Positions 1 through 64,000 of a stretch of DNA of 64,000 nucleotides are shown here, piece by piece; position 1 is the first letter of the stretch; each line of letters begins with the position of its first letter. Position numbers and translations under genes: made by a program. This DNA is from a virus. Below the pieces are notes generated by a model. It did no database searches. It was given only the letters and a program-made list of their open reading frames with translations, and was not told the origin of the DNA. The stretch covers positions 45,191-109,190 of the IMG/VR virus record IMGVR_UViG_3300025853_000040; one strand, written 5' to 3'.

Positions 1-2169
1 GGCAACAACACCTCTTTCTTTTATAATGTCTAATGTTTCTTGTAATAATTGGTCATTATCTGAGTTATTATCAAAAATAGTTTTACTGTTATTTTTTACA
101 AAATCAGAATCCGCTACACATATCTGACTTAAAAATTCTTTTCCATAATTAATTTTTTGTTTGAATTCTTTTAAAAATAAATTATATTGCCTCATAGATA
201 TAAAAGAAGGTTTAAAATTTATAAAATCATCTTGAACATTTACATTTTCACCAGTTGTTTGATTAAATACTGTGACATCTTTTTCATTATAAAAAGGTTT
301 GTAAGCTTTGTTACCATAGTTAAAAGGTTTTGTTTTATCAGAATAGTTATATTTTCCGCTATCACCAATAACTCTTCCAAAATCACCTTCTATTTCATCT
401 CCGAGAAAGAAAAAAGTGCCTTCTTCTCTTATTTTTTTATTATAAAAATAAGATAAATCATCATTAGAAACCAACCTAGTGTTACTTAAATCTACTTTTA
501 AATTATATAAAAAACAACCATCAATTTGACCTGCTCGATAAATTATTGGAAGTCCTTGTTGATTACACACAAAAGGTGGCGGTGGTCTCAAAACAACACC
601 ACTGTTTTTTATATTAACTCCATTCCATTTTGTTTGAGAAGTCTCAACAGATCTCAGAACTTGGTTTGAAAACGAAGTAAATAAAGATCGCAAGACAGAA
701 AAACTAATACCATTAGAACCGTTTGCATCATTTAAAAGACGCTCTAAATATTGTTGACTATATCTTAAATATTCGTTAGCGTTTTCTCTTCTTAAGGATG
801 TTTCACCTGTTCTTTGAAATAATTCTGTCCAACCACTTATATAATCAGCTTGTATGCCGTTTATTTCTGCCTGCGTTGGAATTTGTATTCTCAAATTCAT
901 AAAACTATATATGGCTCTGTTTTTGTCAAACGCAGGCAAGCTATTCCATGTGTCATACAATGTATTAATCCATTCATTTAAAGCTTGTGTAGATGAAACT
1001 TTATCTGTTCTATCTCTATATTGCAGTAAATATAGATCCCCAGTTTCTCTAAAATCATAAACATTTTTTATAAGTGGGTTTGGAGAAGATTGTGTATCCT
1101 CTACAATAACACCCTCTTCATTTAATAAGTATTTTATCTCACTCCCAAAAATGTATTTTTTAGATTTTCTATTTTGGGATGTGTCGGGAACACTCTCACG
1201 AATATTAGCTGTATAATCATTATACCACTGATCAAAGGCTTTTGAATCTTTTTCCCAAACAAAATTGTAACTGGCATCACCGTTATAAATTCCATAATAG
1301 TCTTCTGGTTTAACGCCATCTGGTGTAAATGCCCAGTTTACATTTTCTTGTGGGTAAGTTAATAATAACTCTTCATATCCGGGTATATGACCAATTGTAG
1401 ATATATCTGTAATTAAGTCAATAGATGAATCTGGTTTTTTTAAATCATTTAAAACAGCTGTTGATATTTCATTAATTTTCATACTGCTTATATTAATACT
1501 ATCAGCGTTAGAAAACTCAAGACTTCCTTGAAGATGACCCTCATTAGTTATATTAAAATTGAACTTATATAATTTAGCATAATTCCAATCCCAATATCCA
1601 TTATTTTTATCAGATAAATTATAGGTTATTGTTTTTTGATTTTGGTTATTAACTACATTTGGAACCGCAGGTGCAATATTACTTGCTCTAAAACCATCCC
1701 AACCATATGCAATAATCCAATCACTACTTAATTGAATTAATTTTGAAAGATCTGTTCTTTGATCTATTAATTTAGGATCTGTTATTGTTAATGATAATCT
1801 ATACCTTATTGTAAATGCTTCTCTATTTGATCTTTCCACTTTCAAGTTGTTTATACCAATACCTCCAGCATTGCGAAGATTAGCATTACCCATGTCAGAA
1901 TTTATTTGAGGTAGATAACTAGAAATTTCAACTATTTTTTTATTATTTAATCCGTCATCATCACTTATAAGCGTTAATACATCAATATTGTTATTAGATA
2001 AATTATTTAATAAATTCTGTTCTTCGTCATTAACAATAAGATATAATCTCACAAATGTATTAAGTGAAGATAACTCTATATTATTGTATAATTTTTTATC
2101 GTTCCAGCCACTAGCTAACTTAACTAAATGATTTTCATAAGAACTATCTATTGTGTCTGCATCACTCAT
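1..2169 (-). CDS. Large virion structural protein, partial (C-terminus beyond window)
   Basis: An open frame of 723 codons runs without a stop from an ATG at 2169 to the left edge, so the C-terminus is missing. The start has a good ribosome site (GAGG, 7 bases upstream) and lies 3 bases after the stop of the LysM-like gene. The protein is acidic and rich in Asn, Ser and Tyr, with no signal peptide or membrane segment. It contains a WIIAYGWDG segment near residue 150, a tetra-proline run (RPPPPF) near residue 530, and a long soluble remainder. Its place after the tape measure and baseplate genes suggests a baseplate or hub component. I do not recognise a specific family. The coding call is strong; the role is inferred from position only. 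Confidence 0.85.
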   Translation of the reverse strand, partial: MSDADTIDSSYENHLVKLASGWNDKKLYNNIELSSLNTFVRLYLIVNDEEQNLLNNLSNNNIDVLTLISDDDGLNNKKIVEISSYLPQINSDMGNANLRNAGGIGINNLKVERSNREAFTIRYRLSLTITDPKLIDQRTDLSKLIQLSSDWIIAYGWDGFRASNIAPAVPNVVNNQNQKTITYNLSDKNNGYWDWNYAKLYKFNFNITNEGHLQGSLEFSNADSINISSMKINEISTAVLNDLKKPDSSIDLITDISTIGHIPGYEELLLTYPQENVNWAFTPDGVKPEDYYGIYNGDASYNFVWEKDSKAFDQWYNDYTANIRESVPDTSQNRKSKKYIFGSEIKYLLNEEGVIVEDTQSSPNPLIKNVYDFRETGDLYLLQYRDRTDKVSSTQALNEWINTLYDTWNSLPAFDKNRAIYSFMNLRIQIPTQAEINGIQADYISGWTELFQRTGETSLRRENANEYLRYSQQYLERLLNDANGSNGISFSVLRSLFTSFSNQVLRSVETSQTKWNGVNIKNSGVVLRPPPPFVCNQQGLPIIYRAGQIDGCFLYNLKVDLSNTRLVSNDDLSYFYNKKIREEGTFFFLGDEIEGDFGRVIGDSGKYNYSDKTKPFNYGNKAYKPFYNEKDVTVFNQTTGENVNVQDDFINFKPSFISMRQYNLFLKEFKQKINYGKEFLSQICVADSDFVKNNSKTIFDNNSDNDQLLQETLDIIKERGVVA

Positions 2170-2172
2170 ACA

Positions 2173-2481
2173 TTAACCTCTTTTTAATTTTATTTTTTCA
2201 ATAACCAATTCTACAGATGAAGGTATCCTTATAGATGTTCCATCTTCTATTTTTTGTAGGGGAGATATAAGATCATTAGCTAAACATATAATCCACCAAT
2301 AACTACCATCACCATAATATTTAGCAGCTATTTTATCAATTCTTTCTGCAGAATTCCAAGAAACAATAATATCCCTATCACTAATTATATCTTCAGCTTT
2401 AATCGGTGGAAAAGTTTCTTTTCTAAATTCATTGTATTTTACATCATACACATTTTCTAAAAAATCATATCTAGAATACAT
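2173..2481 (-). CDS. Baseplate wedge protein, LysM-like (T4 gp53 type)
   Basis: This 102-residue protein begins MYSRYDFLENV. Its core (residues about 45-100) reads like a short LysM-type fold: ERIDKIAAKYYGDGSYWWII followed by an aliphatic segment and IRIPS. That pattern of 'body, small residue, Y-Y-G-D, aromatic-W' is typical of T4 gp53-like baseplate wedge proteins, which carry a LysM-like domain and connect wedge to hub. Its position between two baseplate-region genes agrees. It is shorter than T4 gp53, so only the domain-level call is firm. It sits 10 bases after the upstream 716-residue gene and 3 bases before the next start, as in a tight operon. Confidence 0.7.
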   Translation of the reverse strand: MYSRYDFLENVYDVKYNEFRKETFPPIKAEDIISDRDIIVSWNSAERIDKIAAKYYGDGSYWWIICLANDLISPLQKIEDGTSIRIPSSVELVIEKIKLKRG

Positions 2482-2491
2482 AACTTACTCC

Positions 2492-4642
2492 TTAACCACT
2501 TGTTCTTCCATAAAATAAATCTTTTAAGTAATAATCAAAGTCTGGGCTATAATTCGCGTTCGGATTGCCAGTGATGAAACTCTCGTTTTCACTTATAACG
2601 CGGCTGTCTTTGCTATCTGGTCGGACTGGTATCAATGGCTTGGCTGGGTTTCCTCTGCCCTTAACCGTAAATCCTTGCATTTTGCTTCCACCGCCTTCTA
2701 TTAACCCTTGGTTATTTAATATTCTTTCGTTTGTCATTAGCCCTCTATAAAAGTTATAATCTCTATTTGGCATTTCATCATGTAATACTCTAAATGTTAT
2801 ATTAACTCTACAAGCTACTGGCATCCTTAATCCTTGTGTCATCTCCCACTTACCACCAGCACCTAATATATTCCAATCATAAGCCAAAGATTGTATGTAT
2901 CCACCCATTCTAAAAAACATATCACCTATGGTCATTCTTATAATAGGGCCACCAATCATTTTAAAACTACCATTATCTCTATTTTGTTTTTGACCGTATG
3001 TTTGTTGTGCCAACCAGTTTACTCTTTCATAAACATTTTGTAGTTGCCTTATAGTATTTGCAAATATAGTAAAACTCATAGATAAAGAACGATCAGTTTG
3101 CATATATGTATTTACTTGTTCTGTTCTACCGAAAAATGATTTAGAAACCCAATTAGGATTAAATGTTTCATTAATATTATCTATCGTTGCTTGAAATTGA
3201 CAAACTTGCTCTTTTTTTGTTTCTTCAACCTTGCTTCTGTTTTCTGTCTCAAACAAAAAGGGAAAATACTGTCTATCACCTAACTGAGTAATATATTCAT
3301 CATACTTTTGTAATTTAGTGTATGAATCCTCCGCGTTCGTGCTAATATTTATCTCTTCAACTGCTGGTAGTTCATCACCTTTAGCCAATTCATCAGATTT
3401 TTGTGGAACAGAATCTGCAATATTGTTTGAAAAACCTTGAACCTTTGCTGCATAATTTAATAAATCTGCGTCTTTTTCAAAACTAAAAACTTCTTCTCCT
3501 TTCTTTCCACCACTTCTTTCTATTTCACTTATAGCTACTTGAGCAATAGCTCCTTTATTCCATTGCTCTTCACCATTAATTTCTTCTTGGTTAGCATAAT
3601 ATTCATAATATGGAGCAGAGTTGTTGTTGGTGTATAGTTGTTTAAAAACTTTATCTATACTATCAATTCTTCCCGATTCGCCAACGCCAACAATATAATT
3701 TATCTGACCGCCCTTTGTCACGCGTGCACTGTATTGATCAAAATATCCATATCTTGTTAAAATATTTTGTTTAAGAAAATCCTTCAAACCATTCTTAGCA
3801 TAAAATGGCTGAGGTTCTCTTGTTAATCCGGGAACATAAGATTTAACTATTCTTTGAGATGCGGCTTCTAACTCATCTAAATCATCTGGTATATCAATTT
3901 CTTCTAATCTTCTTGAGTCTGGATTTAAAAACTCACCCGTTAATATACTATTGACCAGATCTTCAGTATCAGTTGGTGCCCTATAAGATCCAGATGGATT
4001 ATATGGATCTTCTGTGTTATCTAATTTTATTCTTGGCTTAAAAAATGATGAACCCCAATATTGAGCTACATTAAATCCTTGACTCCCCAGTCTCAGGGCG
4101 CCGACGTATCCAACCGGCTCTGTTAGTTTTGTTCCCGCAGCTGTTATGGCGTTATAAAATCTTGCATAATAAGAACTTGAGTTCTTAAATATATTACTAT
4201 CAACATATCCATTAAAAAACTCATTATTAATAGTATAAACTTTTAGACCACCATCAACTCTTTCGTATACAGATTGATTTTGATGTTTATCTAATAGTTT
4301 TTCAAACTCTTCCTCGTTCATAGTTGAGTTTTCCATAACTTCATTTTTTAAATATCTTTTATATATTTCTTCTGTTCCTTTTATTTCATTATCTAAAAAA
4401 GAAACATTAATATTTTCGCCCAAAAAAGTAACATCAGCTGGTATTAGTGGTCTATCACTACCACCATGATAACTATTTGAAACATTTAAGCTACTGGGTG
4501 TATTAGATCCATTAGGGCCATTGTTAACATGATAATTAACACCACCAAGATTCTCCGAATCCAATCTATCAGCTAAGATAGTTGTCTGATCGTTTGGCTG
4601 TGTGTTTCTAATTATATCTCTAAATTTTCTTATTAATGCCAT
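2492..4642 (-). CDS. Large baseplate/tail structural protein
   Basis: This is a 716-residue soluble protein. The first 450 residues are polar and low in recognisable motifs. The C-terminal part (about 480-640) is denser and more conserved-looking, with FGRTEQVNTYMQT, RMTIGDMFFRMGGYIQSL, an aromatic YDWN segment and VACRVNITFRVLHDEMPNRD. Such a 'measure, test, apply' C-terminal block resembles the tube-initiator or baseplate-cap proteins next to tape measure genes in myoviruses, but I cannot match it to T4 gp48 or gp54 by eye. Downstream of the tape measure (21 bases) and upstream of the gp53-like gene, it most likely belongs to the baseplate or to the tube base. Confidence 0.7.
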   Translation of the reverse strand: MALIRKFRDIIRNTQPNDQTTILADRLDSENLGGVNYHVNNGPNGSNTPSSLNVSNSYHGGSDRPLIPADVTFLGENINVSFLDNEIKGTEEIYKRYLKNEVMENSTMNEEEFEKLLDKHQNQSVYERVDGGLKVYTINNEFFNGYVDSNIFKNSSSYYARFYNAITAAGTKLTEPVGYVGALRLGSQGFNVAQYWGSSFFKPRIKLDNTEDPYNPSGSYRAPTDTEDLVNSILTGEFLNPDSRRLEEIDIPDDLDELEAASQRIVKSYVPGLTREPQPFYAKNGLKDFLKQNILTRYGYFDQYSARVTKGGQINYIVGVGESGRIDSIDKVFKQLYTNNNSAPYYEYYANQEEINGEEQWNKGAIAQVAISEIERSGGKKGEEVFSFEKDADLLNYAAKVQGFSNNIADSVPQKSDELAKGDELPAVEEINISTNAEDSYTKLQKYDEYITQLGDRQYFPFLFETENRSKVEETKKEQVCQFQATIDNINETFNPNWVSKSFFGRTEQVNTYMQTDRSLSMSFTIFANTIRQLQNVYERVNWLAQQTYGQKQNRDNGSFKMIGGPIIRMTIGDMFFRMGGYIQSLAYDWNILGAGGKWEMTQGLRMPVACRVNITFRVLHDEMPNRDYNFYRGLMTNERILNNQGLIEGGGSKMQGFTVKGRGNPAKPLIPVRPDSKDSRVISENESFITGNPNANYSPDFDYYLKDLFYGRTSG

Positions 4643-4663
4643 AATTATTCTCTATTAACTCAA

Positions 4664-7600
4664 CTAAACTACCGTAGTTGACTGTTCCTCGGCTTGTCTT
4701 TCACGTATATATTGACCTATTCTTTCACCACTAAGTTCAACAACAATATTAAAACTTTCTTGACCCATAGCTTCACCCATATTTCTTACATTTTGATTTA
4801 ATTCCATAAACATTTGTGTCAACTCTGGTGGCATTTGAATTACTCCGCCACCTCCACCGCCACCGTCTTTGGATTGTGCATATTCTTTCTTACTCATGCT
4901 CATCATATGTCGTTCTAAAAATTCAGAACCACCAGCAGCTGATCCAATACTTTCTGTTAACTTAGTTATGTCTTTTGCATCTTCTGGGGTAAGACCTAAT
5001 GCCTCTGCAGCTTCTTCTTTCGTTTGATAACCTCTATCTTTTCTCCATCTTTCTAATATATTATCAGCTGAAGATTGAAGATCACTTAAATTTGTGCTTT
5101 TACCAGCCATACTGGTTTGCATTTTTTGGTAATCAGTTTCTTTAAGTGTATCTGATTCTTTGTTAAAAAGTCTCTTATTCCAAAAGGCTGTAGTTGACTC
5201 ATCTATATCTTGATCAGTTAAATATGAAAAAATATTACCTATCTCATTGTTATTTAATCCAGCATTTGCAAACATTGTTTGTATAGCTACAAGAGTTCTA
5301 CCTCTTGAACTTGGTTTTTTACTAGCTTGACGTAATTTTTTTCTTGAGGCTGCACTAAATGTTTTTAAATCTTGATTTTCAATAGCTCTTTGGAGATCAG
5401 CCAGCGCATCTCCTCTCTTAACAGCCCTAGAACTACCAGCTATTTTATCACCTAATAACGCACCTCCTATTTGCAAACCTAACCCAGCTATCATCCCATA
5501 TGGGCCTGCAGCCATTAATGCAGTTCCTGCCGCGGATGTTCCAGATTGAACAGCAGCTGCAACATTTCTTTTACCAAAACCACCTGTTGCTAATTGTAAC
5601 CCAGCTGTTCCTAAACCTTGTAATGTGGCTGCACCTGCTGCGGAAGACCAAAAACCTCCACCGGTTTCTGCCTCACCAAAAATAGCGGATTTTGCTTTTC
5701 CCAACTGGCCACCAACAAACCGGCCGACTTTGGATTCACCTAACCCTTTTATAAAATCAGAAGCACCTTTATAAACACCGGTGCCTCTAAGTTTATCCAT
5801 ACCACTTCCAATACCATCTCCAGCCCAATTGTAAATTCCACTAGCCAGTTTACCACCTCTACTGTTTTTAAGATAATTTGATACACCGCGCGCGTCAGAT
5901 CCCACCTTTTCGGTAAACGCACCCCAAGGTCGATCTAACCAACCTTTCCCACTACCAGTTTGTTCTCGGTCTGCTATACGACGAATCTCATCGGGCCTTG
6001 AGCTTAGTAGCTCGAGGCCAGAACCACCAAGACCAAACATACCTGCTCCGAGTAATTGGTTTCTATAATCTGTAAAACTATATGGATCGCCATATCTTCC
6101 TCTACCATATGCCGCTAACCCTCTTCGAGTTGTATTGTTCATAAGCATTGCACTTGGATCATTTAACTCATTTCTATTTGCTTGGCGTGCACGAGCTGCC
6201 TGTCTATTGTTGAATATTTTTTGTGTTCCATATCTTCCAGCCGATAATAAAGCTGTGCTAAGACCTATTCCAATAGACTTTTTCCAATTGTTATCCAACA
6301 CTCTAGACATTGACATGGCTCTTATACCTTGTGTAATAGCCATAGAGTTCCTATCCAAGAATGAACCCTCATTACCTATATTACTAACAATCCAGTCTAA
6401 TCTTTGTTCCATACCTTTATTTGTTGCTATATATCTACCTACAGCATTCCAACCATCTCTTTTATATTCACCCCACATATCATACATATTATGTAGTAAC
6501 TCAACAGTTTGACGATAATCACCTGTTAAGCTTTTTCGCCACTCTTGATATTCTCTTACAAAACCATCTTTAAAACCTTCCATAAAATTCTTAGGTAGAT
6601 CTTTAATAGGATCTGTAAGTGGACTAAAATCTGTTCCTCTATAAGCTCCGGGTAATCTTAACCCTCCTAAACTACTACCAGCTCCACGACCGCCACCTAA
6701 TACACCACCATCACCAGTGTTTCTTTCAATATCCATTAACACTGACAATCTTTCATCATGTTGAGCTTTTAAATCTCTTCTATAAGCTCTATTTATGGCC
6801 ATCGCCTCTTGTTCTCTTCTTGTTTGTTCCGCAAAACTACCGGCATCACTAACAACTCCACGATTTCTGTTTCCGTATATAGTTCTATTACCGGAGCTTA
6901 CAAAGCCTCCATCAAAGAAACCGGGAACACCAATAGAGGCAAGTTCGTTGGCAACATCTGAAGATACTGGCATACCATTTCTTATTCTTTCTGTGGGAAT
7001 TATAACCTCTCTTCTGTTCTCTTCACCAACCATAAATAATGAAGGACTACCAACAACCCGGCCCGTAGCAGCCTTATCAATATACATATTCTTTAACATA
7101 CCCAAACCGGCAGCTGCTGCAGCAATAGCCATACCCTTTGGTCCAAAAAATGGAGCAACCATAGTTAATAAACTCAAAGTTTGATCAATAACGTCACCAC
7201 CAAGGAAAGATGTTGCTGCGGCAGCTGTGCCTACAGCCGCAACACCCATACCTGCTTTTCCTATTCTTCCACCACCAACACCACCACCAACACCACCACC
7301 AACACCACCACCATTAACCACACTTACATACATTGGCGCTAATCTAGATACTCCTCTTCCAACTAATGCTTTAACTACTGTAACGAGAGTAGGAATAGCA
7401 ACAGCTATAGTGCTAATAGCTGCAACATCACTGCCACCCATAACACTTCTAAGACCTCTATACATATCTCTAACATATAACATACCTTGTTTAAGAGGTT
7501 TAATCATAGTCATAGCTCTTTGAGCTAAATTAGTAAATCCGGGTAAAAACTCAGATATTAGTGTGTTTTTCATGTTCTCAAAAGTGGTTCTTTGTTCTCT

Positions 7601-8836
7601 TAGTATATCATTTATTTTGGCTTGTTCACCTTGTTGTTGTTTAGCTAATTCTAAATCAGATTTAGTCATTCTAGCTATTTTTAGCATTTCATCATAATTC
7701 ATACCAAGTTGTTGACCTAATTGTCTAGCATAACCCGGATACATCTGAAGCGTCCTTAATCCTTGAGGGGAAGATAATAACCCATGAAGATCATTCATTA
7801 CGCCGACAACATCGCCTTTCATAGCTTTACTAAACATTTCCATAGAGTTTAAGCTTCCACCAAATGCAACATTTAATTTATTAATTAATTCTGTTCCGCT
7901 ATCAAAGTTTAGAAAAACATCTGTCATACTCTGCATCTTATTCATATTGACATTTGTTAGTCTTGAATAAGCCGACATATCTAATAGGTATTGTGCTCCC
8001 TTTGCCGCATGCATTGCTACAAGATTTGAATTAGCTGCCATATCTCTTATTATAGTAGCAGTAGCTTGACCACCTGCGGTGGCTGTAGCTAATTGTCCAA
8101 TAAAGTTTTTGACTTGATTAGTTGTCATACCAAAACCTTTAATCATAGTGGACATCAGTTTACCAGTTTGATCTGCTGACAAACCAGTATAATCAGCCAA
8201 CTGCGCATTAAATTTTATGAGATCTTGAGTTAGTCTTCTTTGGGAACCAAGAGCAGTTACTAATCCCACAGCTGCCTTGGCATTTTTTTCCATACTTATG
8301 CCAAACTGTAAATTACCCTTATAGGCTTCTATTGTCATATCTCTAACATTTTTTAACTGTTGACCATAAAACCCAGTTTGTTTAGAGATACTAACAACAG
8401 CATTTTCTATCTTTTGAAACTCTTTAAAAATAAGAGCCGCAGAAGCTAAAAGACCACCTCCTGCGGCTGTTAAAACACCACTTAAATTTTTATTACCTAA
8501 AACAAATCTACTTAATGCTTCAAGAGGTCTTTGCATACCTTTTAGAATAGAGTCTATACCATTTTGTAATGACTTACCTATAATTGGTATTTGTTTTGTA
8601 AATTCATTTGTTATAGAACTTAGATTGTTTTGTATACTTCTGGTTAGTTTATCTACAGCTTGTTGCTGTCTCTTTATTGCGTCTTCTTGTTTTTTTGTTG
8701 ATTTATCAACATTATCAACATGACCTTTCAAAACTTCTGACATTTCTGAAAAGGCAGAGTCTAACGTTTTTATAGAGAAAGAAGTTTTCTCTACAGTATC
8801 TTGAAGATTTGATAATGTTAATGAAATATCAGCCAT
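4664..8836 (-). CDS. Tail tape measure protein
   Basis: This 1390-residue protein sets tail length and is carried inside the tube. Residues 1-95 are coiled coil (many Q, K and heptad leucines). There are hydrophobic segments near 120-140, 470-495 and 525-590, and long Ala/Gly/Met-rich helices across 150-450. Near residue 505-525 a Gly-Val tract (GGGVGGGVGGG) is encoded by a short tandem DNA repeat at about 7268-7312. Around 620 comes the EENRREVIIPTERI stretch often found in tape measure C-halves. The C-terminus is polar and ends in a Glu/Gln-rich helix. Length, composition and position just after tube and chaperone genes make this call firm. The exact tail length cannot be inferred by eye. 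Confidence 0.9.
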   Translation of the reverse strand: MADISLTLSNLQDTVEKTSFSIKTLDSAFSEMSEVLKGHVDNVDKSTKKQEDAIKRQQQAVDKLTRSIQNNLSSITNEFTKQIPIIGKSLQNGIDSILKGMQRPLEALSRFVLGNKNLSGVLTAAGGGLLASAALIFKEFQKIENAVVSISKQTGFYGQQLKNVRDMTIEAYKGNLQFGISMEKNAKAAVGLVTALGSQRRLTQDLIKFNAQLADYTGLSADQTGKLMSTMIKGFGMTTNQVKNFIGQLATATAGGQATATIIRDMAANSNLVAMHAAKGAQYLLDMSAYSRLTNVNMNKMQSMTDVFLNFDSGTELINKLNVAFGGSLNSMEMFSKAMKGDVVGVMNDLHGLLSSPQGLRTLQMYPGYARQLGQQLGMNYDEMLKIARMTKSDLELAKQQQGEQAKINDILREQRTTFENMKNTLISEFLPGFTNLAQRAMTMIKPLKQGMLYVRDMYRGLRSVMGGSDVAAISTIAVAIPTLVTVVKALVGRGVSRLAPMYVSVVNGGGVGGGVGGGVGGGRIGKAGMGVAAVGTAAAATSFLGGDVIDQTLSLLTMVAPFFGPKGMAIAAAAAGLGMLKNMYIDKAATGRVVGSPSLFMVGEENRREVIIPTERIRNGMPVSSDVANELASIGVPGFFDGGFVSSGNRTIYGNRNRGVVSDAGSFAEQTRREQEAMAINRAYRRDLKAQHDERLSVLMDIERNTGDGGVLGGGRGAGSSLGGLRLPGAYRGTDFSPLTDPIKDLPKNFMEGFKDGFVREYQEWRKSLTGDYRQTVELLHNMYDMWGEYKRDGWNAVGRYIATNKGMEQRLDWIVSNIGNEGSFLDRNSMAITQGIRAMSMSRVLDNNWKKSIGIGLSTALLSAGRYGTQKIFNNRQAARARQANRNELNDPSAMLMNNTTRRGLAAYGRGRYGDPYSFTDYRNQLLGAGMFGLGGSGLELLSSRPDEIRRIADREQTGSGKGWLDRPWGAFTEKVGSDARGVSNYLKNSRGGKLASGIYNWAGDGIGSGMDKLRGTGVYKGASDFIKGLGESKVGRFVGGQLGKAKSAIFGEAETGGGFWSSAAGAATLQGLGTAGLQLATGGFGKRNVAAAVQSGTSAAGTALMAAGPYGMIAGLGLQIGGALLGDKIAGSSRAVKRGDALADLQRAIENQDLKTFSAASRKKLRQASKKPSSRGRTLVAIQTMFANAGLNNNEIGNIFSYLTDQDIDESTTAFWNKRLFNKESDTLKETDYQKMQTSMAGKSTNLSDLQSSADNILERWRKDRGYQTKEEAAEALGLTPEDAKDITKLTESIGSAAGGSEFLERHMMSMSKKEYAQSKDGGGGGGGVIQMPPELTQMFMELNQNVRNMGEAMGQESFNIVVELSGERIGQYIRERQAEEQSTTVV
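7268..7312 (-). repeat. Short tandem repeat encoding (GGGV)n in the tape measure gene
   Basis: The plus strand shows CACCACCAACAC repeated about three times in register with codons, giving a Gly-Gly-Gly-Val linker. Such a repeat can expand or contract by slippage without breaking the frame. It lies between two hydrophobic blocks of the tape measure protein. Confidence 0.75.
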
Positions 8837-8842
8837 TATTAA

Positions 8843-9052
8843 TTATCTGTTTTGAGATAATCTATCTATCTTTTTATTCTTGATTTGACGCATTAATGTT
8901 TTTAACTTCATTCTACCTTGTGGTGTTTTTCTCATTTCTCTTTCAATTCTGTCGCCCTCTTGATAAGCTTTACGAAGAGCTTCAAATTCTTTATCTGATA
9001 AACCACTAAGTTTTTTCATTATTCTAGCTAGAATTCCTAATTTTCCCATCAT
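8843..9052 (-). CDS. Small basic protein upstream of the tape measure gene
   Basis: This 69-residue protein is strongly basic and helical (KLSGLSDKEFEALRKAYQEG, then KTPQGRMKLKTLMRQIKNKK). A GGAG ribosome site precedes the ATG, and the stop lies 6 bases before the tape measure start, so the two are probably co-translated. Small helical proteins at this place are often tail-assembly or tape-measure-associated factors, but I do not recognise a family. A candidate late promoter motif (9080-9087) lies 28 bases upstream. Confidence 0.7.
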   Translation of the reverse strand: MMGKLGILARIMKKLSGLSDKEFEALRKAYQEGDRIEREMRKTPQGRMKLKTLMRQIKNKKIDRLSQNR

Positions 9053-9079
9053 TGTATCTCCATTGCATACATAACATAT

Positions 9080-9087
9080 AATAAATA
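9080..9087 (-). promoter_or_regulatory. Candidate late promoter element TATTTATT
   Basis: On the minus strand the sequence reads GGGGTATTTATTATATG, 28 bases before the start of the 69-residue gene. The same octamer recurs before several other transcription units. It overlaps the 3' arm of the terminator at 9083-9125, so part of it may simply be the U-tract of that terminator. Confidence 0.3.
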
Positions 9088-9125
9088 CCCCTTAGTATAG
9101 AAAAATAGAATACTAAGGGGTATTT
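9083..9125 (-). terminator. Strong hairpin, intrinsic terminator
   Basis: Perfect 16-base inverted repeat: arms 9083-9098 and 9110-9125 (AAATACCCCTTAGTAT and its complement) with an 11-base loop. It starts one base after the stop of the frameshifted chaperone extension at 9126. On the minus strand the stem is followed by an AT-rich stretch. It probably ends the transcript of the zinc-ribbon/chaperone gene. Because the arm ends in T or A on both sides it might work in both directions. Confidence 0.8.
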
Positions 9126-9333
9126 TTATTGAGATTGTTGATTAGCTTTGTTTTCAGCTTCTTTTATATCAACTATTTTCTTAACCCACCATCTTCTTAA
9201 ATAAACTGGTAAATTATAACAATCTGAAAAAGTCATATTGCCATAATGAACACAAACAAAAATATCATTTAATATATTTTCTTTTATTATCTGAAAATGT
9301 TTTTGTGGTGTATTAGCTGTCAGGCCAAAAAAA
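9126..9333 (-). CDS. Frameshifted extension of the tail chaperone-like protein
   Basis: After the seven-T run at 9333-9327 a shifted frame (+1, or equally -2) stays open for 66 codons and stops at 9126-9128. The extension contains FVCVHYGNMTFSDCYNLP, then VYLRRWWVKKIVDIKEAE and a Gln-rich end. The 'Y-G, Asp, hydrophobic-Pro, Y-L-R-R-aromatic' pattern is what I expect in T-type extensions of tail assembly chaperones made just before the tape measure gene. There is no ATG, GTG or TTG in this frame before the internal Met of NMTF, and no ribosome site, so independent translation is unlikely. The fused product would be about 342 residues from the ATG at 10155. Confidence 0.7.
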
Positions 9334-10155
9334 CGAAACAGAGATGGGCATCTCTACCTCCTCAGAATTACCACAGTGCGGACAAGAAAAATCCTGCTTC
9401 ATATCCAGATCTGGTTCGTGATCTTCAATATATTTTCTAATAGATCTTGAATCTCTTACCGGCATATTTTCAACATACTTATTAATAATCTCTTTGTCAG
9501 CATCACCATTAACACTTATAATATGATTCTTCAATCTTATTGTTATGTTTTGATCTAATGGAGAGTTTGTAGCTTTCTTCATTTTTTCTTGAAGTTCAGA
9601 GATTTGTCTTTCTTCTGCAGTGTTTAAAAACTTAAACTCAATAGAAACACCAGAAGGAGTATCAAACTTAAATCTGTTATCTCCCTTTTGTTCTGGTTGT
9701 ATTTCTAAATCTTTTACACCTACATTACCTAAATCAAAATCATACTCCACATCATTAGAGCATGAAGAACACCTTATTTCTGTTTTGTATTCTGGACCGT
9801 AACCAGTAATTCTTAAAAAGGTTAAGATTGCGTTTTTATCACCAGAAATCATCTCATCTACTTTAATTGTTTTATCAACAATACAACTTGACAATAGGTA
9901 ATCTAACGCCTTACCACTTCTAAGTAAAGAACGAGATGTTAAAATATCCTCATCTGAAGCTGTTAGAAATCTTACTTCAAGTTGTTCCTTCATATGCAAT
10001 GATGACTCTGGAGGATATATAACTCCCTTAGATGGTATCGGAACAAAATCAGTAGGAACAGAAAAACCAGCTTTATTACCACTATCTGGCTTTTCTGTTT
10101 TTTTATCTTGCGGGGGAGATATAGATTCTACCCCAGCTGTAATATCTTCGGCCAT
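9313..10155 (-). CDS. Zinc-ribbon baseplate/tail assembly protein (T4 gp26-like, Pfam T4 baseplate type)
   Basis: I start at 10155 (MAEDITAG) rather than the ATG at 10173, because AAAGGA precedes 10155 and nothing precedes 10173. The 280-residue protein has a proline-rich opening (FVPIPSKGVIYPPES), an LxFLTASDEDILTS-like segment shared with T4 gp26-type baseplate proteins, and two CxxC knuckles (about residues 129/132 and 258/261) that could form a split zinc ribbon. The gene is upstream of the tape measure, where chaperone genes sit in most long-tailed phages. Its last codons contain a seven-T run that probably lets some ribosomes shift into the extension described separately. The zero-frame product ends WPDS. 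Confidence 0.75.
   Translation of the reverse strand: MAEDITAGVESISPPQDKKTEKPDSGNKAGFSVPTDFVPIPSKGVIYPPESSLHMKEQLEVRFLTASDEDILTSRSLLRSGKALDYLLSSCIVDKTIKVDEMISGDKNAILTFLRITGYGPEYKTEIRCSSCSNDVEYDFDLGNVGVKDLEIQPEQKGDNRFKFDTPSGVSIEFKFLNTAEERQISELQEKMKKATNSPLDQNITIRLKNHIISVNGDADKEIINKYVENMPVRDSRSIRKYIEDHEPDLDMKQDFSCPHCGNSEEVEMPISVSFFWPDS
9327..9333 (-). promoter_or_regulatory. Programmed frameshift site (T7 run)
   Basis: On the minus strand the codons read TCG TTT TTT TGG, a seven-T slippery run five codons before the zero-frame stop. Moving +1 (or -2) enters a 66-codon open frame. A -1 slip gives only Leu-Ala before a stop. The site is in the gene just before the tape measure region, where frameshifting is a recognised feature of tail chaperone genes. 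Confidence 0.65.
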
Positions 10156-10227
10156 AATATTAATTCCTTTCATATAAAAATAATTATTTAGTTAATTTTA
10201 ATAAAATTTAATTATCTTTTATACAAA

Positions 10228-10262
10228 AAAAACATCCCTTGAATTTTTCAAGGGATGTTTTT
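10228..10262 (-). terminator. Intrinsic terminator after the tail tube gene
   Basis: Inverted repeat with arms 10228-10242 (AAAAACATCCCTTGA) and 10248-10262 (its complement) and a 5-base loop. On the minus strand the GC-rich core is followed by a run of T. It lies 25 bases after the stop of the tube gene and before the zinc-ribbon gene. Confidence 0.85.
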
Positions 10263-10286
10263 ATAAGAATTAATTGTAAGTAAGAA

Positions 10287-10781
10287 TTAAAATCTTAATA
10301 TACAATCATCAGGTCTAATTGTGATATCGACATTCATTGGTTCGCCATTGGCCATATCATATGCGCCAAAGTTAACCTCTGTGCACCAACACCCACGTAG
10401 ATCCCACTCTTCAACTGTAGCTCCTACTGGATCTAGAGCCTTTAGTGAAATGTTCTTCTTATAGAAGGCTGCATATCCGTCACGACCAGAGATGGTCTCA
10501 TGTTGAAGTCTAACCCACTCCATAACCTTCTGAGCTGAAGATGGAGCGATTGGATCATATAGTGACATAGAAATTGTTCCCCACTCACCCTTACCAGCCA
10601 AATATCTCTTCTGATTTAAATAATCAATAGTGATTGGAGCGGCAGTGTAAGTAGGTCTAGATGTTGTGCGAGCCACAAAAGCAGGGATTGTATCATCAGC
10701 GAACTGAAAGATAAATCTATTCTGCCTTTTGGGTTCAAATGTATCTGCCAACATTACATTTACTTCAAATGGTGTTGCCAT
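10287..10781 (-). CDS. Tail tube protein (T4 gp19 type)
   Basis: This 164-residue protein is the size of T4-type tube subunits, which stack as rings to form the inner tail tube. It opens MATPFEVNVMLADTFEPKRQ and then NRFIFQF, the usual tube start in which the substrate-like beta strand follows an Arg-Gln-Asn. It also has the PITIDYLNQKRYLAGKGEWG region with a Trp-Gly turn, and a C-terminal beta strand ending in DITIRPDDCILRF. A CGGAG ribosome site precedes the ATG. The gene follows the sheath gene by 64 bases and ends in its own terminator, as is usual for a very abundant protein. The call is firm. Confidence 0.9.
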   Translation of the reverse strand: MATPFEVNVMLADTFEPKRQNRFIFQFADDTIPAFVARTTSRPTYTAAPITIDYLNQKRYLAGKGEWGTISMSLYDPIAPSSAQKVMEWVRLQHETISGRDGYAAFYKKNISLKALDPVGATVEEWDLRGCWCTEVNFGAYDMANGEPMNVDITIRPDDCILRF

Positions 10782-10809
10782 TATTTATCTCCGTTTGTAT
10801 TGCATTTAA

Positions 10810-10817
10810 TATAAATA
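10810..10817 (-). promoter_or_regulatory. Candidate late promoter element TATTTATA
   Basis: The minus strand reads ATTGTATTTATATTAAATG, 29 bases before the tube start. It matches the octamer seen before other structural genes in seven of eight positions. In an AT-rich genome this is weak alone; its value is the constant spacing. Confidence 0.3.
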
Positions 10818-10845
10818 CAATCATAAGTAAAAATTTGACTAGTTA

Positions 10846-13485
10846 TTAAACCTCATCAAAGCTCGCGCCTTGAGGAGATACTGTAAAATCAAAGACAATA
10901 ACTTCTGCAGCACTTGTTGGCTTTAGGAAGATCTTACCCATCATAATATTTCTATCAATCAAATCGGGTGTTGTTGTTGTTTCATCAAGAATAGCTCTGA
11001 ACTCTGTTAAACCATTGGCTGATTGAACACTAGATAGAACATTATTAACTCTATTTAGTAGTTGTTCTCTAACTGTGGCTGAGTTCTGCTCGAACAAGAA
11101 TGTGCGAGCAATTCTTGAAATGTCTTTTCTAACACTTAATAACATTCTTCTAACATTAACTCTATCAAGAACAGATGCCTTACTCTGCAATGTCTTCTGG
11201 CCGAAAACAGCTGATCCTTGATTTGTAAATGAAGAAATTGGATTGATATTTTCCTTGTATAATTCATCTCTCTGAGATTGTGTCAAAGGTCTTGTTGGAG
11301 TAATACCACCACGAAGAGATCCTCTTCTAAACCCTGCAGGTGCATACCAAGGACCACCAGCTCTGTCATTAAATGCATATACACCTAACATTTGAATTGA
11401 TGGAGGAATTACTTTACCTTGAAATCTAATCCAAGGATAATATGTAGCAGCATAACTGCTGTCATATTTTGCCACCTCGGATAAAGCAGATGATATAGAC
11501 ATTCTACCATTAGCATCCATATCAGAAGCGTCTGTTCCAATATCTAATAGATAAAATGCATCACCTCTACCCTTAACCATATTAATGGCTAATTGTGGAA
11601 TTTCACCAACATTTGCACTGTGAACACCGGGTGTTGCCAAGATATCAAAATCATAAATATCTGGATTGCTTAGAATATTAATTGCGTCAATATATGAGGC
11701 ACTTAAACTATCTGTTGATGCATTAAGAGCTTTGACTTTATCAGTTCTATAATCAAAACCATCAAAACCACCCGTAAATGGAACATTAAACCTAATTAAA
11801 TCATTTTGATTAAATTGAGTTGTATTCTGTGTTGTATCAATTATTTCAAACTCTGTTATATTATTTGTTTTTGAAGAATATTCAATTGTAACACTCAATC
11901 CAGCAATATTAGAGCCGGTCGAGCTAGCTTGGGCCGATCCATCCTCATCATTCGCAATAGCAATTACATTCGAGCCCAACTGGCCAAAGACAGTAAACGT
12001 TCCGATGAGTTCACCCGGCGCATCTGCGCCTGAGATAGTTATTTTATCATCAGCTGATACATCATATGTTGCACTAAGAGTAATAGTGTGCGTGTTTGCA
12101 GCTGTGGCCGCAAAGTTATATGACACTGTTTGTTCAGTAAGATTCAACACACCACCTTCGCCAGTTCCAGAAACTGTCAAATAACCCTTTTCTGTAACTA
12201 ATGCGTCTGTAGCTGTTGATGAACCAACAGTTGTTGATGTTTTCTTAAGTCTATCAACCATACCGTTGTCTGAATAATCAATACCAATTAATCCTTCTAG
12301 CCCACCACCAATTGAATTATGATTTAATGTATATGACAATGGAGCAATTGCAACAGAATTACCAACATTATACTCAATGCTAGATATTCCACGAGCGCCA
12401 GCTGGCTTGTGTGAAGATGTTATATTATTAGCTACTTCAACTCTAACATAATTATTTGTTACTTGATACTCACCATTGTATGTTACTAATGGTGGTGTTT
12501 CACTGAAATCATACACTGGATAAGCGTCACCAACAACTTTAGCTATGTAATTAGATGCTTCGGGATTTAATGATACACTACCAAAAGATTTTGACCAACC
12601 AGCATCTGTAAATCCGGGATTTGTTCCTTGATTTGCTGTAATACCAACAACAGTTACATCAAATGTAGGCCATTCATCTGCCTCATTCTCTTCAACATTT
12701 GATATTTGAACATACATGCTTTTGTTTTCAGCGTCACCAGAACCAATTGAATGAAATCTAAAAAGATTAGATACTGAATTTCCTAAGTTCTGAGAAACCA
12801 CCCAAGGAGTTCCTGCTTCTGAAAAACCACCCCCGATTGAATCAAAATCAACTGAAACATCTACCGCGGAGGAGCCATTAGCTATCTCACCTGTAACACT
12901 AGATACGCCATATCCATAAACAGTATCAACAAAGACATCTGGAAGAGGGCTAGATGAATCAGCATTAACTGCATCTGTTCCCAATCTATTAATTATAAAA
13001 CCATCAGCTTGTGGGTCCATACTTAGACCACTTGCTGTTGATGAACCAACCACTAATTCAAAATTCTCAGCTTTTCCTTTAATAGATATAGTGTCTGTTC
13101 CAGTTCTTTGTCTAACGATACCTAATATTACATTATTAACGTCATCCAAAGCTGTAGCCGATCCAGTGGCTGGGAATGCCAATAAACCAGCTTTTCCCAT
13201 AGTGGCAGAATCTTTACCTAAAACTCTAACAAAGGTAGTTCTATTACCTTCATTCATATAAGCGTTAACCGCCTGATATGTATAACCCTCTGCACCGTCA
13301 GTTTTTACACCAAATCTGTTGGCAAAAGTGTTTGCGTTGGTAAAACTTACTGGCACAAAGGCTGGTCCTTTTTCACTAAGACCTATAATAGCCGCACCAC
13401 CAACACCACCACCACCTACATTTGGTCTAAATGTCTGGTCGATTTCTTGAGTATACACACCGGGAGATACAAATACTTGAGCCAT
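10846..13485 (-). CDS. Contractile tail sheath protein (T4 gp18 type)
   Basis: This 879-residue protein opens MAQVFVSPGVYTQEIDQTF, the classic sheath N-terminus whose strand joins neighbouring subunits. Then come a Gly-rich turn and AAIIGLSEKGPAFVP. The C-terminal 250 residues carry the other conserved sheath core: YYPWIRFQGKVIPPS, GVYAFNDRAGGPWYAPAG and NVRRMLLSVRKDISRIAR, ending in a strand with FDFTVSP. The middle (about 150-560) is an insertion rich in Ser, Thr and Gly, probably surface domains, which explains why it is longer than T4 gp18. TTGGAGAAT precedes the start. It is followed by the tube gene, the normal order. Confidence 0.93.
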   Translation of the reverse strand: MAQVFVSPGVYTQEIDQTFRPNVGGGGVGGAAIIGLSEKGPAFVPVSFTNANTFANRFGVKTDGAEGYTYQAVNAYMNEGNRTTFVRVLGKDSATMGKAGLLAFPATGSATALDDVNNVILGIVRQRTGTDTISIKGKAENFELVVGSSTASGLSMDPQADGFIINRLGTDAVNADSSSPLPDVFVDTVYGYGVSSVTGEIANGSSAVDVSVDFDSIGGGFSEAGTPWVVSQNLGNSVSNLFRFHSIGSGDAENKSMYVQISNVEENEADEWPTFDVTVVGITANQGTNPGFTDAGWSKSFGSVSLNPEASNYIAKVVGDAYPVYDFSETPPLVTYNGEYQVTNNYVRVEVANNITSSHKPAGARGISSIEYNVGNSVAIAPLSYTLNHNSIGGGLEGLIGIDYSDNGMVDRLKKTSTTVGSSTATDALVTEKGYLTVSGTGEGGVLNLTEQTVSYNFAATAANTHTITLSATYDVSADDKITISGADAPGELIGTFTVFGQLGSNVIAIANDEDGSAQASSTGSNIAGLSVTIEYSSKTNNITEFEIIDTTQNTTQFNQNDLIRFNVPFTGGFDGFDYRTDKVKALNASTDSLSASYIDAINILSNPDIYDFDILATPGVHSANVGEIPQLAINMVKGRGDAFYLLDIGTDASDMDANGRMSISSALSEVAKYDSSYAATYYPWIRFQGKVIPPSIQMLGVYAFNDRAGGPWYAPAGFRRGSLRGGITPTRPLTQSQRDELYKENINPISSFTNQGSAVFGQKTLQSKASVLDRVNVRRMLLSVRKDISRIARTFLFEQNSATVREQLLNRVNNVLSSVQSANGLTEFRAILDETTTTPDLIDRNIMMGKIFLKPTSAAEVIVFDFTVSPQGASFDEV

Positions 13486-13576
13486 TAATATTCTCCAAGA
13501 AATATATGTGTTTAATATATAATTGTATATAATTTTAGTTTTTCTAAAAGTAAGATATACAAGTTTTAGCTAAAAT

Positions 13577-13646
13577 AAAAAAAAGAAGTTACTTATAGCA
13601 ATACTTTAAAACCGAAAACTTCTACTATAAATATACTTCTTTTTTT
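13577..13646 (-). terminator. Imperfect hairpin with A and T runs after the coiled-coil gene
   Basis: Arms at about 13577-13597 and 13625-13646 pair AAAAAAAGAAGT with ACTTCTTTTTTT, plus a weaker inner TTATAG/CTATAA pairing, around a loop of about 27 bases. It fits a terminator for the 98-residue gene, but the long loop makes it less certain. A TTGACA box and a TATAGT box overlap its right arm. Confidence 0.4.
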
Positions 13647-13651
13647 GTCAA
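13624..13651 (-). promoter_or_regulatory. Possible sigma70 promoter before the sheath gene
   Basis: The minus strand has TTGACA at 13651-13646, a 16-base spacer and TATAGT at 13629-13624. It would give a leader of about 130 bases before the sheath start. The overlap with the hairpin at 13577-13646 makes it ambiguous. Confidence 0.4.
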
Positions 13652-13673
13652 ACTACATATTTTTTAATAAATA

Positions 13674-13970
13674 TTACAAACTTTCATCACCCTCTTCAGA
13701 ATCACCATCTGTAGTGTCAATAGTCTGAACATCTTGCATTTCTAATGGCTCTTGACCACTTTGTTGTTCTTGTGCATCCAACTCTTCCAAGTTAACACCA
13801 GATTCTTCTAATAGAGCGTTTAACTGTAATAGTGCTCCTTGATTTAGAATGAGTGACTGTTGAAGATTATTAGCTCTTGTTTGGGCTTCGTTCAATTGTT
13901 CTTGAATCTCACCTACTGCTTGCATCTGCCCTCGACGCTTTTCAATAATTCCATCTACACTTAATGACAT
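13674..13970 (-). CDS. Small coiled-coil acidic protein
   Basis: This 98-residue protein has a central helix rich in Gln, Leu and Glu (about residues 15-60: EIQEQLNEAQTRANNLQQSL) that would form a coiled coil. The acidic tail (about 65-98) ends DGDSEEGDESL. AAAGGAG precedes the ATG at a good distance. I do not recognise the family. It lies alone between the sugar cluster and the sheath gene, so it may be a tail or head accessory or a chaperone. No membrane segment or signal peptide is visible. Confidence 0.75.
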   Translation of the reverse strand: MSLSVDGIIEKRRGQMQAVGEIQEQLNEAQTRANNLQQSLILNQGALLQLNALLEESGVNLEELDAQEQQSGQEPLEMQDVQTIDTTDGDSEEGDESL

Positions 13971-14025
13971 CTTATTATCTCCTTTAAAGGTTTATGTATA
14001 CATTATATTTTAATATATTAAAAAC

Positions 14026-14814
14026 CTAATTTAAACTTAATGTTCCAAGTTTCTTACAATTCTCAGCAGCATAATTATCTGCTTCTTTTAATGAATCATA
14101 TATGTTTTTTTCACATACAATATTATATATAAATGATGCAAAGAAAGAGTCACCCGCACCAATACTATCTATAAAATCATATTTTGTATGACCACCGCCG
14201 TTTTGTAAAATATGGCTATATCCATAATATTTGTATCCTTCAATACCTAATGTAACAATTACATTAGGAAAATATTTGCTAATATCATCTCTATAATCTT
14301 TTTCATATTCTAAAAATGTTTTATTATTTATTTTTAGATAATCAGCGCCATAATATTCACTATTTACTATATTTGTATCTATAAAAGAAGTTATGTTTTT
14401 ATTTTTAGCTTCTTTTATTAGTAAGTTTATTTCATAATCTGTTATTAATCCTTTATGATAGTTTGATATTACAAGGAAATCACCTTCATTTAAATCATTT
14501 ATTAAATTTTGAACCATTCCTTTGTTATGTTTTACACTATCTCCATGATCAAACCTATATATGGGGTTATGGTCTATATAAAATCTCTCTTTAATTATTT
14601 TATCTTCATTTGTATAAAAAGCTATTTCATGGTATTTGTTTTCTTTAAAGAGAAAATTTAGATGTTTAATCAAATTAGCGGCACCGCCATCAGTGTCAAC
14701 TTTTTCTTTATTAGATAAAATAACTGGAACTTTTGTTGCAGGATCTATTCTATTAGAATGCATAAAAACATATCTATCTATAAATGACTCACCTATTACG
14801 TGTAATTTCTTCAT
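14026..14814 (-). CDS. PfkB-family sugar kinase (HldE/RfaE kinase-domain-like)
   Basis: This 262-residue protein should phosphorylate a sugar or sugar phosphate with ATP. It opens with a beta strand and GESFIDRYVF, as HldE-type heptose kinases do (GDVMLDRY), then has a DPATKVPVI segment and a DGGAANLIKHL helix matching the GGAANVA nucleotide-sugar region. The PfkB signature lies at residues 215-228, IDSIGAGDSFFASF, with the catalytic Asp at about 222. No nucleotidyltransferase domain follows, so only the kinase half of HldE is present. The start overlaps the previous gene by 26 bases, which suggests coupled translation with the sugar cluster. The exact substrate is inferred from context. Confidence 0.8.
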   Translation of the reverse strand: MKKLHVIGESFIDRYVFMHSNRIDPATKVPVILSNKEKVDTDGGAANLIKHLNFLFKENKYHEIAFYTNEDKIIKERFYIDHNPIYRFDHGDSVKHNKGMVQNLINDLNEGDFLVISNYHKGLITDYEINLLIKEAKNKNITSFIDTNIVNSEYYGADYLKINNKTFLEYEKDYRDDISKYFPNVIVTLGIEGYKYYGYSHILQNGGGHTKYDFIDSIGAGDSFFASFIYNIVCEKNIYDSLKEADNYAAENCKKLGTLSLN

Positions 14815-15583
14815 ACATCCTCTGATATATATTTCTGTTATCTATTCTAAGATATTCAATATTTTCTGATATTCTACCAAAAGTTTTTAATTGACGTTCA
14901 TAATAACCAGCCTTAGATGTGTCTTTGTTAACATACTCTGATCCATCAACTGATTCTAAATCAAACAAATCACAAACTAAACTATCAAAAACACATTCAC
15001 TATCACGTTTTTTTGCAACAGAAAACGCCTTTTCAATAACCATAGGAACAAAGACTTTACTTCCAACACAAACAAACAAACCTCTTTTTGTATTTTCTAC
15101 TAACTTACAAAGTCTTAAAAAATCATTATAAGAAGCTTTTGCCCACTGTGCGGGATCAAAGTTTCCATACATTTGAAATATATCATGACCTATACCAATA
15201 GATACAATAGGTTGCACTTGATTCTGATGGGCTTGCCAAAATACTGATTTATCTCTATGATTACCTTGCCAACCAATGAAGTTAGAAATCAACTTACCTA
15301 ATGAATCAGTTCTTGTAAGGCTGATAAAGTTGTTTATATCACCACATACTCTTCTATTCCAACCAAACTTACCCTCTTTGATTGTAGTTTCAACATCCTC
15401 ACTGGTATCGTCATACAAAGCAATCTCTGTATCATGTAAGATAGAAGCTCCATTAGTTACAAATGCATCTATCTTACCAGTTTCAAATAATGGTTTTAGC
15501 TGTTCAACACATCTATTCTTTATTGTGTGTGCGCCGAAACCAAGTATTATTGTATCATATTGATCAATATTGTTTAGTAACAT
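14789..15583 (-). CDS. Deoxyhypusine-synthase-like conserved protein of sugar clusters
   Basis: I start at 15583 (MLLNNIDQYD), because GGAAGG precedes it; the frame upstream is open but lacks a ribosome site. The 264-residue protein has a Rossmann-like opening (TIILGFGAHTIKNRC), the segment DAFVTNGASILHDTEIALYD followed by TSEDVETTIKEGKFGWNRR, and later IVSIGIGHDIFQMYGNFDP and FVCVGSKVFVPMVIEKAF. I recall bacterial proteins with this pattern as a conserved family resembling deoxyhypusine synthase, found beside sugar kinases of the heptose type; their reaction is not known to me. It overlaps the carbamoyltransferase stop by 20 bases and the PfkB start by 26, so the genes are coupled. Confidence 0.7.
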   Translation of the reverse strand: MLLNNIDQYDTIILGFGAHTIKNRCVEQLKPLFETGKIDAFVTNGASILHDTEIALYDDTSEDVETTIKEGKFGWNRRVCGDINNFISLTRTDSLGKLISNFIGWQGNHRDKSVFWQAHQNQVQPIVSIGIGHDIFQMYGNFDPAQWAKASYNDFLRLCKLVENTKRGLFVCVGSKVFVPMVIEKAFSVAKKRDSECVFDSLVCDLFDLESVDGSEYVNKDTSKAGYYERQLKTFGRISENIEYLRIDNRNIYQRMYEEITRNR

Positions 15584-17390
15584 AAAAACCTTCCATAACA
15601 AGAGTGTCAATTTCTGTTTTTATAAAGCATTTCATTGCATCTTCTGGAGTTTCTACAATGGGTTCTCCCTTATCATTAAATGATGTATTTATGATTACAG
15701 GAACACCAGTTAATTCATCAAACTTTTTTATGATATCATATATTCTTCCATTATCCTCTGAAATCGTCTGTAATCGTCCAGAATCGTCTATATGAACACC
15801 AGAGGGAATATCACTACCCCTAATTGATTTGTGACTAAATAACATGAATGGTGACTCATATCCTTCTTCTACATCAAACCACTCATGAGCTTTCTCTTTT
15901 AATACCATAGGAGCAAAAGGTCTAAACTCTTCTCTGTGTTTTACATTCTTATTTAGTTTATCTTTCATATCTTTGTTGCGTGCATCTGCTAGTATACTTC
16001 TATTACCTAAGGCTCTTGGGCCTATTTCAGATCCGCCTTCAAAATAAGCTACAATCTTTCCTTCAGATATATCTTTTGTTATTTTATTAATAATATCATC
16101 ATTTGATAATTTTTCATAATTTAATTTAGGTTTATTTATATTTAAATATTCCTTTATTGTTGATTGTATTTCTTGATCGTCATAAATCTTACCGCCAGTA
16201 AAAGTATCAGATATTGTATACCCTACTTTTTTCTTATTTGTCATTTCTATACTCATCTCACCTTTTTTATTTTTGCGAATTTGTTCCGCAATAAAAATGG
16301 ATGCACCTATTGATAATCCATCATCTCCCGGTGCTGGTGGTATGAAGAAATTATAATCTGGAAAAGCTTTTTGTAATTTCCCATTAGCAACACAATTCAA
16401 AACAGTTCCACCAGATAAACATATATTTTTTGTATTTTTTACATTAGACAAAATTTCTTTTATCATATTAATCATTGAAGCTTCTAATATATGTTGTGTG
16501 TCTGCCGCAATGTTTTTATTTATTTTTATTTTCCAATCTTTTTTATCTAACCAAGATATATCTTCAACCCCACCTTCTCCTTTAAGTTGTGGGTAAAAAA
16601 CTCTTCGTTCTGGTATATTCGGCATACCATGTCTATACAATAATGAATTATATTGATCTCCATGAAATAATTGACCTATTCTTTTTACAGTTGGCCACTC
16701 TAATCCATTAACTATATTTTCATTTACTTTACCGTATGCTGACAAAGCCATTACTTTGCCAGCATCAGTAAGAGATGGGAAAAAACCTAAGTAATCACAC
16801 ATAGAACCATAAAAGCTACCTATATCAAAATCACCCCCTCTACGGATTGGACGATAAAACTTTAAATCGTCATTAAAATAATATACTGAGTGTGATGTTC
16901 CCATATTATCTGCAAAATCAACAGATAAACAAATTGCATCTCTAAAAGGAGACAAGTAATACGATGTTGCACAATGTGAAAAATGATGATCAACAAAGAA
17001 AACAGGAATGTTTTGTTCACCTATTTGCATTTCATAAACACCTTGTGCAACCATATTAGTGTTTTGATGAAAGTTAAACCAATCTTCTTGTGTGTATTCA
17101 ACTCCATTAGCATCAACAATAGAAAAATCTTCTTTTGTTTTATCCCAAAGTTCTGTTCCTTCTAAATCTTTATCCCAAAACCAATTCGTTATAACTGCAC
17201 AATCAACATCTTTTAATTTAATTCCTTCTTTATCCAAAATGTATTTAATTGTTTTTTTATTTATCCCTCGTTCCTTCTTGTTTCTAGTTAATCTTTCAGT
17301 TGCAATATAACCAACCATCTTTCTATTTTTAACAAGAGAAACACTGCCATCATGGCCACAATTTAAACCTAATACATAAGAATTTTTCAT
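15564..17390 (-). CDS. Carbamoyltransferase (NodU/TobZ family)
   Basis: This 608-residue protein should transfer a carbamoyl group from carbamoyl phosphate, through a carbamoyl-adenylate, to a hydroxyl of a sugar. The N-terminal Kae1-like domain shows YVLGLNCGHDGSVSLVKN, an ATERLTRNKKERG segment, and the metal-binding FVDHHFSHCATSYYLSPF near residue 130-150. There is a central NICLSGGTVLNCVANGKL loop. The C-terminal YrdC-like part carries GSEIGPRALGNRSILAD and VPVIINTSFNDKGEP with the usual spacing. Length and motifs match full-length members. Its ATG overlaps the glycosyltransferase stop (TAATG), so the two are translationally coupled. It likely decorates the glycan made by this cluster. Confidence 0.92.
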   Translation of the reverse strand: MKNSYVLGLNCGHDGSVSLVKNRKMVGYIATERLTRNKKERGINKKTIKYILDKEGIKLKDVDCAVITNWFWDKDLEGTELWDKTKEDFSIVDANGVEYTQEDWFNFHQNTNMVAQGVYEMQIGEQNIPVFFVDHHFSHCATSYYLSPFRDAICLSVDFADNMGTSHSVYYFNDDLKFYRPIRRGGDFDIGSFYGSMCDYLGFFPSLTDAGKVMALSAYGKVNENIVNGLEWPTVKRIGQLFHGDQYNSLLYRHGMPNIPERRVFYPQLKGEGGVEDISWLDKKDWKIKINKNIAADTQHILEASMINMIKEILSNVKNTKNICLSGGTVLNCVANGKLQKAFPDYNFFIPPAPGDDGLSIGASIFIAEQIRKNKKGEMSIEMTNKKKVGYTISDTFTGGKIYDDQEIQSTIKEYLNINKPKLNYEKLSNDDIINKITKDISEGKIVAYFEGGSEIGPRALGNRSILADARNKDMKDKLNKNVKHREEFRPFAPMVLKEKAHEWFDVEEGYESPFMLFSHKSIRGSDIPSGVHIDDSGRLQTISEDNGRIYDIIKKFDELTGVPVIINTSFNDKGEPIVETPEDAMKCFIKTEIDTLVMEGFYVTKQY

Positions 17391-18553
17391 TATAACATCA
17401 CCGTATTTTCTTTTTTATCTTTTTTAATTATATCCTCTAAATTATTCATCTCTTTAATAACTTGCTGAACTGTTATTGATTTCATACAGCTGTAAGAAGG
17501 GCAAACCCATAGTTTTCCATTTCTATCTTGATCAAACATATTTGGTCTCCAACAACCTAAATCATCTTGATCACATGAGTTTTTATTCCATATATTAATA
17601 TTATGTTTCCAACCCCAAACATAAGGTGAAACACTACCCCATAAAACAACACCTCTTCTTTTTATAGAGGGAAATAATGCAGCTGCTAAATGTGGTAGAT
17701 AGTTATCAATACTTAAAAACATTCTACACTTTTGAGATTGTAATATTTGTAATACTGGATTTAAATTATCTACTTTTAATGATGTTATACCGGGTATCTC
17801 TGGATTATATTCGTTTGCAAAAACTTGAACAAAAGAATATCTATCTTTTAATTTTGCAGCTAACTCACCCCATTGCTGAAGTGACCATACTTTATGTGTT
17901 CTGTAGTTTATACCAGACATTAATTCATGTGGGTTTCTATCAACTCCTAAATGAACTAATACTATAGGTTTTTTATTTTGATTAATAAAACTATTAACTT
18001 TATTATTACTTCCACTAATCTTAAGCATAGGGTGGCCACCATCATATTCCAGTGGACTAGCCATAGATTTAGAGTATAGATTACATATAAATGATTTAGG
18101 ATCATCCTTATATCTGTGCTGAGTGATTAGTTTGGTTAAACTAAAGCCATATTCTATAGAATAAACTCTATCTATATTGTTTTTTATAAGTTTAGGTATT
18201 ATATTTTCATCACGATTAAAAAATTGATTTTGTGCACGCCAACTATCTAAATATATACCATGTTCAAAACCATTTTCTATAGGTATAACACCCGGATCAT
18301 GTGGCCATTGATTGGGAGATTCTGGAACTTGAACTCCATATACGTTCTGCCCAGACATTGCAGAAGAAACCATATGACCTATTATACTATTATCTATTAC
18401 TAGTATAGGATATGTATTTCTTTCTTGTTTTCTTATTCTTATAAGAGATCTTATAAAGCATGTTTGTATTATTCTAGCTCCCATACCTCCAGCTAGTATT
18501 AATATATATACTTTATCTTTTTCAGTTATTTGTATTTGTTTATTCTGGTTCAT
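17390..18553 (-). CDS. Glycosyltransferase family 9 (heptosyltransferase-like)
   Basis: This 387-residue protein has the two Rossmann halves expected of GT-B enzymes of family 9, which move heptose (or a similar sugar) from an ADP donor to lipopolysaccharide. N-terminal half: ILAGGMGARIIQTCFIRSLI, a glycine loop and a basic helix. C-terminal half: KPIVLVHLGVDRNPHELM near residue 200 and RMFLSIDNYLPHLAAALF near 285, the donor-binding region that in the family normally reads D-s-g-x-x-H-x-A. The end has several Cys and Trp (WVCPSYSCMKSITVQQV), unusual for the family. The ribosome site is weak. The next gene starts in its stop codon. Confidence 0.75.
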   Translation of the reverse strand: MNQNKQIQITEKDKVYILILAGGMGARIIQTCFIRSLIRIRKQERNTYPILVIDNSIIGHMVSSAMSGQNVYGVQVPESPNQWPHDPGVIPIENGFEHGIYLDSWRAQNQFFNRDENIIPKLIKNNIDRVYSIEYGFSLTKLITQHRYKDDPKSFICNLYSKSMASPLEYDGGHPMLKISGSNNKVNSFINQNKKPIVLVHLGVDRNPHELMSGINYRTHKVWSLQQWGELAAKLKDRYSFVQVFANEYNPEIPGITSLKVDNLNPVLQILQSQKCRMFLSIDNYLPHLAAALFPSIKRRGVVLWGSVSPYVWGWKHNINIWNKNSCDQDDLGCWRPNMFDQDRNGKLWVCPSYSCMKSITVQQVIKEMNNLEDIIKKDKKENTVML

Positions 18554-18654
18554 AAACTTATTAATATATAGTATATTATTCTTTTATTTTGTTTTAACTA
18601 GGTTGCTCTTAATATATATTAATAAATTAATTTTACTTTATAAACTTTATTTTT
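18554..18654. other. AT-rich gap between the first fibre and the sugar cluster
   Basis: About 100 bases of almost pure A and T with no gene. A TTTATTAATATAT stretch on the minus strand weakly resembles the candidate late motif, but there is no clear promoter or hairpin. It lies just upstream of the last fibre's stop. Confidence 0.5.
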
Positions 18655-21600
18655 TTATGTCCAAGAATTAGCCTCATATGTAAGACTTGCATGGATTGTA
18701 GCTGGAACAGAAGAAATATCTGCAGGAGCTAGTTCTGTGTCAAAATTACTGCTATCAGTCCATCTATACAAACCAGCTTCTGTTGTATTTGGCCCTATGT
18801 TTAGAGTAATTGCCCCCCCACCGTTATTAAACCCTCTTGTGAAAGAAGATATACCCGCGGATCGGTAGTTGGCATCAGTATTTGATGTAAATGGCAGACC
18901 CCCAATTCTCAATTGACCGCTGCCACCAGAGATACTTGATATATCAATTTTTATTTGCACTGTTACTAAATTACCTATTCTAGTATATCTACCATATTGA
19001 ACTGAATATCCTACTGTTGGGTTACTAGTGCTCGCGACAATTGTTGGTGTAAAACTGTTTGTTTCATAAAAAGTGTCACCGTTTTGATATATATCACCAT
19101 TAACCTCCAATTTTGGTGTTACTATAGTTTTATGAGCACAAACCTCACCATCACAGGTTATAGTCATTCTATCTATAGCGCAATAACTACTTCCTGATCC
19201 ATAAACCGAAGTATAAAACCTTATATCACCATAAAGAGAACTTCCTCCCGTATTAGGGTTGACGGAATAAATACCAACACCGTCGCCGAATGCCATATGT
19301 CCTCTTAATGTATTTCCACCACCACTGAATCCAGTATAAGGTCTACATACCATCAAATCTGGGAGGAAACCATTTGGTCGGAAAGTGCCAGTAGTGGTGC
19401 CATTATATCCGTTAAAATCCCCATCAGAACCAGAAGAACCGTGAACGGTAAGACGAAAGCTTGGCGCGTCCGTTCCTATGCCGACATTTTCATTAGCGAG
19501 AATGATCATAGCGGCAGTCGCTGCGGCAAGGTTATCACCAGTTCCATTACTTGTAGTGCCTGCATTAACTGAAAATTGTATAGAGTTTCCTCCAGCTCCG
19601 TTATCAGTAGCTATAATCAATCTATCAGCACTATAATCATAACCAAAATAACCAACACCTTGACCAGAAGAGTGAGCTATAAATAAAGCGTCATTATTAT
19701 TAGATGCTACACCAATATATCTTGCAGTGCCCGAAGTATTCGTAAAAGCGGTGTTGTATGCTTCATTTACAGAAAGATTGCCAGCACTAGTTACTCTCAT
19801 TTTTTCAGCAGTTGTTCCACCACTTCTTGTGTCAAATCTAAGATAACCATTACTAGCATCTACTCTTTTACCATATATTGCAGCGTGTGCAGCAGCTTCA
19901 GACCAACTATTAGTTGTAGTGTGAAAAAATATTCCGTGACCATCATCAGCTCCTGTAGAGTTATGCTCTAAAAGAATATTACCACCCTTAAGTGTTAGTA
20001 ATGATGGAGGCCTAGTTTCACCTATGCCAACATTACCACCTGTTGTTACAGCAAATTTTGCTTCTGATGTATTATTATCGTTTGTTGTATTCAAAGACCA
20101 TGTGTTGAAGTGATCGCTACCACCTCTACGCAATATACCTTGATACCAGATTATACTTCCTTTTGTCCCTAATCTTATCGCTGCTGAGCGCACAGGCTGT
20201 GCAGTTGTTTCATATTGCTTTATTGTAAGAAATGCTCCGCCATCGCTGTGTGTGTTTTCAAAATAAGCAATATCACTATCGGAGCTGTATTCATCAGCAA
20301 CATGAAGTCTGGCTAATGGTGTAGTGTTACCACCTATACTAACGTCACCATCACCAGTTATTCTCATATATTCTGTTCGCGCTGGCCCAACTGCAAAATT
20401 TAAAAACCCCTTTTCTGAACCGGCAGTGCAAACTTCTATACCACCACCTATGAAACCATATTCTATATCATTAGTTACATCTGCGCTGTTTCCGTGACTA
20501 AAACGAACACCTATAGAAGAATTAACTGCATTGTCTTGTCTTTTTAAATCTAATATGCCGAAATTACCTCCATTTGTAGATGGAGTTATAATAGTTGCGA
20601 CAGTAGCATTTCCCTCACCCAAAACTGATAATTGACGGGGTGGTTCCACCATATTAATGCCAACAAAACCAGCATTAGTTATTCTCATTTTTTCATCGTT
20701 GTCAGTAAGGAAACGTATAAAGTTTGTTCCATTACCATTACCGGCGTGTATTTCAAAATCGTGGTTTGTTATAGTTCCTATTCTACCATTATCCGCACCA
20801 CTACTTGGGCTTTGTATTTCTACCGTTCTACCAGCATCATCTTCTAATCGTATTTTACCTATTCCAGCATAAGAAGAAACGTGAAGTTGAGTAACGGGAT
20901 TGGTTTCGTTTATGCCAACATTACCGGCGGAATTAATACGTAATCTTTCATCGCCTAAACCCCCATTTATTCTTGTGTGAAAAACTAATGCACCACCATA
21001 GTTAGCATCAACTGTGTTTTCCTTTACAGCTCCTATAACACCAAAGGTAGTTGCGTTAGAAAGACTATCATACTTACCAAGAAATATTATACCAGCGCCA
21101 GCTGTTCCAGAGTTATAGCTATCTGTTCCTTCTATCATAATTGTTGAAGGAACAGCAAAGGTTGTTTCATTAGATGATTTAATATGTAGTGCGCGGCTAG
21201 GTCCTGTTACACCTATGCCAACATTACCACCGTTGGGGTTTAATAATAAATCATTATAACCAGTTCCGTTAATACCCGCTTGCAAAAATCCCTTATCAGT
21301 AGATGTGTCAAAACCAATATTTAGGCGTTTGTTTGTATTAGTATCACCACTTATGACAACTTGCCCGGAGATCTGATTGTAACTACCTCCAGCAACATCA
21401 CCCTGTATGTGCAGTTTAAGCAGGGGTGATTCGGTTCCTATGCCGACATTACCTAAAATATTTGCCGGACCAGAATCACTATTAATATTTGTTTTTCTTA
21501 CTATAATATTAGAAACACAAGTAGGTATTGTGCCAGCTGAGTAATTAACTAATAAATGTGGTTCTATATATCTTACTGGCCCGCCATCACTACCATTAAA

Positions 21601-24342
21601 GGGTGTATGTGATGTGGGTAGTGTCAAATTTCCAGAATATTTATGCCAAACACCATCTGTAGGTATTGTTTCTGCAGATACAAAATATATAATACCAGCG
21701 TTTGTTGAAATAGGATTGCAATCTTTATCTTCTCTAACAACGCCAAAGTAAAGATCCCCAGCTGTTCCTGTAGCTCCACTAGCTCTCTTAACCCAAACTT
21801 CACCATAAACACTTTCTCCAGCACAAACCGGTATCTTAGCTCCACACAAAGTAAGATTACCGTCTGTTGCAAAATATTCAGCATAGGGCGCATCACTTTC
21901 ATTTGTATTTCCATAAGTTACATTCGCTGAATTAGCACTTGAGTATTCTAAAACCTCCGGTCTAATATTACCATCAGCTAATTCTGGATATAAAGAAAAA
22001 TTATAATCACTACTGTAAGATTTGTTTATGTAAGTATTTCTTGATAATAGATTTTCACCATATATATTTCCACTCACATAAAGTTTAGATGTGGGATTTG
22101 TAGAACCTATGCCAACGTCACCAGTCGAAGTTACAGCCAATCGCACTGATCCTGCTGTAGAATCCAATATCTCAAAATTATCATCCCGCGCACCTACTGT
22201 TTGTAATTGATAGACTCGTGCGTCGTTCTCTATTGCGATGTATGGGTTCGCATCTGCACGTTTATCTTCAAGTATTATAGCTCCAGAAGCACCAGTAAAG
22301 CTTGTGCCTACTGCATGGATAACAGCATTTGTTGAAGGTGAGCTGTTATTTATACCAACATTGCCACCATTAGTTATTCTCATCTTTTCATCAGATGATA
22401 ACCCAAATCTCATATCACCAGATATTAACTGTAACCAGTTGGTTGTGTCTTGTAAATAAAGCGTTGATGTTGTTCCAGTAGATAACAGTAAGTCTCCTGC
22501 AAAATCTGCTTTCAATAAGGCATGTGCTGATGGTGTTTCTGTTCCAACAGCAAGTGTTCCACTTGATGTTATTCTCATCCTTTCGCTAAAATCAGAACCA
22601 TTACAAATGTAAAACCTTATTGGCCCAACTGCAAGATTCTCTATGTATGTGCAAGTATTAGTTTGACCAAATACACCAACATCTGTTGAACTATCATTGT
22701 CTTTAACATATATAGCACCACCACTAGGTCCATTAACAACCAACGCTCTACTAAAACTTGCGTGATCAACAATATTATTTGTTCCAACACCAACATTACC
22801 AGCACTATTTATTCTCATTTTTTCAGTTCTACCCGAACCACCACTATCTGTTCCAAAAACTAATGAACTGTGCTGATTGGTATCTTCTGTTATTGCTCCA
22901 ATGTATGTGATTCTATTTTGGCTATTACCAGTTTGATTAAACTGTAATCCAGAAAACACCCCGCCTGAAACATGATTTACATTATTACTAATTACTAACC
23001 CAAAATCACTTATATTAGGAGCAACATTTGCATATGCTGTTGAAGTGTTATTTACTATAGTAAGTTTGGCCGCTGTAGGTGTTGATGTTCCAATCGCTAT
23101 ACCACCAGCTGTATAGTATATATCGTTCACATTAGATGTCCAAAAACCACTAGCTCCGCCATAAACAGAACCATTAAGAGTTAAATTACCGGTAAAATTT
23201 ATGTTACCTGTTACATCTAATGTATATGATGGGTTTTCATTAGCTATACCAACCAAACCAGCATCATTAATTGTCATTCTTATGGCGGCACTTCCAGTCG
23301 CATCATATCTTGTTGCGAAAAATAAATCACCACCCTTATTTGTTCTTAGAAATCTCGTTCCAATATAAGCCGAACCAAGCCCAGATCCATCGTGAAATTG
23401 CATTGATGCAAAGTTATTTACTGTGGTGTTATCGTTTTCTAGAGAGAAAAATACATTGGCGTTTGTTGAAAAATTAGTTTCTGAACGAGCATTAGAGATT
23501 TCAAGCTTCTTTGAAGGTTCTGTAGTTCCTATGCCTACGGCCTCACTATTGTTAACAACAAACAATCCTTCTTTTCCAGATCTTGTAACATGAATTAATC
23601 TTTTTGTAGCTCCGCTAGTGTGATTAGATCTTATGCATAAAATTGACTTTCCATCATCGGGCGTTCCTACAATATATACTGCGTCTTGATCTGGTCTATT
23701 TCCTGCATTAATTGATAATGATGCTGGTGGAGTGGCACAATTTAACCCAACATTACCTGTAGATCTTTTAATAGTTAACGCTTCTGATATATAAGATCCG
23801 GCGTCATCATATCTATATATTCCAAAATCTGATCCTGCATCTAACCCGGATTCGGTGGTGCCGTTTGCCGCTAACCCCCATCTAATACTATTAGAGGAAA
23901 TATCTCCGGTGTGAAACCTAAGAATACGATTGCCACCTGCAGCACCATTAATAGTAATACCGGTCCCTCCACCTGCGTTTACAAAAACTGATCCGCTTGT
24001 AGTAAGTTTGTATCCAGAAGCAACAGCGGTGGTTCCTATACCAACACTAGTATCATTTTTTATCCTCATAGCTTCTGTGAATGCATCATCAATATAAAAT
24101 GTCATATCACCACTACGAGTTCCAATAGTAGCGTTACCAGCACTATCTTTTATGTTAATATAAGCATCAACATCAGATGACTCAAATGTTGCAACTTGAT
24201 TTCCTGCTCCAGAATTTACGTGTAAACTAAGTGTTGGGTTAACCTCACCGACACCCACTCTATTGTTAACGCAATCAATAGTTAATGTATTGTTATCAAT
24301 GTTTAGGTTACCAATATCTATTAAATTTTTATACTTGGCCAT
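18655..24342 (-). CDS. Giant tail fibre, VGIGT-repeat type, C-terminal YGRYTRIG domain
   Basis: This is a 1895-residue fibre. Residues 1-34 (MAKYKNLIDIGNLNIDNNTL) form a module shared with two other fibres and probably attach it to the baseplate or to a partner. The body is a long series of beta-repeats with NVGIGTxxPxxxL and EKMRIT/SxGNVGI words, typical of fibres from marine contractile phages. The end (about 1760-1895) has a globular-looking domain: TPTIVASTSNPTVGYSVQ, then YGRYTRIGNLVTV, commonly found as a fibre tip. There is no S74 chaperone end. A block encoding about residues 1448-1516 (19794-20009) is nearly identical to one in the 1104-residue fibre. AAGG within the end of the previous gene serves as ribosome site. 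Confidence 0.9.
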   Translation of the reverse strand: MAKYKNLIDIGNLNIDNNTLTIDCVNNRVGVGEVNPTLSLHVNSGAGNQVATFESSDVDAYINIKDSAGNATIGTRSGDMTFYIDDAFTEAMRIKNDTSVGIGTTAVASGYKLTTSGSVFVNAGGGTGITINGAAGGNRILRFHTGDISSNSIRWGLAANGTTESGLDAGSDFGIYRYDDAGSYISEALTIKRSTGNVGLNCATPPASLSINAGNRPDQDAVYIVGTPDDGKSILCIRSNHTSGATKRLIHVTRSGKEGLFVVNNSEAVGIGTTEPSKKLEISNARSETNFSTNANVFFSLENDNTTVNNFASMQFHDGSGLGSAYIGTRFLRTNKGGDLFFATRYDATGSAAIRMTINDAGLVGIANENPSYTLDVTGNINFTGNLTLNGSVYGGASGFWTSNVNDIYYTAGGIAIGTSTPTAAKLTIVNNTSTAYANVAPNISDFGLVISNNVNHVSGGVFSGLQFNQTGNSQNRITYIGAITEDTNQHSSLVFGTDSGGSGRTEKMRINSAGNVGVGTNNIVDHASFSRALVVNGPSGGAIYVKDNDSSTDVGVFGQTNTCTYIENLAVGPIRFYICNGSDFSERMRITSSGTLAVGTETPSAHALLKADFAGDLLLSTGTTSTLYLQDTTNWLQLISGDMRFGLSSDEKMRITNGGNVGINNSSPSTNAVIHAVGTSFTGASGAIILEDKRADANPYIAIENDARVYQLQTVGARDDNFEILDSTAGSVRLAVTSTGDVGIGSTNPTSKLYVSGNIYGENLLSRNTYINKSYSSDYNFSLYPELADGNIRPEVLEYSSANSANVTYGNTNESDAPYAEYFATDGNLTLCGAKIPVCAGESVYGEVWVKRASGATGTAGDLYFGVVREDKDCNPISTNAGIIYFVSAETIPTDGVWHKYSGNLTLPTSHTPFNGSDGGPVRYIEPHLLVNYSAGTIPTCVSNIIVRKTNINSDSGPANILGNVGIGTESPLLKLHIQGDVAGGSYNQISGQVVISGDTNTNKRLNIGFDTSTDKGFLQAGINGTGYNDLLLNPNGGNVGIGVTGPSRALHIKSSNETTFAVPSTIMIEGTDSYNSGTAGAGIIFLGKYDSLSNATTFGVIGAVKENTVDANYGGALVFHTRINGGLGDERLRINSAGNVGINETNPVTQLHVSSYAGIGKIRLEDDAGRTVEIQSPSSGADNGRIGTITNHDFEIHAGNGNGTNFIRFLTDNDEKMRITNAGFVGINMVEPPRQLSVLGEGNATVATIITPSTNGGNFGILDLKRQDNAVNSSIGVRFSHGNSADVTNDIEYGFIGGGIEVCTAGSEKGFLNFAVGPARTEYMRITGDGDVSIGGNTTPLARLHVADEYSSDSDIAYFENTHSDGGAFLTIKQYETTAQPVRSAAIRLGTKGSIIWYQGILRRGGSDHFNTWSLNTTNDNNTSEAKFAVTTGGNVGIGETRPPSLLTLKGGNILLEHNSTGADDGHGIFFHTTTNSWSEAAAHAAIYGKRVDASNGYLRFDTRSGGTTAEKMRVTSAGNLSVNEAYNTAFTNTSGTARYIGVASNNNDALFIAHSSGQGVGYFGYDYSADRLIIATDNGAGGNSIQFSVNAGTTSNGTGDNLAAATAAMIILANENVGIGTDAPSFRLTVHGSSGSDGDFNGYNGTTTGTFRPNGFLPDLMVCRPYTGFSGGGNTLRGHMAFGDGVGIYSVNPNTGGSSLYGDIRFYTSVYGSGSSYCAIDRMTITCDGEVCAHKTIVTPKLEVNGDIYQNGDTFYETNSFTPTIVASTSNPTVGYSVQYGRYTRIGNLVTVQIKIDISSISGGSGQLRIGGLPFTSNTDANYRSAGISSFTRGFNNGGGAITLNIGPNTTEAGLYRWTDSSNFDTELAPADISSVPATIHASLTYEANSWT

Positions 24343-24343
24343 A

Positions 24344-24601
24344 TTATACCTTAGAATTATTTACATCTTCTAAATGTAATTTATATAATGATTTTATATC
24401 ATCTGTCCAAACAAACATAGCTATATCTTTTACTTCTTTAGGTATTTCTTGTAAATCATGATTTGGAGCAATAGTATTTCTATGAAATGTTTTTGATATT
24501 TGTTTGTTATCCTCTAAAACTATAGTTGCAATTCTGTATTGTATTATTTTATAATCACCAATAATTTCTATAGAATCAACCTTAATTATTTTTTCAAACA
24601 T
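24344..24601 (-). CDS. Small accessory protein between two giant fibre genes
   Basis: This 85-residue protein (MFEKIIKVDSIEIIGDYKII) is mixed alpha/beta with a beta-rich opening and a helical acidic end. GTGGAG precedes the ATG. Its stop (TAA) is separated by one base from the next fibre ATG, and its last codons contain that gene's AAGG site, so translation is coupled. I do not recognise it. Position suggests a fibre assembly helper or a short attachment subunit. No membrane segment or signal peptide is seen. Confidence 0.65.
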   Translation of the reverse strand: MFEKIIKVDSIEIIGDYKIIQYRIATIVLEDNKQISKTFHRNTIAPNHDLQEIPKEVKDIAMFVWTDDIKSLYKLHLEDVNNSKV

Positions 24602-24620
24602 ACTTTTTCTCCACTTTTAT

Positions 24621-24628
24621 AATAAATA
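24621..24628 (-). promoter_or_regulatory. Candidate late promoter element TATTTATT
   Basis: The minus strand reads AGTTATATTTATTATAAAAG, with the octamer 20 bases before the 85-residue gene. This is in a 47-base intergenic gap between two giant fibre genes, so a new promoter here is plausible. Confidence 0.3.
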
Positions 24629-24648
24629 TAACTCTATTAAAGTATGTG

Positions 24649-27600
24649 CTAAGCCGTTTTCAATGTTCCAAAAAAACTTATTTCGTATAATCCACCTCCC
24701 CAATTAGTTTTATTTGTTCCATATAATTCTAATTGTGTTGCGAGGTTTGCTTGTAGTCTTGGGTGAGTTTCGGATGTGTCAGCTAAAATAGCAGCGCCAT
24801 TAGCTCTTGCATAACCCAACGGTAGTGCTTGGTATGCCCCATCGTGAAGAGTTTTTATATTAAAGGGTAAGTTCCCAATTAATATATTTCCCGCACCACC
24901 ACTTAAATTACCAGCTGTTACAAAAACATAACCAGCAAGAAAAACAGTATCACCAATTTTTGTATATCTACCACACGCTGTTGTATAATTTACAGTTGGG
25001 TTAGTTATCGTTCCATTTATTGTTGGTGTCCATGATCCCTCTTCGTATGAATCTAATACTTCCCCATTTGCTCCAAAAACAACACCATAACCACTATTAA
25101 TACATATATTTCCACCAGTAGCAATAGATACATCAGTTCCAGTATCTCTAGCTACAACCAATGGTTGACCCGTAGGTGATGGAGTATCCGCTATTGTTGA
25201 TAAATCTTGATCGCCTGCAATAATAACTTTGTGTGTTGAAGCCACACCTCCATCTCTAAAATACACAGCTCCTTGATCATGTATACACATTCTTTGTAAG
25301 AGATTTCCAGTTCCATTACCTCGTTGATCAGTATAAAACTCCAAACTCCCTCCGCCAGCACCGTCAGAGTGATTTGCCGCGGCGTGGGATTGTATTTGAG
25401 CTACTGGAGCTATTATATTACCAGTTGGACATGCTGCGTCAAAAGACACAACCCCAATAGTGTCTCCAGATAAAGGATATGATAATGTTCCTATTGTATT
25501 ACTTCTAGATTTAGATAAAGATATATAAGCCCCAACGGCGTCTGCGCAAAATCTGGTTACAGAAATTCCCGGAGTCGCATTACTAGTTGATGTGTTCATA
25601 ATTTGTAATGCTGCACAGCATTTAGTAACAAGGCTCCCAGTGCATAATCCAACCGCATTAGTTCCCACAAGAAGTGAACCAAACTTATCTAACCTCATTC
25701 TTATCTGAGAACTTCCAGTATTATCTCTTGTAGAAAACATAAGATCAGTAGCCATATTGTCTCTACAAAATCTAGCTGTAATAGTAGCACTTCCAAAGGG
25801 GTTAGTTGCATCGCCATCCCAAAAAGAAATAGATGCCATATTACATGCTGTTGTGTCTGGGTTTGCTACTTGTAATACATTATGCCCACCAGATGTAAAA
25901 TTTGTATTTGAGTTTGATTTAGATACTGCCAAACAAACACAACACGGTTCAGTGTTACCAATACCTACACGATTATCAAAATAGTTTTTAGCTTCACTAT
26001 TATCACCGCTTTGATATATTCCATACTGATGATTTATAGTTGTGTTAGCTCCTTTTAATGTGTCAATTTTTACTGATACCGCACAACATATAGTTCCTGT
26101 GGGATTAGTTGTATTAGAACCAGCTCTTGCCCAAACACCCCAAACATCTTTTAAAGTTCCAACAAACTGACTATTGTTAATATAACTTTGAACCCCTAAT
26201 CCAACTCTGTATCCATCATCAATAACACCCGTTGGCATACAAACATATGTTGAATATAGTTCAAGAGTTTTACAATAAGCCGTAACAGCGCCAGTTCCGG
26301 CACCAGCTGGTTCTCCAAAATAAGTGCATATTTCTGCTGTTTTTGTTATTGTTTGATCGCGATCATTATATACTGAAAACATATAATTTGGAACATGCGG
26401 AGTTCCTATACCCACATGACCATCACAATTAATAGTAAACCTACATTTAGCAGAACCACCACTACCAAAAACAAATTTCATATCATTACTTTCATGGTTT
26501 TGAAAATGAACTTGACCAGAGGCCGAGCCACTTTCATTACCTAAAACAGTTATATAAAATCCATCCGTGTCTGCAGTTCCAGTTGCTATATTTGTCATAT
26601 GTAGTCTAGATTGAGTATCAGCAACATCTGCGTTTACATGTAAAACTTTTCCATTTTCTGTTGTTGGTGAATCAATACCTATACCAATATTTCCGCTATT
26701 AGTTATTCTCATTCTTTCACGCCAATCAGCGTTGCCACCACCAGCTCTTGTTTTAAAAGATAAATCACCATTATAAGCAGATTTATAAATATTATTGATA
26801 GACCATTCAGCTTGAAGGCCAGCTCCTGTAACAAGACTAATACTAGAAAAATCCTCCGCAGTTTCATTATTGTTTCTAGCAACAATTTGTGCTCTTATTC
26901 TTTGGTCATTATTAGGTGCAAAATTTACAGTTTCATCTTTTCTAACATCAAGACGAACTTCCGGAGAATCTTGGCCAATGCCAACGCTGCCATTTCTTCC
27001 AACAATTCTCATAGCTTCAAAAAAGTTGTTAGATGTATCTGTTGGTAAGAAAACAAAATCACTATTTAAAACAGCCGATCCGTCTTGAGCCATACAAGGA
27101 TATTGAACAGCTATTCTCGCGCCTGTAAATCCGCCACCATGTGATCCAGCCACAGAACAAAGACCAGCAAAGTCGATGCTCGTCCATTGGTCTTGTGTTA
27201 ACCCTTGCAAATCAGTTGAAACGGCGTCGTTCTGCGATGCAACAAGAAGTGATCCTTGACAAGATTTATTTGTTATTGATGCAGAGTTATCTGATGTAAT
27301 TGATTGCCAAAGAGTGGCCACGGAACTGTTACTAGATCTTCCTGCAACTATTCTACCACATAATCTTATACCCTCACTCGCGGCCGATGTTCCAACAGAT
27401 ATATTATTAAGATAATATATATCAGAGCCGCTAGTAGACCAAGGGTTACCGCCGCCAGCAATTGGTGATCCGTTAGCATAATAAGTTCCGGTTATATTGA
27501 CATCGCCGGATATATCTAATTTATATGAAGAGTTTGGATTATTAACACCAATACCTACTCTATTATCAACAAAAGACATTGTTGGCGTTGTAAATGTAGT

Positions 27601-30462
27601 TCCGCCAACAGCTGTTGATGGTGTAATAGTTAAATCACCAGCAACAACATTGTTTTGTCTTATTTGCCAGTTAGTATTGCTGTTTGTTGATTGAAGGTTA
27701 ATAGCAGCAGCTCCATTCACAGAGGTGTCACCTAAATATAAATTATTTGAACCATCAAGATATAAACCACCAGTTCTAATATAAACCTTACCAGTGTTAT
27801 CTATTGTCATGCGATCATCAACACCTGCTGTTCCAAATCTCAAACAATTATTAATATTATTATAAACTATTCTGCCTGCATCTCTTAAATCTTCATCACC
27901 AAACCCTATAGTGGCATCAGATATAAGACCTGCTATTATACTAATGCGTGCCCCATCTCCAGAGGCTGTGTTATTTCTTAATATAAGCAAATCATCTGCT
28001 GCGTAAGAAGGGTCAGTTCCACCAGTTCCTTTTCTAATATTTAATAAAGCTTTTGGATCATCAGTGCCAATGCCAACAAGACCAGAACTAGTTATTCTCA
28101 TTCTTTCCGTCGTGTTCGTTCCAAAAATAATATTCTTTCCACTCGGAACAGATAACCCTAAATCCGTTAAACTGGCTCCGCTAATACTAGCTGCAGCGCC
28201 TCCAACATATGCAAAATCTGCGCCATCGCGCTTAAAACGAATATTCGAAGTGGCGGAGCCTGAAGAAGGACTATGTTCAATTCTGATTTCGGTGTTAGAA
28301 GCTTCAGAAGATCCCAATAGATGAAGAAGAGCTAATGGGCTATGATTACCTATTGCAACATATCCATCAGAATTTATAAACATTTTTTGTGTTAAGGTTA
28401 CATTGTTACCCGATGTTCCAGAGGGAGCTGATCTCCATTGGTGAGTTCCATTATATTGAATATAATCGCTTGCTGGAGCAGTATAAACATACTTGTTATT
28501 TCCATCACTCTGATTATAATACCAGTTTTGACCTATACCTATCTGACCAGAAACTCCTCCGTTGTTGGTAAAAATAGTTCCACCTAATCCACTACCTGCC
28601 CCTATCTCAATTACTCGCCATGAGGTAAGCCAATTTTCATTAGGAGTAACTCCTATTGCAATATTGCCGAGTTCATTAACTTGAAATCTATATAAGTTTT
28701 GAGTTGCATCATAAATACCTAAGAATTCATTACCTGATCCATCGCCACTAGCATATATAGACCAATTGTGATTATAAGAGCCACTACCCTCCATTCTTAT
28801 ACCTACATATCCATTTGTTGCGTCTTTTAAGTGTAGTATATTTTGAGAGTCTATTGTGTCAGTCCCTATTCCAACTTGATTCCAAAAATATATATCAGAT
28901 CCAGTAGTGCTCCATTGACTGGCTCCTCCAGCAAAAGGTGATCCGTTAATATAATAAGTTCCAGTTATATTAACATCACCAACTATATCTGTTCCATATG
29001 TTAGTGATGGAGATTTACCTATACCAACATGACCATTGCCAGAATTTATACGAAGAAAGGATGTTAATCCATCACCGCTTGCCACATTTAATAATGGATA
29101 TCCAGTGGCTGCACCAGATGGTTCTTGAATATACACAGTATATGGAGTAGCTGTTGTTGAGTTTTTAAATTTAGCTATATACTCCGTAGTTCCGGACGAT
29201 CTTTCAACATGAAAAGTAGCTTCTGGAACCTTAACGCCTACACCAACCCTGCCATTGTATCTTATCGTCATTCTGTCTGCGTAAGTGGTGTTAGCTCCCG
29301 TAACACCAGAAAAACGCAAGTCACCAAATCTATGATCATCAGATTCCCCAGTGGTTGTGGGTCCGGGAGTTACAACATTTATTCTCCAATAATCTTTATA
29401 TAAACCACCATAATCATCTATACCTCTATCACTACCCAAAGAAATCATTTCCCAAGCGGTGTTAGCTGCGATTTCCCTTGTTACTCTTAAATCACCATCA
29501 ACATCTAACTTACCTTGCAAGTTGGTAAATCTACCTATGCCAACATCACCAGCACAAGTTATTCTCATTTTTTCACTGTTCTGTATATTAAAACTGTAAA
29601 ACTGATTGGTTCCGTAATTGTCAAATCTAAACTCTTTAGTGTTGTGGTTATACTGGATTATGCCATTGTTTGAGGCAGATGCTTCAGCGTTCGCAAAAAA
29701 GATATTACCCGTAGAAGTTGTTCCAGATTTTATCGTCACCCCACCATTACCACTTGAAGCAACGACTAAATTGCGAGCGTCTGCAGAATATGAAGATGGC
29801 GAGGTCGTTCCTATGCCGACATTGCCATCATTAAGTATAACCATACGATTAGTAAATGCTCCACCTGTATTTGCGGAAAATGACCACCCAACTGCGTTTT
29901 CGTATTGTATTACACCTACACCACAAGCAGCGTTATCAATCACTCCAGTCGATGGGTGTCTGTTGTGAGATAGAGCAAAAAAATCATTTTCACCACCCAA
30001 ATACAAATGAGTAGTTGCTCCAGAATCCATTTTTATAAATTGTGATGTCCCACCGATGTGTAATCTTGTTTCGGGAACTGACGTGCCTATGCCGACTTGT
30101 CGATCCTCGTCGATAACCATAGCGGTGAATCGTGCGGCGCCTTTTTGGACGGCAAAATGCAACTCACCAACGGTGTTGGGATACACGCCAGTAGTAATAG
30201 CTTTTGCGCCTATAGCGGCTAAGGGGCCACCTGCACCCGTTTGAAAATTCAAGGTGACAAACTCGTTGTCAGCATTGCCATCCATAATATTGAGTGCATT
30301 TGGTCCGCCCAGACTTGTTTGAGTGTTTGGGCCAGCCACTGTTAAAGTGGCTGTTGGCTCGGACGTGCCTATGCCAACTTTGTTATTAACACAATCAATA
30401 GTTAGTGTGTTGTTATCAATATTTAAATTACCAATATCTATTAAATTTTTATACTTGGCCAT
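24649..30462 (-). CDS. Giant tail fibre, VGIGT-repeat type, cysteine-rich distal section
   Basis: At 1937 residues this is the largest protein in the window. Residues 1-31 are almost identical to the N-terminus of the 1895-residue fibre. The body repeats VGIGT-like words about every 60-120 residues. Between about 1330 and 1640 there are many Cys residues (for example GTICCAVSVKID, EPCCVCLAVSKS, LVTKCCAALQIM) where the same repeats elsewhere carry small residues; this is odd for a phage fibre. The end (about 1810-1937) repeats the YGRYTKIG-type domain (CGRYTKIGDTVFLAGY) seen in the sister fibre. It has no S74 end. The ribosome site is weak (AGAG). Confidence 0.9.
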   Translation of the reverse strand: MAKYKNLIDIGNLNIDNNTLTIDCVNNKVGIGTSEPTATLTVAGPNTQTSLGGPNALNIMDGNADNEFVTLNFQTGAGGPLAAIGAKAITTGVYPNTVGELHFAVQKGAARFTAMVIDEDRQVGIGTSVPETRLHIGGTSQFIKMDSGATTHLYLGGENDFFALSHNRHPSTGVIDNAACGVGVIQYENAVGWSFSANTGGAFTNRMVILNDGNVGIGTTSPSSYSADARNLVVASSGNGGVTIKSGTTSTGNIFFANAEASASNNGIIQYNHNTKEFRFDNYGTNQFYSFNIQNSEKMRITCAGDVGIGRFTNLQGKLDVDGDLRVTREIAANTAWEMISLGSDRGIDDYGGLYKDYWRINVVTPGPTTTGESDDHRFGDLRFSGVTGANTTYADRMTIRYNGRVGVGVKVPEATFHVERSSGTTEYIAKFKNSTTATPYTVYIQEPSGAATGYPLLNVASGDGLTSFLRINSGNGHVGIGKSPSLTYGTDIVGDVNITGTYYINGSPFAGGASQWSTTGSDIYFWNQVGIGTDTIDSQNILHLKDATNGYVGIRMEGSGSYNHNWSIYASGDGSGNEFLGIYDATQNLYRFQVNELGNIAIGVTPNENWLTSWRVIEIGAGSGLGGTIFTNNGGVSGQIGIGQNWYYNQSDGNNKYVYTAPASDYIQYNGTHQWRSAPSGTSGNNVTLTQKMFINSDGYVAIGNHSPLALLHLLGSSEASNTEIRIEHSPSSGSATSNIRFKRDGADFAYVGGAAASISGASLTDLGLSVPSGKNIIFGTNTTERMRITSSGLVGIGTDDPKALLNIRKGTGGTDPSYAADDLLILRNNTASGDGARISIIAGLISDATIGFGDEDLRDAGRIVYNNINNCLRFGTAGVDDRMTIDNTGKVYIRTGGLYLDGSNNLYLGDTSVNGAAAINLQSTNSNTNWQIRQNNVVAGDLTITPSTAVGGTTFTTPTMSFVDNRVGIGVNNPNSSYKLDISGDVNITGTYYANGSPIAGGGNPWSTSGSDIYYLNNISVGTSAASEGIRLCGRIVAGRSSNSSVATLWQSITSDNSASITNKSCQGSLLVASQNDAVSTDLQGLTQDQWTSIDFAGLCSVAGSHGGGFTGARIAVQYPCMAQDGSAVLNSDFVFLPTDTSNNFFEAMRIVGRNGSVGIGQDSPEVRLDVRKDETVNFAPNNDQRIRAQIVARNNNETAEDFSSISLVTGAGLQAEWSINNIYKSAYNGDLSFKTRAGGGNADWRERMRITNSGNIGIGIDSPTTENGKVLHVNADVADTQSRLHMTNIATGTADTDGFYITVLGNESGSASGQVHFQNHESNDMKFVFGSGGSAKCRFTINCDGHVGIGTPHVPNYMFSVYNDRDQTITKTAEICTYFGEPAGAGTGAVTAYCKTLELYSTYVCMPTGVIDDGYRVGLGVQSYINNSQFVGTLKDVWGVWARAGSNTTNPTGTICCAVSVKIDTLKGANTTINHQYGIYQSGDNSEAKNYFDNRVGIGNTEPCCVCLAVSKSNSNTNFTSGGHNVLQVANPDTTACNMASISFWDGDATNPFGSATITARFCRDNMATDLMFSTRDNTGSSQIRMRLDKFGSLLVGTNAVGLCTGSLVTKCCAALQIMNTSTSNATPGISVTRFCADAVGAYISLSKSRSNTIGTLSYPLSGDTIGVVSFDAACPTGNIIAPVAQIQSHAAANHSDGAGGGSLEFYTDQRGNGTGNLLQRMCIHDQGAVYFRDGGVASTHKVIIAGDQDLSTIADTPSPTGQPLVVARDTGTDVSIATGGNICINSGYGVVFGANGEVLDSYEEGSWTPTINGTITNPTVNYTTACGRYTKIGDTVFLAGYVFVTAGNLSGGAGNILIGNLPFNIKTLHDGAYQALPLGYARANGAAILADTSETHPRLQANLATQLELYGTNKTNWGGGLYEISFFGTLKTA

Positions 30463-30477
30463 ATTATTACTCTTATT

Positions 30478-33400
30478 CTATTGTGTTTGGTTTTCTAATT
30501 GTTCTACTCTATCGTTAAGTTCTTTTATTGCATTTATCATATACCAAAACAACTCATCATTATCTACAGACAACAAACCACTTGATTTTTCTGTTACTGC
30601 GTCTGGGAATATTTCTTGTAACTCTTGAGCTATAACACCTATTTGAATACCTTCTCTTTGTATCTTTTGTTGTTTAAACTCATCATCTATTTCATCTTCT
30701 AATCTATACTCAAAATTTCTTACTCTAATTTGACTTATTAACTCTATCCCTTGATAATTATCAACAATATTCTTTTTTAATCTTTCATCAGATGTAGTTG
30801 ACCAAGATGCAGAATTGTTTCCTTGATAAGCTCCGGAGCTAGGGGCCAAGAAAGAGGTCTGGCTGCCTTTACCAACAGCATAATCACCACCAATAACAAC
30901 TTGATAATTAGATGCAGCCGCATCTGGGCCTGCGCCGTAACCAATAAAAACATTACCAGTTCCTGTTTGCAATTCTGTATTTATCCCACTTACGCCACCA
31001 GATCCTTTCCCAATAAAAACACTATTGTCTGTATCTGTAACACCCAACGCCGCACCATCCGCAACAACAACATTACTAGTTGAACCTGTTGTTGAGTTAC
31101 CAAAATTATTTGGCCCTAATACAACATTATACAATCCCGTTGGATTAGAATTTAAATGACCAATAATACACACACCATTAGCATCAACCTTTAATCTATC
31201 AGTTCCTGCTATTTCTACAGTAAAAACGTTGGCACTGCGTGCGCCCCATGATTGACAATATATAGAACCAGACGACCCATATACACCCAGACTGTCAACA
31301 TGCGATCTATGAGCCACACGACCCCAATAAAAGCCATTCCCGGCAGAGTAATAACCAAATATCATTTCTGATCCATTAGGAAGACCCATAGAAGAAGGTC
31401 TTGCATCACTACTAAACAAACCATCGTTTGTGTATGTAGAGAAACCTGCACCCATACGTGATTCGCCAATATAAGAACAACTAGTTGCACAAAAAACAGG
31501 AGTTTTTACACACCCTTCAACACAAACGTTCATAGATCCAGTTCCAGCGTTACAGAAATAAAGAGTTTTTGTAGATGTAGTGTTAGGATGAAAAGATACA
31601 GTATCATTGTTAGGGAAACACCAGTAATACGTAGCTACACCGGGATCTTGGATAGCAAGAGGTATAGTAGCTGATGAAAAGAAACCTTGAGGCGCTGTAA
31701 CCTGTGTAGTTGCACATAAAATCGGGCCTTTAACAATAACACTTGCAGTAAAACAATTAGAGTTTACATAACAAAACATACAATAACCACCAGCATTAGT
31801 TCCACTAGAGGTTAACGTAACTAAATTATTATCCGGATTTACATCTATTTTATGGAAGTGATTATCAGCATTCCCACTATTGTGTCTTGTAAAACATGCT
31901 AACATTTCATTGCCTGTGCCTTCTTGACATAAAACAATTTGTTTTCCACAAAAACAAGATTGAGTTCCAATAGGTCCACATGCTCTAAAGTGTGCCGCAG
32001 TTGTGCATAAAACTGCTGGATTATTAGCAGTATCACCGGTGTATATTATAGAACAATTATTATCTGCATTAACCGATACTCTAAAACAAGTTGCAGTTTC
32101 ACTTCCCACATCAGTTTTGCAAGCATCCATATTAAGTAAAACTCTTGGGTGGCTCGCCGCCAACGTTCCTTCGCAAACACAAAGAGTTTTTGTTTTCACT
32201 ATAGTTGATCCACAAACTGTAGGTGATATTACACATCCATTATGACAAGCAATACCACCATGAGAGTTTAGACAATGAGTAATAGCTCCGGTGCTGTTTG
32301 AAAGTTTCATTACAGCACTATGGTTTGCTCCATTATTACCTACTGTAAATCTACTATCTCCATCTTGTGCATATATTCTTAAAGAATCTTCTGTTCCATC
32401 TGGATCTGCTGCATTATAAATCTCCACAGTTCCAGCATTAATAATTCTAAGCCTAAGACATGACATTTCATCATTTATTGTTCCCGAAGGAGCTGTATGA
32501 AACTCCATATTTCCAGCAAACATATTAATAGCGGCTGGCAAACCATTGCCAGTTGATGTTTCTGTAATAATCATTCTATTAGTCGCTGTTGTTGACTCAT
32601 CCGCTATTACATTATAACCTAGTATAGTTGATGATCCGGAATATCCACTTCCAATAAATGTTCTAGTTCCAACTCTAATATTTCTTGCGTTCCCACTTCC
32701 CATATCAAATAAGTAAACTGGTGCATTACTACCAAGGCCAACCTTACCATCACTAGTTATTCTCATTTTTTCAGTAAGGACTGCTGCATTCATAGTAAGA
32801 AATGCTAAATCACCGTAATGGGAATAGGCGACACTGTGGGTTATAGAATCAATAGCTGCATTAATCCGTGTTTGACTATCAAGTGCGACTTGGCTTGAAA
32901 AAGCCAGTTGAACTCTATTTCCCTCTGAACTGTTTGTGCAAGATTGGAGATTTAATAGTGTGCAGGTCGATCCAGCCGATCTAGCTATATGTAAGGGATA
33001 TGAAGGCGAGTCCGTGCCTATGCCAAAATTTTGGCCTGTATTAAACCATGTCGGACCTGTTGTTGCACCGATTGAAAATTTTTGTGTCCCATTCTGATAA
33101 CCTGCAATGAAACCATTTTCCTCATTACCACCAGAACCCTCTGCCCCCATAGCGATGAGATCATTCCCTGCATTGCTTTTAAGAATTAATCCACCCGAAT
33201 TAGAAGTAGATTGAGTAAATCGCGCCACTTCTTTACCGTTTGTATTAAACGTATGAACTCCAACATTGTTGATGGTGTGCGCTAATTCGTTGTTTGCGTA
33301 TTCCCATTCAATCGTCCCATGATACGTTCCATCGTTGCCCAACTTCAATGTGCCTGTTTGACCACCCACTTGCATAACGCCTGCGCTCGTGATGCGTGCC

Positions 33401-34932
33401 TTCTCACTACTACCAACTTGAAACGTAATAGGCTGTCCAGATGCGGAGTCTAAATTTAATGCTACGCCAGAATTAGCTTGCATTGTTAATGCTGACGATG
33501 TTCCAAACATTGCACCGCCACCGCTCCCACTAGCTTTTACGTCTACTCGTCCTACTGATGTTCCATTTACTGTAAGAGAAGTCTGGTTTGAAAAATTAAC
33601 TGGCGAGGACGCACCCAATCCCAAATTGCCCGCTGTGGTTAAATAAAGCCGACCTGTAACCCCCGTAACGTCCCACGCTACAAGCGAATCAGACTCTGCA
33701 CCTCTCAACTGCCACTGCCATTCTTGTGCATCGTTTTTCAATCGGAACACAGGGTTTCCGTTAGCTGCCGTATCTTCAACTTCAATAACTGCACCGTTGC
33801 CCGAACCTCTTACATGCAGAGTATGCTCTGGCGAGTCCGTGCCTATGCCAACATTACCACTTCCCTTTATTCTTAATAACTCTCCACCAGAATTACTAAA
33901 AGAAAAATCACCAGCACTTGAACCAACAAACATATCTAATCTTGTTCCGGGTGTAACCCCATTGCTTTGAGAGGTAAAATCATAATTATAATTGTTATCA
34001 CCAGTAATTCGTAACGGTATTTTATTAACAGGCCCAGTAACATCCATCTCTATTTCTAAACCTATTATATTATCATCATTGTCTACCTCTGAAGTGAATG
34101 ATCCATCACTATATAGTTTCATTATTCTACTTGTATAAGACCCACTTCCGTTCGTTCCAGAGGCAGTTACAGCAAAGTTTACAAGAGGATTTGCTTCATT
34201 TATACCCCAAGATGTTTTACCAACATAAAGTTTACTAGAAGAATTAAAATTACCACCTATATTTACATTACCAAAACTATCTAATGACATTTGACATATT
34301 GCACTTTGATTAGAGTCATTACCTCTAACTCCAAAAAACATTTTACCTCTTCCTGTTGTTCCTCCATCGGAATCACCCAACATAAAAATATTACCAACAA
34401 CAGTTCCAGTGCTACCTTCTTGCATCCAAGAAACACCACCTAAATCTTCATTATTTGATATGCCACTAGCATTTCTTATAGATAATCTTTCCCCAGATGT
34501 TGCGTTTACATTTAATCCAATAGTGTCAACAAAAACACAGTTTGACCAAGATGAACCATTATAATAATCTAAATTATACGAATCATCAGTTCCTATTCTA
34601 TTTTGCCACTTTCCTGTAGAGTTTGTGCAATCTCTTATAGTAAAAACACCATCACCTAAAGTATTACTTCTTATTTTATCTAATACAACCTCACCACCAT
34701 TATTATAAACAATACTAGTTCCGTCACCATCTGTGTCAAACTGACCAAAGGTCATAACAACACCATTTTGCAACAAATCACCACTAAAATTTATATCCCC
34801 AACAACATCTAAGTTAAATCCCGGATTACTTAACCCTATTCCCAAATTTCCAGAATTATAATAAATTGAAGTTCCATTTTGAGACCATAAAGAAGGAAAC
34901 TCTGTTAATGTTGATAAGCTATTTATTGCCAT
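30478..34932 (-). CDS. Tail fibre with S74 intramolecular chaperone end and a cysteine-rich section
   Basis: This 1484-residue fibre starts with its own N-terminus (MAINSLSTLTEFPSLWSQNG), then has VGIGTDSPEHTLHV and similar repeats. Residues about 880-1150 are rich in Cys (HGGIACHNGCVISPTVCGST, GTQSCFCGKQIVLCQ). Near 1300 a YNVVLGPNNFGNSTTG segment resembles the fold of other fibre tips. The last 104 residues are a peptidase-S74 chaperone: SDERLKKNI with the Ser-Lys dyad (Ser about 1381), then GVIAQELQEIFPDAV and a terminal coiled coil (ELNDRVEQLENQ). That domain helps the trimer fold and then cuts itself off just before the Ser. The middle part looks richer in GC than its surroundings. Confidence 0.92.
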   Translation of the reverse strand: MAINSLSTLTEFPSLWSQNGTSIYYNSGNLGIGLSNPGFNLDVVGDINFSGDLLQNGVVMTFGQFDTDGDGTSIVYNNGGEVVLDKIRSNTLGDGVFTIRDCTNSTGKWQNRIGTDDSYNLDYYNGSSWSNCVFVDTIGLNVNATSGERLSIRNASGISNNEDLGGVSWMQEGSTGTVVGNIFMLGDSDGGTTGRGKMFFGVRGNDSNQSAICQMSLDSFGNVNIGGNFNSSSKLYVGKTSWGINEANPLVNFAVTASGTNGSGSYTSRIMKLYSDGSFTSEVDNDDNIIGLEIEMDVTGPVNKIPLRITGDNNYNYDFTSQSNGVTPGTRLDMFVGSSAGDFSFSNSGGELLRIKGSGNVGIGTDSPEHTLHVRGSGNGAVIEVEDTAANGNPVFRLKNDAQEWQWQLRGAESDSLVAWDVTGVTGRLYLTTAGNLGLGASSPVNFSNQTSLTVNGTSVGRVDVKASGSGGGAMFGTSSALTMQANSGVALNLDSASGQPITFQVGSSEKARITSAGVMQVGGQTGTLKLGNDGTYHGTIEWEYANNELAHTINNVGVHTFNTNGKEVARFTQSTSNSGGLILKSNAGNDLIAMGAEGSGGNEENGFIAGYQNGTQKFSIGATTGPTWFNTGQNFGIGTDSPSYPLHIARSAGSTCTLLNLQSCTNSSEGNRVQLAFSSQVALDSQTRINAAIDSITHSVAYSHYGDLAFLTMNAAVLTEKMRITSDGKVGLGSNAPVYLFDMGSGNARNIRVGTRTFIGSGYSGSSTILGYNVIADESTTATNRMIITETSTGNGLPAAINMFAGNMEFHTAPSGTINDEMSCLRLRIINAGTVEIYNAADPDGTEDSLRIYAQDGDSRFTVGNNGANHSAVMKLSNSTGAITHCLNSHGGIACHNGCVISPTVCGSTIVKTKTLCVCEGTLAASHPRVLLNMDACKTDVGSETATCFRVSVNADNNCSIIYTGDTANNPAVLCTTAAHFRACGPIGTQSCFCGKQIVLCQEGTGNEMLACFTRHNSGNADNHFHKIDVNPDNNLVTLTSSGTNAGGYCMFCYVNSNCFTASVIVKGPILCATTQVTAPQGFFSSATIPLAIQDPGVATYYWCFPNNDTVSFHPNTTSTKTLYFCNAGTGSMNVCVEGCVKTPVFCATSCSYIGESRMGAGFSTYTNDGLFSSDARPSSMGLPNGSEMIFGYYSAGNGFYWGRVAHRSHVDSLGVYGSSGSIYCQSWGARSANVFTVEIAGTDRLKVDANGVCIIGHLNSNPTGLYNVVLGPNNFGNSTTGSTSNVVVADGAALGVTDTDNSVFIGKGSGGVSGINTELQTGTGNVFIGYGAGPDAAASNYQVVIGGDYAVGKGSQTSFLAPSSGAYQGNNSASWSTTSDERLKKNIVDNYQGIELISQIRVRNFEYRLEDEIDDEFKQQKIQREGIQIGVIAQELQEIFPDAVTEKSSGLLSVDNDELFWYMINAIKELNDRVEQLENQTQ

Positions 34933-34949
34933 TTTTTATATCCTTTTAT

Positions 34950-35012
34950 TTACATTAATCTTAATACTTGGGTATGAACATCACTAGTTTCGGCATTGCC
35001 TTGGTAAGCCAT
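34950..35012 (-). CDS. Very short possible gene (20 residues)
   Basis: A 20-codon frame (MAYQGNAETSDVHTQVLRLM) lies in the gap between two fibre genes. It has a good GGAG ribosome site 7 bases before the ATG. It could be a real leader peptide, a remnant of a fibre N-terminus, or chance. I do not recognise it. It stops 17 bases before the next fibre ATG. Confidence 0.3.
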   Translation of the reverse strand: MAYQGNAETSDVHTQVLRLM

Positions 35013-35024
35013 TGTCTATTCTCC

Positions 35025-38000
35025 TCATACCGATTCCAGTGCGGCTACTTTGGTTTCAAGGGTTTCTATTTTTGTGATTGCTTCTTGCAGTGCAGCTGTC
35101 AGCAACGGGATTAGCTTTGTCTCACCTAATCCCAAATATTCCTCATCGTCTGTTTTGTTAGTAACAACCACGGAATCACTGTAGTCAGTATCGGACAACA
35201 CCTCTTGCACTTCTTGCGCGATAAAACCAACGTCCGTTTTACCAACGTCTAAATTGTGTATTTCATGGGCCTTCCACTTGAACTGAACAGGATTGAGGCG
35301 CGAAACTAAATCAGTAGCGTTGGATAGCGTCTGCACATCCTCTTTGTATCGTCCGTCTGACGTAGCAATAGTTGCGTTGGTAGCAAAAATCTGAGAATTG
35401 ACTTGTAACTTGTAACTGCCATTCGACGATGTATAGCCGATTAAAAGATTGCCAGACGAGTCAAGACGCATTCTTTCAGCAGTTGTTCCACCACTTCTTG
35501 TGTCAAATCTAAGATAACCATTGCTACCATCTACTCTTTTACCATATATTGCAGCGTGTGCTGCAGCTTCAGACCAATTATTAGTTGTAGTGTGAAAAAA
35601 TATTCCGTGACCACCATCAACATCTGTAGAGCTATGCGCTAAAAGAATATTACCATCCTTAAGTGTTAGTAATGACGGAGGAGAAGTTACACCTATACCA
35701 ACATTACCATTATCCAACATAGTAAATTTTGTTAAGTCAGTTGAGTTTCTTATTTCTAAATTACCAGTAACAGCAGCTTTTTGAAATTTCCAAGCTTGAG
35801 ATCCGGCTGTAGTAAAATATAATATTGAAGCTTCGGTAGATATAGAATCAGCTTGCCAAACAGCCGATCCATTCGTAGAAACAGTCTTACCTACAATAGT
35901 GCCACTTCCAGAAATATGAAGTGAAGTATCTGGCACATCCGTTCCAATGCCAACATTGCCACTTGAACCGTCAAAGAAAGCAATAACCGATTGTTTACCG
36001 TTGCCGACTTTAAAATCACGGAAATAAGTTGTGCCGCCTTGGTATCCTTCATAGTTTACCCACAAGTTTCCGGTGTCGGTAGCTGTAGTGTAGTTTTCAA
36101 TTGAATTTCCCCTAAAAGCTATGTTAACTGTTTTTACCGCACCAGACCCCGGACCCGCTTCCAATCGAAAAAGTTCAGAAGTGCTTGTCGTGGTTGCGCC
36201 TGTATGGAGGTTAAACGAGAGGTAGTTACTTGCTTTTGTCGTAGAATTATTTGCCTCTATATAGTGATAACGAACATCCGTGCCAGTTCCGTCACCCCTG
36301 CCCAGATAAAATTTACCAGATTGTTCAAAACCGGGCATCACTCCTGCAAAAACCTCTCCCATCACCTGTAAAGGAAAGTTTGGAGAGGCCGTTCGTATAC
36401 CGAGCGACGTTGTTGGCGCATCCCAATTCATGGCAACGGCACCCGAGTTATCGTAAAAATTCACATCGCCGTTATACACTAACCGCAGTGAGGGCGTGTC
36501 GTTTTCATATCCCAAATTGTTCTGTCCTGCGTAGAGAAGCATATTTTGATAACCAACAGTGCCTTGAGACTTAACTTTTATACCTGCTCCATAATGGGGT
36601 GGTGTCCCTAACGCAATGCTTTCATCATTGCTACTAAAACGGATGCCGCCTACTAAATCATCCACGGCAATCAGTGTATCATCACGCTGTATTGTTATCT
36701 CTGGGCCAGAGGATGAATTCAACTCAAGAAGAGTCGTTGGCGAGTTCGTGCCTATGCCTAAATTAAAACCTGCGTTAATAAACGAGTCTTCATAGGTGCT
36801 AAACTGCATTTTATGAAGACCACCTGCGTTTCTAATATTTAAAGCTCCATCCCCATCGCCATTTATATAAGTCTCTTGGACAACATTACCAGCTGCATTT
36901 TCAATCTTCATTGTGTGTAATGAGTTATGTGCCGCTTGCACTGTAAGTGACGCTGTAGGTAAAGCTTGGTTTACGCCAAGACGGTCATTAACTGCGTCAA
37001 CATATAAAGTGTCTGTATCAATCGAAAGGTTGCCTGCACTAGTCAGCGTCATGAGTGTTGAGGGCGAAACATTAGCACCTGCTGATCCACTACCCACTGT
37101 CTGCCAGATATGTTCACCTTGATACTGGATATACTGAGATGCCGCATCTGCCTCTATTAGAGCGTATCCAGAGCTATTAATAAATAAGTTATTTGCGAGA
37201 GCAGTTGTAACGTGCGAATCGGCATAAAGAGCCGCACGACGATCTATCTGTAATGCTCTCTCGGTCGATCGCCACGCACTGGGCGTTACGTTCAACCCCA
37301 TGTTGCCAGATGCGTTGAGCGTTAGCCTACCAGCTCCAGCGGTAGCAAACACCATGTCGTTCGTTGCGTGATCGTAATCAATCTGGCCGTATGCATTATT
37401 GGTGGGCGATCCGAAATAAATTCGACCATTATTTGCTGCTGGAGTTAGAATTGACAGTCCTGCATCGCTCGCGTGCTCGATAACTAAATCGTCTGCCGAG
37501 CCATGGGCAGTAACTGACCCAGCCGAGCCAGTATGTATGTGCAGAGTGCCATCTGGCGAGGCTGTGCCTATGCCGAGTCGCGAGGACGATGCATCCCAGT
37601 AGAAAGCATCTGTAGCTGTGCCGATAAACCGTATATCGCCATTCTTATATATGCGTGCGCGTTCAGTTACTGCACTGCCGTCATTTGTATAAAACCTAAT
37701 CTCACCACCTGCTGAACCTGCGGTTTCTTGAGTCAAAAACATTTTGGCTTGTTCTGTTTTTGCCCCACCGCCATCCGAATATCCTTTGATCTGCAAACCT
37801 GCTGATGCTACGTCTAATTTTTGATAACCGTATACCTGCCCATCACCCTGTAATTCAACTTGTCCTGCAGTTCCACCCACCATCAAACCACTAACACCAC
37901 TGCCTGCCTCAACTTCAAGAGGGAAAGATGGGTCGGTCGTGCCAATGCCGACGCGCTGTGAGTTATCAATCGTGATTGCCGTGGTGTCGTTGGTGCCTAA

Positions 38001-38339
38001 TGAAAAATTATGGCCTGTGCGAGTGCCTGCATATTGCGCAGCATAACGACCGCGAAGCTGGCCAGCCGCGCCAATGCGGATTTCACCATCAGCAGCACCA
38101 GAATACATAGCAATGTTGGTGTAAGTGCCATCGCTAATATGAAACGCATCAGCTGATGCACTTGGCGTTCCTGCAATTAAGTGCAAAGGTGCTGTTGGCA
38201 TGTCCGTTCCTATGCCAACATTACCAGAACTATTTAAAACAAAACCACTTGAAGAACCCAAAACACCGTTATCGTTAATTTGTATTTCTCTATTTGAACC
38301 CGCAGGTGTATATTTACTTCTTATAGAACTTATACCCAT
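35025..38339 (-). CDS. Tail fibre with S74 intramolecular chaperone end, mosaic composition
   Basis: This 1104-residue fibre starts MGISSIRSKYTPAGSN, then has many VGIGTDxP repeats. The last 111 residues form an S74 chaperone of a different flavour: SDGRYKEDVQTLSNAT with Ser about 994, VGFIAQEVQEVL and a coiled-coil tail. Much of the gene is visibly richer in GC than its neighbours, except around 35461-35950, where a block matches the 1895-residue fibre almost base for base. Both suggest recent assembly from different sources. The ATG lies in the stop of the upstream gene (TAATG), so translation is coupled. Confidence 0.92.
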   Translation of the reverse strand: MGISSIRSKYTPAGSNREIQINDNGVLGSSSGFVLNSSGNVGIGTDMPTAPLHLIAGTPSASADAFHISDGTYTNIAMYSGAADGEIRIGAAGQLRGRYAAQYAGTRTGHNFSLGTNDTTAITIDNSQRVGIGTTDPSFPLEVEAGSGVSGLMVGGTAGQVELQGDGQVYGYQKLDVASAGLQIKGYSDGGGAKTEQAKMFLTQETAGSAGGEIRFYTNDGSAVTERARIYKNGDIRFIGTATDAFYWDASSSRLGIGTASPDGTLHIHTGSAGSVTAHGSADDLVIEHASDAGLSILTPAANNGRIYFGSPTNNAYGQIDYDHATNDMVFATAGAGRLTLNASGNMGLNVTPSAWRSTERALQIDRRAALYADSHVTTALANNLFINSSGYALIEADAASQYIQYQGEHIWQTVGSGSAGANVSPSTLMTLTSAGNLSIDTDTLYVDAVNDRLGVNQALPTASLTVQAAHNSLHTMKIENAAGNVVQETYINGDGDGALNIRNAGGLHKMQFSTYEDSFINAGFNLGIGTNSPTTLLELNSSSGPEITIQRDDTLIAVDDLVGGIRFSSNDESIALGTPPHYGAGIKVKSQGTVGYQNMLLYAGQNNLGYENDTPSLRLVYNGDVNFYDNSGAVAMNWDAPTTSLGIRTASPNFPLQVMGEVFAGVMPGFEQSGKFYLGRGDGTGTDVRYHYIEANNSTTKASNYLSFNLHTGATTTSTSELFRLEAGPGSGAVKTVNIAFRGNSIENYTTATDTGNLWVNYEGYQGGTTYFRDFKVGNGKQSVIAFFDGSSGNVGIGTDVPDTSLHISGSGTIVGKTVSTNGSAVWQADSISTEASILYFTTAGSQAWKFQKAAVTGNLEIRNSTDLTKFTMLDNGNVGIGVTSPPSLLTLKDGNILLAHSSTDVDGGHGIFFHTTTNNWSEAAAHAAIYGKRVDGSNGYLRFDTRSGGTTAERMRLDSSGNLLIGYTSSNGSYKLQVNSQIFATNATIATSDGRYKEDVQTLSNATDLVSRLNPVQFKWKAHEIHNLDVGKTDVGFIAQEVQEVLSDTDYSDSVVVTNKTDDEEYLGLGETKLIPLLTAALQEAITKIETLETKVAALESV
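35461..35690 (-). repeat. Near-identical block shared with 19794-20009
   Basis: About 215 bases coding for NNWSEAAAHAAIYGKRVDGS and its flanks match the 1895-residue fibre with only scattered changes, mostly silent or conservative. Sequences on either side are clearly different. This is the mark of gene conversion or cassette exchange between fibre genes. Confidence 0.75.
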
Positions 38340-38677
38340 TAAGAAATCTCCGAAACAAAGACAGAAAATAAAACAGTATTTTCAGAAGATGAAACCCTAA
38401 TATATTTACCAGCATCTAATGCAACACCTAATGTAAGTGTTATTGTGTCATTCGCCGCAATTGTAGCATCATATACTAAAAACTCACCATTGGTAATTAA
38501 CGGATCGCCAGCTGTATCATCTATACCTACTCTAAATGTAGCAGCTGATGTGTTTGTGTTACAAACAACAATACTTGATATGACAGATTCAGTAGAAGCT
38601 GGAACATTATAAAGTGTAGCGTAAGTTGTTACTGCTGTAGTTCCTTGTGTGTGAAAAGGTTTATATGCTGTTGGCAT
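38339..38677 (-). CDS. Small beta-sandwich virion accessory protein
   Basis: This 112-residue protein is beta-rich: VTTYATLYNVPASTESVISS, then IVVCNTNTSAATFRVGI, DPLITNGEFLVYDATI and ALDAGKYIRVSSSENTVLFS. This 'Y-x-V-P-A-x-x-x-x-V-I-S-S-I-x-V-C-N-T' pattern recurs in small phage surface or tail decoration proteins, so a beta sandwich of that kind is likely. GGGAG precedes the start. It is coupled to the 1104-residue fibre by TAATG overlap, suggesting that it works with that fibre. The specific role is unknown. Confidence 0.65.
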   Translation of the reverse strand: MPTAYKPFHTQGTTAVTTYATLYNVPASTESVISSIVVCNTNTSAATFRVGIDDTAGDPLITNGEFLVYDATIAANDTITLTLGVALDAGKYIRVSSSENTVLFSVFVSEIS

Positions 38678-38680
38678 TAT

Positions 38681-39133
38681 CTATACTCCCATTAAAAAAA
38701 ATACCGTTGATATTGATGCGACATCATCAACATTATTAAAAGAAACTCCATTTTGATTTAAGGTTCCTGTAAAGTTTATATCACCTGTAACATCTAAATT
38801 ATATGATGGGTTTGATATACCAATGCCCAAATTACCTCCATTAATATAAGAATCCCCACTAGAGTTTATTTGAACACAAGCGTTGCCAGCTGAGTTATAG
38901 ATTCGTTGATAACCGTTATTACTAGCATCTTTTCCGAAAACATGATTTAATCCATCATTATTATTAACAAAAGCGGCAATTGTTGCATCACCTGTTGCTG
39001 GAGATTTTACAGTAAAGTTGTATGAAGGATCAACAACACCGACACCCACTCTATTGTTAACACAATCAATAGTTAATGTGTTAGTATCAATGTTTAAGTT
39101 ACCAACATCAATAAGATTTTTATATTTAGCCAT
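38681..39133 (-). CDS. Short fibre-like protein (N-terminal module plus two repeats)
   Basis: This 150-residue protein begins MAKYKNLIDVGNLNIDTNTL, the same N-terminal module as the 1895- and 1937-residue fibres. Two VGVGxxDPSYNFTV-type repeats follow, then a short NGVSFNNVDDVASISTVFF end. It has no tip domain or S74 end. It may be a truncated fibre left after recombination, a spare attachment module, or a real short connector. The ribosome site is weak (AGGAAAA). It is separated by only 3 bases from the downstream small protein, so it is still inside the operon. Confidence 0.7.
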   Translation of the reverse strand: MAKYKNLIDVGNLNIDTNTLTIDCVNNRVGVGVVDPSYNFTVKSPATGDATIAAFVNNNDGLNHVFGKDASNNGYQRIYNSAGNACVQINSSGDSYINGGNLGIGISNPSYNLDVTGDINFTGTLNQNGVSFNNVDDVASISTVFFLMGV

Positions 39134-39144
39134 ATTTTATTTTC

Positions 39145-42100
39145 CTATATGTCTGCAACTCTTTTAATTCTTACTTTAACATCCGAAGAAGCTTCCTGAC
39201 CAGATTCTAAATTATCAACTTTTACACGAATAGTATAATCAGTTCCCGCGGTTAACTCTTCATATTCAACTCCCCCATTAAGCATGAATACTCCAATATC
39301 TGCGTTTGTTATTAAGGTCGTATTATTTGATGCATCAAAATCATACAAATCTCTTGGGTTTGGTGACTCTTCTATATAGTTAATATATTGTGTTAATACA
39401 TTTGATGCATTTAATCCATTACCAACTATAACTCTACCATAATAAAAATCAGATAATGATGTATTTACAGATGGTTGTGGGTTTAGTGATACATATATCT
39501 CAAACACACCTGTGTGATTGGCTGTAATAGAAATAGTATCCATATCAACACAACTTGAAGCATTAACTGCGTTTGTTGGAGATGTAAAAGAACTGGCCAT
39601 CATTGATGAAGATTCAATATTTCCAGAAACTGTAACATCACCATCACTAGTTATTCTCATTCTTTCAATATGAGAGTTTACACCGCTTCCTGTTGAGACA
39701 CCTGCAGGAGATGTGTATAAGATTATATCACCACCAGTTCCTGTTCCTGTAGAACGACCAGCGTATATATTAAAATCCCCACCATCAATATCAGTTCCAG
39801 ATCCATAAGGAGCAGCTACAATTGCATTTCCGGGTGTTGATGATAAATGATTTCCTCCCATAAATATTGAGCCAACGCTATCTATTCTCATTCTTTCAGC
39901 TACGCCGGTTCCTCCATTATTTGTGTGAAAGGTTATACGACCCGGCATTACATTTGCTGCTGGTGATCCATCCACATTAAATTGTATACTGGATGCATGT
40001 ATAAAATCTGTTCCATCGTTCCCTTGACCAGTAACTTCACCCAATATGTCATTATCTGCGACAATAACATTAGAGTTAACAGATGTTCCTCTGGATCTGG
40101 CTAAAACATGAGATGGATAATTAGATGTTGAGTTAACTATTTGTGATAAAATAGTTGAGTTAAAATCAGTTCCTTCTAACTGAAGAACAGCAGAATGTGT
40201 TCCATTATAAAAAACATTACCTCTTATTGTTGAACCAATACCTACTTTGGAATCTCTATATATGTCTGAGCCATTAACTGTCCAATTACTGAATACAGCA
40301 TCTGCTCCATTTATTTTTAGTGTATTACCTGCAGATATATTTATATCACCATCAACATCTAGTGTATATGCTGGAGTGTTTTGATTTATACCAACAAAAC
40401 CATTAGTATGTATTCTCATTCTTTCAGCTAAAGTATTATCAACCCTTGTATCAAAACTCATATAGGAGTCAATAGTGCTAGGTGTTCCAGCGGACCAATC
40501 AGCCGACCTACCAACTTTCATTTCACCACCTATTAAATAGGTAAATGAGGTAGTGGCTAACTCCCATTGAATCACAGCTGATGCAACGGTGAGATTATCG
40601 GCCTTCCAGTTTGTTAATTTTAATAAATTAGCATCTCCATTGGAATTACTAATAATTTCTAAATTAGTATCAATTCCTTGACTATTAATATAACCCGCTG
40701 ATCCAGCATCACCTATGCCAACTTTTGAAATCCTATATATATCACCACTACCATTTTCCGTCCAGTTGCTAAAAACAGCATCAACTCCACCTATTTTTAG
40801 AGTATTACCAGAGGATATATTAATGTTTCCATCAACATCCAAAGCTTCAGTTGGGCTACTTACACCTATGCCAACATTGCCATCTGTATGTATTCTCATT
40901 CTTTCAGCTAAGACATCATCAACCCTTGTTTCAAAACTCATGTAGGCATCCATAGTGCCGGTTGATGAATTATTCCAATCTCCTGTTCTACCAACTTTCA
41001 TTTCACCAGCTATGGATTTAGTATTAGTAGTTGAATTTAACTCCCATTGAAGCACGGCTGCTGCAGTGGTTAATGCGGAAAATTCCCAGTTCGTTAATCT
41101 CAATAAATCAGCATCCCCATTAGCGAAACCAACAACTTCTAAACTAACATCAAGTCCTTGATTGCTAAAATACCCCGATTGATTATCTCCAATACCAACT
41201 TTTGAACCCCTATATATGTCACCACTACCATCTTCCGTCCAGTTGCTAAATACCGCATCAACGCCGCCTATTTTTAGAGTATTGCCAGTTGATATATTAA
41301 TATGCCCATCCACATCCAACTTATATGCTGGAGCTGATGAACTAAAATCACCTATACCAACATTAGAATTTCTGTATATGGTTGTTGCATTAGTTGACCA
41401 ATTACTAAAAACAGCCAATGAACCACCAACATAAAGATCACCACTTAAGTTTATATTACCGTTAACATCTAATGAATATGCCGCATTTGGTGTTGTTGCT
41501 ATACCAACATTATTATTAGTTGAATCAACTACAAGAGTGTTAGTGTCAACTGTCAATCCACCAGACATAGTAACATCACCAGAAGTAATTGCTAGATTAG
41601 CTGTTCCGGTGTTAATATCTAATTGATTTGCCCCACTAGTATCTATTGTTGCGGCTGTATCAAAAGAAAGTGTAGTAGCAGCAACACCTAGTGCTTGACC
41701 ATTATCTCCAATATTATCTACATATAATGTTCCCCACCTTAATAAAGATGTTCCAAGATTGTTTGTTCCATCAACTGATGGTGTAACACTTCCTCCGCTT
41801 GTTATACTTCCACCTGTTATTAATGTAGTAGATACATCTATATCTCCAACAACACATAGAGTTGAACCATCAAACCCTAAATTAGCTTCTGCATTAGCGG
41901 TTCCATCATTGTTAGAGGTTAAAACTTTATTTGCCGCATCATTAGTTATTAATCCATTAATACCATTTGTGACGCTGATGTTGTCCGCATATAGATTAGC
42001 CCATCTAACTAAATCAGAACCTATATTTCTTGTTCCATCAGCCTCGGGCGATATATTACCTGTTATTGTTGTGTTACCACCAACATCTAGAGTTGAAGTT

Positions 42101-43071
42101 AATTTTGTTGTTCCAACAACATATAACTTATCACCAGTAGAAGCCCCACCAATACCCGTATTTCCAGTAATTGTAGCAGTTCCTGTGGTAACTTCAAAAT
42201 TACCTAATGAAACTGTTAAGTTCCCTGTATTATCTAATGTTAATAAGTCTTGCCACGTAATAGCTCCAGTATTTGTTGTGGAGTTTTGAAAACTCCATCC
42301 AGAAGCATTCTGTGTTAATTTTGTAGCTAAACTTAAATCAGTGATTCTAGTCCAAGTTGATGTGTCCAAATAAGCATTCTGGATAATAAAAAGATCATTA
42401 TTAACAGCTTCTGAAATTTGTGAACCAACCCATGAGTTTCCGCCAAAAGTAATAGTTCCATAAGTGTTATCTCCATATGGTGTGGGATTACTTAAGCCCA
42501 AATTACCGGAATTATCTATAAAAATTTGATCTATATCATTAACCTTAATACCAAATTTGTTATTAGTTTTAGTTCCAATAGAACCACTTGAAGAGTCAGA
42601 AACCATTCTAACTGAAGTAGAGTCATTACTATTAGTTAATTGAATTGCTGCAGAGGAAGAGTTATTAGAAACAAATTCAGCAACTGTATCAGATGCTGCA
42701 TTAGTTGTTCCAAATCCAACATTACCTGTTTTATTTATGGAAAAGTATGTTGTGGGGTTTGTATCTGAATTTAGTGCGTTAATTAAAAATGCATCATTAT
42801 TACTACCAGATAATTTTATATTCCAATATATATCGCTGTCATTATTTAAAAATAAATCTACATCACCATCAACAGCTGTTGTTTGAAAATAAGAAGAAAC
42901 ATTTCCACTATTTTTTAGTGTTAACATACCACTAGCTGAAACAGGAACAATGTCTGAAACAGCTAATGTTTCCGTTGCTGTTAGTCCAGCAGCGGTAAAT
43001 TTCTGTGTATCATCTAATTTTACTGGGAGTATAGACTTATTTTGTAATTGTATTTCACTAATTAAGGCCAT
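39145..43071 (-). CDS. Tail fibre (1308 residues) with tandem central repeats
   Basis: The N-terminus (MALISEIQLQNKSILPVKLD) is shared with the 851-residue fibre and is likely the attachment module of this pair. The body has paired motifs such as RWANLYADNIS and RWGTLYVDNIG, common in fibres of marine phages. Residues about 580-940 contain three copies of a 160-residue unit opening DVDGNINISSGNTLKIGG and including DAVFSNWTENGSGDIYR. The C-terminus (about 1150-1308) departs from the repeats and is a Thr/Ser-rich beta domain ending RVKVDNLESGQEASSDVKVR, without an S74 end. GGAG precedes the start; a TATTTATT motif lies 30 bases upstream. Confidence 0.9.
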   Translation of the reverse strand: MALISEIQLQNKSILPVKLDDTQKFTAAGLTATETLAVSDIVPVSASGMLTLKNSGNVSSYFQTTAVDGDVDLFLNNDSDIYWNIKLSGSNNDAFLINALNSDTNPTTYFSINKTGNVGFGTTNAASDTVAEFVSNNSSSAAIQLTNSNDSTSVRMVSDSSSGSIGTKTNNKFGIKVNDIDQIFIDNSGNLGLSNPTPYGDNTYGTITFGGNSWVGSQISEAVNNDLFIIQNAYLDTSTWTRITDLSLATKLTQNASGWSFQNSTTNTGAITWQDLLTLDNTGNLTVSLGNFEVTTGTATITGNTGIGGASTGDKLYVVGTTKLTSTLDVGGNTTITGNISPEADGTRNIGSDLVRWANLYADNISVTNGINGLITNDAANKVLTSNNDGTANAEANLGFDGSTLCVVGDIDVSTTLITGGSITSGGSVTPSVDGTNNLGTSLLRWGTLYVDNIGDNGQALGVAATTLSFDTAATIDTSGANQLDINTGTANLAITSGDVTMSGGLTVDTNTLVVDSTNNNVGIATTPNAAYSLDVNGNINLSGDLYVGGSLAVFSNWSTNATTIYRNSNVGIGDFSSSAPAYKLDVDGHINISTGNTLKIGGVDAVFSNWTEDGSGDIYRGSKVGIGDNQSGYFSNQGLDVSLEVVGFANGDADLLRLTNWEFSALTTAAAVLQWELNSTTNTKSIAGEMKVGRTGDWNNSSTGTMDAYMSFETRVDDVLAERMRIHTDGNVGIGVSSPTEALDVDGNINISSGNTLKIGGVDAVFSNWTENGSGDIYRISKVGIGDAGSAGYINSQGIDTNLEIISNSNGDANLLKLTNWKADNLTVASAVIQWELATTSFTYLIGGEMKVGRSADWSAGTPSTIDSYMSFDTRVDNTLAERMRIHTNGFVGINQNTPAYTLDVDGDINISAGNTLKINGADAVFSNWTVNGSDIYRDSKVGIGSTIRGNVFYNGTHSAVLQLEGTDFNSTILSQIVNSTSNYPSHVLARSRGTSVNSNVIVADNDILGEVTGQGNDGTDFIHASSIQFNVDGSPAANVMPGRITFHTNNGGTGVAERMRIDSVGSIFMGGNHLSSTPGNAIVAAPYGSGTDIDGGDFNIYAGRSTGTGTGGDIILYTSPAGVSTGSGVNSHIERMRITSDGDVTVSGNIESSSMMASSFTSPTNAVNASSCVDMDTISITANHTGVFEIYVSLNPQPSVNTSLSDFYYGRVIVGNGLNASNVLTQYINYIEESPNPRDLYDFDASNNTTLITNADIGVFMLNGGVEYEELTAGTDYTIRVKVDNLESGQEASSDVKVRIKRVADI
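40370..41325 (-). repeat. Tandem repeat of about 475 bases inside the 1308-residue fibre gene
   Basis: Adjacent units with a period of about 474-480 bases are visible: the words for TLKIGGVDAVFSNWT and ERMRIHTDG recur near 40285, 40765 and 41240. The copies differ by scattered substitutions. This is consistent with duplication of a fibre segment followed by drift. Confidence 0.75.
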
Positions 43072-43100
43072 TTGTAGTATTCTCCAAAGATTTTATATAT

Positions 43101-43108
43101 AATAAATA
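43101..43108 (-). promoter_or_regulatory. Candidate late promoter element TATTTATT
   Basis: The minus strand reads GAAGTATTTATTATATATAA, with the octamer 30 bases before the 1308-residue fibre start, in a 65-base gap after the holin-like gene. It shows the best agreement with the other copies, including the following TAT. Confidence 0.35.
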
Positions 43109-43136
43109 CTTCTACACTCCCCAATAAAAATAGTGT

Positions 43137-43493
43137 TTACCCATTTTTTTTGATTGTTACTTCATGCAACTCCTGTCTTTTCTTTTGAATTGATTTCATT
43201 AGATCCACAATACCAGAAGATCCTCCAGCCATTGTGAGTGTAGTTATAATGTAATCAAAAAATTGACCGGGTATAAATAAAACATCAGATGGTTTTAACA
43301 TAACAATACTTTCAACAATCTTTAAATCATAAGCCCATACTAAAGCACCTGTAAAAATAAAAGCTATTACAGGCCATGGTTTATTAAAAAAACTATTTGA
43401 TATTATAGCTTTAACTTGAGCAACTGCTCTCTCTATTAAAGCTGAAATCATTACTATTTGGATTAATAAAAATCCGAAACTTTCTGCTTCCAT
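43137..43493 (-). CDS. Holin-like small membrane protein
   Basis: This 118-residue protein has three likely membrane helices (about 6-24, 42-58 and 74-92) and a basic, charged C-terminus (SIQKKRQELHEVTIKKNG). The segment FDYIITTLTMAGGSSGIVDL resembles the last helix of phage holin-like proteins (ITGLxIGxGSxGxHDL), which make holes in the inner membrane at lysis. No endolysin is visible nearby, so the role is inferred from shape. TGGAG precedes the ATG. It sits between a secreted repeat protein and a fibre gene. Confidence 0.55.
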   Translation of the reverse strand: MEAESFGFLLIQIVMISALIERAVAQVKAIISNSFFNKPWPVIAFIFTGALVWAYDLKIVESIVMLKPSDVLFIPGQFFDYIITTLTMAGGSSGIVDLMKSIQKKRQELHEVTIKKNG

Positions 43494-43565
43494 TATTTTT
43501 CTCCATTAATTTAAGGATCACATCTTACAGAAAAACCACCATTATATATAAAATATTTATTTATG

Positions 43566-46500
43566 TTACGGTGTGCAAGAAACGTCCCTAGTTTCTCCGT
43601 TATTTGCCGTCACCGTAAAAGTCTGACCAACAAATATCTGCGCCGGTGATGTCGAAGTCAACCCTTCGTTACAAGTTGCACAACCAACTTTGTAATTGCT
43701 TTGATTACTATATGCTCCAGATGCAGTTACAGTAGTCATATTACCACTATTTAAAGTTATGCTTGGTTGAAAGCTACTAGTTTGACCATTATTTGACATA
43801 TTAATAGTTGTATTAACAGCTCCTACATTACCAGAGCCACTATAGTATCCTGCATCAATAGTTTGAGAACTTGTAGAAGGAGTAAAGCTTGTATTGCCAC
43901 GGTCAGGCATTGATCCAGTCGCGATGGAAAAGGAATTACCATTCCTTCTATAATATTTTGTTCCATTTAGAACGCTTCCATTAATATCTCCCACATTATC
44001 GCTTCCAGTTATGGTGTGAATCTCAGAGTTACAACTTGCACAACCAACTTTGTAAGTGCTTTGATTACTATATGCTCCAGACGCAGTTACAGTAGTCATA
44101 TTACCACTATTTAAAGTTATGTTTGTTTGATAGTTACCAGTTTGGCCATTATTTGACATATTAATAGTTGTGTTAACAGCTCCAACACTTCCACTTCCAT
44201 TATAGTATCCTGCGGCAATAGTTTGAGAACTTGTAGAAGGAGTAAAACTTGTATTGCCACGATCAGGCATGGTGCCGTCAACCAAAGATCCAGACTCGTT
44301 CCAAGCTTCATAACCACTAAGAATTTGAGCACCACCAGCATTGGCATCACCAGTGCCCGCTGCTATTACATTGACAACTAGACTGCTGTAGTATCCTGGG
44401 CTTTTAGTTCCATCACTATTGAAAGTTTGAGAGCCATTATTAGGCATAGTTCCCTCAACTCTCGCCCCAGTTTGTGTCCAACCCTCATAGTCATCTAAAA
44501 CAACTCCTGCAGATATGTCAGTCATCTGCGAAGAGCCCGGTAAGGGATAACTTCCACTTGGGTAAGCGCCAGTAACTCCTAAAATATTAACACCACTCTT
44601 TATATTACCAGCTGCTAGATCAGCATCACCAGTTATAGTTATTTCACCATCAACATATTTGTCATTAGTGTTTAAGTGAAAGGTGGTGGCTCCAGATTGA
44701 TAGGTTGCAACCGTTCCTAAACTTCCGGACCCACCATCAAGATCAGTAATACTCCAAGTAGGTATACTGCCCGGAATATCATAAATAGTAACACCACTTA
44801 AAAAATTTGATGGTTGAAGATCTGTGTCTCTCCTCAGTGTTATATTGCCAGTTATTGATTTACCATTAAAAACCGCCGAAGAAAAATCTTGAACTTGAGA
44901 TGTGCCCCCATTCCAAAAACTAATCTCAGCTTGGGTAAATTCTTTTTCAGCAGCTGTGGCTTCTGTGTGAGATTCTACCACAGCTGATCCTGCCACACCC
45001 CATATATTAACCCCGCTTATAATATTAGCAGCAATAAAATCAGCATCCCCCTCTACACTTCCAGCTCCGTTATAATAACCTTCAGTTATTGATTGGGCTG
45101 CGGCGGTTGGAGTAAAGCTTTGTGCTCCATGATTGGTCATATTACCATCAATAACAGATGCATTAGCGGCGTAAGCGTCATAACCATTTAATATTTGAGA
45201 ACTACCGGCAATAGTTTCATTAGCTCCAGATATTGCATTAACTGTTAATTCTGAACCCACATACCTGTTACCTGTGTTAAAGTGTAAAGGTAGGGTATTT
45301 GATCCACCCGGCGTAACAGAAAAAGACCCACCTCCTGCACCTACTGAAGTTCCCTCATCACTAATTTCATAAGATTCTAATGTTCCATCTACAAGTGTTC
45401 CATTAGAAGCCCAAGCTTCATAACCTTGACGAATAAAAGCCCCAGTAGCGTCAATATCTCCGGTTCCTGTCAAAGCCCCTATTGTATAATTTTGATCAAC
45501 AAATTTCTCATCAGTATTAAGATAAAAAGGTAATTGATATGCCGTAATAGTTCCAGTAGCTATAACACTTCCAGAAGTTCCACTAACAATACCATCATAA
45601 CCATCTGGAGTGTTTGTTGCAAATAGATTATAAGTAGGTATAGTTCCTGTTACTCCAAAAATAGTTGCTTGTTTGGCTATATTAGAACCTATTAAATCTG
45701 GATCATCTTTTAGTATTATATCATGCTCAACCAAAGATCCACGATTATATGTTGATGTGTCAGTTTGGCCTCCAATAGAGTGAGTTACGGGAATAAATCT
45801 TGTGTTAATAGTAACATTACCGCCGGAGAAATCAGGCTCATAAGTTCCATCTCTATATTTATCATTATCTATTCCAGATAAACCTAAGTTAGAGGCTCCA
45901 CTATACATTGGCCCAAAAAACTTTGGCATTTGGCCAAGTCTAACAGTGCCAAAACGATCATAAAAACCCCAATATTCTGGAACTTGGTTAACATATATGT
46001 TTTCTAATCTACCCACACCCGAATCCGGCTGCCCGGGCGCCAAATATAAATCAGCTAAACCATTTGTTGAACCATTCATAAAATTACCCGTGACACCAGC
46101 TATTGTAACGCCGTTTTTTATATTAGTTGCAGATAAGTTTGTTGGGTTGTTAATAGTTAAGTTTTTATCTACATAATCATCATCAGTTTGTAATGTAAAT
46201 GGAAAATTAGCTGGTGTATATGAACCACTTGATATACTACCACCATTAGAAATACTTCCATTATAAGTTGGGATACTCCCCGTTGTCTCTATCATTCCAC
46301 TTCCTGTATAGAATGTTTTTCCACTCAAAACATCCGTAGCAACGGCTGACCCTGCTGTAAAATCCACATTATCATTCTGATCCAAAAAATCAGTTAACCC
46401 ATCTTTATCATAATCATAAGCAATAACATTCCAAGTTGAGCCATTGCAGAAATACAATCTATTATCTGCTGTATCTGTTTTTATTTCACCTTTATTACTA

Positions 46501-47741
46501 CAAGCGGTTCCATTTAAACTACCATTAATATTAGGTGTTACCAACTTTGTTTCTACATTTAAATTTGTTATTGTGTCGTTTGTGGTTTTACTTCCAGTAG
46601 TAGTAGAATTTGTTATTACAGCTTTAAGTATGTTTGCGGTTGCACCAGCCTCATCATTATCTAATGTTCTAATAATAGCTGTTTCAATATCTGCAGAAGG
46701 AGAACTCATACTTGTTTCGTTAGTTAACACATTAATGTCTGCGTTTTCAATATCTGCGCTTGGAGAAGACATAGAAGTAACATTAGTTAAAGTTGTTATT
46801 CTTGCATTTGTTATTGTGTCATTTGTAGTATTACTTCCAGTAGTAGTAGAATTTGTTATTACAGCCTTAAGTATGTTTGCTGTCGCGCCAACTTCATCAT
46901 TATCTAATGTTCTAATAATAGCTGTTTCAATATCTGCGCTTGGTGAAGACATAGAGGTTTCATTAGTTAACACATTAATATCTGCGTTTTCAATATCTGC
47001 AGAAGGAGATGACATAGAAGTTTCATTAGTTAAAACATTAATATCCGCATTCTCTATATCTGCAGAAGGTGAACTCATAGAAGTAACATTAGTTAAAGTT
47101 GTTATCCTAGCGTTTGTTATTGTATCATTTGTAGTATTACTTCCAGTAGTAGTAGAGTTGGTTATCACAGCCTTAAGTATGTTTGCAGTTGCACCAACTT
47201 CATCATTATCTAATGTTCTAATAATAGCTGTTTCAATATCCGCGGATGGTGAACTCATACTTGTTTCATTAGTTAACACATTAATATCTGCATTTTCAAT
47301 ATCTGCAGAAGGTGAACTCATACTTGTCTCATTAGTTAAAACATTAATGTCTGCGTTTTCAATATCTGCACTTGGAGAAGACATACTTGTTTCATTAGTT
47401 AAAACATTAATATCTGCGTTTTCAATATCTGCACTTGGAGAAGATATACTTGTTGTGTTTGTTATAATACCTATTTCTGCATTCGCTGAAAATAAGTTAG
47501 TTAAAACTATATCAGTAGCGTTTAAACTATCAATATTAGCTAATGGTCCAATTAACTCTATATTATATCCTATACTATCAATAAGAGCTTTAGGTGCAAC
47601 TAATCTTTGACCTTCTGAGAGCTTAAAGACGCTAAATTTATTTACTACTCTTTGTGTATCTATAACTGTTCTTACTCCACCAAACTGAGCTTCTGCAGAG
47701 GTGGCAAGAAAAAGAAACAAAAAAGTTAGAACTTTATACAT
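43566..47741 (-). CDS. Giant secreted repeat protein with Sec signal peptide
   Basis: This 1391-residue protein starts with a clear signal peptide (MYKVLTFLFLFLATSAEAQF; likely cut after AEA). Residues about 92-415 are nine copies of a 21-residue unit of the type TNETSMSSPSADIENADINVL, with a 39-residue spacer (DNDEVGATANILKAVITNST) three times; a beta-solenoid is likely. A calcium-type loop follows near 440 (DYDKDGLTDFLDQNDN). Residues about 460-1391 are repeats with NIKNGVTIAGVTGNF and SFTPSTSSQTIAAGYYNGSG words, with six Cys near the end. A phage fibre does not normally have a Sec signal, so it may be displayed on the infected cell, or be a host-derived adhesin. AGGAG precedes the ATG. Confidence 0.85.
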   Translation of the reverse strand: MYKVLTFLFLFLATSAEAQFGGVRTVIDTQRVVNKFSVFKLSEGQRLVAPKALIDSIGYNIELIGPLANIDSLNATDIVLTNLFSANAEIGIITNTTSISSPSADIENADINVLTNETSMSSPSADIENADINVLTNETSMSSPSADIENADINVLTNETSMSSPSADIETAIIRTLDNDEVGATANILKAVITNSTTTGSNTTNDTITNARITTLTNVTSMSSPSADIENADINVLTNETSMSSPSADIENADINVLTNETSMSSPSADIETAIIRTLDNDEVGATANILKAVITNSTTTGSNTTNDTITNARITTLTNVTSMSSPSADIENADINVLTNETSMSSPSADIETAIIRTLDNDEAGATANILKAVITNSTTTGSKTTNDTITNLNVETKLVTPNINGSLNGTACSNKGEIKTDTADNRLYFCNGSTWNVIAYDYDKDGLTDFLDQNDNVDFTAGSAVATDVLSGKTFYTGSGMIETTGSIPTYNGSISNGGSISSGSYTPANFPFTLQTDDDYVDKNLTINNPTNLSATNIKNGVTIAGVTGNFMNGSTNGLADLYLAPGQPDSGVGRLENIYVNQVPEYWGFYDRFGTVRLGQMPKFFGPMYSGASNLGLSGIDNDKYRDGTYEPDFSGGNVTINTRFIPVTHSIGGQTDTSTYNRGSLVEHDIILKDDPDLIGSNIAKQATIFGVTGTIPTYNLFATNTPDGYDGIVSGTSGSVIATGTITAYQLPFYLNTDEKFVDQNYTIGALTGTGDIDATGAFIRQGYEAWASNGTLVDGTLESYEISDEGTSVGAGGGSFSVTPGGSNTLPLHFNTGNRYVGSELTVNAISGANETIAGSSQILNGYDAYAANASVIDGNMTNHGAQSFTPTAAAQSITEGYYNGAGSVEGDADFIAANIISGVNIWGVAGSAVVESHTEATAAEKEFTQAEISFWNGGTSQVQDFSSAVFNGKSITGNITLRRDTDLQPSNFLSGVTIYDIPGSIPTWSITDLDGGSGSLGTVATYQSGATTFHLNTNDKYVDGEITITGDADLAAGNIKSGVNILGVTGAYPSGSYPLPGSSQMTDISAGVVLDDYEGWTQTGARVEGTMPNNGSQTFNSDGTKSPGYYSSLVVNVIAAGTGDANAGGAQILSGYEAWNESGSLVDGTMPDRGNTSFTPSTSSQTIAAGYYNGSGSVGAVNTTINMSNNGQTGNYQTNITLNSGNMTTVTASGAYSNQSTYKVGCASCNSEIHTITGSDNVGDINGSVLNGTKYYRRNGNSFSIATGSMPDRGNTSFTPSTSSQTIDAGYYSGSGNVGAVNTTINMSNNGQTSSFQPSITLNSGNMTTVTASGAYSNQSNYKVGCATCNEGLTSTSPAQIFVGQTFTVTANNGETRDVSCTP
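46560..47470 (-). repeat. 63-base tandem repeats in the secreted protein gene
   Basis: Nine copies of a 63-base unit (core word TCTGCAGAAGGAGATGACAT on the plus strand, with variants) are grouped as 4, 3 and 2. Groups are divided by a 117-base spacer present three times. Copies differ mainly at silent positions, so protein sequence is under selection. It is the densest DNA repeat in the window. Confidence 0.85.
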
Positions 47742-47752
47742 TATTTTATCTC

Positions 47753-48016
47753 CTATGATTGGGGAACATCCGCAATATCGCCAGCTGGGATATAGAAATC
47801 GGCGTCTGCTCTAGTGAAACTATCAACATCGGTTGCTTTAACAAGTAACCACCAACTACCATCGGCGGCTTGCCACCAACCAACTGACCATATAACATCC
47901 TCTGCTACTTCCCACTTTAAAGGATTAGCAACATTAATATTATCTCTACCACCAGTGCTAACACCAGTGGCGTTTAAAACTCTTTTTAAGTTTAATCTTT
48001 CTGAATATGTTAACAT
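47753..48016 (-). CDS. Small Trp-rich protein, unknown
   Basis: This 87-residue protein has eight Trp residues, mostly in the middle (EDVIWSVGWWQAADGSWWLL), and an acidic end. AGGAAA precedes the start; it lies between the giant secreted protein and the LamG-like fibre with gaps of 9-11 bases. I do not recognise it. The Trp-rich middle could be a small beta or sugar-binding fold, but this is a guess. No signal peptide or membrane helix is clear. Confidence 0.65.
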   Translation of the reverse strand: MLTYSERLNLKRVLNATGVSTGGRDNINVANPLKWEVAEDVIWSVGWWQAADGSWWLLVKATDVDSFTRADADFYIPAGDIADVPQS

Positions 48017-48025
48017 TTGATTTTC

Positions 48026-50581
48026 CTATGAAACAATGGTGTTTACTGCAAATATTTTAACAGCGTCTGTGGCTCCTACAAGATAGTGAGGATCAAAAGC
48101 TCCATTTAATGTTCTTATATCTGCGTCTAATACACTTCCTATGCCAGTTGTATTATCTACAAAATAAACCAAACCAGTTTTAACATCAACAAAGTTGACT
48201 ATATTATCAACAACAACTGCACAAAAACCACTATCTATATCTACTTTTATTGAGTCAATATCATTAGAGGTTAACATTGTGTTCATTCCATCTAAGAATT
48301 TTTTACCTCTATAATAATCACCTTGTATTTCTCTTCTCTTCATATAAGATTGTTTTCCGAAATAAACACTTGAAACTTCTCCGTTAAACATTGCTGTTTG
48401 ATCATAATTACCACCAATAGATATGTTTGTAGGATTAGACACTGCAGATGCTACAAAAGCAGAAGATCCTATTAAAATACCATCAACCCAAAACTCTACT
48501 AATTCATCATCTGTATTTCTTTGTAAAACAACATGATGCCATTCTGCGTCATATGCGTCGTATGGTGTTTCTAATGTTGTTATAGAGCCACTACCATCTT
48601 GAACTTCTATACCCATATATCCTGTAGATTGAGTAAAATATAAAGAAATAAAATTATCTGCTGTGTCATAAAATTGAATTGGATATACTTTCAACCCCGG
48701 ATTAGATGTTGTATTTGATTTAACCCATAAACTTAACATAAAAGGATCAGTTCCAGATGAAAAACTAGAACTATTAGCAGATAAATATTTATTAATACCA
48801 TCAAATGTAGCTTTGTTATTATAAACAGCAGATGAATTACTAAATGTTACTGTATTATTGTTTGTTAGATTTAAACTATTTCCACTAACATCATTTAAAT
48901 CACCCAAAGGCCATGCAGCAACTCTATCAGCTTTCATATAAGGAGTTATATAATCGCTCCGAACAATTATGTGAGCAGACTCATTTGGTTTTTTTAAGTC
49001 ATTATGTATAATATATAATCCATTACTTTCAGCATATGAAAAAATAGCTACACTTCCATCAAGAAAACCTTGAGGAAATCCTTCTAATAAATTAAGATGA
49101 TCTGTTGAACTTGCTATTAATTTTCTACCCAATGTTTGAGATGGTGAGAAATAATATTCTCCATAACCATTAGTTTTTATTTCATTAACTTCATCTGAAA
49201 AATATAATTGGTCTTCTGTTGTTCCATCAACTATCCACCACATATTATCTGTTCTTAATATTTTACCACCCTTAATGTTTTTAGACAACTGACTTATCCA
49301 CATATAATTTTCTGTTTGTTCCGAAGGTTTCATTAGAACTATATCACCAGTTGAGGTGCCATCAGTTCCAGATCCCGTAGAAATTGCTGAATAGTGGTAA
49401 GGTCGTCCAAACAGATCTTCTTCACCTAACAGATCTCTAACAACACTTAAATCGTTTACATTTGAATCTGGCAAACCAGACGCATTATTAGTAACAACCC
49501 AATTACCATTACCAGAGTTTCTATCAGATATTGGTTGGTCCCACTTATAAGTTTGTGGTGTGCCGTCTATCCTTGTCATTTGGTCTTTTATAAAATCAAC
49601 TATTATAAGACCTTCGTTTGTAGCTATATAAAGTATAAAATCTAAAAAGAATATATCGTTAACAATGGAGTTACCTAAAACATTACCCGAAGCTCTTTCA
49701 AAAGATATATAAGTTTGTGTTCCTGTGTCACTTCTATCAATCCATCTAACTTCATCTCTGTTTTCACTAACTGTTAAAAAGCCATATTGTGTAGGCCAAC
49801 CTAACTCATTATACCAACTTGTTTTTCTCATAACTCTTTTAGCATACTGAATATCCCAAACATATTTTTGTTCATCTAAATCTAAGAAATAAATCTTATA
49901 TGCATCATAACCAGTAACAGTTAAAGAAGGCCAACCCTTCAATGTTTCAGCAAATCCACCTAAAACTTGAACGCCATTTACTGTAAATTGAGTTCCTTCA
50001 GCTAAATCTAAACCACCACTAGAAAATGTTCCAACAGTGAGGTCATTGACTTTTAAATCTACATTGTTGTTACTCTCTGAGCCTAGAGTTATTTTATTTG
50101 TTTCAGCACCTAACTTTAATATTGTTCCATCTGTTGTGTTTCTTAAGGTTATGTTGGCTGATGCAGAATTGTTGGCTATGAAGTCGCCAATAGTGTTTGT
50201 TGAAGGAGTTGATGTTCCTATTCCAAAATTACCAGTTTTAGTAATTGAGAGATGGGTAAAATAAGAGTCTGTTATATCTTTACCTCTTAATATAAAAGAA
50301 TCGTTATTATCATTAGAAACATTGATATTCCACGCTATATTACTATCATTATTCATAGTAAAATCAACAGACCCATCTAGGTTTGATGAATCTAAAGAAA
50401 CCCCAATGTTATTACCGCTCTTTATTACAAACTGATTAACAGTTGTATCTATAGGTAGTGTTTCCCCAATAGCTATTGCTTGAGTAGCACTAAGGCCAGC
50501 CATTGTAAAAACCCTAGTATCATTTATTTTTTCTGGAACTACTACGCCATTCTGAAGTTGAATTTCACTTACTAACGCCAT
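48026..50581 (-). CDS. Tail fibre with LamG/concanavalin-like sugar-binding domain
   Basis: This 851-residue fibre shares its N-terminus (MALVSEIQLQNGVVVPEKIN) with the 1308-residue fibre. Residues about 1-210 hold VGIGT-type repeats, and 210-540 a stretch of beta-propeller-like words (YKIYFLDLDEQKYVWDIQYA, IATNEGLIIVDFI). Residues about 545-750 look like a LamG domain: VAAWPLGDLNDVSGNSLNLT, then FDGINKYLSANSSS, FMLSLWVKSNT, WHHVVLQRNTDDELVEFWVD and ISIGGNYDQTAMFNGEVSSV. Such domains bind sugars, so this is a good candidate for direct receptor contact. The end is a beta strand, ending in IFAVNTIVS. GGGGAAG precedes the ATG. Confidence 0.88.
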   Translation of the reverse strand: MALVSEIQLQNGVVVPEKINDTRVFTMAGLSATQAIAIGETLPIDTTVNQFVIKSGNNIGVSLDSSNLDGSVDFTMNNDSNIAWNINVSNDNNDSFILRGKDITDSYFTHLSITKTGNFGIGTSTPSTNTIGDFIANNSASANITLRNTTDGTILKLGAETNKITLGSESNNNVDLKVNDLTVGTFSSGGLDLAEGTQFTVNGVQVLGGFAETLKGWPSLTVTGYDAYKIYFLDLDEQKYVWDIQYAKRVMRKTSWYNELGWPTQYGFLTVSENRDEVRWIDRSDTGTQTYISFERASGNVLGNSIVNDIFFLDFILYIATNEGLIIVDFIKDQMTRIDGTPQTYKWDQPISDRNSGNGNWVVTNNASGLPDSNVNDLSVVRDLLGEEDLFGRPYHYSAISTGSGTDGTSTGDIVLMKPSEQTENYMWISQLSKNIKGGKILRTDNMWWIVDGTTEDQLYFSDEVNEIKTNGYGEYYFSPSQTLGRKLIASSTDHLNLLEGFPQGFLDGSVAIFSYAESNGLYIIHNDLKKPNESAHIIVRSDYITPYMKADRVAAWPLGDLNDVSGNSLNLTNNNTVTFSNSSAVYNNKATFDGINKYLSANSSSFSSGTDPFMLSLWVKSNTTSNPGLKVYPIQFYDTADNFISLYFTQSTGYMGIEVQDGSGSITTLETPYDAYDAEWHHVVLQRNTDDELVEFWVDGILIGSSAFVASAVSNPTNISIGGNYDQTAMFNGEVSSVYFGKQSYMKRREIQGDYYRGKKFLDGMNTMLTSNDIDSIKVDIDSGFCAVVVDNIVNFVDVKTGLVYFVDNTTGIGSVLDADIRTLNGAFDPHYLVGATDAVKIFAVNTIVS

Positions 50582-50597
50582 TTATAACTTCCCCAAA

Positions 50598-51419
50598 TTA
50601 TGCAGTATAAACTTTTTTTATACTCCCTATTATATCATCTAATGTTTTTCCTTGAAGGTCAATTTCGTCTGAATTAACAACATTTTCTTCCATAACAATC
50701 TTTGCAGGTGTTCTATCAATCTTTATTTCTGCCTTATTCAATAAATATGCTTCTAATTGCAGTTCATAAGTGGTTCTAATAATTCTTTCCTCACCAGAAA
50801 AATCCTGTGTATTACTATCATTGCTTGAAGTATTAAATTTAGCATAAAAATAAAAACCCTTATATTCCATATCTTCAATAAAATATTGACCCCATATTTT
50901 ATCACTAAATAAATTAGCATCTTTTATATAAGATGACCAAAAAGTTATCGTATAAGGAACATTTATAAAATCTGGAAAAGGCATTCTATGAACTTCATAA
51001 ACAGGAGCTTCTTCTCTCGGTATACCATTATCATCAACATATGGTGTATTAAAAGGAACTCTTCTATTATCAAACTTACTCTTTGCAATTTCTTTTTTTA
51101 TTACTATACTTGGCTCACCATCTGTTGTTAGTTTTCTATATCTATCATTATTGGGTTCTATATCACCTCTACGAATAGATATAATAGGTAGTTTTAACAT
51201 ACCCTTATGATCTCTAAGGTTGTTAAGATTTTCATCTTCCTTATTACCTTGCATCTGAACAAATCTTTCCCAACCACCAAATAAAACAGGCACTTTACGA
51301 CCTTTTATCATAGTTGGGTGTTTTTTATCAAACCAATCAAACACAGCTTTATCTATTGATAAAATATTAACCTCATCCACCTCTATTGATTCTGATCTTA
51401 TACTTTTTCTATCTGCCAT
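50598..51419 (-). CDS. Tail completion / sheath-terminator-like protein (T4 gp15 type, tentative)
   Basis: This 273-residue protein has the LPIISIRRGDIEPNNDRY segment, then PVYEVHRMPFPDFINVPYTI followed by TFWSSYIKDANLF and EERIIRTTYELQLEAYLL near residue 225. In T4 gp15-like tail terminators a similar alternation (an 'I-x-R' strand, a 'Y-x-I-x-F-x-T-x-Y' strand, a later 'I-R-T-T-Y' strand) is found. Position directly after the two neck genes supports it. Overall identity must be low, so I hold this as tentative. AGAG precedes the start. No membrane segment is visible. Confidence 0.5.
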   Translation of the reverse strand: MADRKSIRSESIEVDEVNILSIDKAVFDWFDKKHPTMIKGRKVPVLFGGWERFVQMQGNKEDENLNNLRDHKGMLKLPIISIRRGDIEPNNDRYRKLTTDGEPSIVIKKEIAKSKFDNRRVPFNTPYVDDNGIPREEAPVYEVHRMPFPDFINVPYTITFWSSYIKDANLFSDKIWGQYFIEDMEYKGFYFYAKFNTSSNDSNTQDFSGEERIIRTTYELQLEAYLLNKAEIKIDRTPAKIVMEENVVNSDEIDLQGKTLDDIIGSIKKVYTA

Positions 51420-51428
51420 TTAAAATCT

Positions 51429-51971
51429 CTAATAAGGATATTGAGAATCAGATTCTTTTGATTCACCATGTTCAGAAGAGTTATTACCATTAAATACATC
51501 TTCACGGACGGAAATGCATTTCACTATCACACCTATTTTTGTTTGTTCATATGAAAATACATTTCTTGGAACATCAGAAGAAGTTATTTCAAAATATTGA
51601 TTGTCATATTCAATAAAGTCACCTATTCTTGGTGTTATACCAACCTCATTTAACCTATCTTTATGCATATAACATTCAATATTTCTTCTAACTTCAGTTG
51701 TATATTGACCTGTTTGAGTAACAGGTTCTTCCAACATTATCCAACAATATATTAAAACAGGTGTTCTAGTTGTTTTTGAGTCACTTTCTCCATATATGTC
51801 ATCTGGATTTGAAAGATCTTTTTCTACCTGCCAGTATTTTATTTGTGTTTGCGCGATGATTTCCAATAATTCTGTAGAATAGTCATTAAATAACGACATA
51901 TCTCTAGGAGTAAAAAATAATCCATAGTTGGGATCACCGGTGGAACTAGAGGGTAAATCTCTGCCTGCCAT
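51429..51971 (-). CDS. Neck / head-tail connector protein (T4 gp14 type, tentative)
   Basis: This 180-residue soluble protein contains NYGLFFTPRDMSLFNDYSTE, the ELLEIIAQTQIKYWQVEKDL helix, then EVGITPRIGDFIEYDNQYFE and ITSSDVPRNVFSYEQTKIGV. The 'P-x-x-G-D-x-I-x-Y-x-x-x-x-F-E-I' pattern is also seen in gp14-type neck proteins and other head-closure proteins, which link the portal to the tail. The acidic Ser-rich end is low complexity. It sits between the gp13-like and gp15-like genes with gaps of 4 and 9 bases, the same order as in T4-like phages. Position is the stronger evidence. Confidence 0.5.
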   Translation of the reverse strand: MAGRDLPSSSTGDPNYGLFFTPRDMSLFNDYSTELLEIIAQTQIKYWQVEKDLSNPDDIYGESDSKTTRTPVLIYCWIMLEEPVTQTGQYTTEVRRNIECYMHKDRLNEVGITPRIGDFIEYDNQYFEITSSDVPRNVFSYEQTKIGVIVKCISVREDVFNGNNSSEHGESKESDSQYPY

Positions 51972-51975
51972 ATTT

Positions 51976-53205
51976 TTATCCTAACATTAATATTGGTGAA
52001 TGTTGTGGAACTAACTGTATTTGTCTTTGCATAGCTTCGGCCATATCCGCTTGTCTTTGCATTAACTCAACATTGTTAAGTTCTCTAAGTTCTTCTTTTA
52101 ACTCCTCTTTTAATCTTGTTTGTCTTTCTATTGCCTCTTGTATTAGTTGATCACCATCTAATTGAATCTCTCCATTAGGAATAGGTATGGAAGAAAACTT
52201 ACGCCTAATTCTTCCTAACATTTCCATAGAAACAGATAAACAATATTGTCTTATCCAAGATTTACCAGCTGCATTACAGTTTTCATATTTTATATCTGTA
52301 AATGGTATGTTGTGAACACTATTTATCCCATTTACACTAGGGTCACCGCTATCAACTGCAAAATCTGGATTAAATGGGTCTGATTTAGCTGTATATTCAA
52401 TCCAAACTGTAGTGTTAACTGCTGGTTGTGGTAGGAATCTTATTCTATCGCCAGCTATATGATATGTGTGATTACTTCTTCTAACTCTATCGTTTGTTTC
52501 TAAGAGAGAAGATCTTAATACATCTGCGTATACTGGCAACATATAAAATACAGTTTGTGTGTTATAACTCTCATACCCAAACTCTGCACTCATTAAGTTA
52601 GCGTTTGAGTAAGGGTCAAAATATCTATATATAGATGATGGCTCGTGGTGCATAACATTTCTAACATCTATATTACCAACATTAATTGTGTTTAAGTAAG
52701 TTTCAACGCTAGTATTTGACTCTTCATCTACAAAATCTTTTAGTAAACTATAATCAGTTTTACCAACTTCTATTGTTACTTTTGCTTTTCTTTGATTAAC
52801 AACACCACCTACGCCCGCCTCGGTTGCGTAGGGGTTAGCCATTCTCATGAGAAAATCAAGGGTTGGGTGTGGTAATTTATTCGTTAAATTTTGTGTGCTA
52901 AAATCACCATTGAGACCATATAAACTACTTAACCAATTAGCAGCTTGTTGTTTGTTAATAACAGATCCATATTCAATATTTGACTCTTCAAAAGCAGCAA
53001 ATATTTGATTATTATCCAACTCTACAGGTAACTTAGGTTCACCCAATCTATAACGAACCCATTTGACAATTTCAGTGCTCTCTGCAGACAAACTCCTTAA
53101 ATCAGCACTTAATGAAAACTCCTGTGCATCTGTGCCAAATATACCAGAATAATCTGTATCCACTGCAGGTTTGGTTAGTTCTGTAAAAAAATTATCAAAC
53201 GCCAT
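51976..53205 (-). CDS. Neck protein (T4 gp13 type)
   Basis: I start at 53205 (MAFDNFFTE), where GGAG lies 9 bases upstream; the frame is open a little further to a TTG at 53220. The 409-residue protein has the opening of gp13-like neck proteins: EIVKWVRYRLGEPKLPVELD near residue 45, then NQIFAAFEESNIEYGSVINK, the counterpart of a 'RLG-x-P, D-x-x-I-x-x-A-x-x-x-A-x-x-x-Y' signature. Later parts (VTIEVGKTDYSLLKDF; MEMLGRIRRKFSSIPIPNGE with a following coiled coil) also look like this family. It should join head to tail. It is the first gene after the 53230-53259 terminator. Confidence 0.7.
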   Translation of the reverse strand: MAFDNFFTELTKPAVDTDYSGIFGTDAQEFSLSADLRSLSAESTEIVKWVRYRLGEPKLPVELDNNQIFAAFEESNIEYGSVINKQQAANWLSSLYGLNGDFSTQNLTNKLPHPTLDFLMRMANPYATEAGVGGVVNQRKAKVTIEVGKTDYSLLKDFVDEESNTSVETYLNTINVGNIDVRNVMHHEPSSIYRYFDPYSNANLMSAEFGYESYNTQTVFYMLPVYADVLRSSLLETNDRVRRSNHTYHIAGDRIRFLPQPAVNTTVWIEYTAKSDPFNPDFAVDSGDPSVNGINSVHNIPFTDIKYENCNAAGKSWIRQYCLSVSMEMLGRIRRKFSSIPIPNGEIQLDGDQLIQEAIERQTRLKEELKEELRELNNVELMQRQADMAEAMQRQIQLVPQHSPILMLG

Positions 53206-53229
53206 AAGTATATTCTCCAAATAAAAAAA

Positions 53230-53259
53230 TCCCTCTACTTAATAAATATAGTAGAGGGA
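53230..53259 (-). terminator. Intrinsic terminator at the early/late boundary
   Basis: Perfect 10-base stem TCCCTCTACT (53230-53239) with AGTAGAGGGA (53250-53259) and a 10-base loop. On the minus strand seven T follow (53229-53223), which makes a textbook terminator. It ends the unit that starts at the 54173-54201 promoter. The loop holds a candidate late promoter element. Confidence 0.9.
53241..53248 (-). promoter_or_regulatory. Candidate late promoter element TATTTATT inside a terminator loop
   Basis: The minus strand reads TACTATATTTATTAAGTAG, where the octamer lies fully in the loop of the 53230-53259 hairpin and 36 bases before the neck gene. There is no other place for a promoter between the terminator and the neck operon, which must have its own start. 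Confidence 0.35.
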
Positions 53260-53287
53260 CACTTATGATACTTGATATATAATATTT

Positions 53288-53461
53288 TTATTTTTTAAAT
53301 AAACCACTTACGTTTCTTCTTACAGAGTTTCCTCCCTCCGACCAATTGTTAACCATCTTCCACTTACTAAAATGCTTATTCTTGTTACGTTGAGTAGAGA
53401 CAACCTTCTTAAACATAATAGCAAAAAACCAACCAACTAAAAAATAAAATAATCCACTCAT
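53288..53461 (-). CDS. Small membrane protein (57 residues)
   Basis: The frame reads MSGLFYFLVGWFFAIMFKK and continues with a basic, polar tail ending RRNVSGLFKK. One membrane helix lies at about residues 4-17. GAGG precedes the ATG at a good spacing. It is the last gene before the terminator at 53230-53259. I do not recognise a family; many phages carry such small inner-membrane proteins among early genes, where they often interfere with the host. Confidence 0.65.
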   Translation of the reverse strand: MSGLFYFLVGWFFAIMFKKVVSTQRNKNKHFSKWKMVNNWSEGGNSVRRNVSGLFKK

Positions 53462-53476
53462 TTTATTTACCTCTTA

Positions 53477-53650
53477 TCAATCTTCCCACTTATAACTATT
53501 TAGATTTTCATCATCATCATCATCAATATAATTTTCGTAATAATATCCTTCATCATCTTTCTTTTCCATCTTATCCAACCAATAAGCCATGAAAACAATA
53601 GTGATGGTGTTTGTTATACTAATAATAAAAAGTATCCAACCTAAACTCAT
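53477..53650 (-). CDS. Small membrane protein with acidic tail (57 residues)
   Basis: The frame reads MSLGWILFIISITNTITIVF then MAYWLDKMEKKDDEG, followed by the tail YYYENYIDDDDDENL. There is one membrane helix at about 4-22 and a cluster of Tyr and Asp after it. The ATG overlaps the stop of the 164-residue gene (ATGA), so translation is coupled; GAGG lies just upstream. The Asp run is encoded by a CAT repeat on the plus strand. No recognised family. Confidence 0.7.
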   Translation of the reverse strand: MSLGWILFIISITNTITIVFMAYWLDKMEKKDDEGYYYENYIDDDDDENLNSYKWED

Positions 53651-54141
53651 TTTACCTCATACCATATTGGCTTTCTTGATTCATCTTTCCAAACAGCTAT
53701 TGTATGTTTCTCATTCATATAATACTGACGATAAGAAGCGATACTATCTCCCTCAATCTTACAATAATCTGGCATACATTGAGGTGGTTCTGTAAACGGA
53801 CCATCTGGCAAGTTTATTGGGGGTTCTGACAAGACTACGGAATACTTGGTATCACATAGGTGTCTCTTTCCGTAACGGTGTGTATACTCATCACAGAGAG
53901 CCACAAAGTGATCGTATAACCACAAATAGTTTTCCTTAGATTGTCGTGCCCAAATAGTAGATGGATGGTTCTTGTGAGCAATCTTATACAGAGGAATATT
54001 GTGCAAGGAATCAACATCGTCAACAACACGATGATTAGTGCATAACATCTGTGCTGATTCTAACGGCATCTTTACAATGTGTTTATCGCACATCATAGTA
54101 GCAGCTTGAACTGGATCTTTATCTAAGTAAAAAATATTCAT
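53647..54141 (-). CDS. Conserved phage protein of the CDKHIVKM type
   Basis: This 164-residue protein opens MNIFYLDKDPVQAATMMCDK, then HIVKMPLESAQMLCTNHR and HKNHPSTIWARQSKENYLWL. I recall this opening ('F-Y-L-D-x-D-P-x-x-A-A, C-D-K-H-x-V-K-M') as a family common in marine phages and some bacteria; its function is not known to me. The His, Asp, Cys and Glu in the first 45 residues would suit a catalytic or metal site. A strong promoter (54173-54201) lies 32 bases upstream. A ribosome site (GAAAGG) precedes the ATG. The gene is the first of a three-gene unit. Confidence 0.8.
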   Translation of the reverse strand: MNIFYLDKDPVQAATMMCDKHIVKMPLESAQMLCTNHRVVDDVDSLHNIPLYKIAHKNHPSTIWARQSKENYLWLYDHFVALCDEYTHRYGKRHLCDTKYSVVLSEPPINLPDGPFTEPPQCMPDYCKIEGDSIASYRQYYMNEKHTIAVWKDESRKPIWYEVK

Positions 54142-54172
54142 AACCTATAACCTTTCATTATATTGTCTATAT

Positions 54173-54201
54173 AATATAAAAAACTATTGATTGTTTGTCA
54201 A
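54173..54201 (-). promoter_or_regulatory. Sigma70-type early promoter
   Basis: On the minus strand TTGACA (54201-54196), a 17-base spacer and TATATT (54178-54173). Seven A and CCC precede the TTGACA, as in the promoter at 55459-55487. It lies inside the 3' end of the ligase-like gene and starts the 164-residue, 57-residue and 57-residue unit. Confidence 0.85.
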
Positions 54202-55413
54202 GGGTTTTTTTAGAAATCTGAAAACTTTTTTCATAAACGTATCCTTTACTATTTCTTCCTTCAAAATGAAGCAAAGAATAGACGCGAGCTGCTCAATAGG
54301 TTTGTCTAAGTTAGGATAAACACTACCAATGTGCTTTTCTATACTCATATAATAATCACGATGATGAAGATATGATTCCAATGTCTTACGATAGTTGATA
54401 TCATCTAATGTAGATTTGGATTCTTCAACTTCTTTTGCTACATTACGTAGATGAACACTTATAAACATAGTTGTTATTGAATATATCTTACTGATTGTAT
54501 CATTAGCTACAACAATCTCTCGTTCATTAAGCAAGTCAACCATTCTATCAAAGAAGTTATATGAGTCAGATTTTTTATTCACATAATATTTTACAGAAGG
54601 CGCTTTCAATAAGGGTAATCCAATAACCTGCGATATCTCATTCAAGTATTGATACTTCAAACCATGAACCCACCCATCTTCACCAGTGTATCCATTGTCA
54701 AGGTATTCACGTATACGCCACTTCTCACGATTTATTTTAGGAAAATCACCAACACACTTGAAAGTAAGGTTAGGATATTCAACAACAATACCCTCATGGA
54801 AAGGTGCAGCATTTCCCCAAACATCACGCAATGGCTCTTCCTCTAACAAACCAAATATTTCTTCTGAAGATGGGAAAACTTCTTTCTCATCAGTAGGTAA
54901 TGACATACTCAACTTTACTGAACCTTTGATTTCAAAATCATTGGTTTCTTGTTGAGGCACTATTTCCATACCTTCAGCTTTGTATACGTTTATGGTAGAA
55001 CTAAATACATATCCGTCTAAACCATTGAAACGCTCATCATGCAATACGATATAGTTTTTACCATCATACTCTATGACATTGGGAATACTCTCATAGAGAA
55101 CCTCGGCATTTACATAATCACCATTTTTAAGAACTTTGGATATAATATGTGATGAAGATAGTATAGCAGAACCTGCTGTGCGGATTGCATTGTATTGAGG
55201 TGTCTTAGGGTAATGATCTATATCATATATCTTAGTAGATTGACCCTTGACAAAACGTGCGATATAAACTTGACCATTATCATCAAGCCCAAAACCTATA
55301 TTTGCGGAACCATCAACCTTCACTGAAACCTTTGCTTCTGTTCCTAACTCCAAATGAGCCTTCAAATAGAACTTTTCTTGATCGGTCAGATCAGAATAAT
55401 GTGATATTCCCAA
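54184..55413 (-). CDS. Ligase-superfamily nucleotidyltransferase (RNA/DNA ligase-like), TTG start
   Basis: This 409-residue protein shows nucleotidyltransferase motifs in order: motif I VKVDGSANIGFG (KVDG at residues 32-35, the Lys that takes AMP or GMP), motif III-like YVNAEVLYESI (Glu 104), motif IV EGIVVEY (207-211) and motif V LTFKCV (Lys 219). After about 240 a helical C-terminal part of 170 residues is unfamiliar. No ATG is in frame at the start; TTG at 55413 (or ATT just before) follows AAAGG. The family includes RNA ligases, DNA ligases and capping enzymes. Phage RNA ligases repair cleaved tRNA. The exact reaction cannot be told by eye. It has its own strong promoter. Confidence 0.7.
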   Translation of the reverse strand: MGISHYSDLTDQEKFYLKAHLELGTEAKVSVKVDGSANIGFGLDDNGQVYIARFVKGQSTKIYDIDHYPKTPQYNAIRTAGSAILSSSHIISKVLKNGDYVNAEVLYESIPNVIEYDGKNYIVLHDERFNGLDGYVFSSTINVYKAEGMEIVPQQETNDFEIKGSVKLSMSLPTDEKEVFPSSEEIFGLLEEEPLRDVWGNAAPFHEGIVVEYPNLTFKCVGDFPKINREKWRIREYLDNGYTGEDGWVHGLKYQYLNEISQVIGLPLLKAPSVKYYVNKKSDSYNFFDRMVDLLNEREIVVANDTISKIYSITTMFISVHLRNVAKEVEESKSTLDDINYRKTLESYLHHRDYYMSIEKHIGSVYPNLDKPIEQLASILCFILKEEIVKDTFMKKVFRFLKKPLTNNQ

Positions 55414-55458
55414 AATTTTGTAACCTTTCTTTGAAATGAATCAATTTATTATATATAT

Positions 55459-55487
55459 AATATAAGGCTAAAAACGCAGTTTGTCAA
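55459..55487 (-). promoter_or_regulatory. Sigma70-type early promoter
   Basis: On the minus strand TTGACA (55487-55482), a 17-base spacer and TATATT (55464-55459), followed by more TATATA. Seven A and CCC come directly before the TTGACA. It lies 46 bases upstream of the ligase-like gene, in a gap of 120 bases. Confidence 0.9.
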
Positions 55488-55533
55488 GGGTTTTTTTCAC
55501 TATTTTTCCACTTTTTTAGTGATTTTATCTATT

Positions 55534-56448
55534 TTAGTGGTTTTTTATACGATTTTTCGCTATTTCACAGTAGTTTTCACTAATATCTATACCAATAAAG
55601 CGTCTTTCTAACTGTTTACACGCCATACCAGTAGTTCCTACTCCCATAAAAGGGTCTAATACCATATCATTCTTATATGATAACATCTTGATTAGACGAT
55701 ATGGTAAATCCAAAGGAAACATTGCAGGATGACCATGCTTCTTTTGGTTGGTTTGAGGTGCAATATTCCAAATGGGCCAGCTGTAATCAATAAACTCTTC
55801 TTTGGTCAAAGAAGTCATATCACTTTTATACTTCTTCTTCACATTACGATATAAGTTCTTTGCCTTCTTTATAGCCTGCTTATTATCACCAATAGCACGC
55901 ATTGATAAAACTTCTTTCCATGTAAGAGGCTTATCAGTTATCTCACTCCAAAACTCATACTCTTGATTGAGTAATGGCTCAAAATCTAACTCCTTTGGTT
56001 GATTACCTTTTGAGAAGACAAGAATGTGTTCGTAAGGAGTAGGAAAACTTGGTGCACTAGGTGATTGGAAACTACCCCATGATAAACGATTACTACAAGT
56101 ATTCTTATTCCATATAATAGTAGTATACATATTATAACCAAGTGATCTGGTCATAAACTGTGTAACATCTGAATGTGTAGGCACAGATCCATTCTTACCA
56201 TCACCAATATTAATGCAAACTCTTGCATTATCTTTCATCTTTGGATATAGATTACGAAAGAATGAAGATAACCACTTTATGTATTCATCGTGTGCACGAT
56301 TATCGTCATAGTTATCGTATTCACCACGGTTAGATATTTTAGCGTGTCCAAGATTTACATTGTATGGTGGGGAAGTTACTACAAGATCAATAGAGTTATT
56401 ATCTAACTCCAATACTGCTTTGCTAGAATCATCATTAATGATTTGCAT
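55534..56448 (-). CDS. DNA methyltransferase, SPPY type (N4-cytosine or N6-adenine)
   Basis: I start at 56448 (MQIINDDSSK), which has AAAGG; the frame upstream to a TTG lacks support. The 304-residue enzyme shows the catalytic motif near the N-terminus (VTSPPYNVNLG, SPPY at residues 26-29) and the SAM-binding motif near the C-terminus (DPFMGVGTTGMACKQ at about 265), so it is of the beta class. SPPY is most often seen in N4-cytosine enzymes, though adenine enzymes also occur. A YDNYDDNRAHDEYIKWLSSF helix lies between. It is the last gene of the methyltransferase/HNH block. It may protect phage DNA or modify competitor DNA. Confidence 0.88.
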   Translation of the reverse strand: MQIINDDSSKAVLELDNNSIDLVVTSPPYNVNLGHAKISNRGEYDNYDDNRAHDEYIKWLSSFFRNLYPKMKDNARVCINIGDGKNGSVPTHSDVTQFMTRSLGYNMYTTIIWNKNTCSNRLSWGSFQSPSAPSFPTPYEHILVFSKGNQPKELDFEPLLNQEYEFWSEITDKPLTWKEVLSMRAIGDNKQAIKKAKNLYRNVKKKYKSDMTSLTKEEFIDYSWPIWNIAPQTNQKKHGHPAMFPLDLPYRLIKMLSYKNDMVLDPFMGVGTTGMACKQLERRFIGIDISENYCEIAKNRIKNH

Positions 56449-56497
56449 ATATAACCTTTCTTTAATTTTCAATAAACTATTGAATGATATTAATCAA

Positions 56498-56836
56498 TCA
56501 GAAAGTAGAATCTACTTTTGTTGAATCATTGCTAACTATAAATTTGTCAGATATAATTAATTTATTGTTATTTACAATATCTGTTATTACTTCCATTACT
56601 CCATTAACATTTTGTTGATCTATTTCCATTAAATCATGTTCTTTTTTTTCTACTTCACTCATAACAAAAGTAACAATACTGCCGCTTTCTCTTTCATAAC
56701 TTTCTTTTACTATTTCTTCAATTTCAACTTCTAATAATTTATTATCAATAATAGAGTGACTCATTATATGAATACCAGTAAAAACAACTAGGAAAACACA
56801 AAAATATGAAAACCATGCTAATACTTTTTCAAACAT
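56498..56836 (-). CDS. Membrane protein with a long acidic helical tail
   Basis: This 112-residue protein has one membrane helix at about residues 7-26 (WFSYFCVFLVVFTGIHIMSH) and then a charged helical segment (KLLEVEIEEIVKESYERESG) with a Ser/Asp-rich end. GAAAGG precedes the ATG. It lies between the two methyltransferase genes and shares the repeated CCAACGTTGG-type leader with its neighbours. I do not recognise a family. It could anchor or inhibit a partner at the inner membrane, but this is only inferred. Confidence 0.65.
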   Translation of the reverse strand: MFEKVLAWFSYFCVFLVVFTGIHIMSHSIIDNKLLEVEIEEIVKESYERESGSIVTFVMSEVEKKEHDLMEIDQQNVNGVMEVITDIVNNNKLIISDKFIVSNDSTKVDSTF

Positions 56837-56843
56837 ATTAATA

Positions 56844-56884
56844 TCCTTTCTTTATGACCGACGTTGGGGAATTTCACCCCGAAC
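56844..56884 (-). repeat. CCAACGTTGG/GGGGTGAAA leader repeat, copy 1
   Basis: Minus strand: CGGGGTGAAATTCCCCAACGTCGGTCATAAAGAAAGG, ending 7 bases before the ATG of the membrane protein. The palindrome has one change here (CCAACGTCGG). The GGGG/CCCC pair can form a small hairpin just before it. Confidence 0.7.
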
Positions 56885-56898
56885 AATGTTTTTTCCAA

Positions 56899-57687
56899 TT
56901 ATTGTTTTCCATCACTTTTTAGTCTTTCCTTTGCTATATCAAAATATTTTTCATCTAATTCGATACCGATAAAGCGCCTATTTGTGTTTTTACAAGCAAC
57001 ACCAGTGCTACCACTACCCATTACAAAATCAAACACTGTATCTCTCTCATTAGTATAAGTTCTTATGAAATACTCTATCATCTCCACAGGTTTTTGTGTT
57101 GGGTGTTCCGTCTTTTCTTTGCCAGCAGCAATATTAAACTTTTGGTGACTAGAAGGAACTCTCATATCAGAAATTTTATGATGTTTACGACCTTCAAATT
57201 TTTGATAAATTTCTCTATCTTGATTGTTATGCTCCACTGTGTATTTAGAACGAGCCAAACCAGATTCAGCCCTTTCTTGCATCTGACGATTATAAATCCA
57301 TTTACCTCGACTAAAAACCAATACGCTTTCATGCTCTTTCATTGGCTCTCTAACGGTATTGGCAAAATTACTGCCTCTGTTTTTAATCCATACCCATTCA
57401 TGTTTGAAGTCTTTTACATTGCTCATAACCAAAGCACTTGTAAAAGGTTGTGAAGCGGTGAAAACAAAGGTGGCGTTTGGTTTACACAACCTATACAAAT
57501 TTTTCCACATCCTATCTAAATCAATAGGTGTGTCCCATTTGGCAGATGTTATACCATATGGTAGATCGGCAAAGACCATTTGAATGTCGTCGCCCGACAT
57601 ATCTTCCATAACTTCAATACAATCACCGTTTATGAGCATAAATTCAATACAATCATCGTTTATGAGACCTAACTCTATTTCTTTCAT
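56899..57687 (-). CDS. DNA methyltransferase, DLPY type
   Basis: This 262-residue enzyme has DLPYG at residues 41-45 (catalytic motif IV; usual forms are DPPY or NPPY), then VFTASQPFTSALVMSN, EHPTQKPVEMIEYFIR near 190-205 and the SAM-binding DFVMGSGSTGVACKN at 220-234. This order is the beta class, as in the SPPY gene, but the two proteins differ. The first 27 residues contain a tandem duplication (LINDDCIEFM then LINGDCIEVM). Leu in place of the first Pro is frequent in phage enzymes. The target base is not clear. It follows the HNH gene by 35 bases, and a copy of the leader repeat precedes it. Confidence 0.88.
   Translation of the reverse strand: MKEIELGLINDDCIEFMLINGDCIEVMEDMSGDDIQMVFADLPYGITSAKWDTPIDLDRMWKNLYRLCKPNATFVFTASQPFTSALVMSNVKDFKHEWVWIKNRGSNFANTVREPMKEHESVLVFSRGKWIYNRQMQERAESGLARSKYTVEHNNQDREIYQKFEGRKHHKISDMRVPSSHQKFNIAAGKEKTEHPTQKPVEMIEYFIRTYTNERDTVFDFVMGSGSTGVACKNTNRRFIGIELDEKYFDIAKERLKSDGKQ
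57610..57669 (-). repeat. 30-base in-frame duplication at the start of the methyltransferase gene
   Basis: Two adjacent 30-base units encode LINDDCIEFM and LINGDCIEVM. They differ by a few bases. Such a duplication near the start could supply an alternative start (the ATG of the first unit's last codon) or simply be neutral. Confidence 0.7.
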
Positions 57688-57692
57688 TTATA

Positions 57693-57732
57693 ACCTTTCT
57701 TTATGACCAACGTTGGGGATTTTCACCCCGAC
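57693..57732 (-). repeat. CCAACGTTGG/GGGGTGAAA leader repeat, copy 2
   Basis: Minus strand: GTCGGGGTGAAAATCCCC, then CAACGTTGGTCATAAAGAAAGG before the DLPY methyltransferase ATG. It contains the TGA stop of the HNH gene inside GGGGTGA. The palindrome CCAACGTTGG is perfect in this copy. Confidence 0.8.
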
Positions 57733-58382
57733 ATTTTGTCAACATCAAATTTATCTTCTAATATATCTATAATAACATCATTTATATTACTTTTTTTGTT
57801 ATTAACATAACTCTCTATTTTCAATATCAATGGTGATGGTATATTAAGTATTGTTCTCATACCAACTACTTCTGGAAAAGCCCAAACACATTCAGCGCAA
57901 TTCAACACACAACCCTCACAAGCTCTCTTCTTGCTTACATTGCAATGTTGACATAGAGTTTGACCATTATCAATATCGTTTGTTCCATTTCTATCAACAG
58001 GTATTTTATGATCTGCTTGAAGTCCTTTCAGTCCATCAACACCCTTATCAATAAACTTTCCACAAACATCACAACAATAATTGCTTCGTCCAAATATTTT
58101 TATTCTTTGTTTATCAGTAAAGGGCTTTCTTATTTTTGATTCATTTAGAGAAAGACTATTTAACCTATAACCGCTCTTACTATCATAAGTTATATCTAAT
58201 CCATTCTCTTGAATTAACTCTCTTATTCTACGAGTAAATTCCCCTTGTTGAGCAATAGCTTGTATTTCTTCTCGCGAAACAAAATATCCCATAGTAGAAT
58301 ATAGTTTTTTTGTAATTCTTTCTTTAACAGGGGAAAGTTTTTTTGTTTGACTTACAGTCTTTATGAAATCACTCTCATTCAT
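57723..58382 (-). CDS. HNH endonuclease with winged-helix-like N-terminus
   Basis: This 219-residue protein has an N-terminal DNA-binding-like part (SREEIQAIAQQGEFTRRIRE, followed by a GYRL turn, about residues 35-75) and then an HNH nuclease core: CxxC at 104/107, LQADHKIPVD at 121-130 with the Asp-His pair, and LCQHCNVSKK at 143-152. Two further CxxC pairs (155/158, 162/165) make a second zinc site. Its place next to two DNA methyltransferases suggests a restriction-type partner, though a homing endonuclease is also possible. GAAAGG-like site and leader copy 3 precede it. The last codon is followed by TGA inside the leader repeat. Confidence 0.82.
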   Translation of the reverse strand: MNESDFIKTVSQTKKLSPVKERITKKLYSTMGYFVSREEIQAIAQQGEFTRRIRELIQENGLDITYDSKSGYRLNSLSLNESKIRKPFTDKQRIKIFGRSNYCCDVCGKFIDKGVDGLKGLQADHKIPVDRNGTNDIDNGQTLCQHCNVSKKRACEGCVLNCAECVWAFPEVVGMRTILNIPSPLILKIESYVNNKKSNINDVIIDILEDKFDVDKMSG

Positions 58383-58390
58383 CTATTATA

Positions 58391-58426
58391 ACCTTTATGA
58401 CCAACGTTGGGGATTTTCACCCCGAA
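58391..58426 (-). repeat. CCAACGTTGG/GGGGTGAAA leader repeat, copy 3
   Basis: Minus strand: GTTCGGGGTGAAAATCCCC followed by AACGTTGGTCATAAAGGT before the HNH ATG. It lies between the tRNA-Asn and the HNH gene. Copies 2 and 3 agree almost fully for 30 bases. Confidence 0.8.
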
Positions 58427-58443
58427 CGCCGGTCTCCGAATTT

Positions 58444-58519
58444 TGGCTCCGGTGGTTAGACTTGAACTAACGACCAAGTGATTAACAGTCACCCGCTCTG
58501 CCAACTGAGCTACACCGGA
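58444..58519 (-). tRNA. tRNA-Asn (anticodon GTT)
   Basis: The 76-base cloverleaf is complete: acceptor TCCGGTG with CACCGGA, D-arm GCTC...GAGC, anticodon arm GGTGA-CTGTTAA-TCACT with anticodon GTT, T-arm GTTAG-TTCAAGT-CTAAC, and an encoded CCA end (GCCA). Phage tRNAs help with codon use or replace cleaved host tRNAs. It lies 61 bases upstream of the HNH gene and is followed by a leader repeat. Confidence 0.95.
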
Positions 58520-58525
58520 ACACAT

Positions 58526-58828
58526 TTATTTATGCCATATACGCCAACTAATTTCTTTTAGCCAACGTGACCACATAGATTCCCATTGTTTACCTGCAAT
58601 TTTGGTAATACAAAGTCTCCATACGATCCAAGACATTACACATAACGGTAACCAATAATGCCAATGTATAGACAACATTGTTATATACATTAATGGTAAA
58701 TAGAAACTTACCCACTTAACCGAATGACGTTTCCACCAACCTTCGGAACGCATCCATCCATCTCTTAAAGCGTCAAAACCACTACTTAAAAGTATAACCA
58801 TTGTAGCAACTAACGCCTCAAAATCCAT
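58526..58828 (-). CDS. Small Trp-rich membrane protein (100 residues)
   Basis: I start at 58828 (MDFEALVATMVILLSSGFDA), which follows GGAG. A longer frame exists, but its first 36 codons lie inside the tRNA-Thr and are an artefact. The protein has several hydrophobic helices (about 6-16, 36-56 and 60-75) with many Trp (12), then a basic end. I do not recognise a family. It sits between the two tRNA genes, so it is probably co-transcribed with them. The Trp content suggests a membrane-surface protein. Confidence 0.7.
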   Translation of the reverse strand: MDFEALVATMVILLSSGFDALRDGWMRSEGWWKRHSVKWVSFYLPLMYITMLSIHWHYWLPLCVMSWIVWRLCITKIAGKQWESMWSRWLKEISWRIWHK

Positions 58829-58857
58829 TTTACTTCTCCATATATGAAAGTGATTAT

Positions 58858-58933
58858 TGGAGCCGGTGACAGGAGTCGAACCCGTGACATCTTCATTACA
58901 AGTGAAGCGCTCTTCCAACTGAGCTACACCGGC
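58858..58933 (-). tRNA. tRNA-Thr (anticodon TGT)
   Basis: The 76-base cloverleaf is complete: acceptor GCCGGTG with CACCGGC, D-arm GCTC...GAGC, anticodon arm CTTCA-CTTGTAA-TGAAG with anticodon TGT, T-arm ACGGG-TTCGACT-CCTGT with one wobble pair, and an encoded TCCA end. It is the first RNA gene of the pair. Confidence 0.95.
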
Positions 58934-59050
58934 CATTAAGCCAGCGGTAGGAAAACCTACTTAATATCGGGCGATACACTGGCCATTGATGCACCCTCTC
59001 ATATATAAATATTTAATAATTTCATTAATAAACATAAACTAATTTTAATA
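58934..59050. other. Non-coding gap upstream of the tRNAs
   Basis: This 117-base stretch holds a small GTAGG-TTTT-CCTAC hairpin at about 58948-58962 and an AT-rich tract. There is no clear gene. It may be the 5' leader of the tRNA transcript. Confidence 0.5.
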
Positions 59051-59251
59051 TTATCTGACCTCACCGATTTGCTTCAATGGAACAGGTCTATCGGTCTTTT
59101 TATCCCAAACAAGTTCATTGTTTACCATACCTGCCATAAAACTTCCCTTCTTTACAGCACGACCATCATACATGGTTGGAACTACAATATCGTCACCCAA
59201 ATAACGCTTTCTAGTTATACCTGTTACGTTGTTCTTTGACATCTTACCCAT
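59051..59251 (-). CDS. Small basic protein (66 residues)
   Basis: This protein starts MGKMSKNNVTGITRKRYLGD, with a KKGSFMAGMVNNELVWDKKT middle and a VPLKQIGEVR end. It is basic and beta-prone, without a membrane segment. AAAGG precedes the ATG, and a consensus promoter (59299-59327) lies 47 bases upstream inside the previous gene. I do not recognise a family. Being strongly and separately transcribed it may be an early host-takeover factor, but that is inference. Confidence 0.7.
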   Translation of the reverse strand: MGKMSKNNVTGITRKRYLGDDIVVPTMYDGRAVKKGSFMAGMVNNELVWDKKTDRPVPLKQIGEVR

Positions 59252-59271
59252 TTTATTATACGCCTTTCTTT

Positions 59272-59745
59272 TTATTGAAGTTTAAACAAAGCCTTCTTAT
59301 TATAAGAAGATTCTTTATGATTGTCAACTATATCTCTATAAAACTTTTTAGAATCATTTATACGACCTAGTTTTTCGTAGCACTGACCAATAAAATACTT
59401 CTGTTTAGGAACGTCTTTACCTTTAGGATCTTTTTCTATTGCTTTCTCCAAAGTTTCAATAGCTTTCAATAACTTTGATTGACTAGGTGCTCGCTTGCCA
59501 CCCTTGTAATATAGTTTATCTAGTATGTTGTCTTCCGCCTCAGCCCCTCTAACGCCAGCAACAGTGACAACTTCTTGTAATTCATACTCCTCTTCTTGAA
59601 CCATGTCATCAACTTGTGACCAAACCGTATTCAACCATTCATCATCAACTGCAGTTGAGTCTGGTTCTTGTGCTACTGACACAGCAAATACAAAAGAAAG
59701 AAACCCAGCTATCAATAAACCATAACAACATCCACCACATCTCAT
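59272..59745 (-). CDS. Secreted periplasmic TPR protein (YbgF/CpoB-like C-terminus)
   Basis: This 157-residue protein starts with a signal peptide (MRCGGCCYGLLIAGFLSFVF then AVSVAQ; cleavage likely after VAQ). An acidic helical part follows, then LQEVVTVAGVRGAEAEDNIL and LYYKGGKRAPS. The C-terminus (about 90-157) reads as two TPR units: LLKAIETLEKAIEKDPKGKD, KYFIGQCYEKLGRINDSKKF and YRDIVDNHKESSYNKKALFK, like the C-terminal domain of YbgF-type proteins. It should act in the periplasm. It follows the barrel-like gene by 10 bases, so the two likely form a unit. Its 3' end carries the next promoter. Confidence 0.75.
   Translation of the reverse strand: MRCGGCCYGLLIAGFLSFVFAVSVAQEPDSTAVDDEWLNTVWSQVDDMVQEEEYELQEVVTVAGVRGAEAEDNILDKLYYKGGKRAPSQSKLLKAIETLEKAIEKDPKGKDVPKQKYFIGQCYEKLGRINDSKKFYRDIVDNHKESSYNKKALFKLQ
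59299..59327 (-). promoter_or_regulatory. Consensus sigma70 promoter (TTGACA-N17-TATAAT)
   Basis: On the minus strand TTGACA (59327-59322), a 17-base spacer and TATAAT (59304-59299): both boxes perfect. It is inside the 3' end of the TPR gene and 47 bases before the 66-residue gene. It would be read by the host polymerase at once after infection. Confidence 0.85.
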
Positions 59746-59755
59746 TTTTTATCTC

Positions 59756-60454
59756 CTAAAATGTAAATCTAACACCAAAACGAATACTCTCATTTAAAAT
59801 ATCATTTTTAAATTGTCTTCCATTGTTAGTTTCAAAATTTTCATAATAATCTTTAATTTCTTTTTCAACAAAAGGTATTTTGTTCATAAAAACCACACTT
59901 GCGTTTTCAACATCATTAGCCAATACCGGACCGTATCCTCTAAATTCAGCTTCAGCAAAAAACTTAACACCTTTTAACACTTGAGTTTGAACACCAACAT
60001 TAGCTACTAACCCTAACAATCTATTATGAACATAGTCATGTAAAAAGTCATTATAATGACCTTCCCTTAACATACTAGGGCCTATAGAAGAATAAATATG
60101 TAATAAATGAGGAAAAATAACTAATCTTTTACCTATTAATAAATCATATGCCCTAATATCAACTTTTCTTCTCCAATTTGCTAAAGTATAATTAAATTGA
60201 AGAGTGTAACCAGCTCCACGATTTGGATTTAGCCATGTTTTTCTAACACCTTTGTTATTTTTCTCATTGTCGCGACCGCGAAGAGAATCACCCCAATAAA
60301 GAGAAAAAGTTCCTGCAGATATATTTTGATATAAGGGGTCAGAATCCCTTTCTTGTATCATCACTGGTATTTTTCTGTATGAAAAACCAACACTGAAATC
60401 AGCAAAAGAAAAAGTAGGAACTAAAACTGCTAAAAGAACTAAAAACCTCATCAT
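59756..60454 (-). CDS. Outer-membrane beta-barrel-like protein with signal peptide
   Basis: This 232-residue protein has a clear signal peptide (MMRFLVLLAVLVPTFSFADF; cleavage near SFA). The mature part alternates hydrophobic and polar residues in short strands: FSVGFSYRKIPVMI, GAGYTLQFNYTLANWRRKVD, DLLIGKRLVIFPHLLHIYSS, LGLVANVGVQTQVLKGVKFF and AEAEFRGYGPVLAN. It ends SIRFGVRFTF, with the C-terminal Phe that targets barrel assembly. This is typical of an 8-strand outer-membrane barrel. A phage barrel could block receptors against other phages or alter the cell surface. Start: GAAAGG and a promoter 31 bases upstream. Confidence 0.78.
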   Translation of the reverse strand: MMRFLVLLAVLVPTFSFADFSVGFSYRKIPVMIQERDSDPLYQNISAGTFSLYWGDSLRGRDNEKNNKGVRKTWLNPNRGAGYTLQFNYTLANWRRKVDIRAYDLLIGKRLVIFPHLLHIYSSIGPSMLREGHYNDFLHDYVHNRLLGLVANVGVQTQVLKGVKFFAEAEFRGYGPVLANDVENASVVFMNKIPFVEKEIKDYYENFETNNGRQFKNDILNESIRFGVRFTF

Positions 60455-60484
60455 TAAACCTTTCGTTAAATTTGTTATATATAT

Positions 60485-60513
60485 AATATAAGTAATTTAA
60501 CCATGTTTGTCAA
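60485..60513 (-). promoter_or_regulatory. Sigma70-type early promoter
   Basis: On the minus strand TTGACA (60513-60508), a 17-base spacer and TATATT (60490-60485), again followed by TATATATA and preceded by a run of A. It lies 31 bases before the barrel-like gene. Confidence 0.9.
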
Positions 60514-60530
60514 GCGTTTTTTTCACTTTT

Positions 60531-60635
60531 TTAGAAAATAATACTAAAAATTACTGCCCAAATGGGCACTGATAATAAAATACCCCAAAATAATCCACGA
60601 GCTGCTCCCAAACCATCATCTTGCCTATTTAACAT
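60531..60635 (-). CDS. Tiny membrane protein (34 residues)
   Basis: The frame reads MLNRQDDGLGAARGLFWGIL then LSVPIWAVIFSIIF. It has one membrane helix across residues 14-34. AAAGGAATCAAG precedes the ATG, and the first codons overlap the stop of the 131-residue gene by 11 bases, which suggests coupled translation. No recognised family. Confidence 0.6.
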   Translation of the reverse strand: MLNRQDDGLGAARGLFWGILLSVPIWAVIFSIIF

Positions 60636-61020
60636 CTTGATTCCTTTTTCTTATATCTTGCTCTATTCTTTTGGCTGTTAACGTGCGAACATAACGAGTT
60701 TCATCATAGTAAAACCAATGAGTGCCAGTATACAAATAGTTATACTCTTGAACTGGTATATCAAATATATTATGATATACTGTTGGTTTGTTTAGTTCAT
60801 AATCTTCAAACCTGTCGCGAGTGTAAAAAACAGAATCATTCAATGTTGGTCTTAGTGAAGAAAAACTACCCATCTCTATGAGTTCTGTAACGGATTCTAA
60901 TGTGTTATAATAATCAAGGAGTATTCTTCCCACTCCACTCAAGTAACCGTCCCAATGACCGTATACAGAGTGATATGTGCCACTTCCATTATACAAACTA
61001 ACTGTGCATCGTGTTGACAT
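60625..61020 (-). CDS. Conserved phage protein, HWDGY type
   Basis: This 131-residue protein begins MSTRCTVSLYNGSGTYHSVY and then GHWDGYLSGVGRILLDYYNT, with ELIEMGSFSSLRP next. I recall this opening (STR, then Y-x-H-W-D-G-Y) as a common family of small phage proteins without known function. The end is basic. It overlaps the previous gene's stop by 23 bases, so the start at 61020 is supported by a coupled ribosome site. The aromatic, polar middle (YNYLYTGTHWFYYDETRY) is striking. Confidence 0.75.
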   Translation of the reverse strand: MSTRCTVSLYNGSGTYHSVYGHWDGYLSGVGRILLDYYNTLESVTELIEMGSFSSLRPTLNDSVFYTRDRFEDYELNKPTVYHNIFDIPVQEYNYLYTGTHWFYYDETRYVRTLTAKRIEQDIRKRNQDVK

Positions 61021-61384
61021 TATATTCTTCCTCTCCTAGGTCTAAATCTTGCCACCTTGATTGTGCCACTTTGGCCAATGACCACCGACCCATTCCGTTT
61101 GTTGGTTGAGGCGCTTTTATAAAATCTGTTATATTGTAGTTTTCAATAGAATCTACAAATATTACATTTACATTAAACTCATCTGATAAATTAGACATTG
61201 CTTTTTTAAAAAAAACACCTTCACCTTCACTTATAATAAAACCTTTTTTACGATCCTTATGACAAAGAATATCAAAACCATCATATACTAACTTAGCTAA
61301 CATAGATTTATATCTTCTCAAGTTATCATTGTCACTGAATGAATATATATAAGGATTTATTATACAATAAAAGCTACTTCCCAT
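60998..61384 (-). CDS. Small protein, unknown
   Basis: This 128-residue protein starts MGSSFYCIINPYIYSFSDND, has a hydrophobic middle (MLAKLVYDGFDILCHKDRKK) and an acidic end (EEEYNVNTMHS). It seems soluble and mixed alpha/beta. The start overlaps the upstream stop by 11 bases, and its own 3' end overlaps the HWDGY-type gene. I do not recognise a family. The three genes 61724-60625 form one overlapping operon. Confidence 0.65.
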   Translation of the reverse strand: MGSSFYCIINPYIYSFSDNDNLRRYKSMLAKLVYDGFDILCHKDRKKGFIISEGEGVFFKKAMSNLSDEFNVNVIFVDSIENYNITDFIKAPQPTNGMGRWSLAKVAQSRWQDLDLGEEEYNVNTMHS

Positions 61385-61724
61385 GCTTTATAAACTCCAA
61401 TATACCTTTGTCATCTTGACCCCAAATCTTCCACATTCTTGTGGATAACATTTCGTTAATGCTTTGTTCTCCATAATAAAATGGTATAACTGCTGATTCT
61501 TCTGTAATCTCTGGTAAATCTACGTTATAAGATAGATATTTAACATCATTAAAAGGATAGTAATGCATGGTTTTTGCATCTAAAATTTCAAAACATGCAT
61601 AATTGTAGTGCACTTCTTTGTTAATATCTAAATTATCCTCATCCACAATTTTTTTATTCATGTTTTCTAAAAAAATTTTTCTGCCGGTATGTTTTACCTC
61701 TAATGTTCTTGATTCTTCACTCAT
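61374..61724 (-). CDS. Small protein, unknown
   Basis: This 116-residue protein starts MSEESRTLEVKHTGRKIFLE, has a Tyr-rich middle (EVHYNYACFEILDAKTMHYY) and a TRMWKIWGQDDKG segment near the end. It is polar and soluble. A short GAGAG site precedes the start, and a TATTTATT motif lies 60 bases upstream. I do not recognise a family. It is the first gene of the overlapping operon that runs to 60531. Confidence 0.65.
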   Translation of the reverse strand: MSEESRTLEVKHTGRKIFLENMNKKIVDEDNLDINKEVHYNYACFEILDAKTMHYYPFNDVKYLSYNVDLPEITEESAVIPFYYGEQSINEMLSTRMWKIWGQDDKGILEFIKHGK

Positions 61725-61783
61725 AATGATTCTCTCGTTTGTAATTTGTTTATATTTAACACATTATCACCCATCACCACCCT

Positions 61784-61791
61784 AATAAATA
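61784..61791 (-). promoter_or_regulatory. Candidate late promoter element TATTTATT
   Basis: The minus strand reads GTTTATATTTATTAGGGTGG, 60 bases before the 116-residue gene, in a 94-base gap. It is further from its gene than the other copies, so this is the weakest case. Confidence 0.25.
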
Positions 61792-61818
61792 TAAACAAAT
61801 TACAAACTTCTTTCATAA

Positions 61819-61929
61819 TTAAAAATCTTGACCACTCTCTAATCCAACTTGTTCATTATCATTATCATTATCTTCATCCCAATCATATTCACGACCAAAA
61901 AATACTCGTAAAATCCATGTAAAAATCAT
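61819..61929 (-). CDS. Tiny acidic protein (36 residues)
   Basis: The frame reads MIFTWILRVFFGREYDWDED and then NDNDNEQVGLESGQDF. A hydrophobic opening helix (residues 1-11) is followed by a strongly acidic tail that is encoded by an ATT-rich repeat. GAGG precedes the ATG at a good distance. It may be a small membrane-associated protein. No recognised family. Confidence 0.55.
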   Translation of the reverse strand: MIFTWILRVFFGREYDWDEDNDNDNEQVGLESGQDF

Positions 61930-61937
61930 TATTTACC

Positions 61938-62210
61938 TCATTTCCAATTTATTGGACGTTCTTCATGACGATCATTGCGGTTTTTAATAGACAATTTGTT
62001 TGATTTCTCTAATTCATCAACTTTTGACAATAAAACCTCTATTTCACCCCTAATTTCCCCTATTTTGTCGATAAAAACGGGTTTTTGTGGATTATATAGT
62101 TGATTTTTTAGTCGTTTATTCTCGTTTTCTAACTTGTCAATGTAGTCAAAAATAGACTTAAGATAAGATTCAAAGCCATTCTTTATGTTTTTGAAAGCAA
62201 TATCATCCAT
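61938..62210 (-). CDS. Small coiled-coil protein (90 residues)
   Basis: The protein is almost fully helical: FESYLKSIFDYIDKLENENK, then RLKNQLYN, a Pro break, and GEIRGEIEVLLSKVDELEKS. It should form a two-part coiled coil. The start follows AAAGGATTGG, which lies in the end of the previous gene; the gap is 3 bases. I do not recognise a family. Confidence 0.65.
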   Translation of the reverse strand: MDDIAFKNIKNGFESYLKSIFDYIDKLENENKRLKNQLYNPQKPVFIDKIGEIRGEIEVLLSKVDELEKSNKLSIKNRNDRHEERPINWK

Positions 62211-62213
62211 AAA

Positions 62214-62762
62214 TTACCAACCAATCCTTTCATGTGGTGTTGATTCAATCTTTTTATCATTGGATAATTTTAAATTAGCTATCTCTTGTTCTAATACATC
62301 AATTTGAAACTTTAAATCATCAATTTCATTTTGTGAAGAAGAATTATTATTATAAACAACCTCACTACTGAAGTTGTTTTGATCACCCCAACAAGTATAT
62401 GGCATACCGCGGTTTTGCTCAACCGACCACGGATCATCTATTTCTTCTTCCTCATCAGATGTATCATCATATTCTATGTCATCAGATAGTTCTACATCTA
62501 TTTCATTACCTTCATAATCAAATGGGCCTTCGTATACGGAAGATTCTGTTGTTGTATCTTCATCTTGAATGGAAAAATCTCTTGCAAACTCTCCACACCA
62601 AAGCAAATCATTTGTTATGGGGAAAACAGCAGTAGTATCATCACCAACAATATAAGGATAACTTACTGGTGGGTTCTTTCTACATTCGCCAGTCGTTTTT
62701 CCATCACCATAAGAAAAATAAAACTTACATTCCGAACAACTAATACTTGGGTTATTATCCAT
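62214..62762 (-). CDS. Zinc-finger-like protein with acidic linker and coiled-coil end
   Basis: I start at 62762 (MDNNPSISCSECKFYFSYGD), where the AAAGGA site fits; a TTG at 62774 is also in frame. The 182-residue protein opens with a four-Cys motif: C9, C12, C27 (GECRKNPP) and C56 (LLWCGEF), a C-x2-C-x14-C-x28-C pattern. I recall short proteins with the pattern CRKxPP...WCGEF in phages and bacteria, with no known function. Then come an acidic Ser/Thr/Asp-rich linker (about 85-125) and a Leu/Ile coiled coil near the end. It could bind zinc or an iron-sulfur cluster. Its start overlaps the previous stop region. Confidence 0.7.
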   Translation of the reverse strand: MDNNPSISCSECKFYFSYGDGKTTGECRKNPPVSYPYIVGDDTTAVFPITNDLLWCGEFARDFSIQDEDTTTESSVYEGPFDYEGNEIDVELSDDIEYDDTSDEEEEIDDPWSVEQNRGMPYTCWGDQNNFSSEVVYNNNSSSQNEIDDLKFQIDVLEQEIANLKLSNDKKIESTPHERIGW

Positions 62763-62763
62763 T

Positions 62764-63471
62764 TTAAGCAGCAATCCTTTCTTGATTGTTTGTGTTTAGT
62801 TCTTGCATAGCTGATGTAATAATGCTTGGGTAAAAATGAGAGTCATCCAACAAGTGCCTCCAGTTTTCTCTACCGTTCTTATTATACTTATTAAATCTTG
62901 ATTGATATCTATACAGATTAATACCTAAATCTTTGTAATGTTGCAAATCTAACAACTGTTGAAATGTATAGTTGCGGTTTTGTATGAGCTTATCTAAATC
63001 ATGATTCTCTTCTGAAGATGCAACAATAACTGAACAGAAAAGATGTGTATAGTTATCTATCCAACGAAATATATTATCCATACTACAATCATCACCAAAA
63101 ACTTCATAATCATCCTTACCATAAACAACAGCATTGGCAATTATCTTACCAACTGTAGTTCTTGGTATCCAATGTTCCAATGGGTGATTCTTTTCGTATA
63201 AGTTATCCTTAACTCCATCCGTAAAATAACCAGTATGAAAATAACAATCAAACTTGAATATAGGTTCACCCAATATAGGATTAATCAAATAACGAAACAT
63301 ATCTGACATTTGGGGGTCATCTTTCTTAGAATGGAATAACTCTGCACCCCACTTAAGTGCCGTCTTTGTTTTCTCTAACTTAACATCCAAATTTTTTCTT
63401 GGCTTTTCACGATGTTTCTTCAAATACTCATTATCTTCACTCAAGAAATATAGATTGTTTTCCTTATACAT
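62764..63471 (-). CDS. Unknown protein (235 residues)
   Basis: This protein starts MYKENNLYFLSEDNEYLKKH, then has a basic segment, HSKKDDPQMSDMFRYLINPI, CYFHTGYFTDGVKDNLYEKN with HPLEHWIPRTTVGKIIANAV, and a helical end. It is rich in Tyr, Asp and His. The segment EHWIPRT recalls nuclease-like His motifs, but no full HNH or other motif follows, so I do not claim one. It seems soluble. It overlaps the next start region, suggesting coupling. I do not recognise a family. Confidence 0.7.
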   Translation of the reverse strand: MYKENNLYFLSEDNEYLKKHREKPRKNLDVKLEKTKTALKWGAELFHSKKDDPQMSDMFRYLINPILGEPIFKFDCYFHTGYFTDGVKDNLYEKNHPLEHWIPRTTVGKIIANAVVYGKDDYEVFGDDCSMDNIFRWIDNYTHLFCSVIVASSEENHDLDKLIQNRNYTFQQLLDLQHYKDLGINLYRYQSRFNKYNKNGRENWRHLLDDSHFYPSIITSAMQELNTNNQERIAA

Positions 63472-63474
63472 TAT

Positions 63475-63561
63475 TTAATCCTTTTTGATAAAGTAATAAA
63501 ATCCACCAAAAATAAATCCAAAAACAACCAAACCAATTATATCCAATAAATTAATTTCCAT
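63475..63561 (-). CDS. Tiny membrane protein (28 residues)
   Basis: The frame reads MEINLLDIIGLVVFGFIFGG and then FYYFIKKD. One membrane helix spans most of it, with two basic residues at the end. AGGAGAG precedes the ATG. The preceding leader repeats that of the 106-residue gene. Confidence 0.55.
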   Translation of the reverse strand: MEINLLDIIGLVVFGFIFGGFYYFIKKD

Positions 63562-63604
63562 TTTCTCTCCTATAATTTTTATATATGTAAACCACCACCA
63601 GCGA
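63562..63604 (-). repeat. Leader repeat GGTGGTTTACATATATAAAAA, copy 1
   Basis: On the minus strand this segment runs GGTGGTGGTTTACATATATA then AAAATTATAGGAGAG, just before the 28-residue gene. A nearly identical segment is found at 63956-63995. It may contain a promoter -10 (CATATATAAA) and carries the ribosome site. Confidence 0.6.
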
Positions 63605-63634
63605 ATGTTATTCTCAGTGGTGTCTTTGTTATAA

Positions 63635-63955
63635 TCATAGTTGCCTTATTAAATTCTGTATGTTATCAATAGTATCGGTCATCTTTTTTATTTTATTCTC
63701 TAAATACTCAATATGTTTAATGGCATCTTGAAGATTGCAATACATTATCATAGGGTCGTTGCTATCAACATCGTATGCACTCCAACCATCTTTTGTAGAT
63801 ACCTTTACAGCAGAAACATCATCATAGTTTTTTATCTCTCGTCTATAGATGGTCTTGCCATTATCGGGGCTTTCATAGATATACTTCTTACCATCATTTG
63901 CAACCTTAAGACTATCTATTCTTTCTCTACCTTGTCTATCAACACTAGCCGTCAT
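63635..63955 (-). CDS. Small protein with coiled-coil end (106 residues)
   Basis: This protein starts MTASVDRQGRERIDSLKVAN, has a beta-rich middle (KKYIYESPDNGKTIYRREIK) and a helical coiled-coil end (LQDAIKHIEYLENKIKKMTD). It is polar and soluble. AGGAGAG precedes the start with the second copy of the repeated leader. I do not recognise a family. Only part of its upstream region is in the window. Confidence 0.65.
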   Translation of the reverse strand: MTASVDRQGRERIDSLKVANDGKKYIYESPDNGKTIYRREIKNYDDVSAVKVSTKDGWSAYDVDSNDPMIMYCNLQDAIKHIEYLENKIKKMTDTIDNIQNLIRQL

Positions 63956-63995
63956 TTGATTCTCTCCTATTTTTTATATATGTAAACCACCAACC
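63956..63995 (-). repeat. Leader repeat GGTGGTTTACATATATAAAAA, copy 2
   Basis: On the minus strand this segment runs GGTTGGTGGTTTACATATAT then AAAAAATAGGAGAG before the 106-residue gene. It agrees with copy 1 over about 30 bases except for one short indel. Confidence 0.6.
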
Positions 63996-64000
63996 GTGAC

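Follow-up and report, generated by a model that had tools for sequence, protein, structure and literature searches.

The gp26-like gene upstream of the tape measure gene in this marine phage very probably yields two products, a short protein and a minor longer form made by +1 ribosomal slippage near the 3' end, which would act as tail-assembly chaperones; no expression data are available, and the function is inferred.

The window, i.e. the whole stretch of DNA analysed (64,000 nucleotides), is part of the 109,190-base IMG/VR virus record IMGVR_UViG_3300025853_000040 (stretch 45,191 to 109,190). The gene order on its minus strand is sheath, tube, gp26-like protein, shifted frame, a 69-aa ORF and tape measure. 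The gp26-like gene thus lies between the tube and tape measure genes, as for G/GT-type chaperones, with one small ORF intervening. The features of the region are as follows.

10846..13485, minus strand: tail sheath protein (PF04984, E 3e-10; PF17482, E 4e-8)
10287..10781, minus strand: tail tube protein, gp19-like (phrog_4542, E 3e-28)
9313..10155, minus strand: gp26-like zinc-ribbon protein, short form, 280 aa, MAEDITAG...SVSFFWPDS (PF12322, phrog_150, AlphaFold2)
9126..10155, minus strand: predicted fusion, long form, 342 aa from M at 10155, ...SVSFF-GLTANT... (translation skipping one base; no proteomic evidence)
9357..9362, minus strand: Shine-Dalgarno-like AGGAGG, upstream of the hairpin and 5 nt before an in-frame ATG (9351-9349) (sequence)
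9340..9355, minus strand: upstream hairpin AGAGAT-GCCC-ATCTCT, with 6 nt between its 3' arm and the first TTT (excess stability)
9325..9333, minus strand: putative shift site TTT TTT TGG, T7 run at 9333-9327 (conserved YTT then TGG)
9126..9326, minus strand: +1-frame extension, T-like domain, 66 aa, GLTANTPQ...QQSQ plus stop (selection, AlphaFold2)
9083..9125, minus strand: terminator-like hairpin directly past the stop of the extension (16-bp stem, -22 kcal/mol)
8843..9052, minus strand: 69-aa ORF in the gap between chaperone gene and tape measure gene, function unknown (ORF list; weak phrog_28040 match, E 0.003)
4664..8836, minus strand: tape measure protein, 1390 aa (length and position; no confident family match)

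The gp26-like gene and its extension

The gp26-like gene ends with TCG TTT TTT TGG CCT GAC AGC TAA (SVSFFWPDS*), and the +1 (or -2) frame is open from 9353 to 9126, 75 codons from stop to stop. The 66 residues that follow the junction contain the motif YLRRWWVKK. The T run, the shifted 66-codon frame and this motif, all reported in the initial annotation, are present, and its description is accurate apart from two refinements: the T7 run, placed five codons before the stop, starts six codons before it, and -2 is disfavoured. The strong terminator said to close the frame corresponds to the 16-bp hairpin at 9083-9125, which is T-rich with a loop of 11, but has no clean U tract and is absent from the terminator-scan list.

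A second terminator-like site follows the tube gene (10228-10262, minus strand), and the chaperone gene, flanked by this site and the 9083-9125 hairpin, may form its own transcription unit. An ORF similar in size to the 69-aa ORF at 8843-9052 occupies the same place in Microcystis phage Mel-JY01. Beside the tail genes (14026-17390, minus strand) lie two enzyme genes: 14026-14814 encodes a sugar kinase of the PfkB type, and 15564-17390 (minus strand) a full carbamoyltransferase with both Pfam N and C domains. This pair is adjoined by the gene of a 1895-aa protein (18655-24342).

The gp26-like protein matched the Pfam family PF12322 (T4_baseplate) with an E-value of 9e-17 and 61.9 bits, against a curated cut-off of 24.5, and phrog_150 (baseplate hub) with an E-value of 3e-20. 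The short form and the extension were modelled apart and not as a fusion; AlphaFold2 returned a confident gp26-like model for the former (mean pLDDT 90.7) and a two-helix hairpin for the latter (pLDDT 86.5). Many of the viral predicted structures that matched are named baseplate hub proteins. Searches of the PDB by sequence and by fold gave no significant match; the HK97 chaperone 2ob9 appeared in the fold search at rank 48 (E 4.7, probability 0.14) and was not counted as evidence.

A PHROG search with the extensions of the window's clade returned no consistent match. The sole Pfam family that the extensions repeatedly resembled was DUF6760 (PF20546), with a weak match in 14 of 21 homologues, and the extension in the window scored 17.9 bits, below the curated cut-off of 27. 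In 17 of 54 records a weak DUF6760 match was located just downstream of gp26 (positions checked by hand).

Conservation of the shifted frame and the slip site

Relatives were collected from fifteen phage records and about 110 further IMG/VR contigs, and all frames past the gp26 stop were read; three near-identical IMG/VR contigs carried little information. A long open shifted frame was kept in all 117 homologous loci (viral contigs and phage genomes) with a readable junction, in the +1 direction in 114 and in the -1 direction in three (LR756511, Stenotrophomonas RAS14 and Xanthomonas XacN1, all with U-UUU-UUN). The junction falls at the same Phe codon in these loci, and the protein alignment has no invariant residue beyond this Phe. 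Additional contigs catalogued with bacterial or archaeal genomes were +1 in 11 of 11 cases, and a scan of viral contigs using the Xanthomonas/Stenotrophomonas pair found no relatives. The loci reach down to about 21–39% protein identity, and the distant phage members share 21–38% with the window protein. The +1 isolates include Flavobacterium immuto, Microcystis Mel-JY01, Listeria LIS04, Bacillus SP-15, Streptococcus GXN1 and Rhodothermus RM378, the last with TTT TTT TGG as in the window. In the annotation of these relatives the extension was missed, or only a fragment was called.

Codon differences were counted in 18 independent pairs from the window's clade. In the +1 frame, 298 were synonymous and 152 non-synonymous, whereas the ratios were 45:413 and 39:412 in the other two frames. 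By codon position, there were 140 nucleotide differences at position 1, 68 at position 2 and 374 at position 3. The extension frame is under purifying selection, and the layout is far beyond chance. As far as comparative sequence data can establish it, the two-product layout and its conservation are demonstrated.

The extension could instead be made alone, by internal initiation or restart, and not as a fusion, for example from the ATG at 9351-9349 behind AGGAGG, followed by a frameshift, or by restart past the stop. The AGGAGG-5 nt-ATG arrangement does occur in the window, the distant kin Moby, R11Z, K575, VAP7, D531 and Cygsa01 have TAATG or TGATG stop-start overlaps, and GTGA overlaps were found in loci of extracellular contractile injection systems (eCIS). 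However, the ATG at 9351 is in frame 0, so that a shift would still be required, and in Melnitz only 7 nt separate the opening of the -1 frame from the gp26 stop. The only ATG of the extension in the window lies inside the domain and has no ribosome site. The first 15 shifted codons held no Shine-Dalgarno element plus start in any of 111 loci (81 and 30 from the two +1 clades), and 55 of the 69 non-redundant loci lack ATG, GTG or TTG in the first 12. Separate initiation is judged very unlikely. Of the outcomes that the initial annotation had named as refuting, a broken frame and a start that would let the second frame be made alone were not encountered (no broken frame in 117 scorable loci, no Shine-Dalgarno element plus start in 111), and its interpretation is supported.

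The AGGAGG-5 nt-ATG (9349-9362, minus strand) is in frame inside the gp26-like gene and could give a short C-terminal product. T4 gene 26 is likewise annotated with an internal in-frame start (26').

Among 69 non-redundant relatives, the second codon of the site was TTT in 59, CTT in nine and CTA in one (YTT in 68), and the A-site codon was TGG in 68, while the first Phe codon varied (58 TTT, 11 TTC). In the background, TTT makes up 68% of Phe codons and CTT 28% of Leu codons, and the bias at the second codon has a log10 p of about -15 if independence is assumed, i.e. shared ancestry is ignored. The conserved element is YUU-U-GG and not the T7 run. The check proposed in the initial annotation, whether the T7 run and the shifted frame are both kept in relatives, came out positive (frame kept in 117/117), with the correction that YTT-TGG is conserved in place of the run itself.

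The same frame could be reached by -2 ribosomal frameshifting, as in phage Mu. The frame alone cannot separate +1 from -2, which the initial annotation had left side by side, and a -2 case is known in phage tail genes (PMC5009743). YUU to UUU re-pairs in +1 in every variant, including TTC-TTT-TGG and TTT-CTT-TGG, but in the relatives with these two variants (20 of the 69 non-redundant loci) the tRNAs cannot re-pair two bases back, and therefore the shift is taken to be +1. Tandem -2 slippage on a U run would also need conservation of the base before the first Phe codon, which is not conserved. With the -2 alternative highly improbable on these grounds, a +1 movement of the tRNA is inferred from the site variants. 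The predicted junction peptide is SVSFFGLTANT for +1 and has one residue more, SVSFFFGLTANT, for -2.

RNA polymerase slippage on the T7 run, giving mixed mRNA of which a minority is translated normally as the fusion, is highly improbable: the run is present in the window and many relatives, but relatives with only T4 (TTC TTT TGG) or T3 (TTT CTT TGG) runs retain the shifted frame, and transcript slippage would require longer runs.

The second +1 clade has mostly UUU followed by C (CGN or CAY) at the site, which re-pairs as UUC. A few of its loci have CCC-AGT instead, and there the exact site is less sure. The junction in L114, L117-L119, L123 and L124 reads TTA/CTA-TTY-AAT-CCC-AGT, with the +1 frame kept without UUU-C or YUU-U; in this subgroup the shift may take place at CCC-A, two codons later.

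In the window's clade, folding of the stretch from -30 to -3 upstream of the site is stronger than in controls with synonymous codons (mean z -0.97, se 0.13), whereas other stretches gave z values of +0.19 to -0.44. An upstream hairpin was found in 62 of the 69 relatives, with its 3' arm ending a few bases before the site and in differing register. The hairpin is selected; that it pushes the ribosome forward is an inference. No excess stability indicative of a downstream RNA stimulator was detected in the +1 clade, and a Shine-Dalgarno element right before the slip codon was not clearly enriched over background. At the codon matching AGGAGG, relatives used GAG over GAA at 38:10, compared with a background of 346:485.

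According to the proposed mechanism of +1 slippage, most ribosomes would stop at 9315-9313 and release the short zinc-ribbon protein, gp26-like and the putative equivalent of lambda gpG. In a minority, holding peptidyl-tRNA-Phe on UUU with UGG as the A-site codon, the tRNA would re-pair one base forward (UUU-U), moving from TTT 9330-9328 to TTT 9329-9327 with GGC 9326-9324 as the next codon; the hairpin, folding behind the ribosome, would probably help this forward push. Continued translation would add the 66-residue helical hairpin, whose proposed counterparts are the T domain in lambda and, in T4, the C-terminal domain of gp51. Production of the fusion and its rate remain inferred, as there is no direct evidence of the fusion protein. 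Together, both forms may serve as tail-assembly chaperones that keep the tape measure soluble and bring tube or hub subunits to it. This role, including tape measure or tube binding and a fixed product ratio, is inferred from position, homology and T4 genetics.

Relatives in T4-like phages and injection systems

A +1/-2 shift had been thought unusual for such a gene. Within the gp26 family, +1 proved to be the rule, with -1 in T4-like cyanophages and some jumbo phages.

In all cyanophage loci fetched (80/80), gp26 ends with U-UUU-UUC and a small ORF follows in the -1 frame, which is closed 22–85 nt before the gp26 stop. From codon usage, the chance of U-UUU-UUC is about 0.14 per locus; it was seen in 48 of 48 non-redundant loci. 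The cyanophage -1 frame is under purifying selection (508:347 synonymous to non-synonymous, against 119:774 and 54:845). GAG and GGR codons are enriched 10–15 nt upstream of the site, as expected for a Shine-Dalgarno-like stimulator of -1 shifting, and no upstream fold signal comparable to that of the +1 clade was found in cyanophages. Synechococcus phage S-SCSM1 (L144:3150-3374) differs from the 80 other cyanophage loci in that its gp51-like domain is in +1 and has a possible start; this may be a real change with a start of its own, and an indel or sequencing error is not excluded.

A heptamer of this kind is shared by Melnitz (U-UUU-UUU), SRB7757, Moby, R11Z and K575, and Ackermannviridae-like phages are -1 with weaker sites. 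Restart is possible in the several -1 phages with a stop-start overlap.

Profile comparison (hhalign) of the extension of the window's clade gave 98% (E 1e-12) with that of the second clade and 90% (E 2e-6) with that of the cyanophages. The small ORF after cyanophage gp26 matched PHROG 634 with an E-value of 3e-24. T4 gp26 and gp51 both belong to PF12322 (9e-64 and 4e-52), and on this sequence evidence the two are paralogues; gp51 has about 48 further residues, which are covered by PHROG 634, 'baseplate hub assembly catalyst'. Compared directly, the gp51 tail and the extension of the window's clade matched only weakly (hmmsearch E 0.11, hhalign 0.16% probability), and their link rests on the cyanophage intermediate and on PHROG 634, which matches both gp51 and the cyanophage ORF. 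The inferred correspondence between the extension and the gp51 C-terminal domain of T4 is a wider point than any raised in the initial annotation. In T4, gene 26 lies at 115802-116428 on the minus strand and gene 51 at 116479-117228 on the plus strand, and the shifted frames after gp26 contained no extension-like domain.

The gp26 and gp51 proteins have been reviewed as hub assembly chaperones, gp51 being needed for hub formation, absent from the particle and of unknown function (PMC3004832). Atkins et al. (2016) described the G-T frameshift as widely conserved in long-tailed phages 'except T4' (PMC5009743). In cyanophages and marine vibriophages, Sullivan et al. (2010) found gp51 without its first ~200 residues ("truncated gp51"), and their paper makes no mention of frameshifting (PMC3037559); fusion with gp26 would supply the ~200 missing residues. 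No report of frameshifting in gp26, in gp51 or in cyanophages of the T4 type turned up in literature searches, which were confined to open-access papers, and earlier reports are possible.

Read most simply, gp26 and gp51 would be what T4 has as its short and long tail chaperone pair, split by duplication. We consider it fairly likely that T4 is no exception, with gp26 as the short and gp51 as the long form from duplicated genes. Its supergroup kin would rely on frameshifting, either +1 at YUU-U-GG, aided by a 5' hairpin, or -1 at U-UUU-UUC, and in bacterial eCIS the pair would persist as genes that overlap or are frameshifted. The shift would have switched direction several times, with the fused product kept. 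In the absence of expression data, the system appears to be the T4 supergroup's version of a G/GT-type tail-assembly chaperone, realised by +1 or -1 frameshifting, perhaps restart, or duplication.

In Actinomycetota, DUF6760 was present in 15 of 247 genomes. Eight loci were read (L237-L244), and in each of them the actinobacterial DUF6760 ORF immediately follows a zinc-ribbon protein gene, in its -1 frame; this protein aligned with gp26 by profile at 94% (E 1e-7). The two loci whose surroundings were checked lie beside sheath and injector genes or an eCIS-core gene. The junction sequence is GGGGGAAUCGUGA. A stop-start overlap follows a G5 run (GGGGGAATC) in seven of the eight loci, and the eighth (L244:1480-1650) has G7 and no nearby start codon, suggesting -1 frameshifting there. 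The eCIS connection is offered as a lead only.

If correct, this reading would give a concrete role to T4 gp26 and gp51, for which no mechanism is known although both are listed as hub assembly chaperones. It would also explain two published oddities, namely T4 without a chaperone frameshift and cyanophage and vibriophage gp51 without 200 residues. The loci also provide many natural +1 frameshift sites whose variants are defined, together with a hairpin as candidate 5' stimulator, and correct the annotation of many contractile-tailed phages in which the extension was missed or called as a fragment.

Comparison with known systems

Among the closest known systems are the G/GT tail-assembly chaperones of lambda, together with the frameshift rule reportedly formulated by Xu, Hendrix and Duda in 2004. 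The hallmark of a G/GT-type pair, a conserved 3'-end frameshift joining a second frame without a start of its own, is present here (117 loci). As in lambda, the gene lies upstream of the tape measure gene with the slip site near its 3' end, and a short form is accompanied by a predicted minor frameshifted long form with a small C-terminal domain. Unlike lambda, the protein belongs to the zinc-ribbon gp26 family and not to gpG, the shift is +1 at YUU-U-GG instead of -1, and no sequence similarity was detected.

The +1 frameshift of prfB (RF2) shares the YUU to UUU slip, and CTT-TGG, present in nine relatives, differs from the RF2 site CUU-UGA by a single base. The A site here holds the sense codon UGG and not a stop, and an upstream hairpin takes the place of the Shine-Dalgarno element 3 nt upstream; a prfB-type shift was rejected on these two differences. 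The halovirus HSTV-2 is a myovirus whose joined (+1) chaperone gene likewise directly precedes that of the tape measure, but it was rejected as prior art for the gp26 family since its chaperone has no PF12322 or PHROG 150 match. For Bacillus phage 0305phi8-36, paralogous genes were proposed in place of the G/GT frameshift (PMC2147016). This two-gene chaperone follows the same logic as proposed here for T4, with different proteins, the zinc-ribbon gp26 family being outside that proposal (PMC2147016).

The truncated gp51 of cyanophages and vibriophages resembles the extension in the window as a small ORF directly 3' of gp26 with a homologous domain, and covers the same region as the gp51 C-terminus (PHROG 634, E 3e-24; PMC3037559); the cyanophages differ in using the -1 frame at U-UUU-UUC instead of +1. 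In T4, the short form is in the same family as that of the window, and gp51 combines a gp26-like body with a C-terminal domain at the place of the extension, but the two are encoded by divergent paralogous genes.
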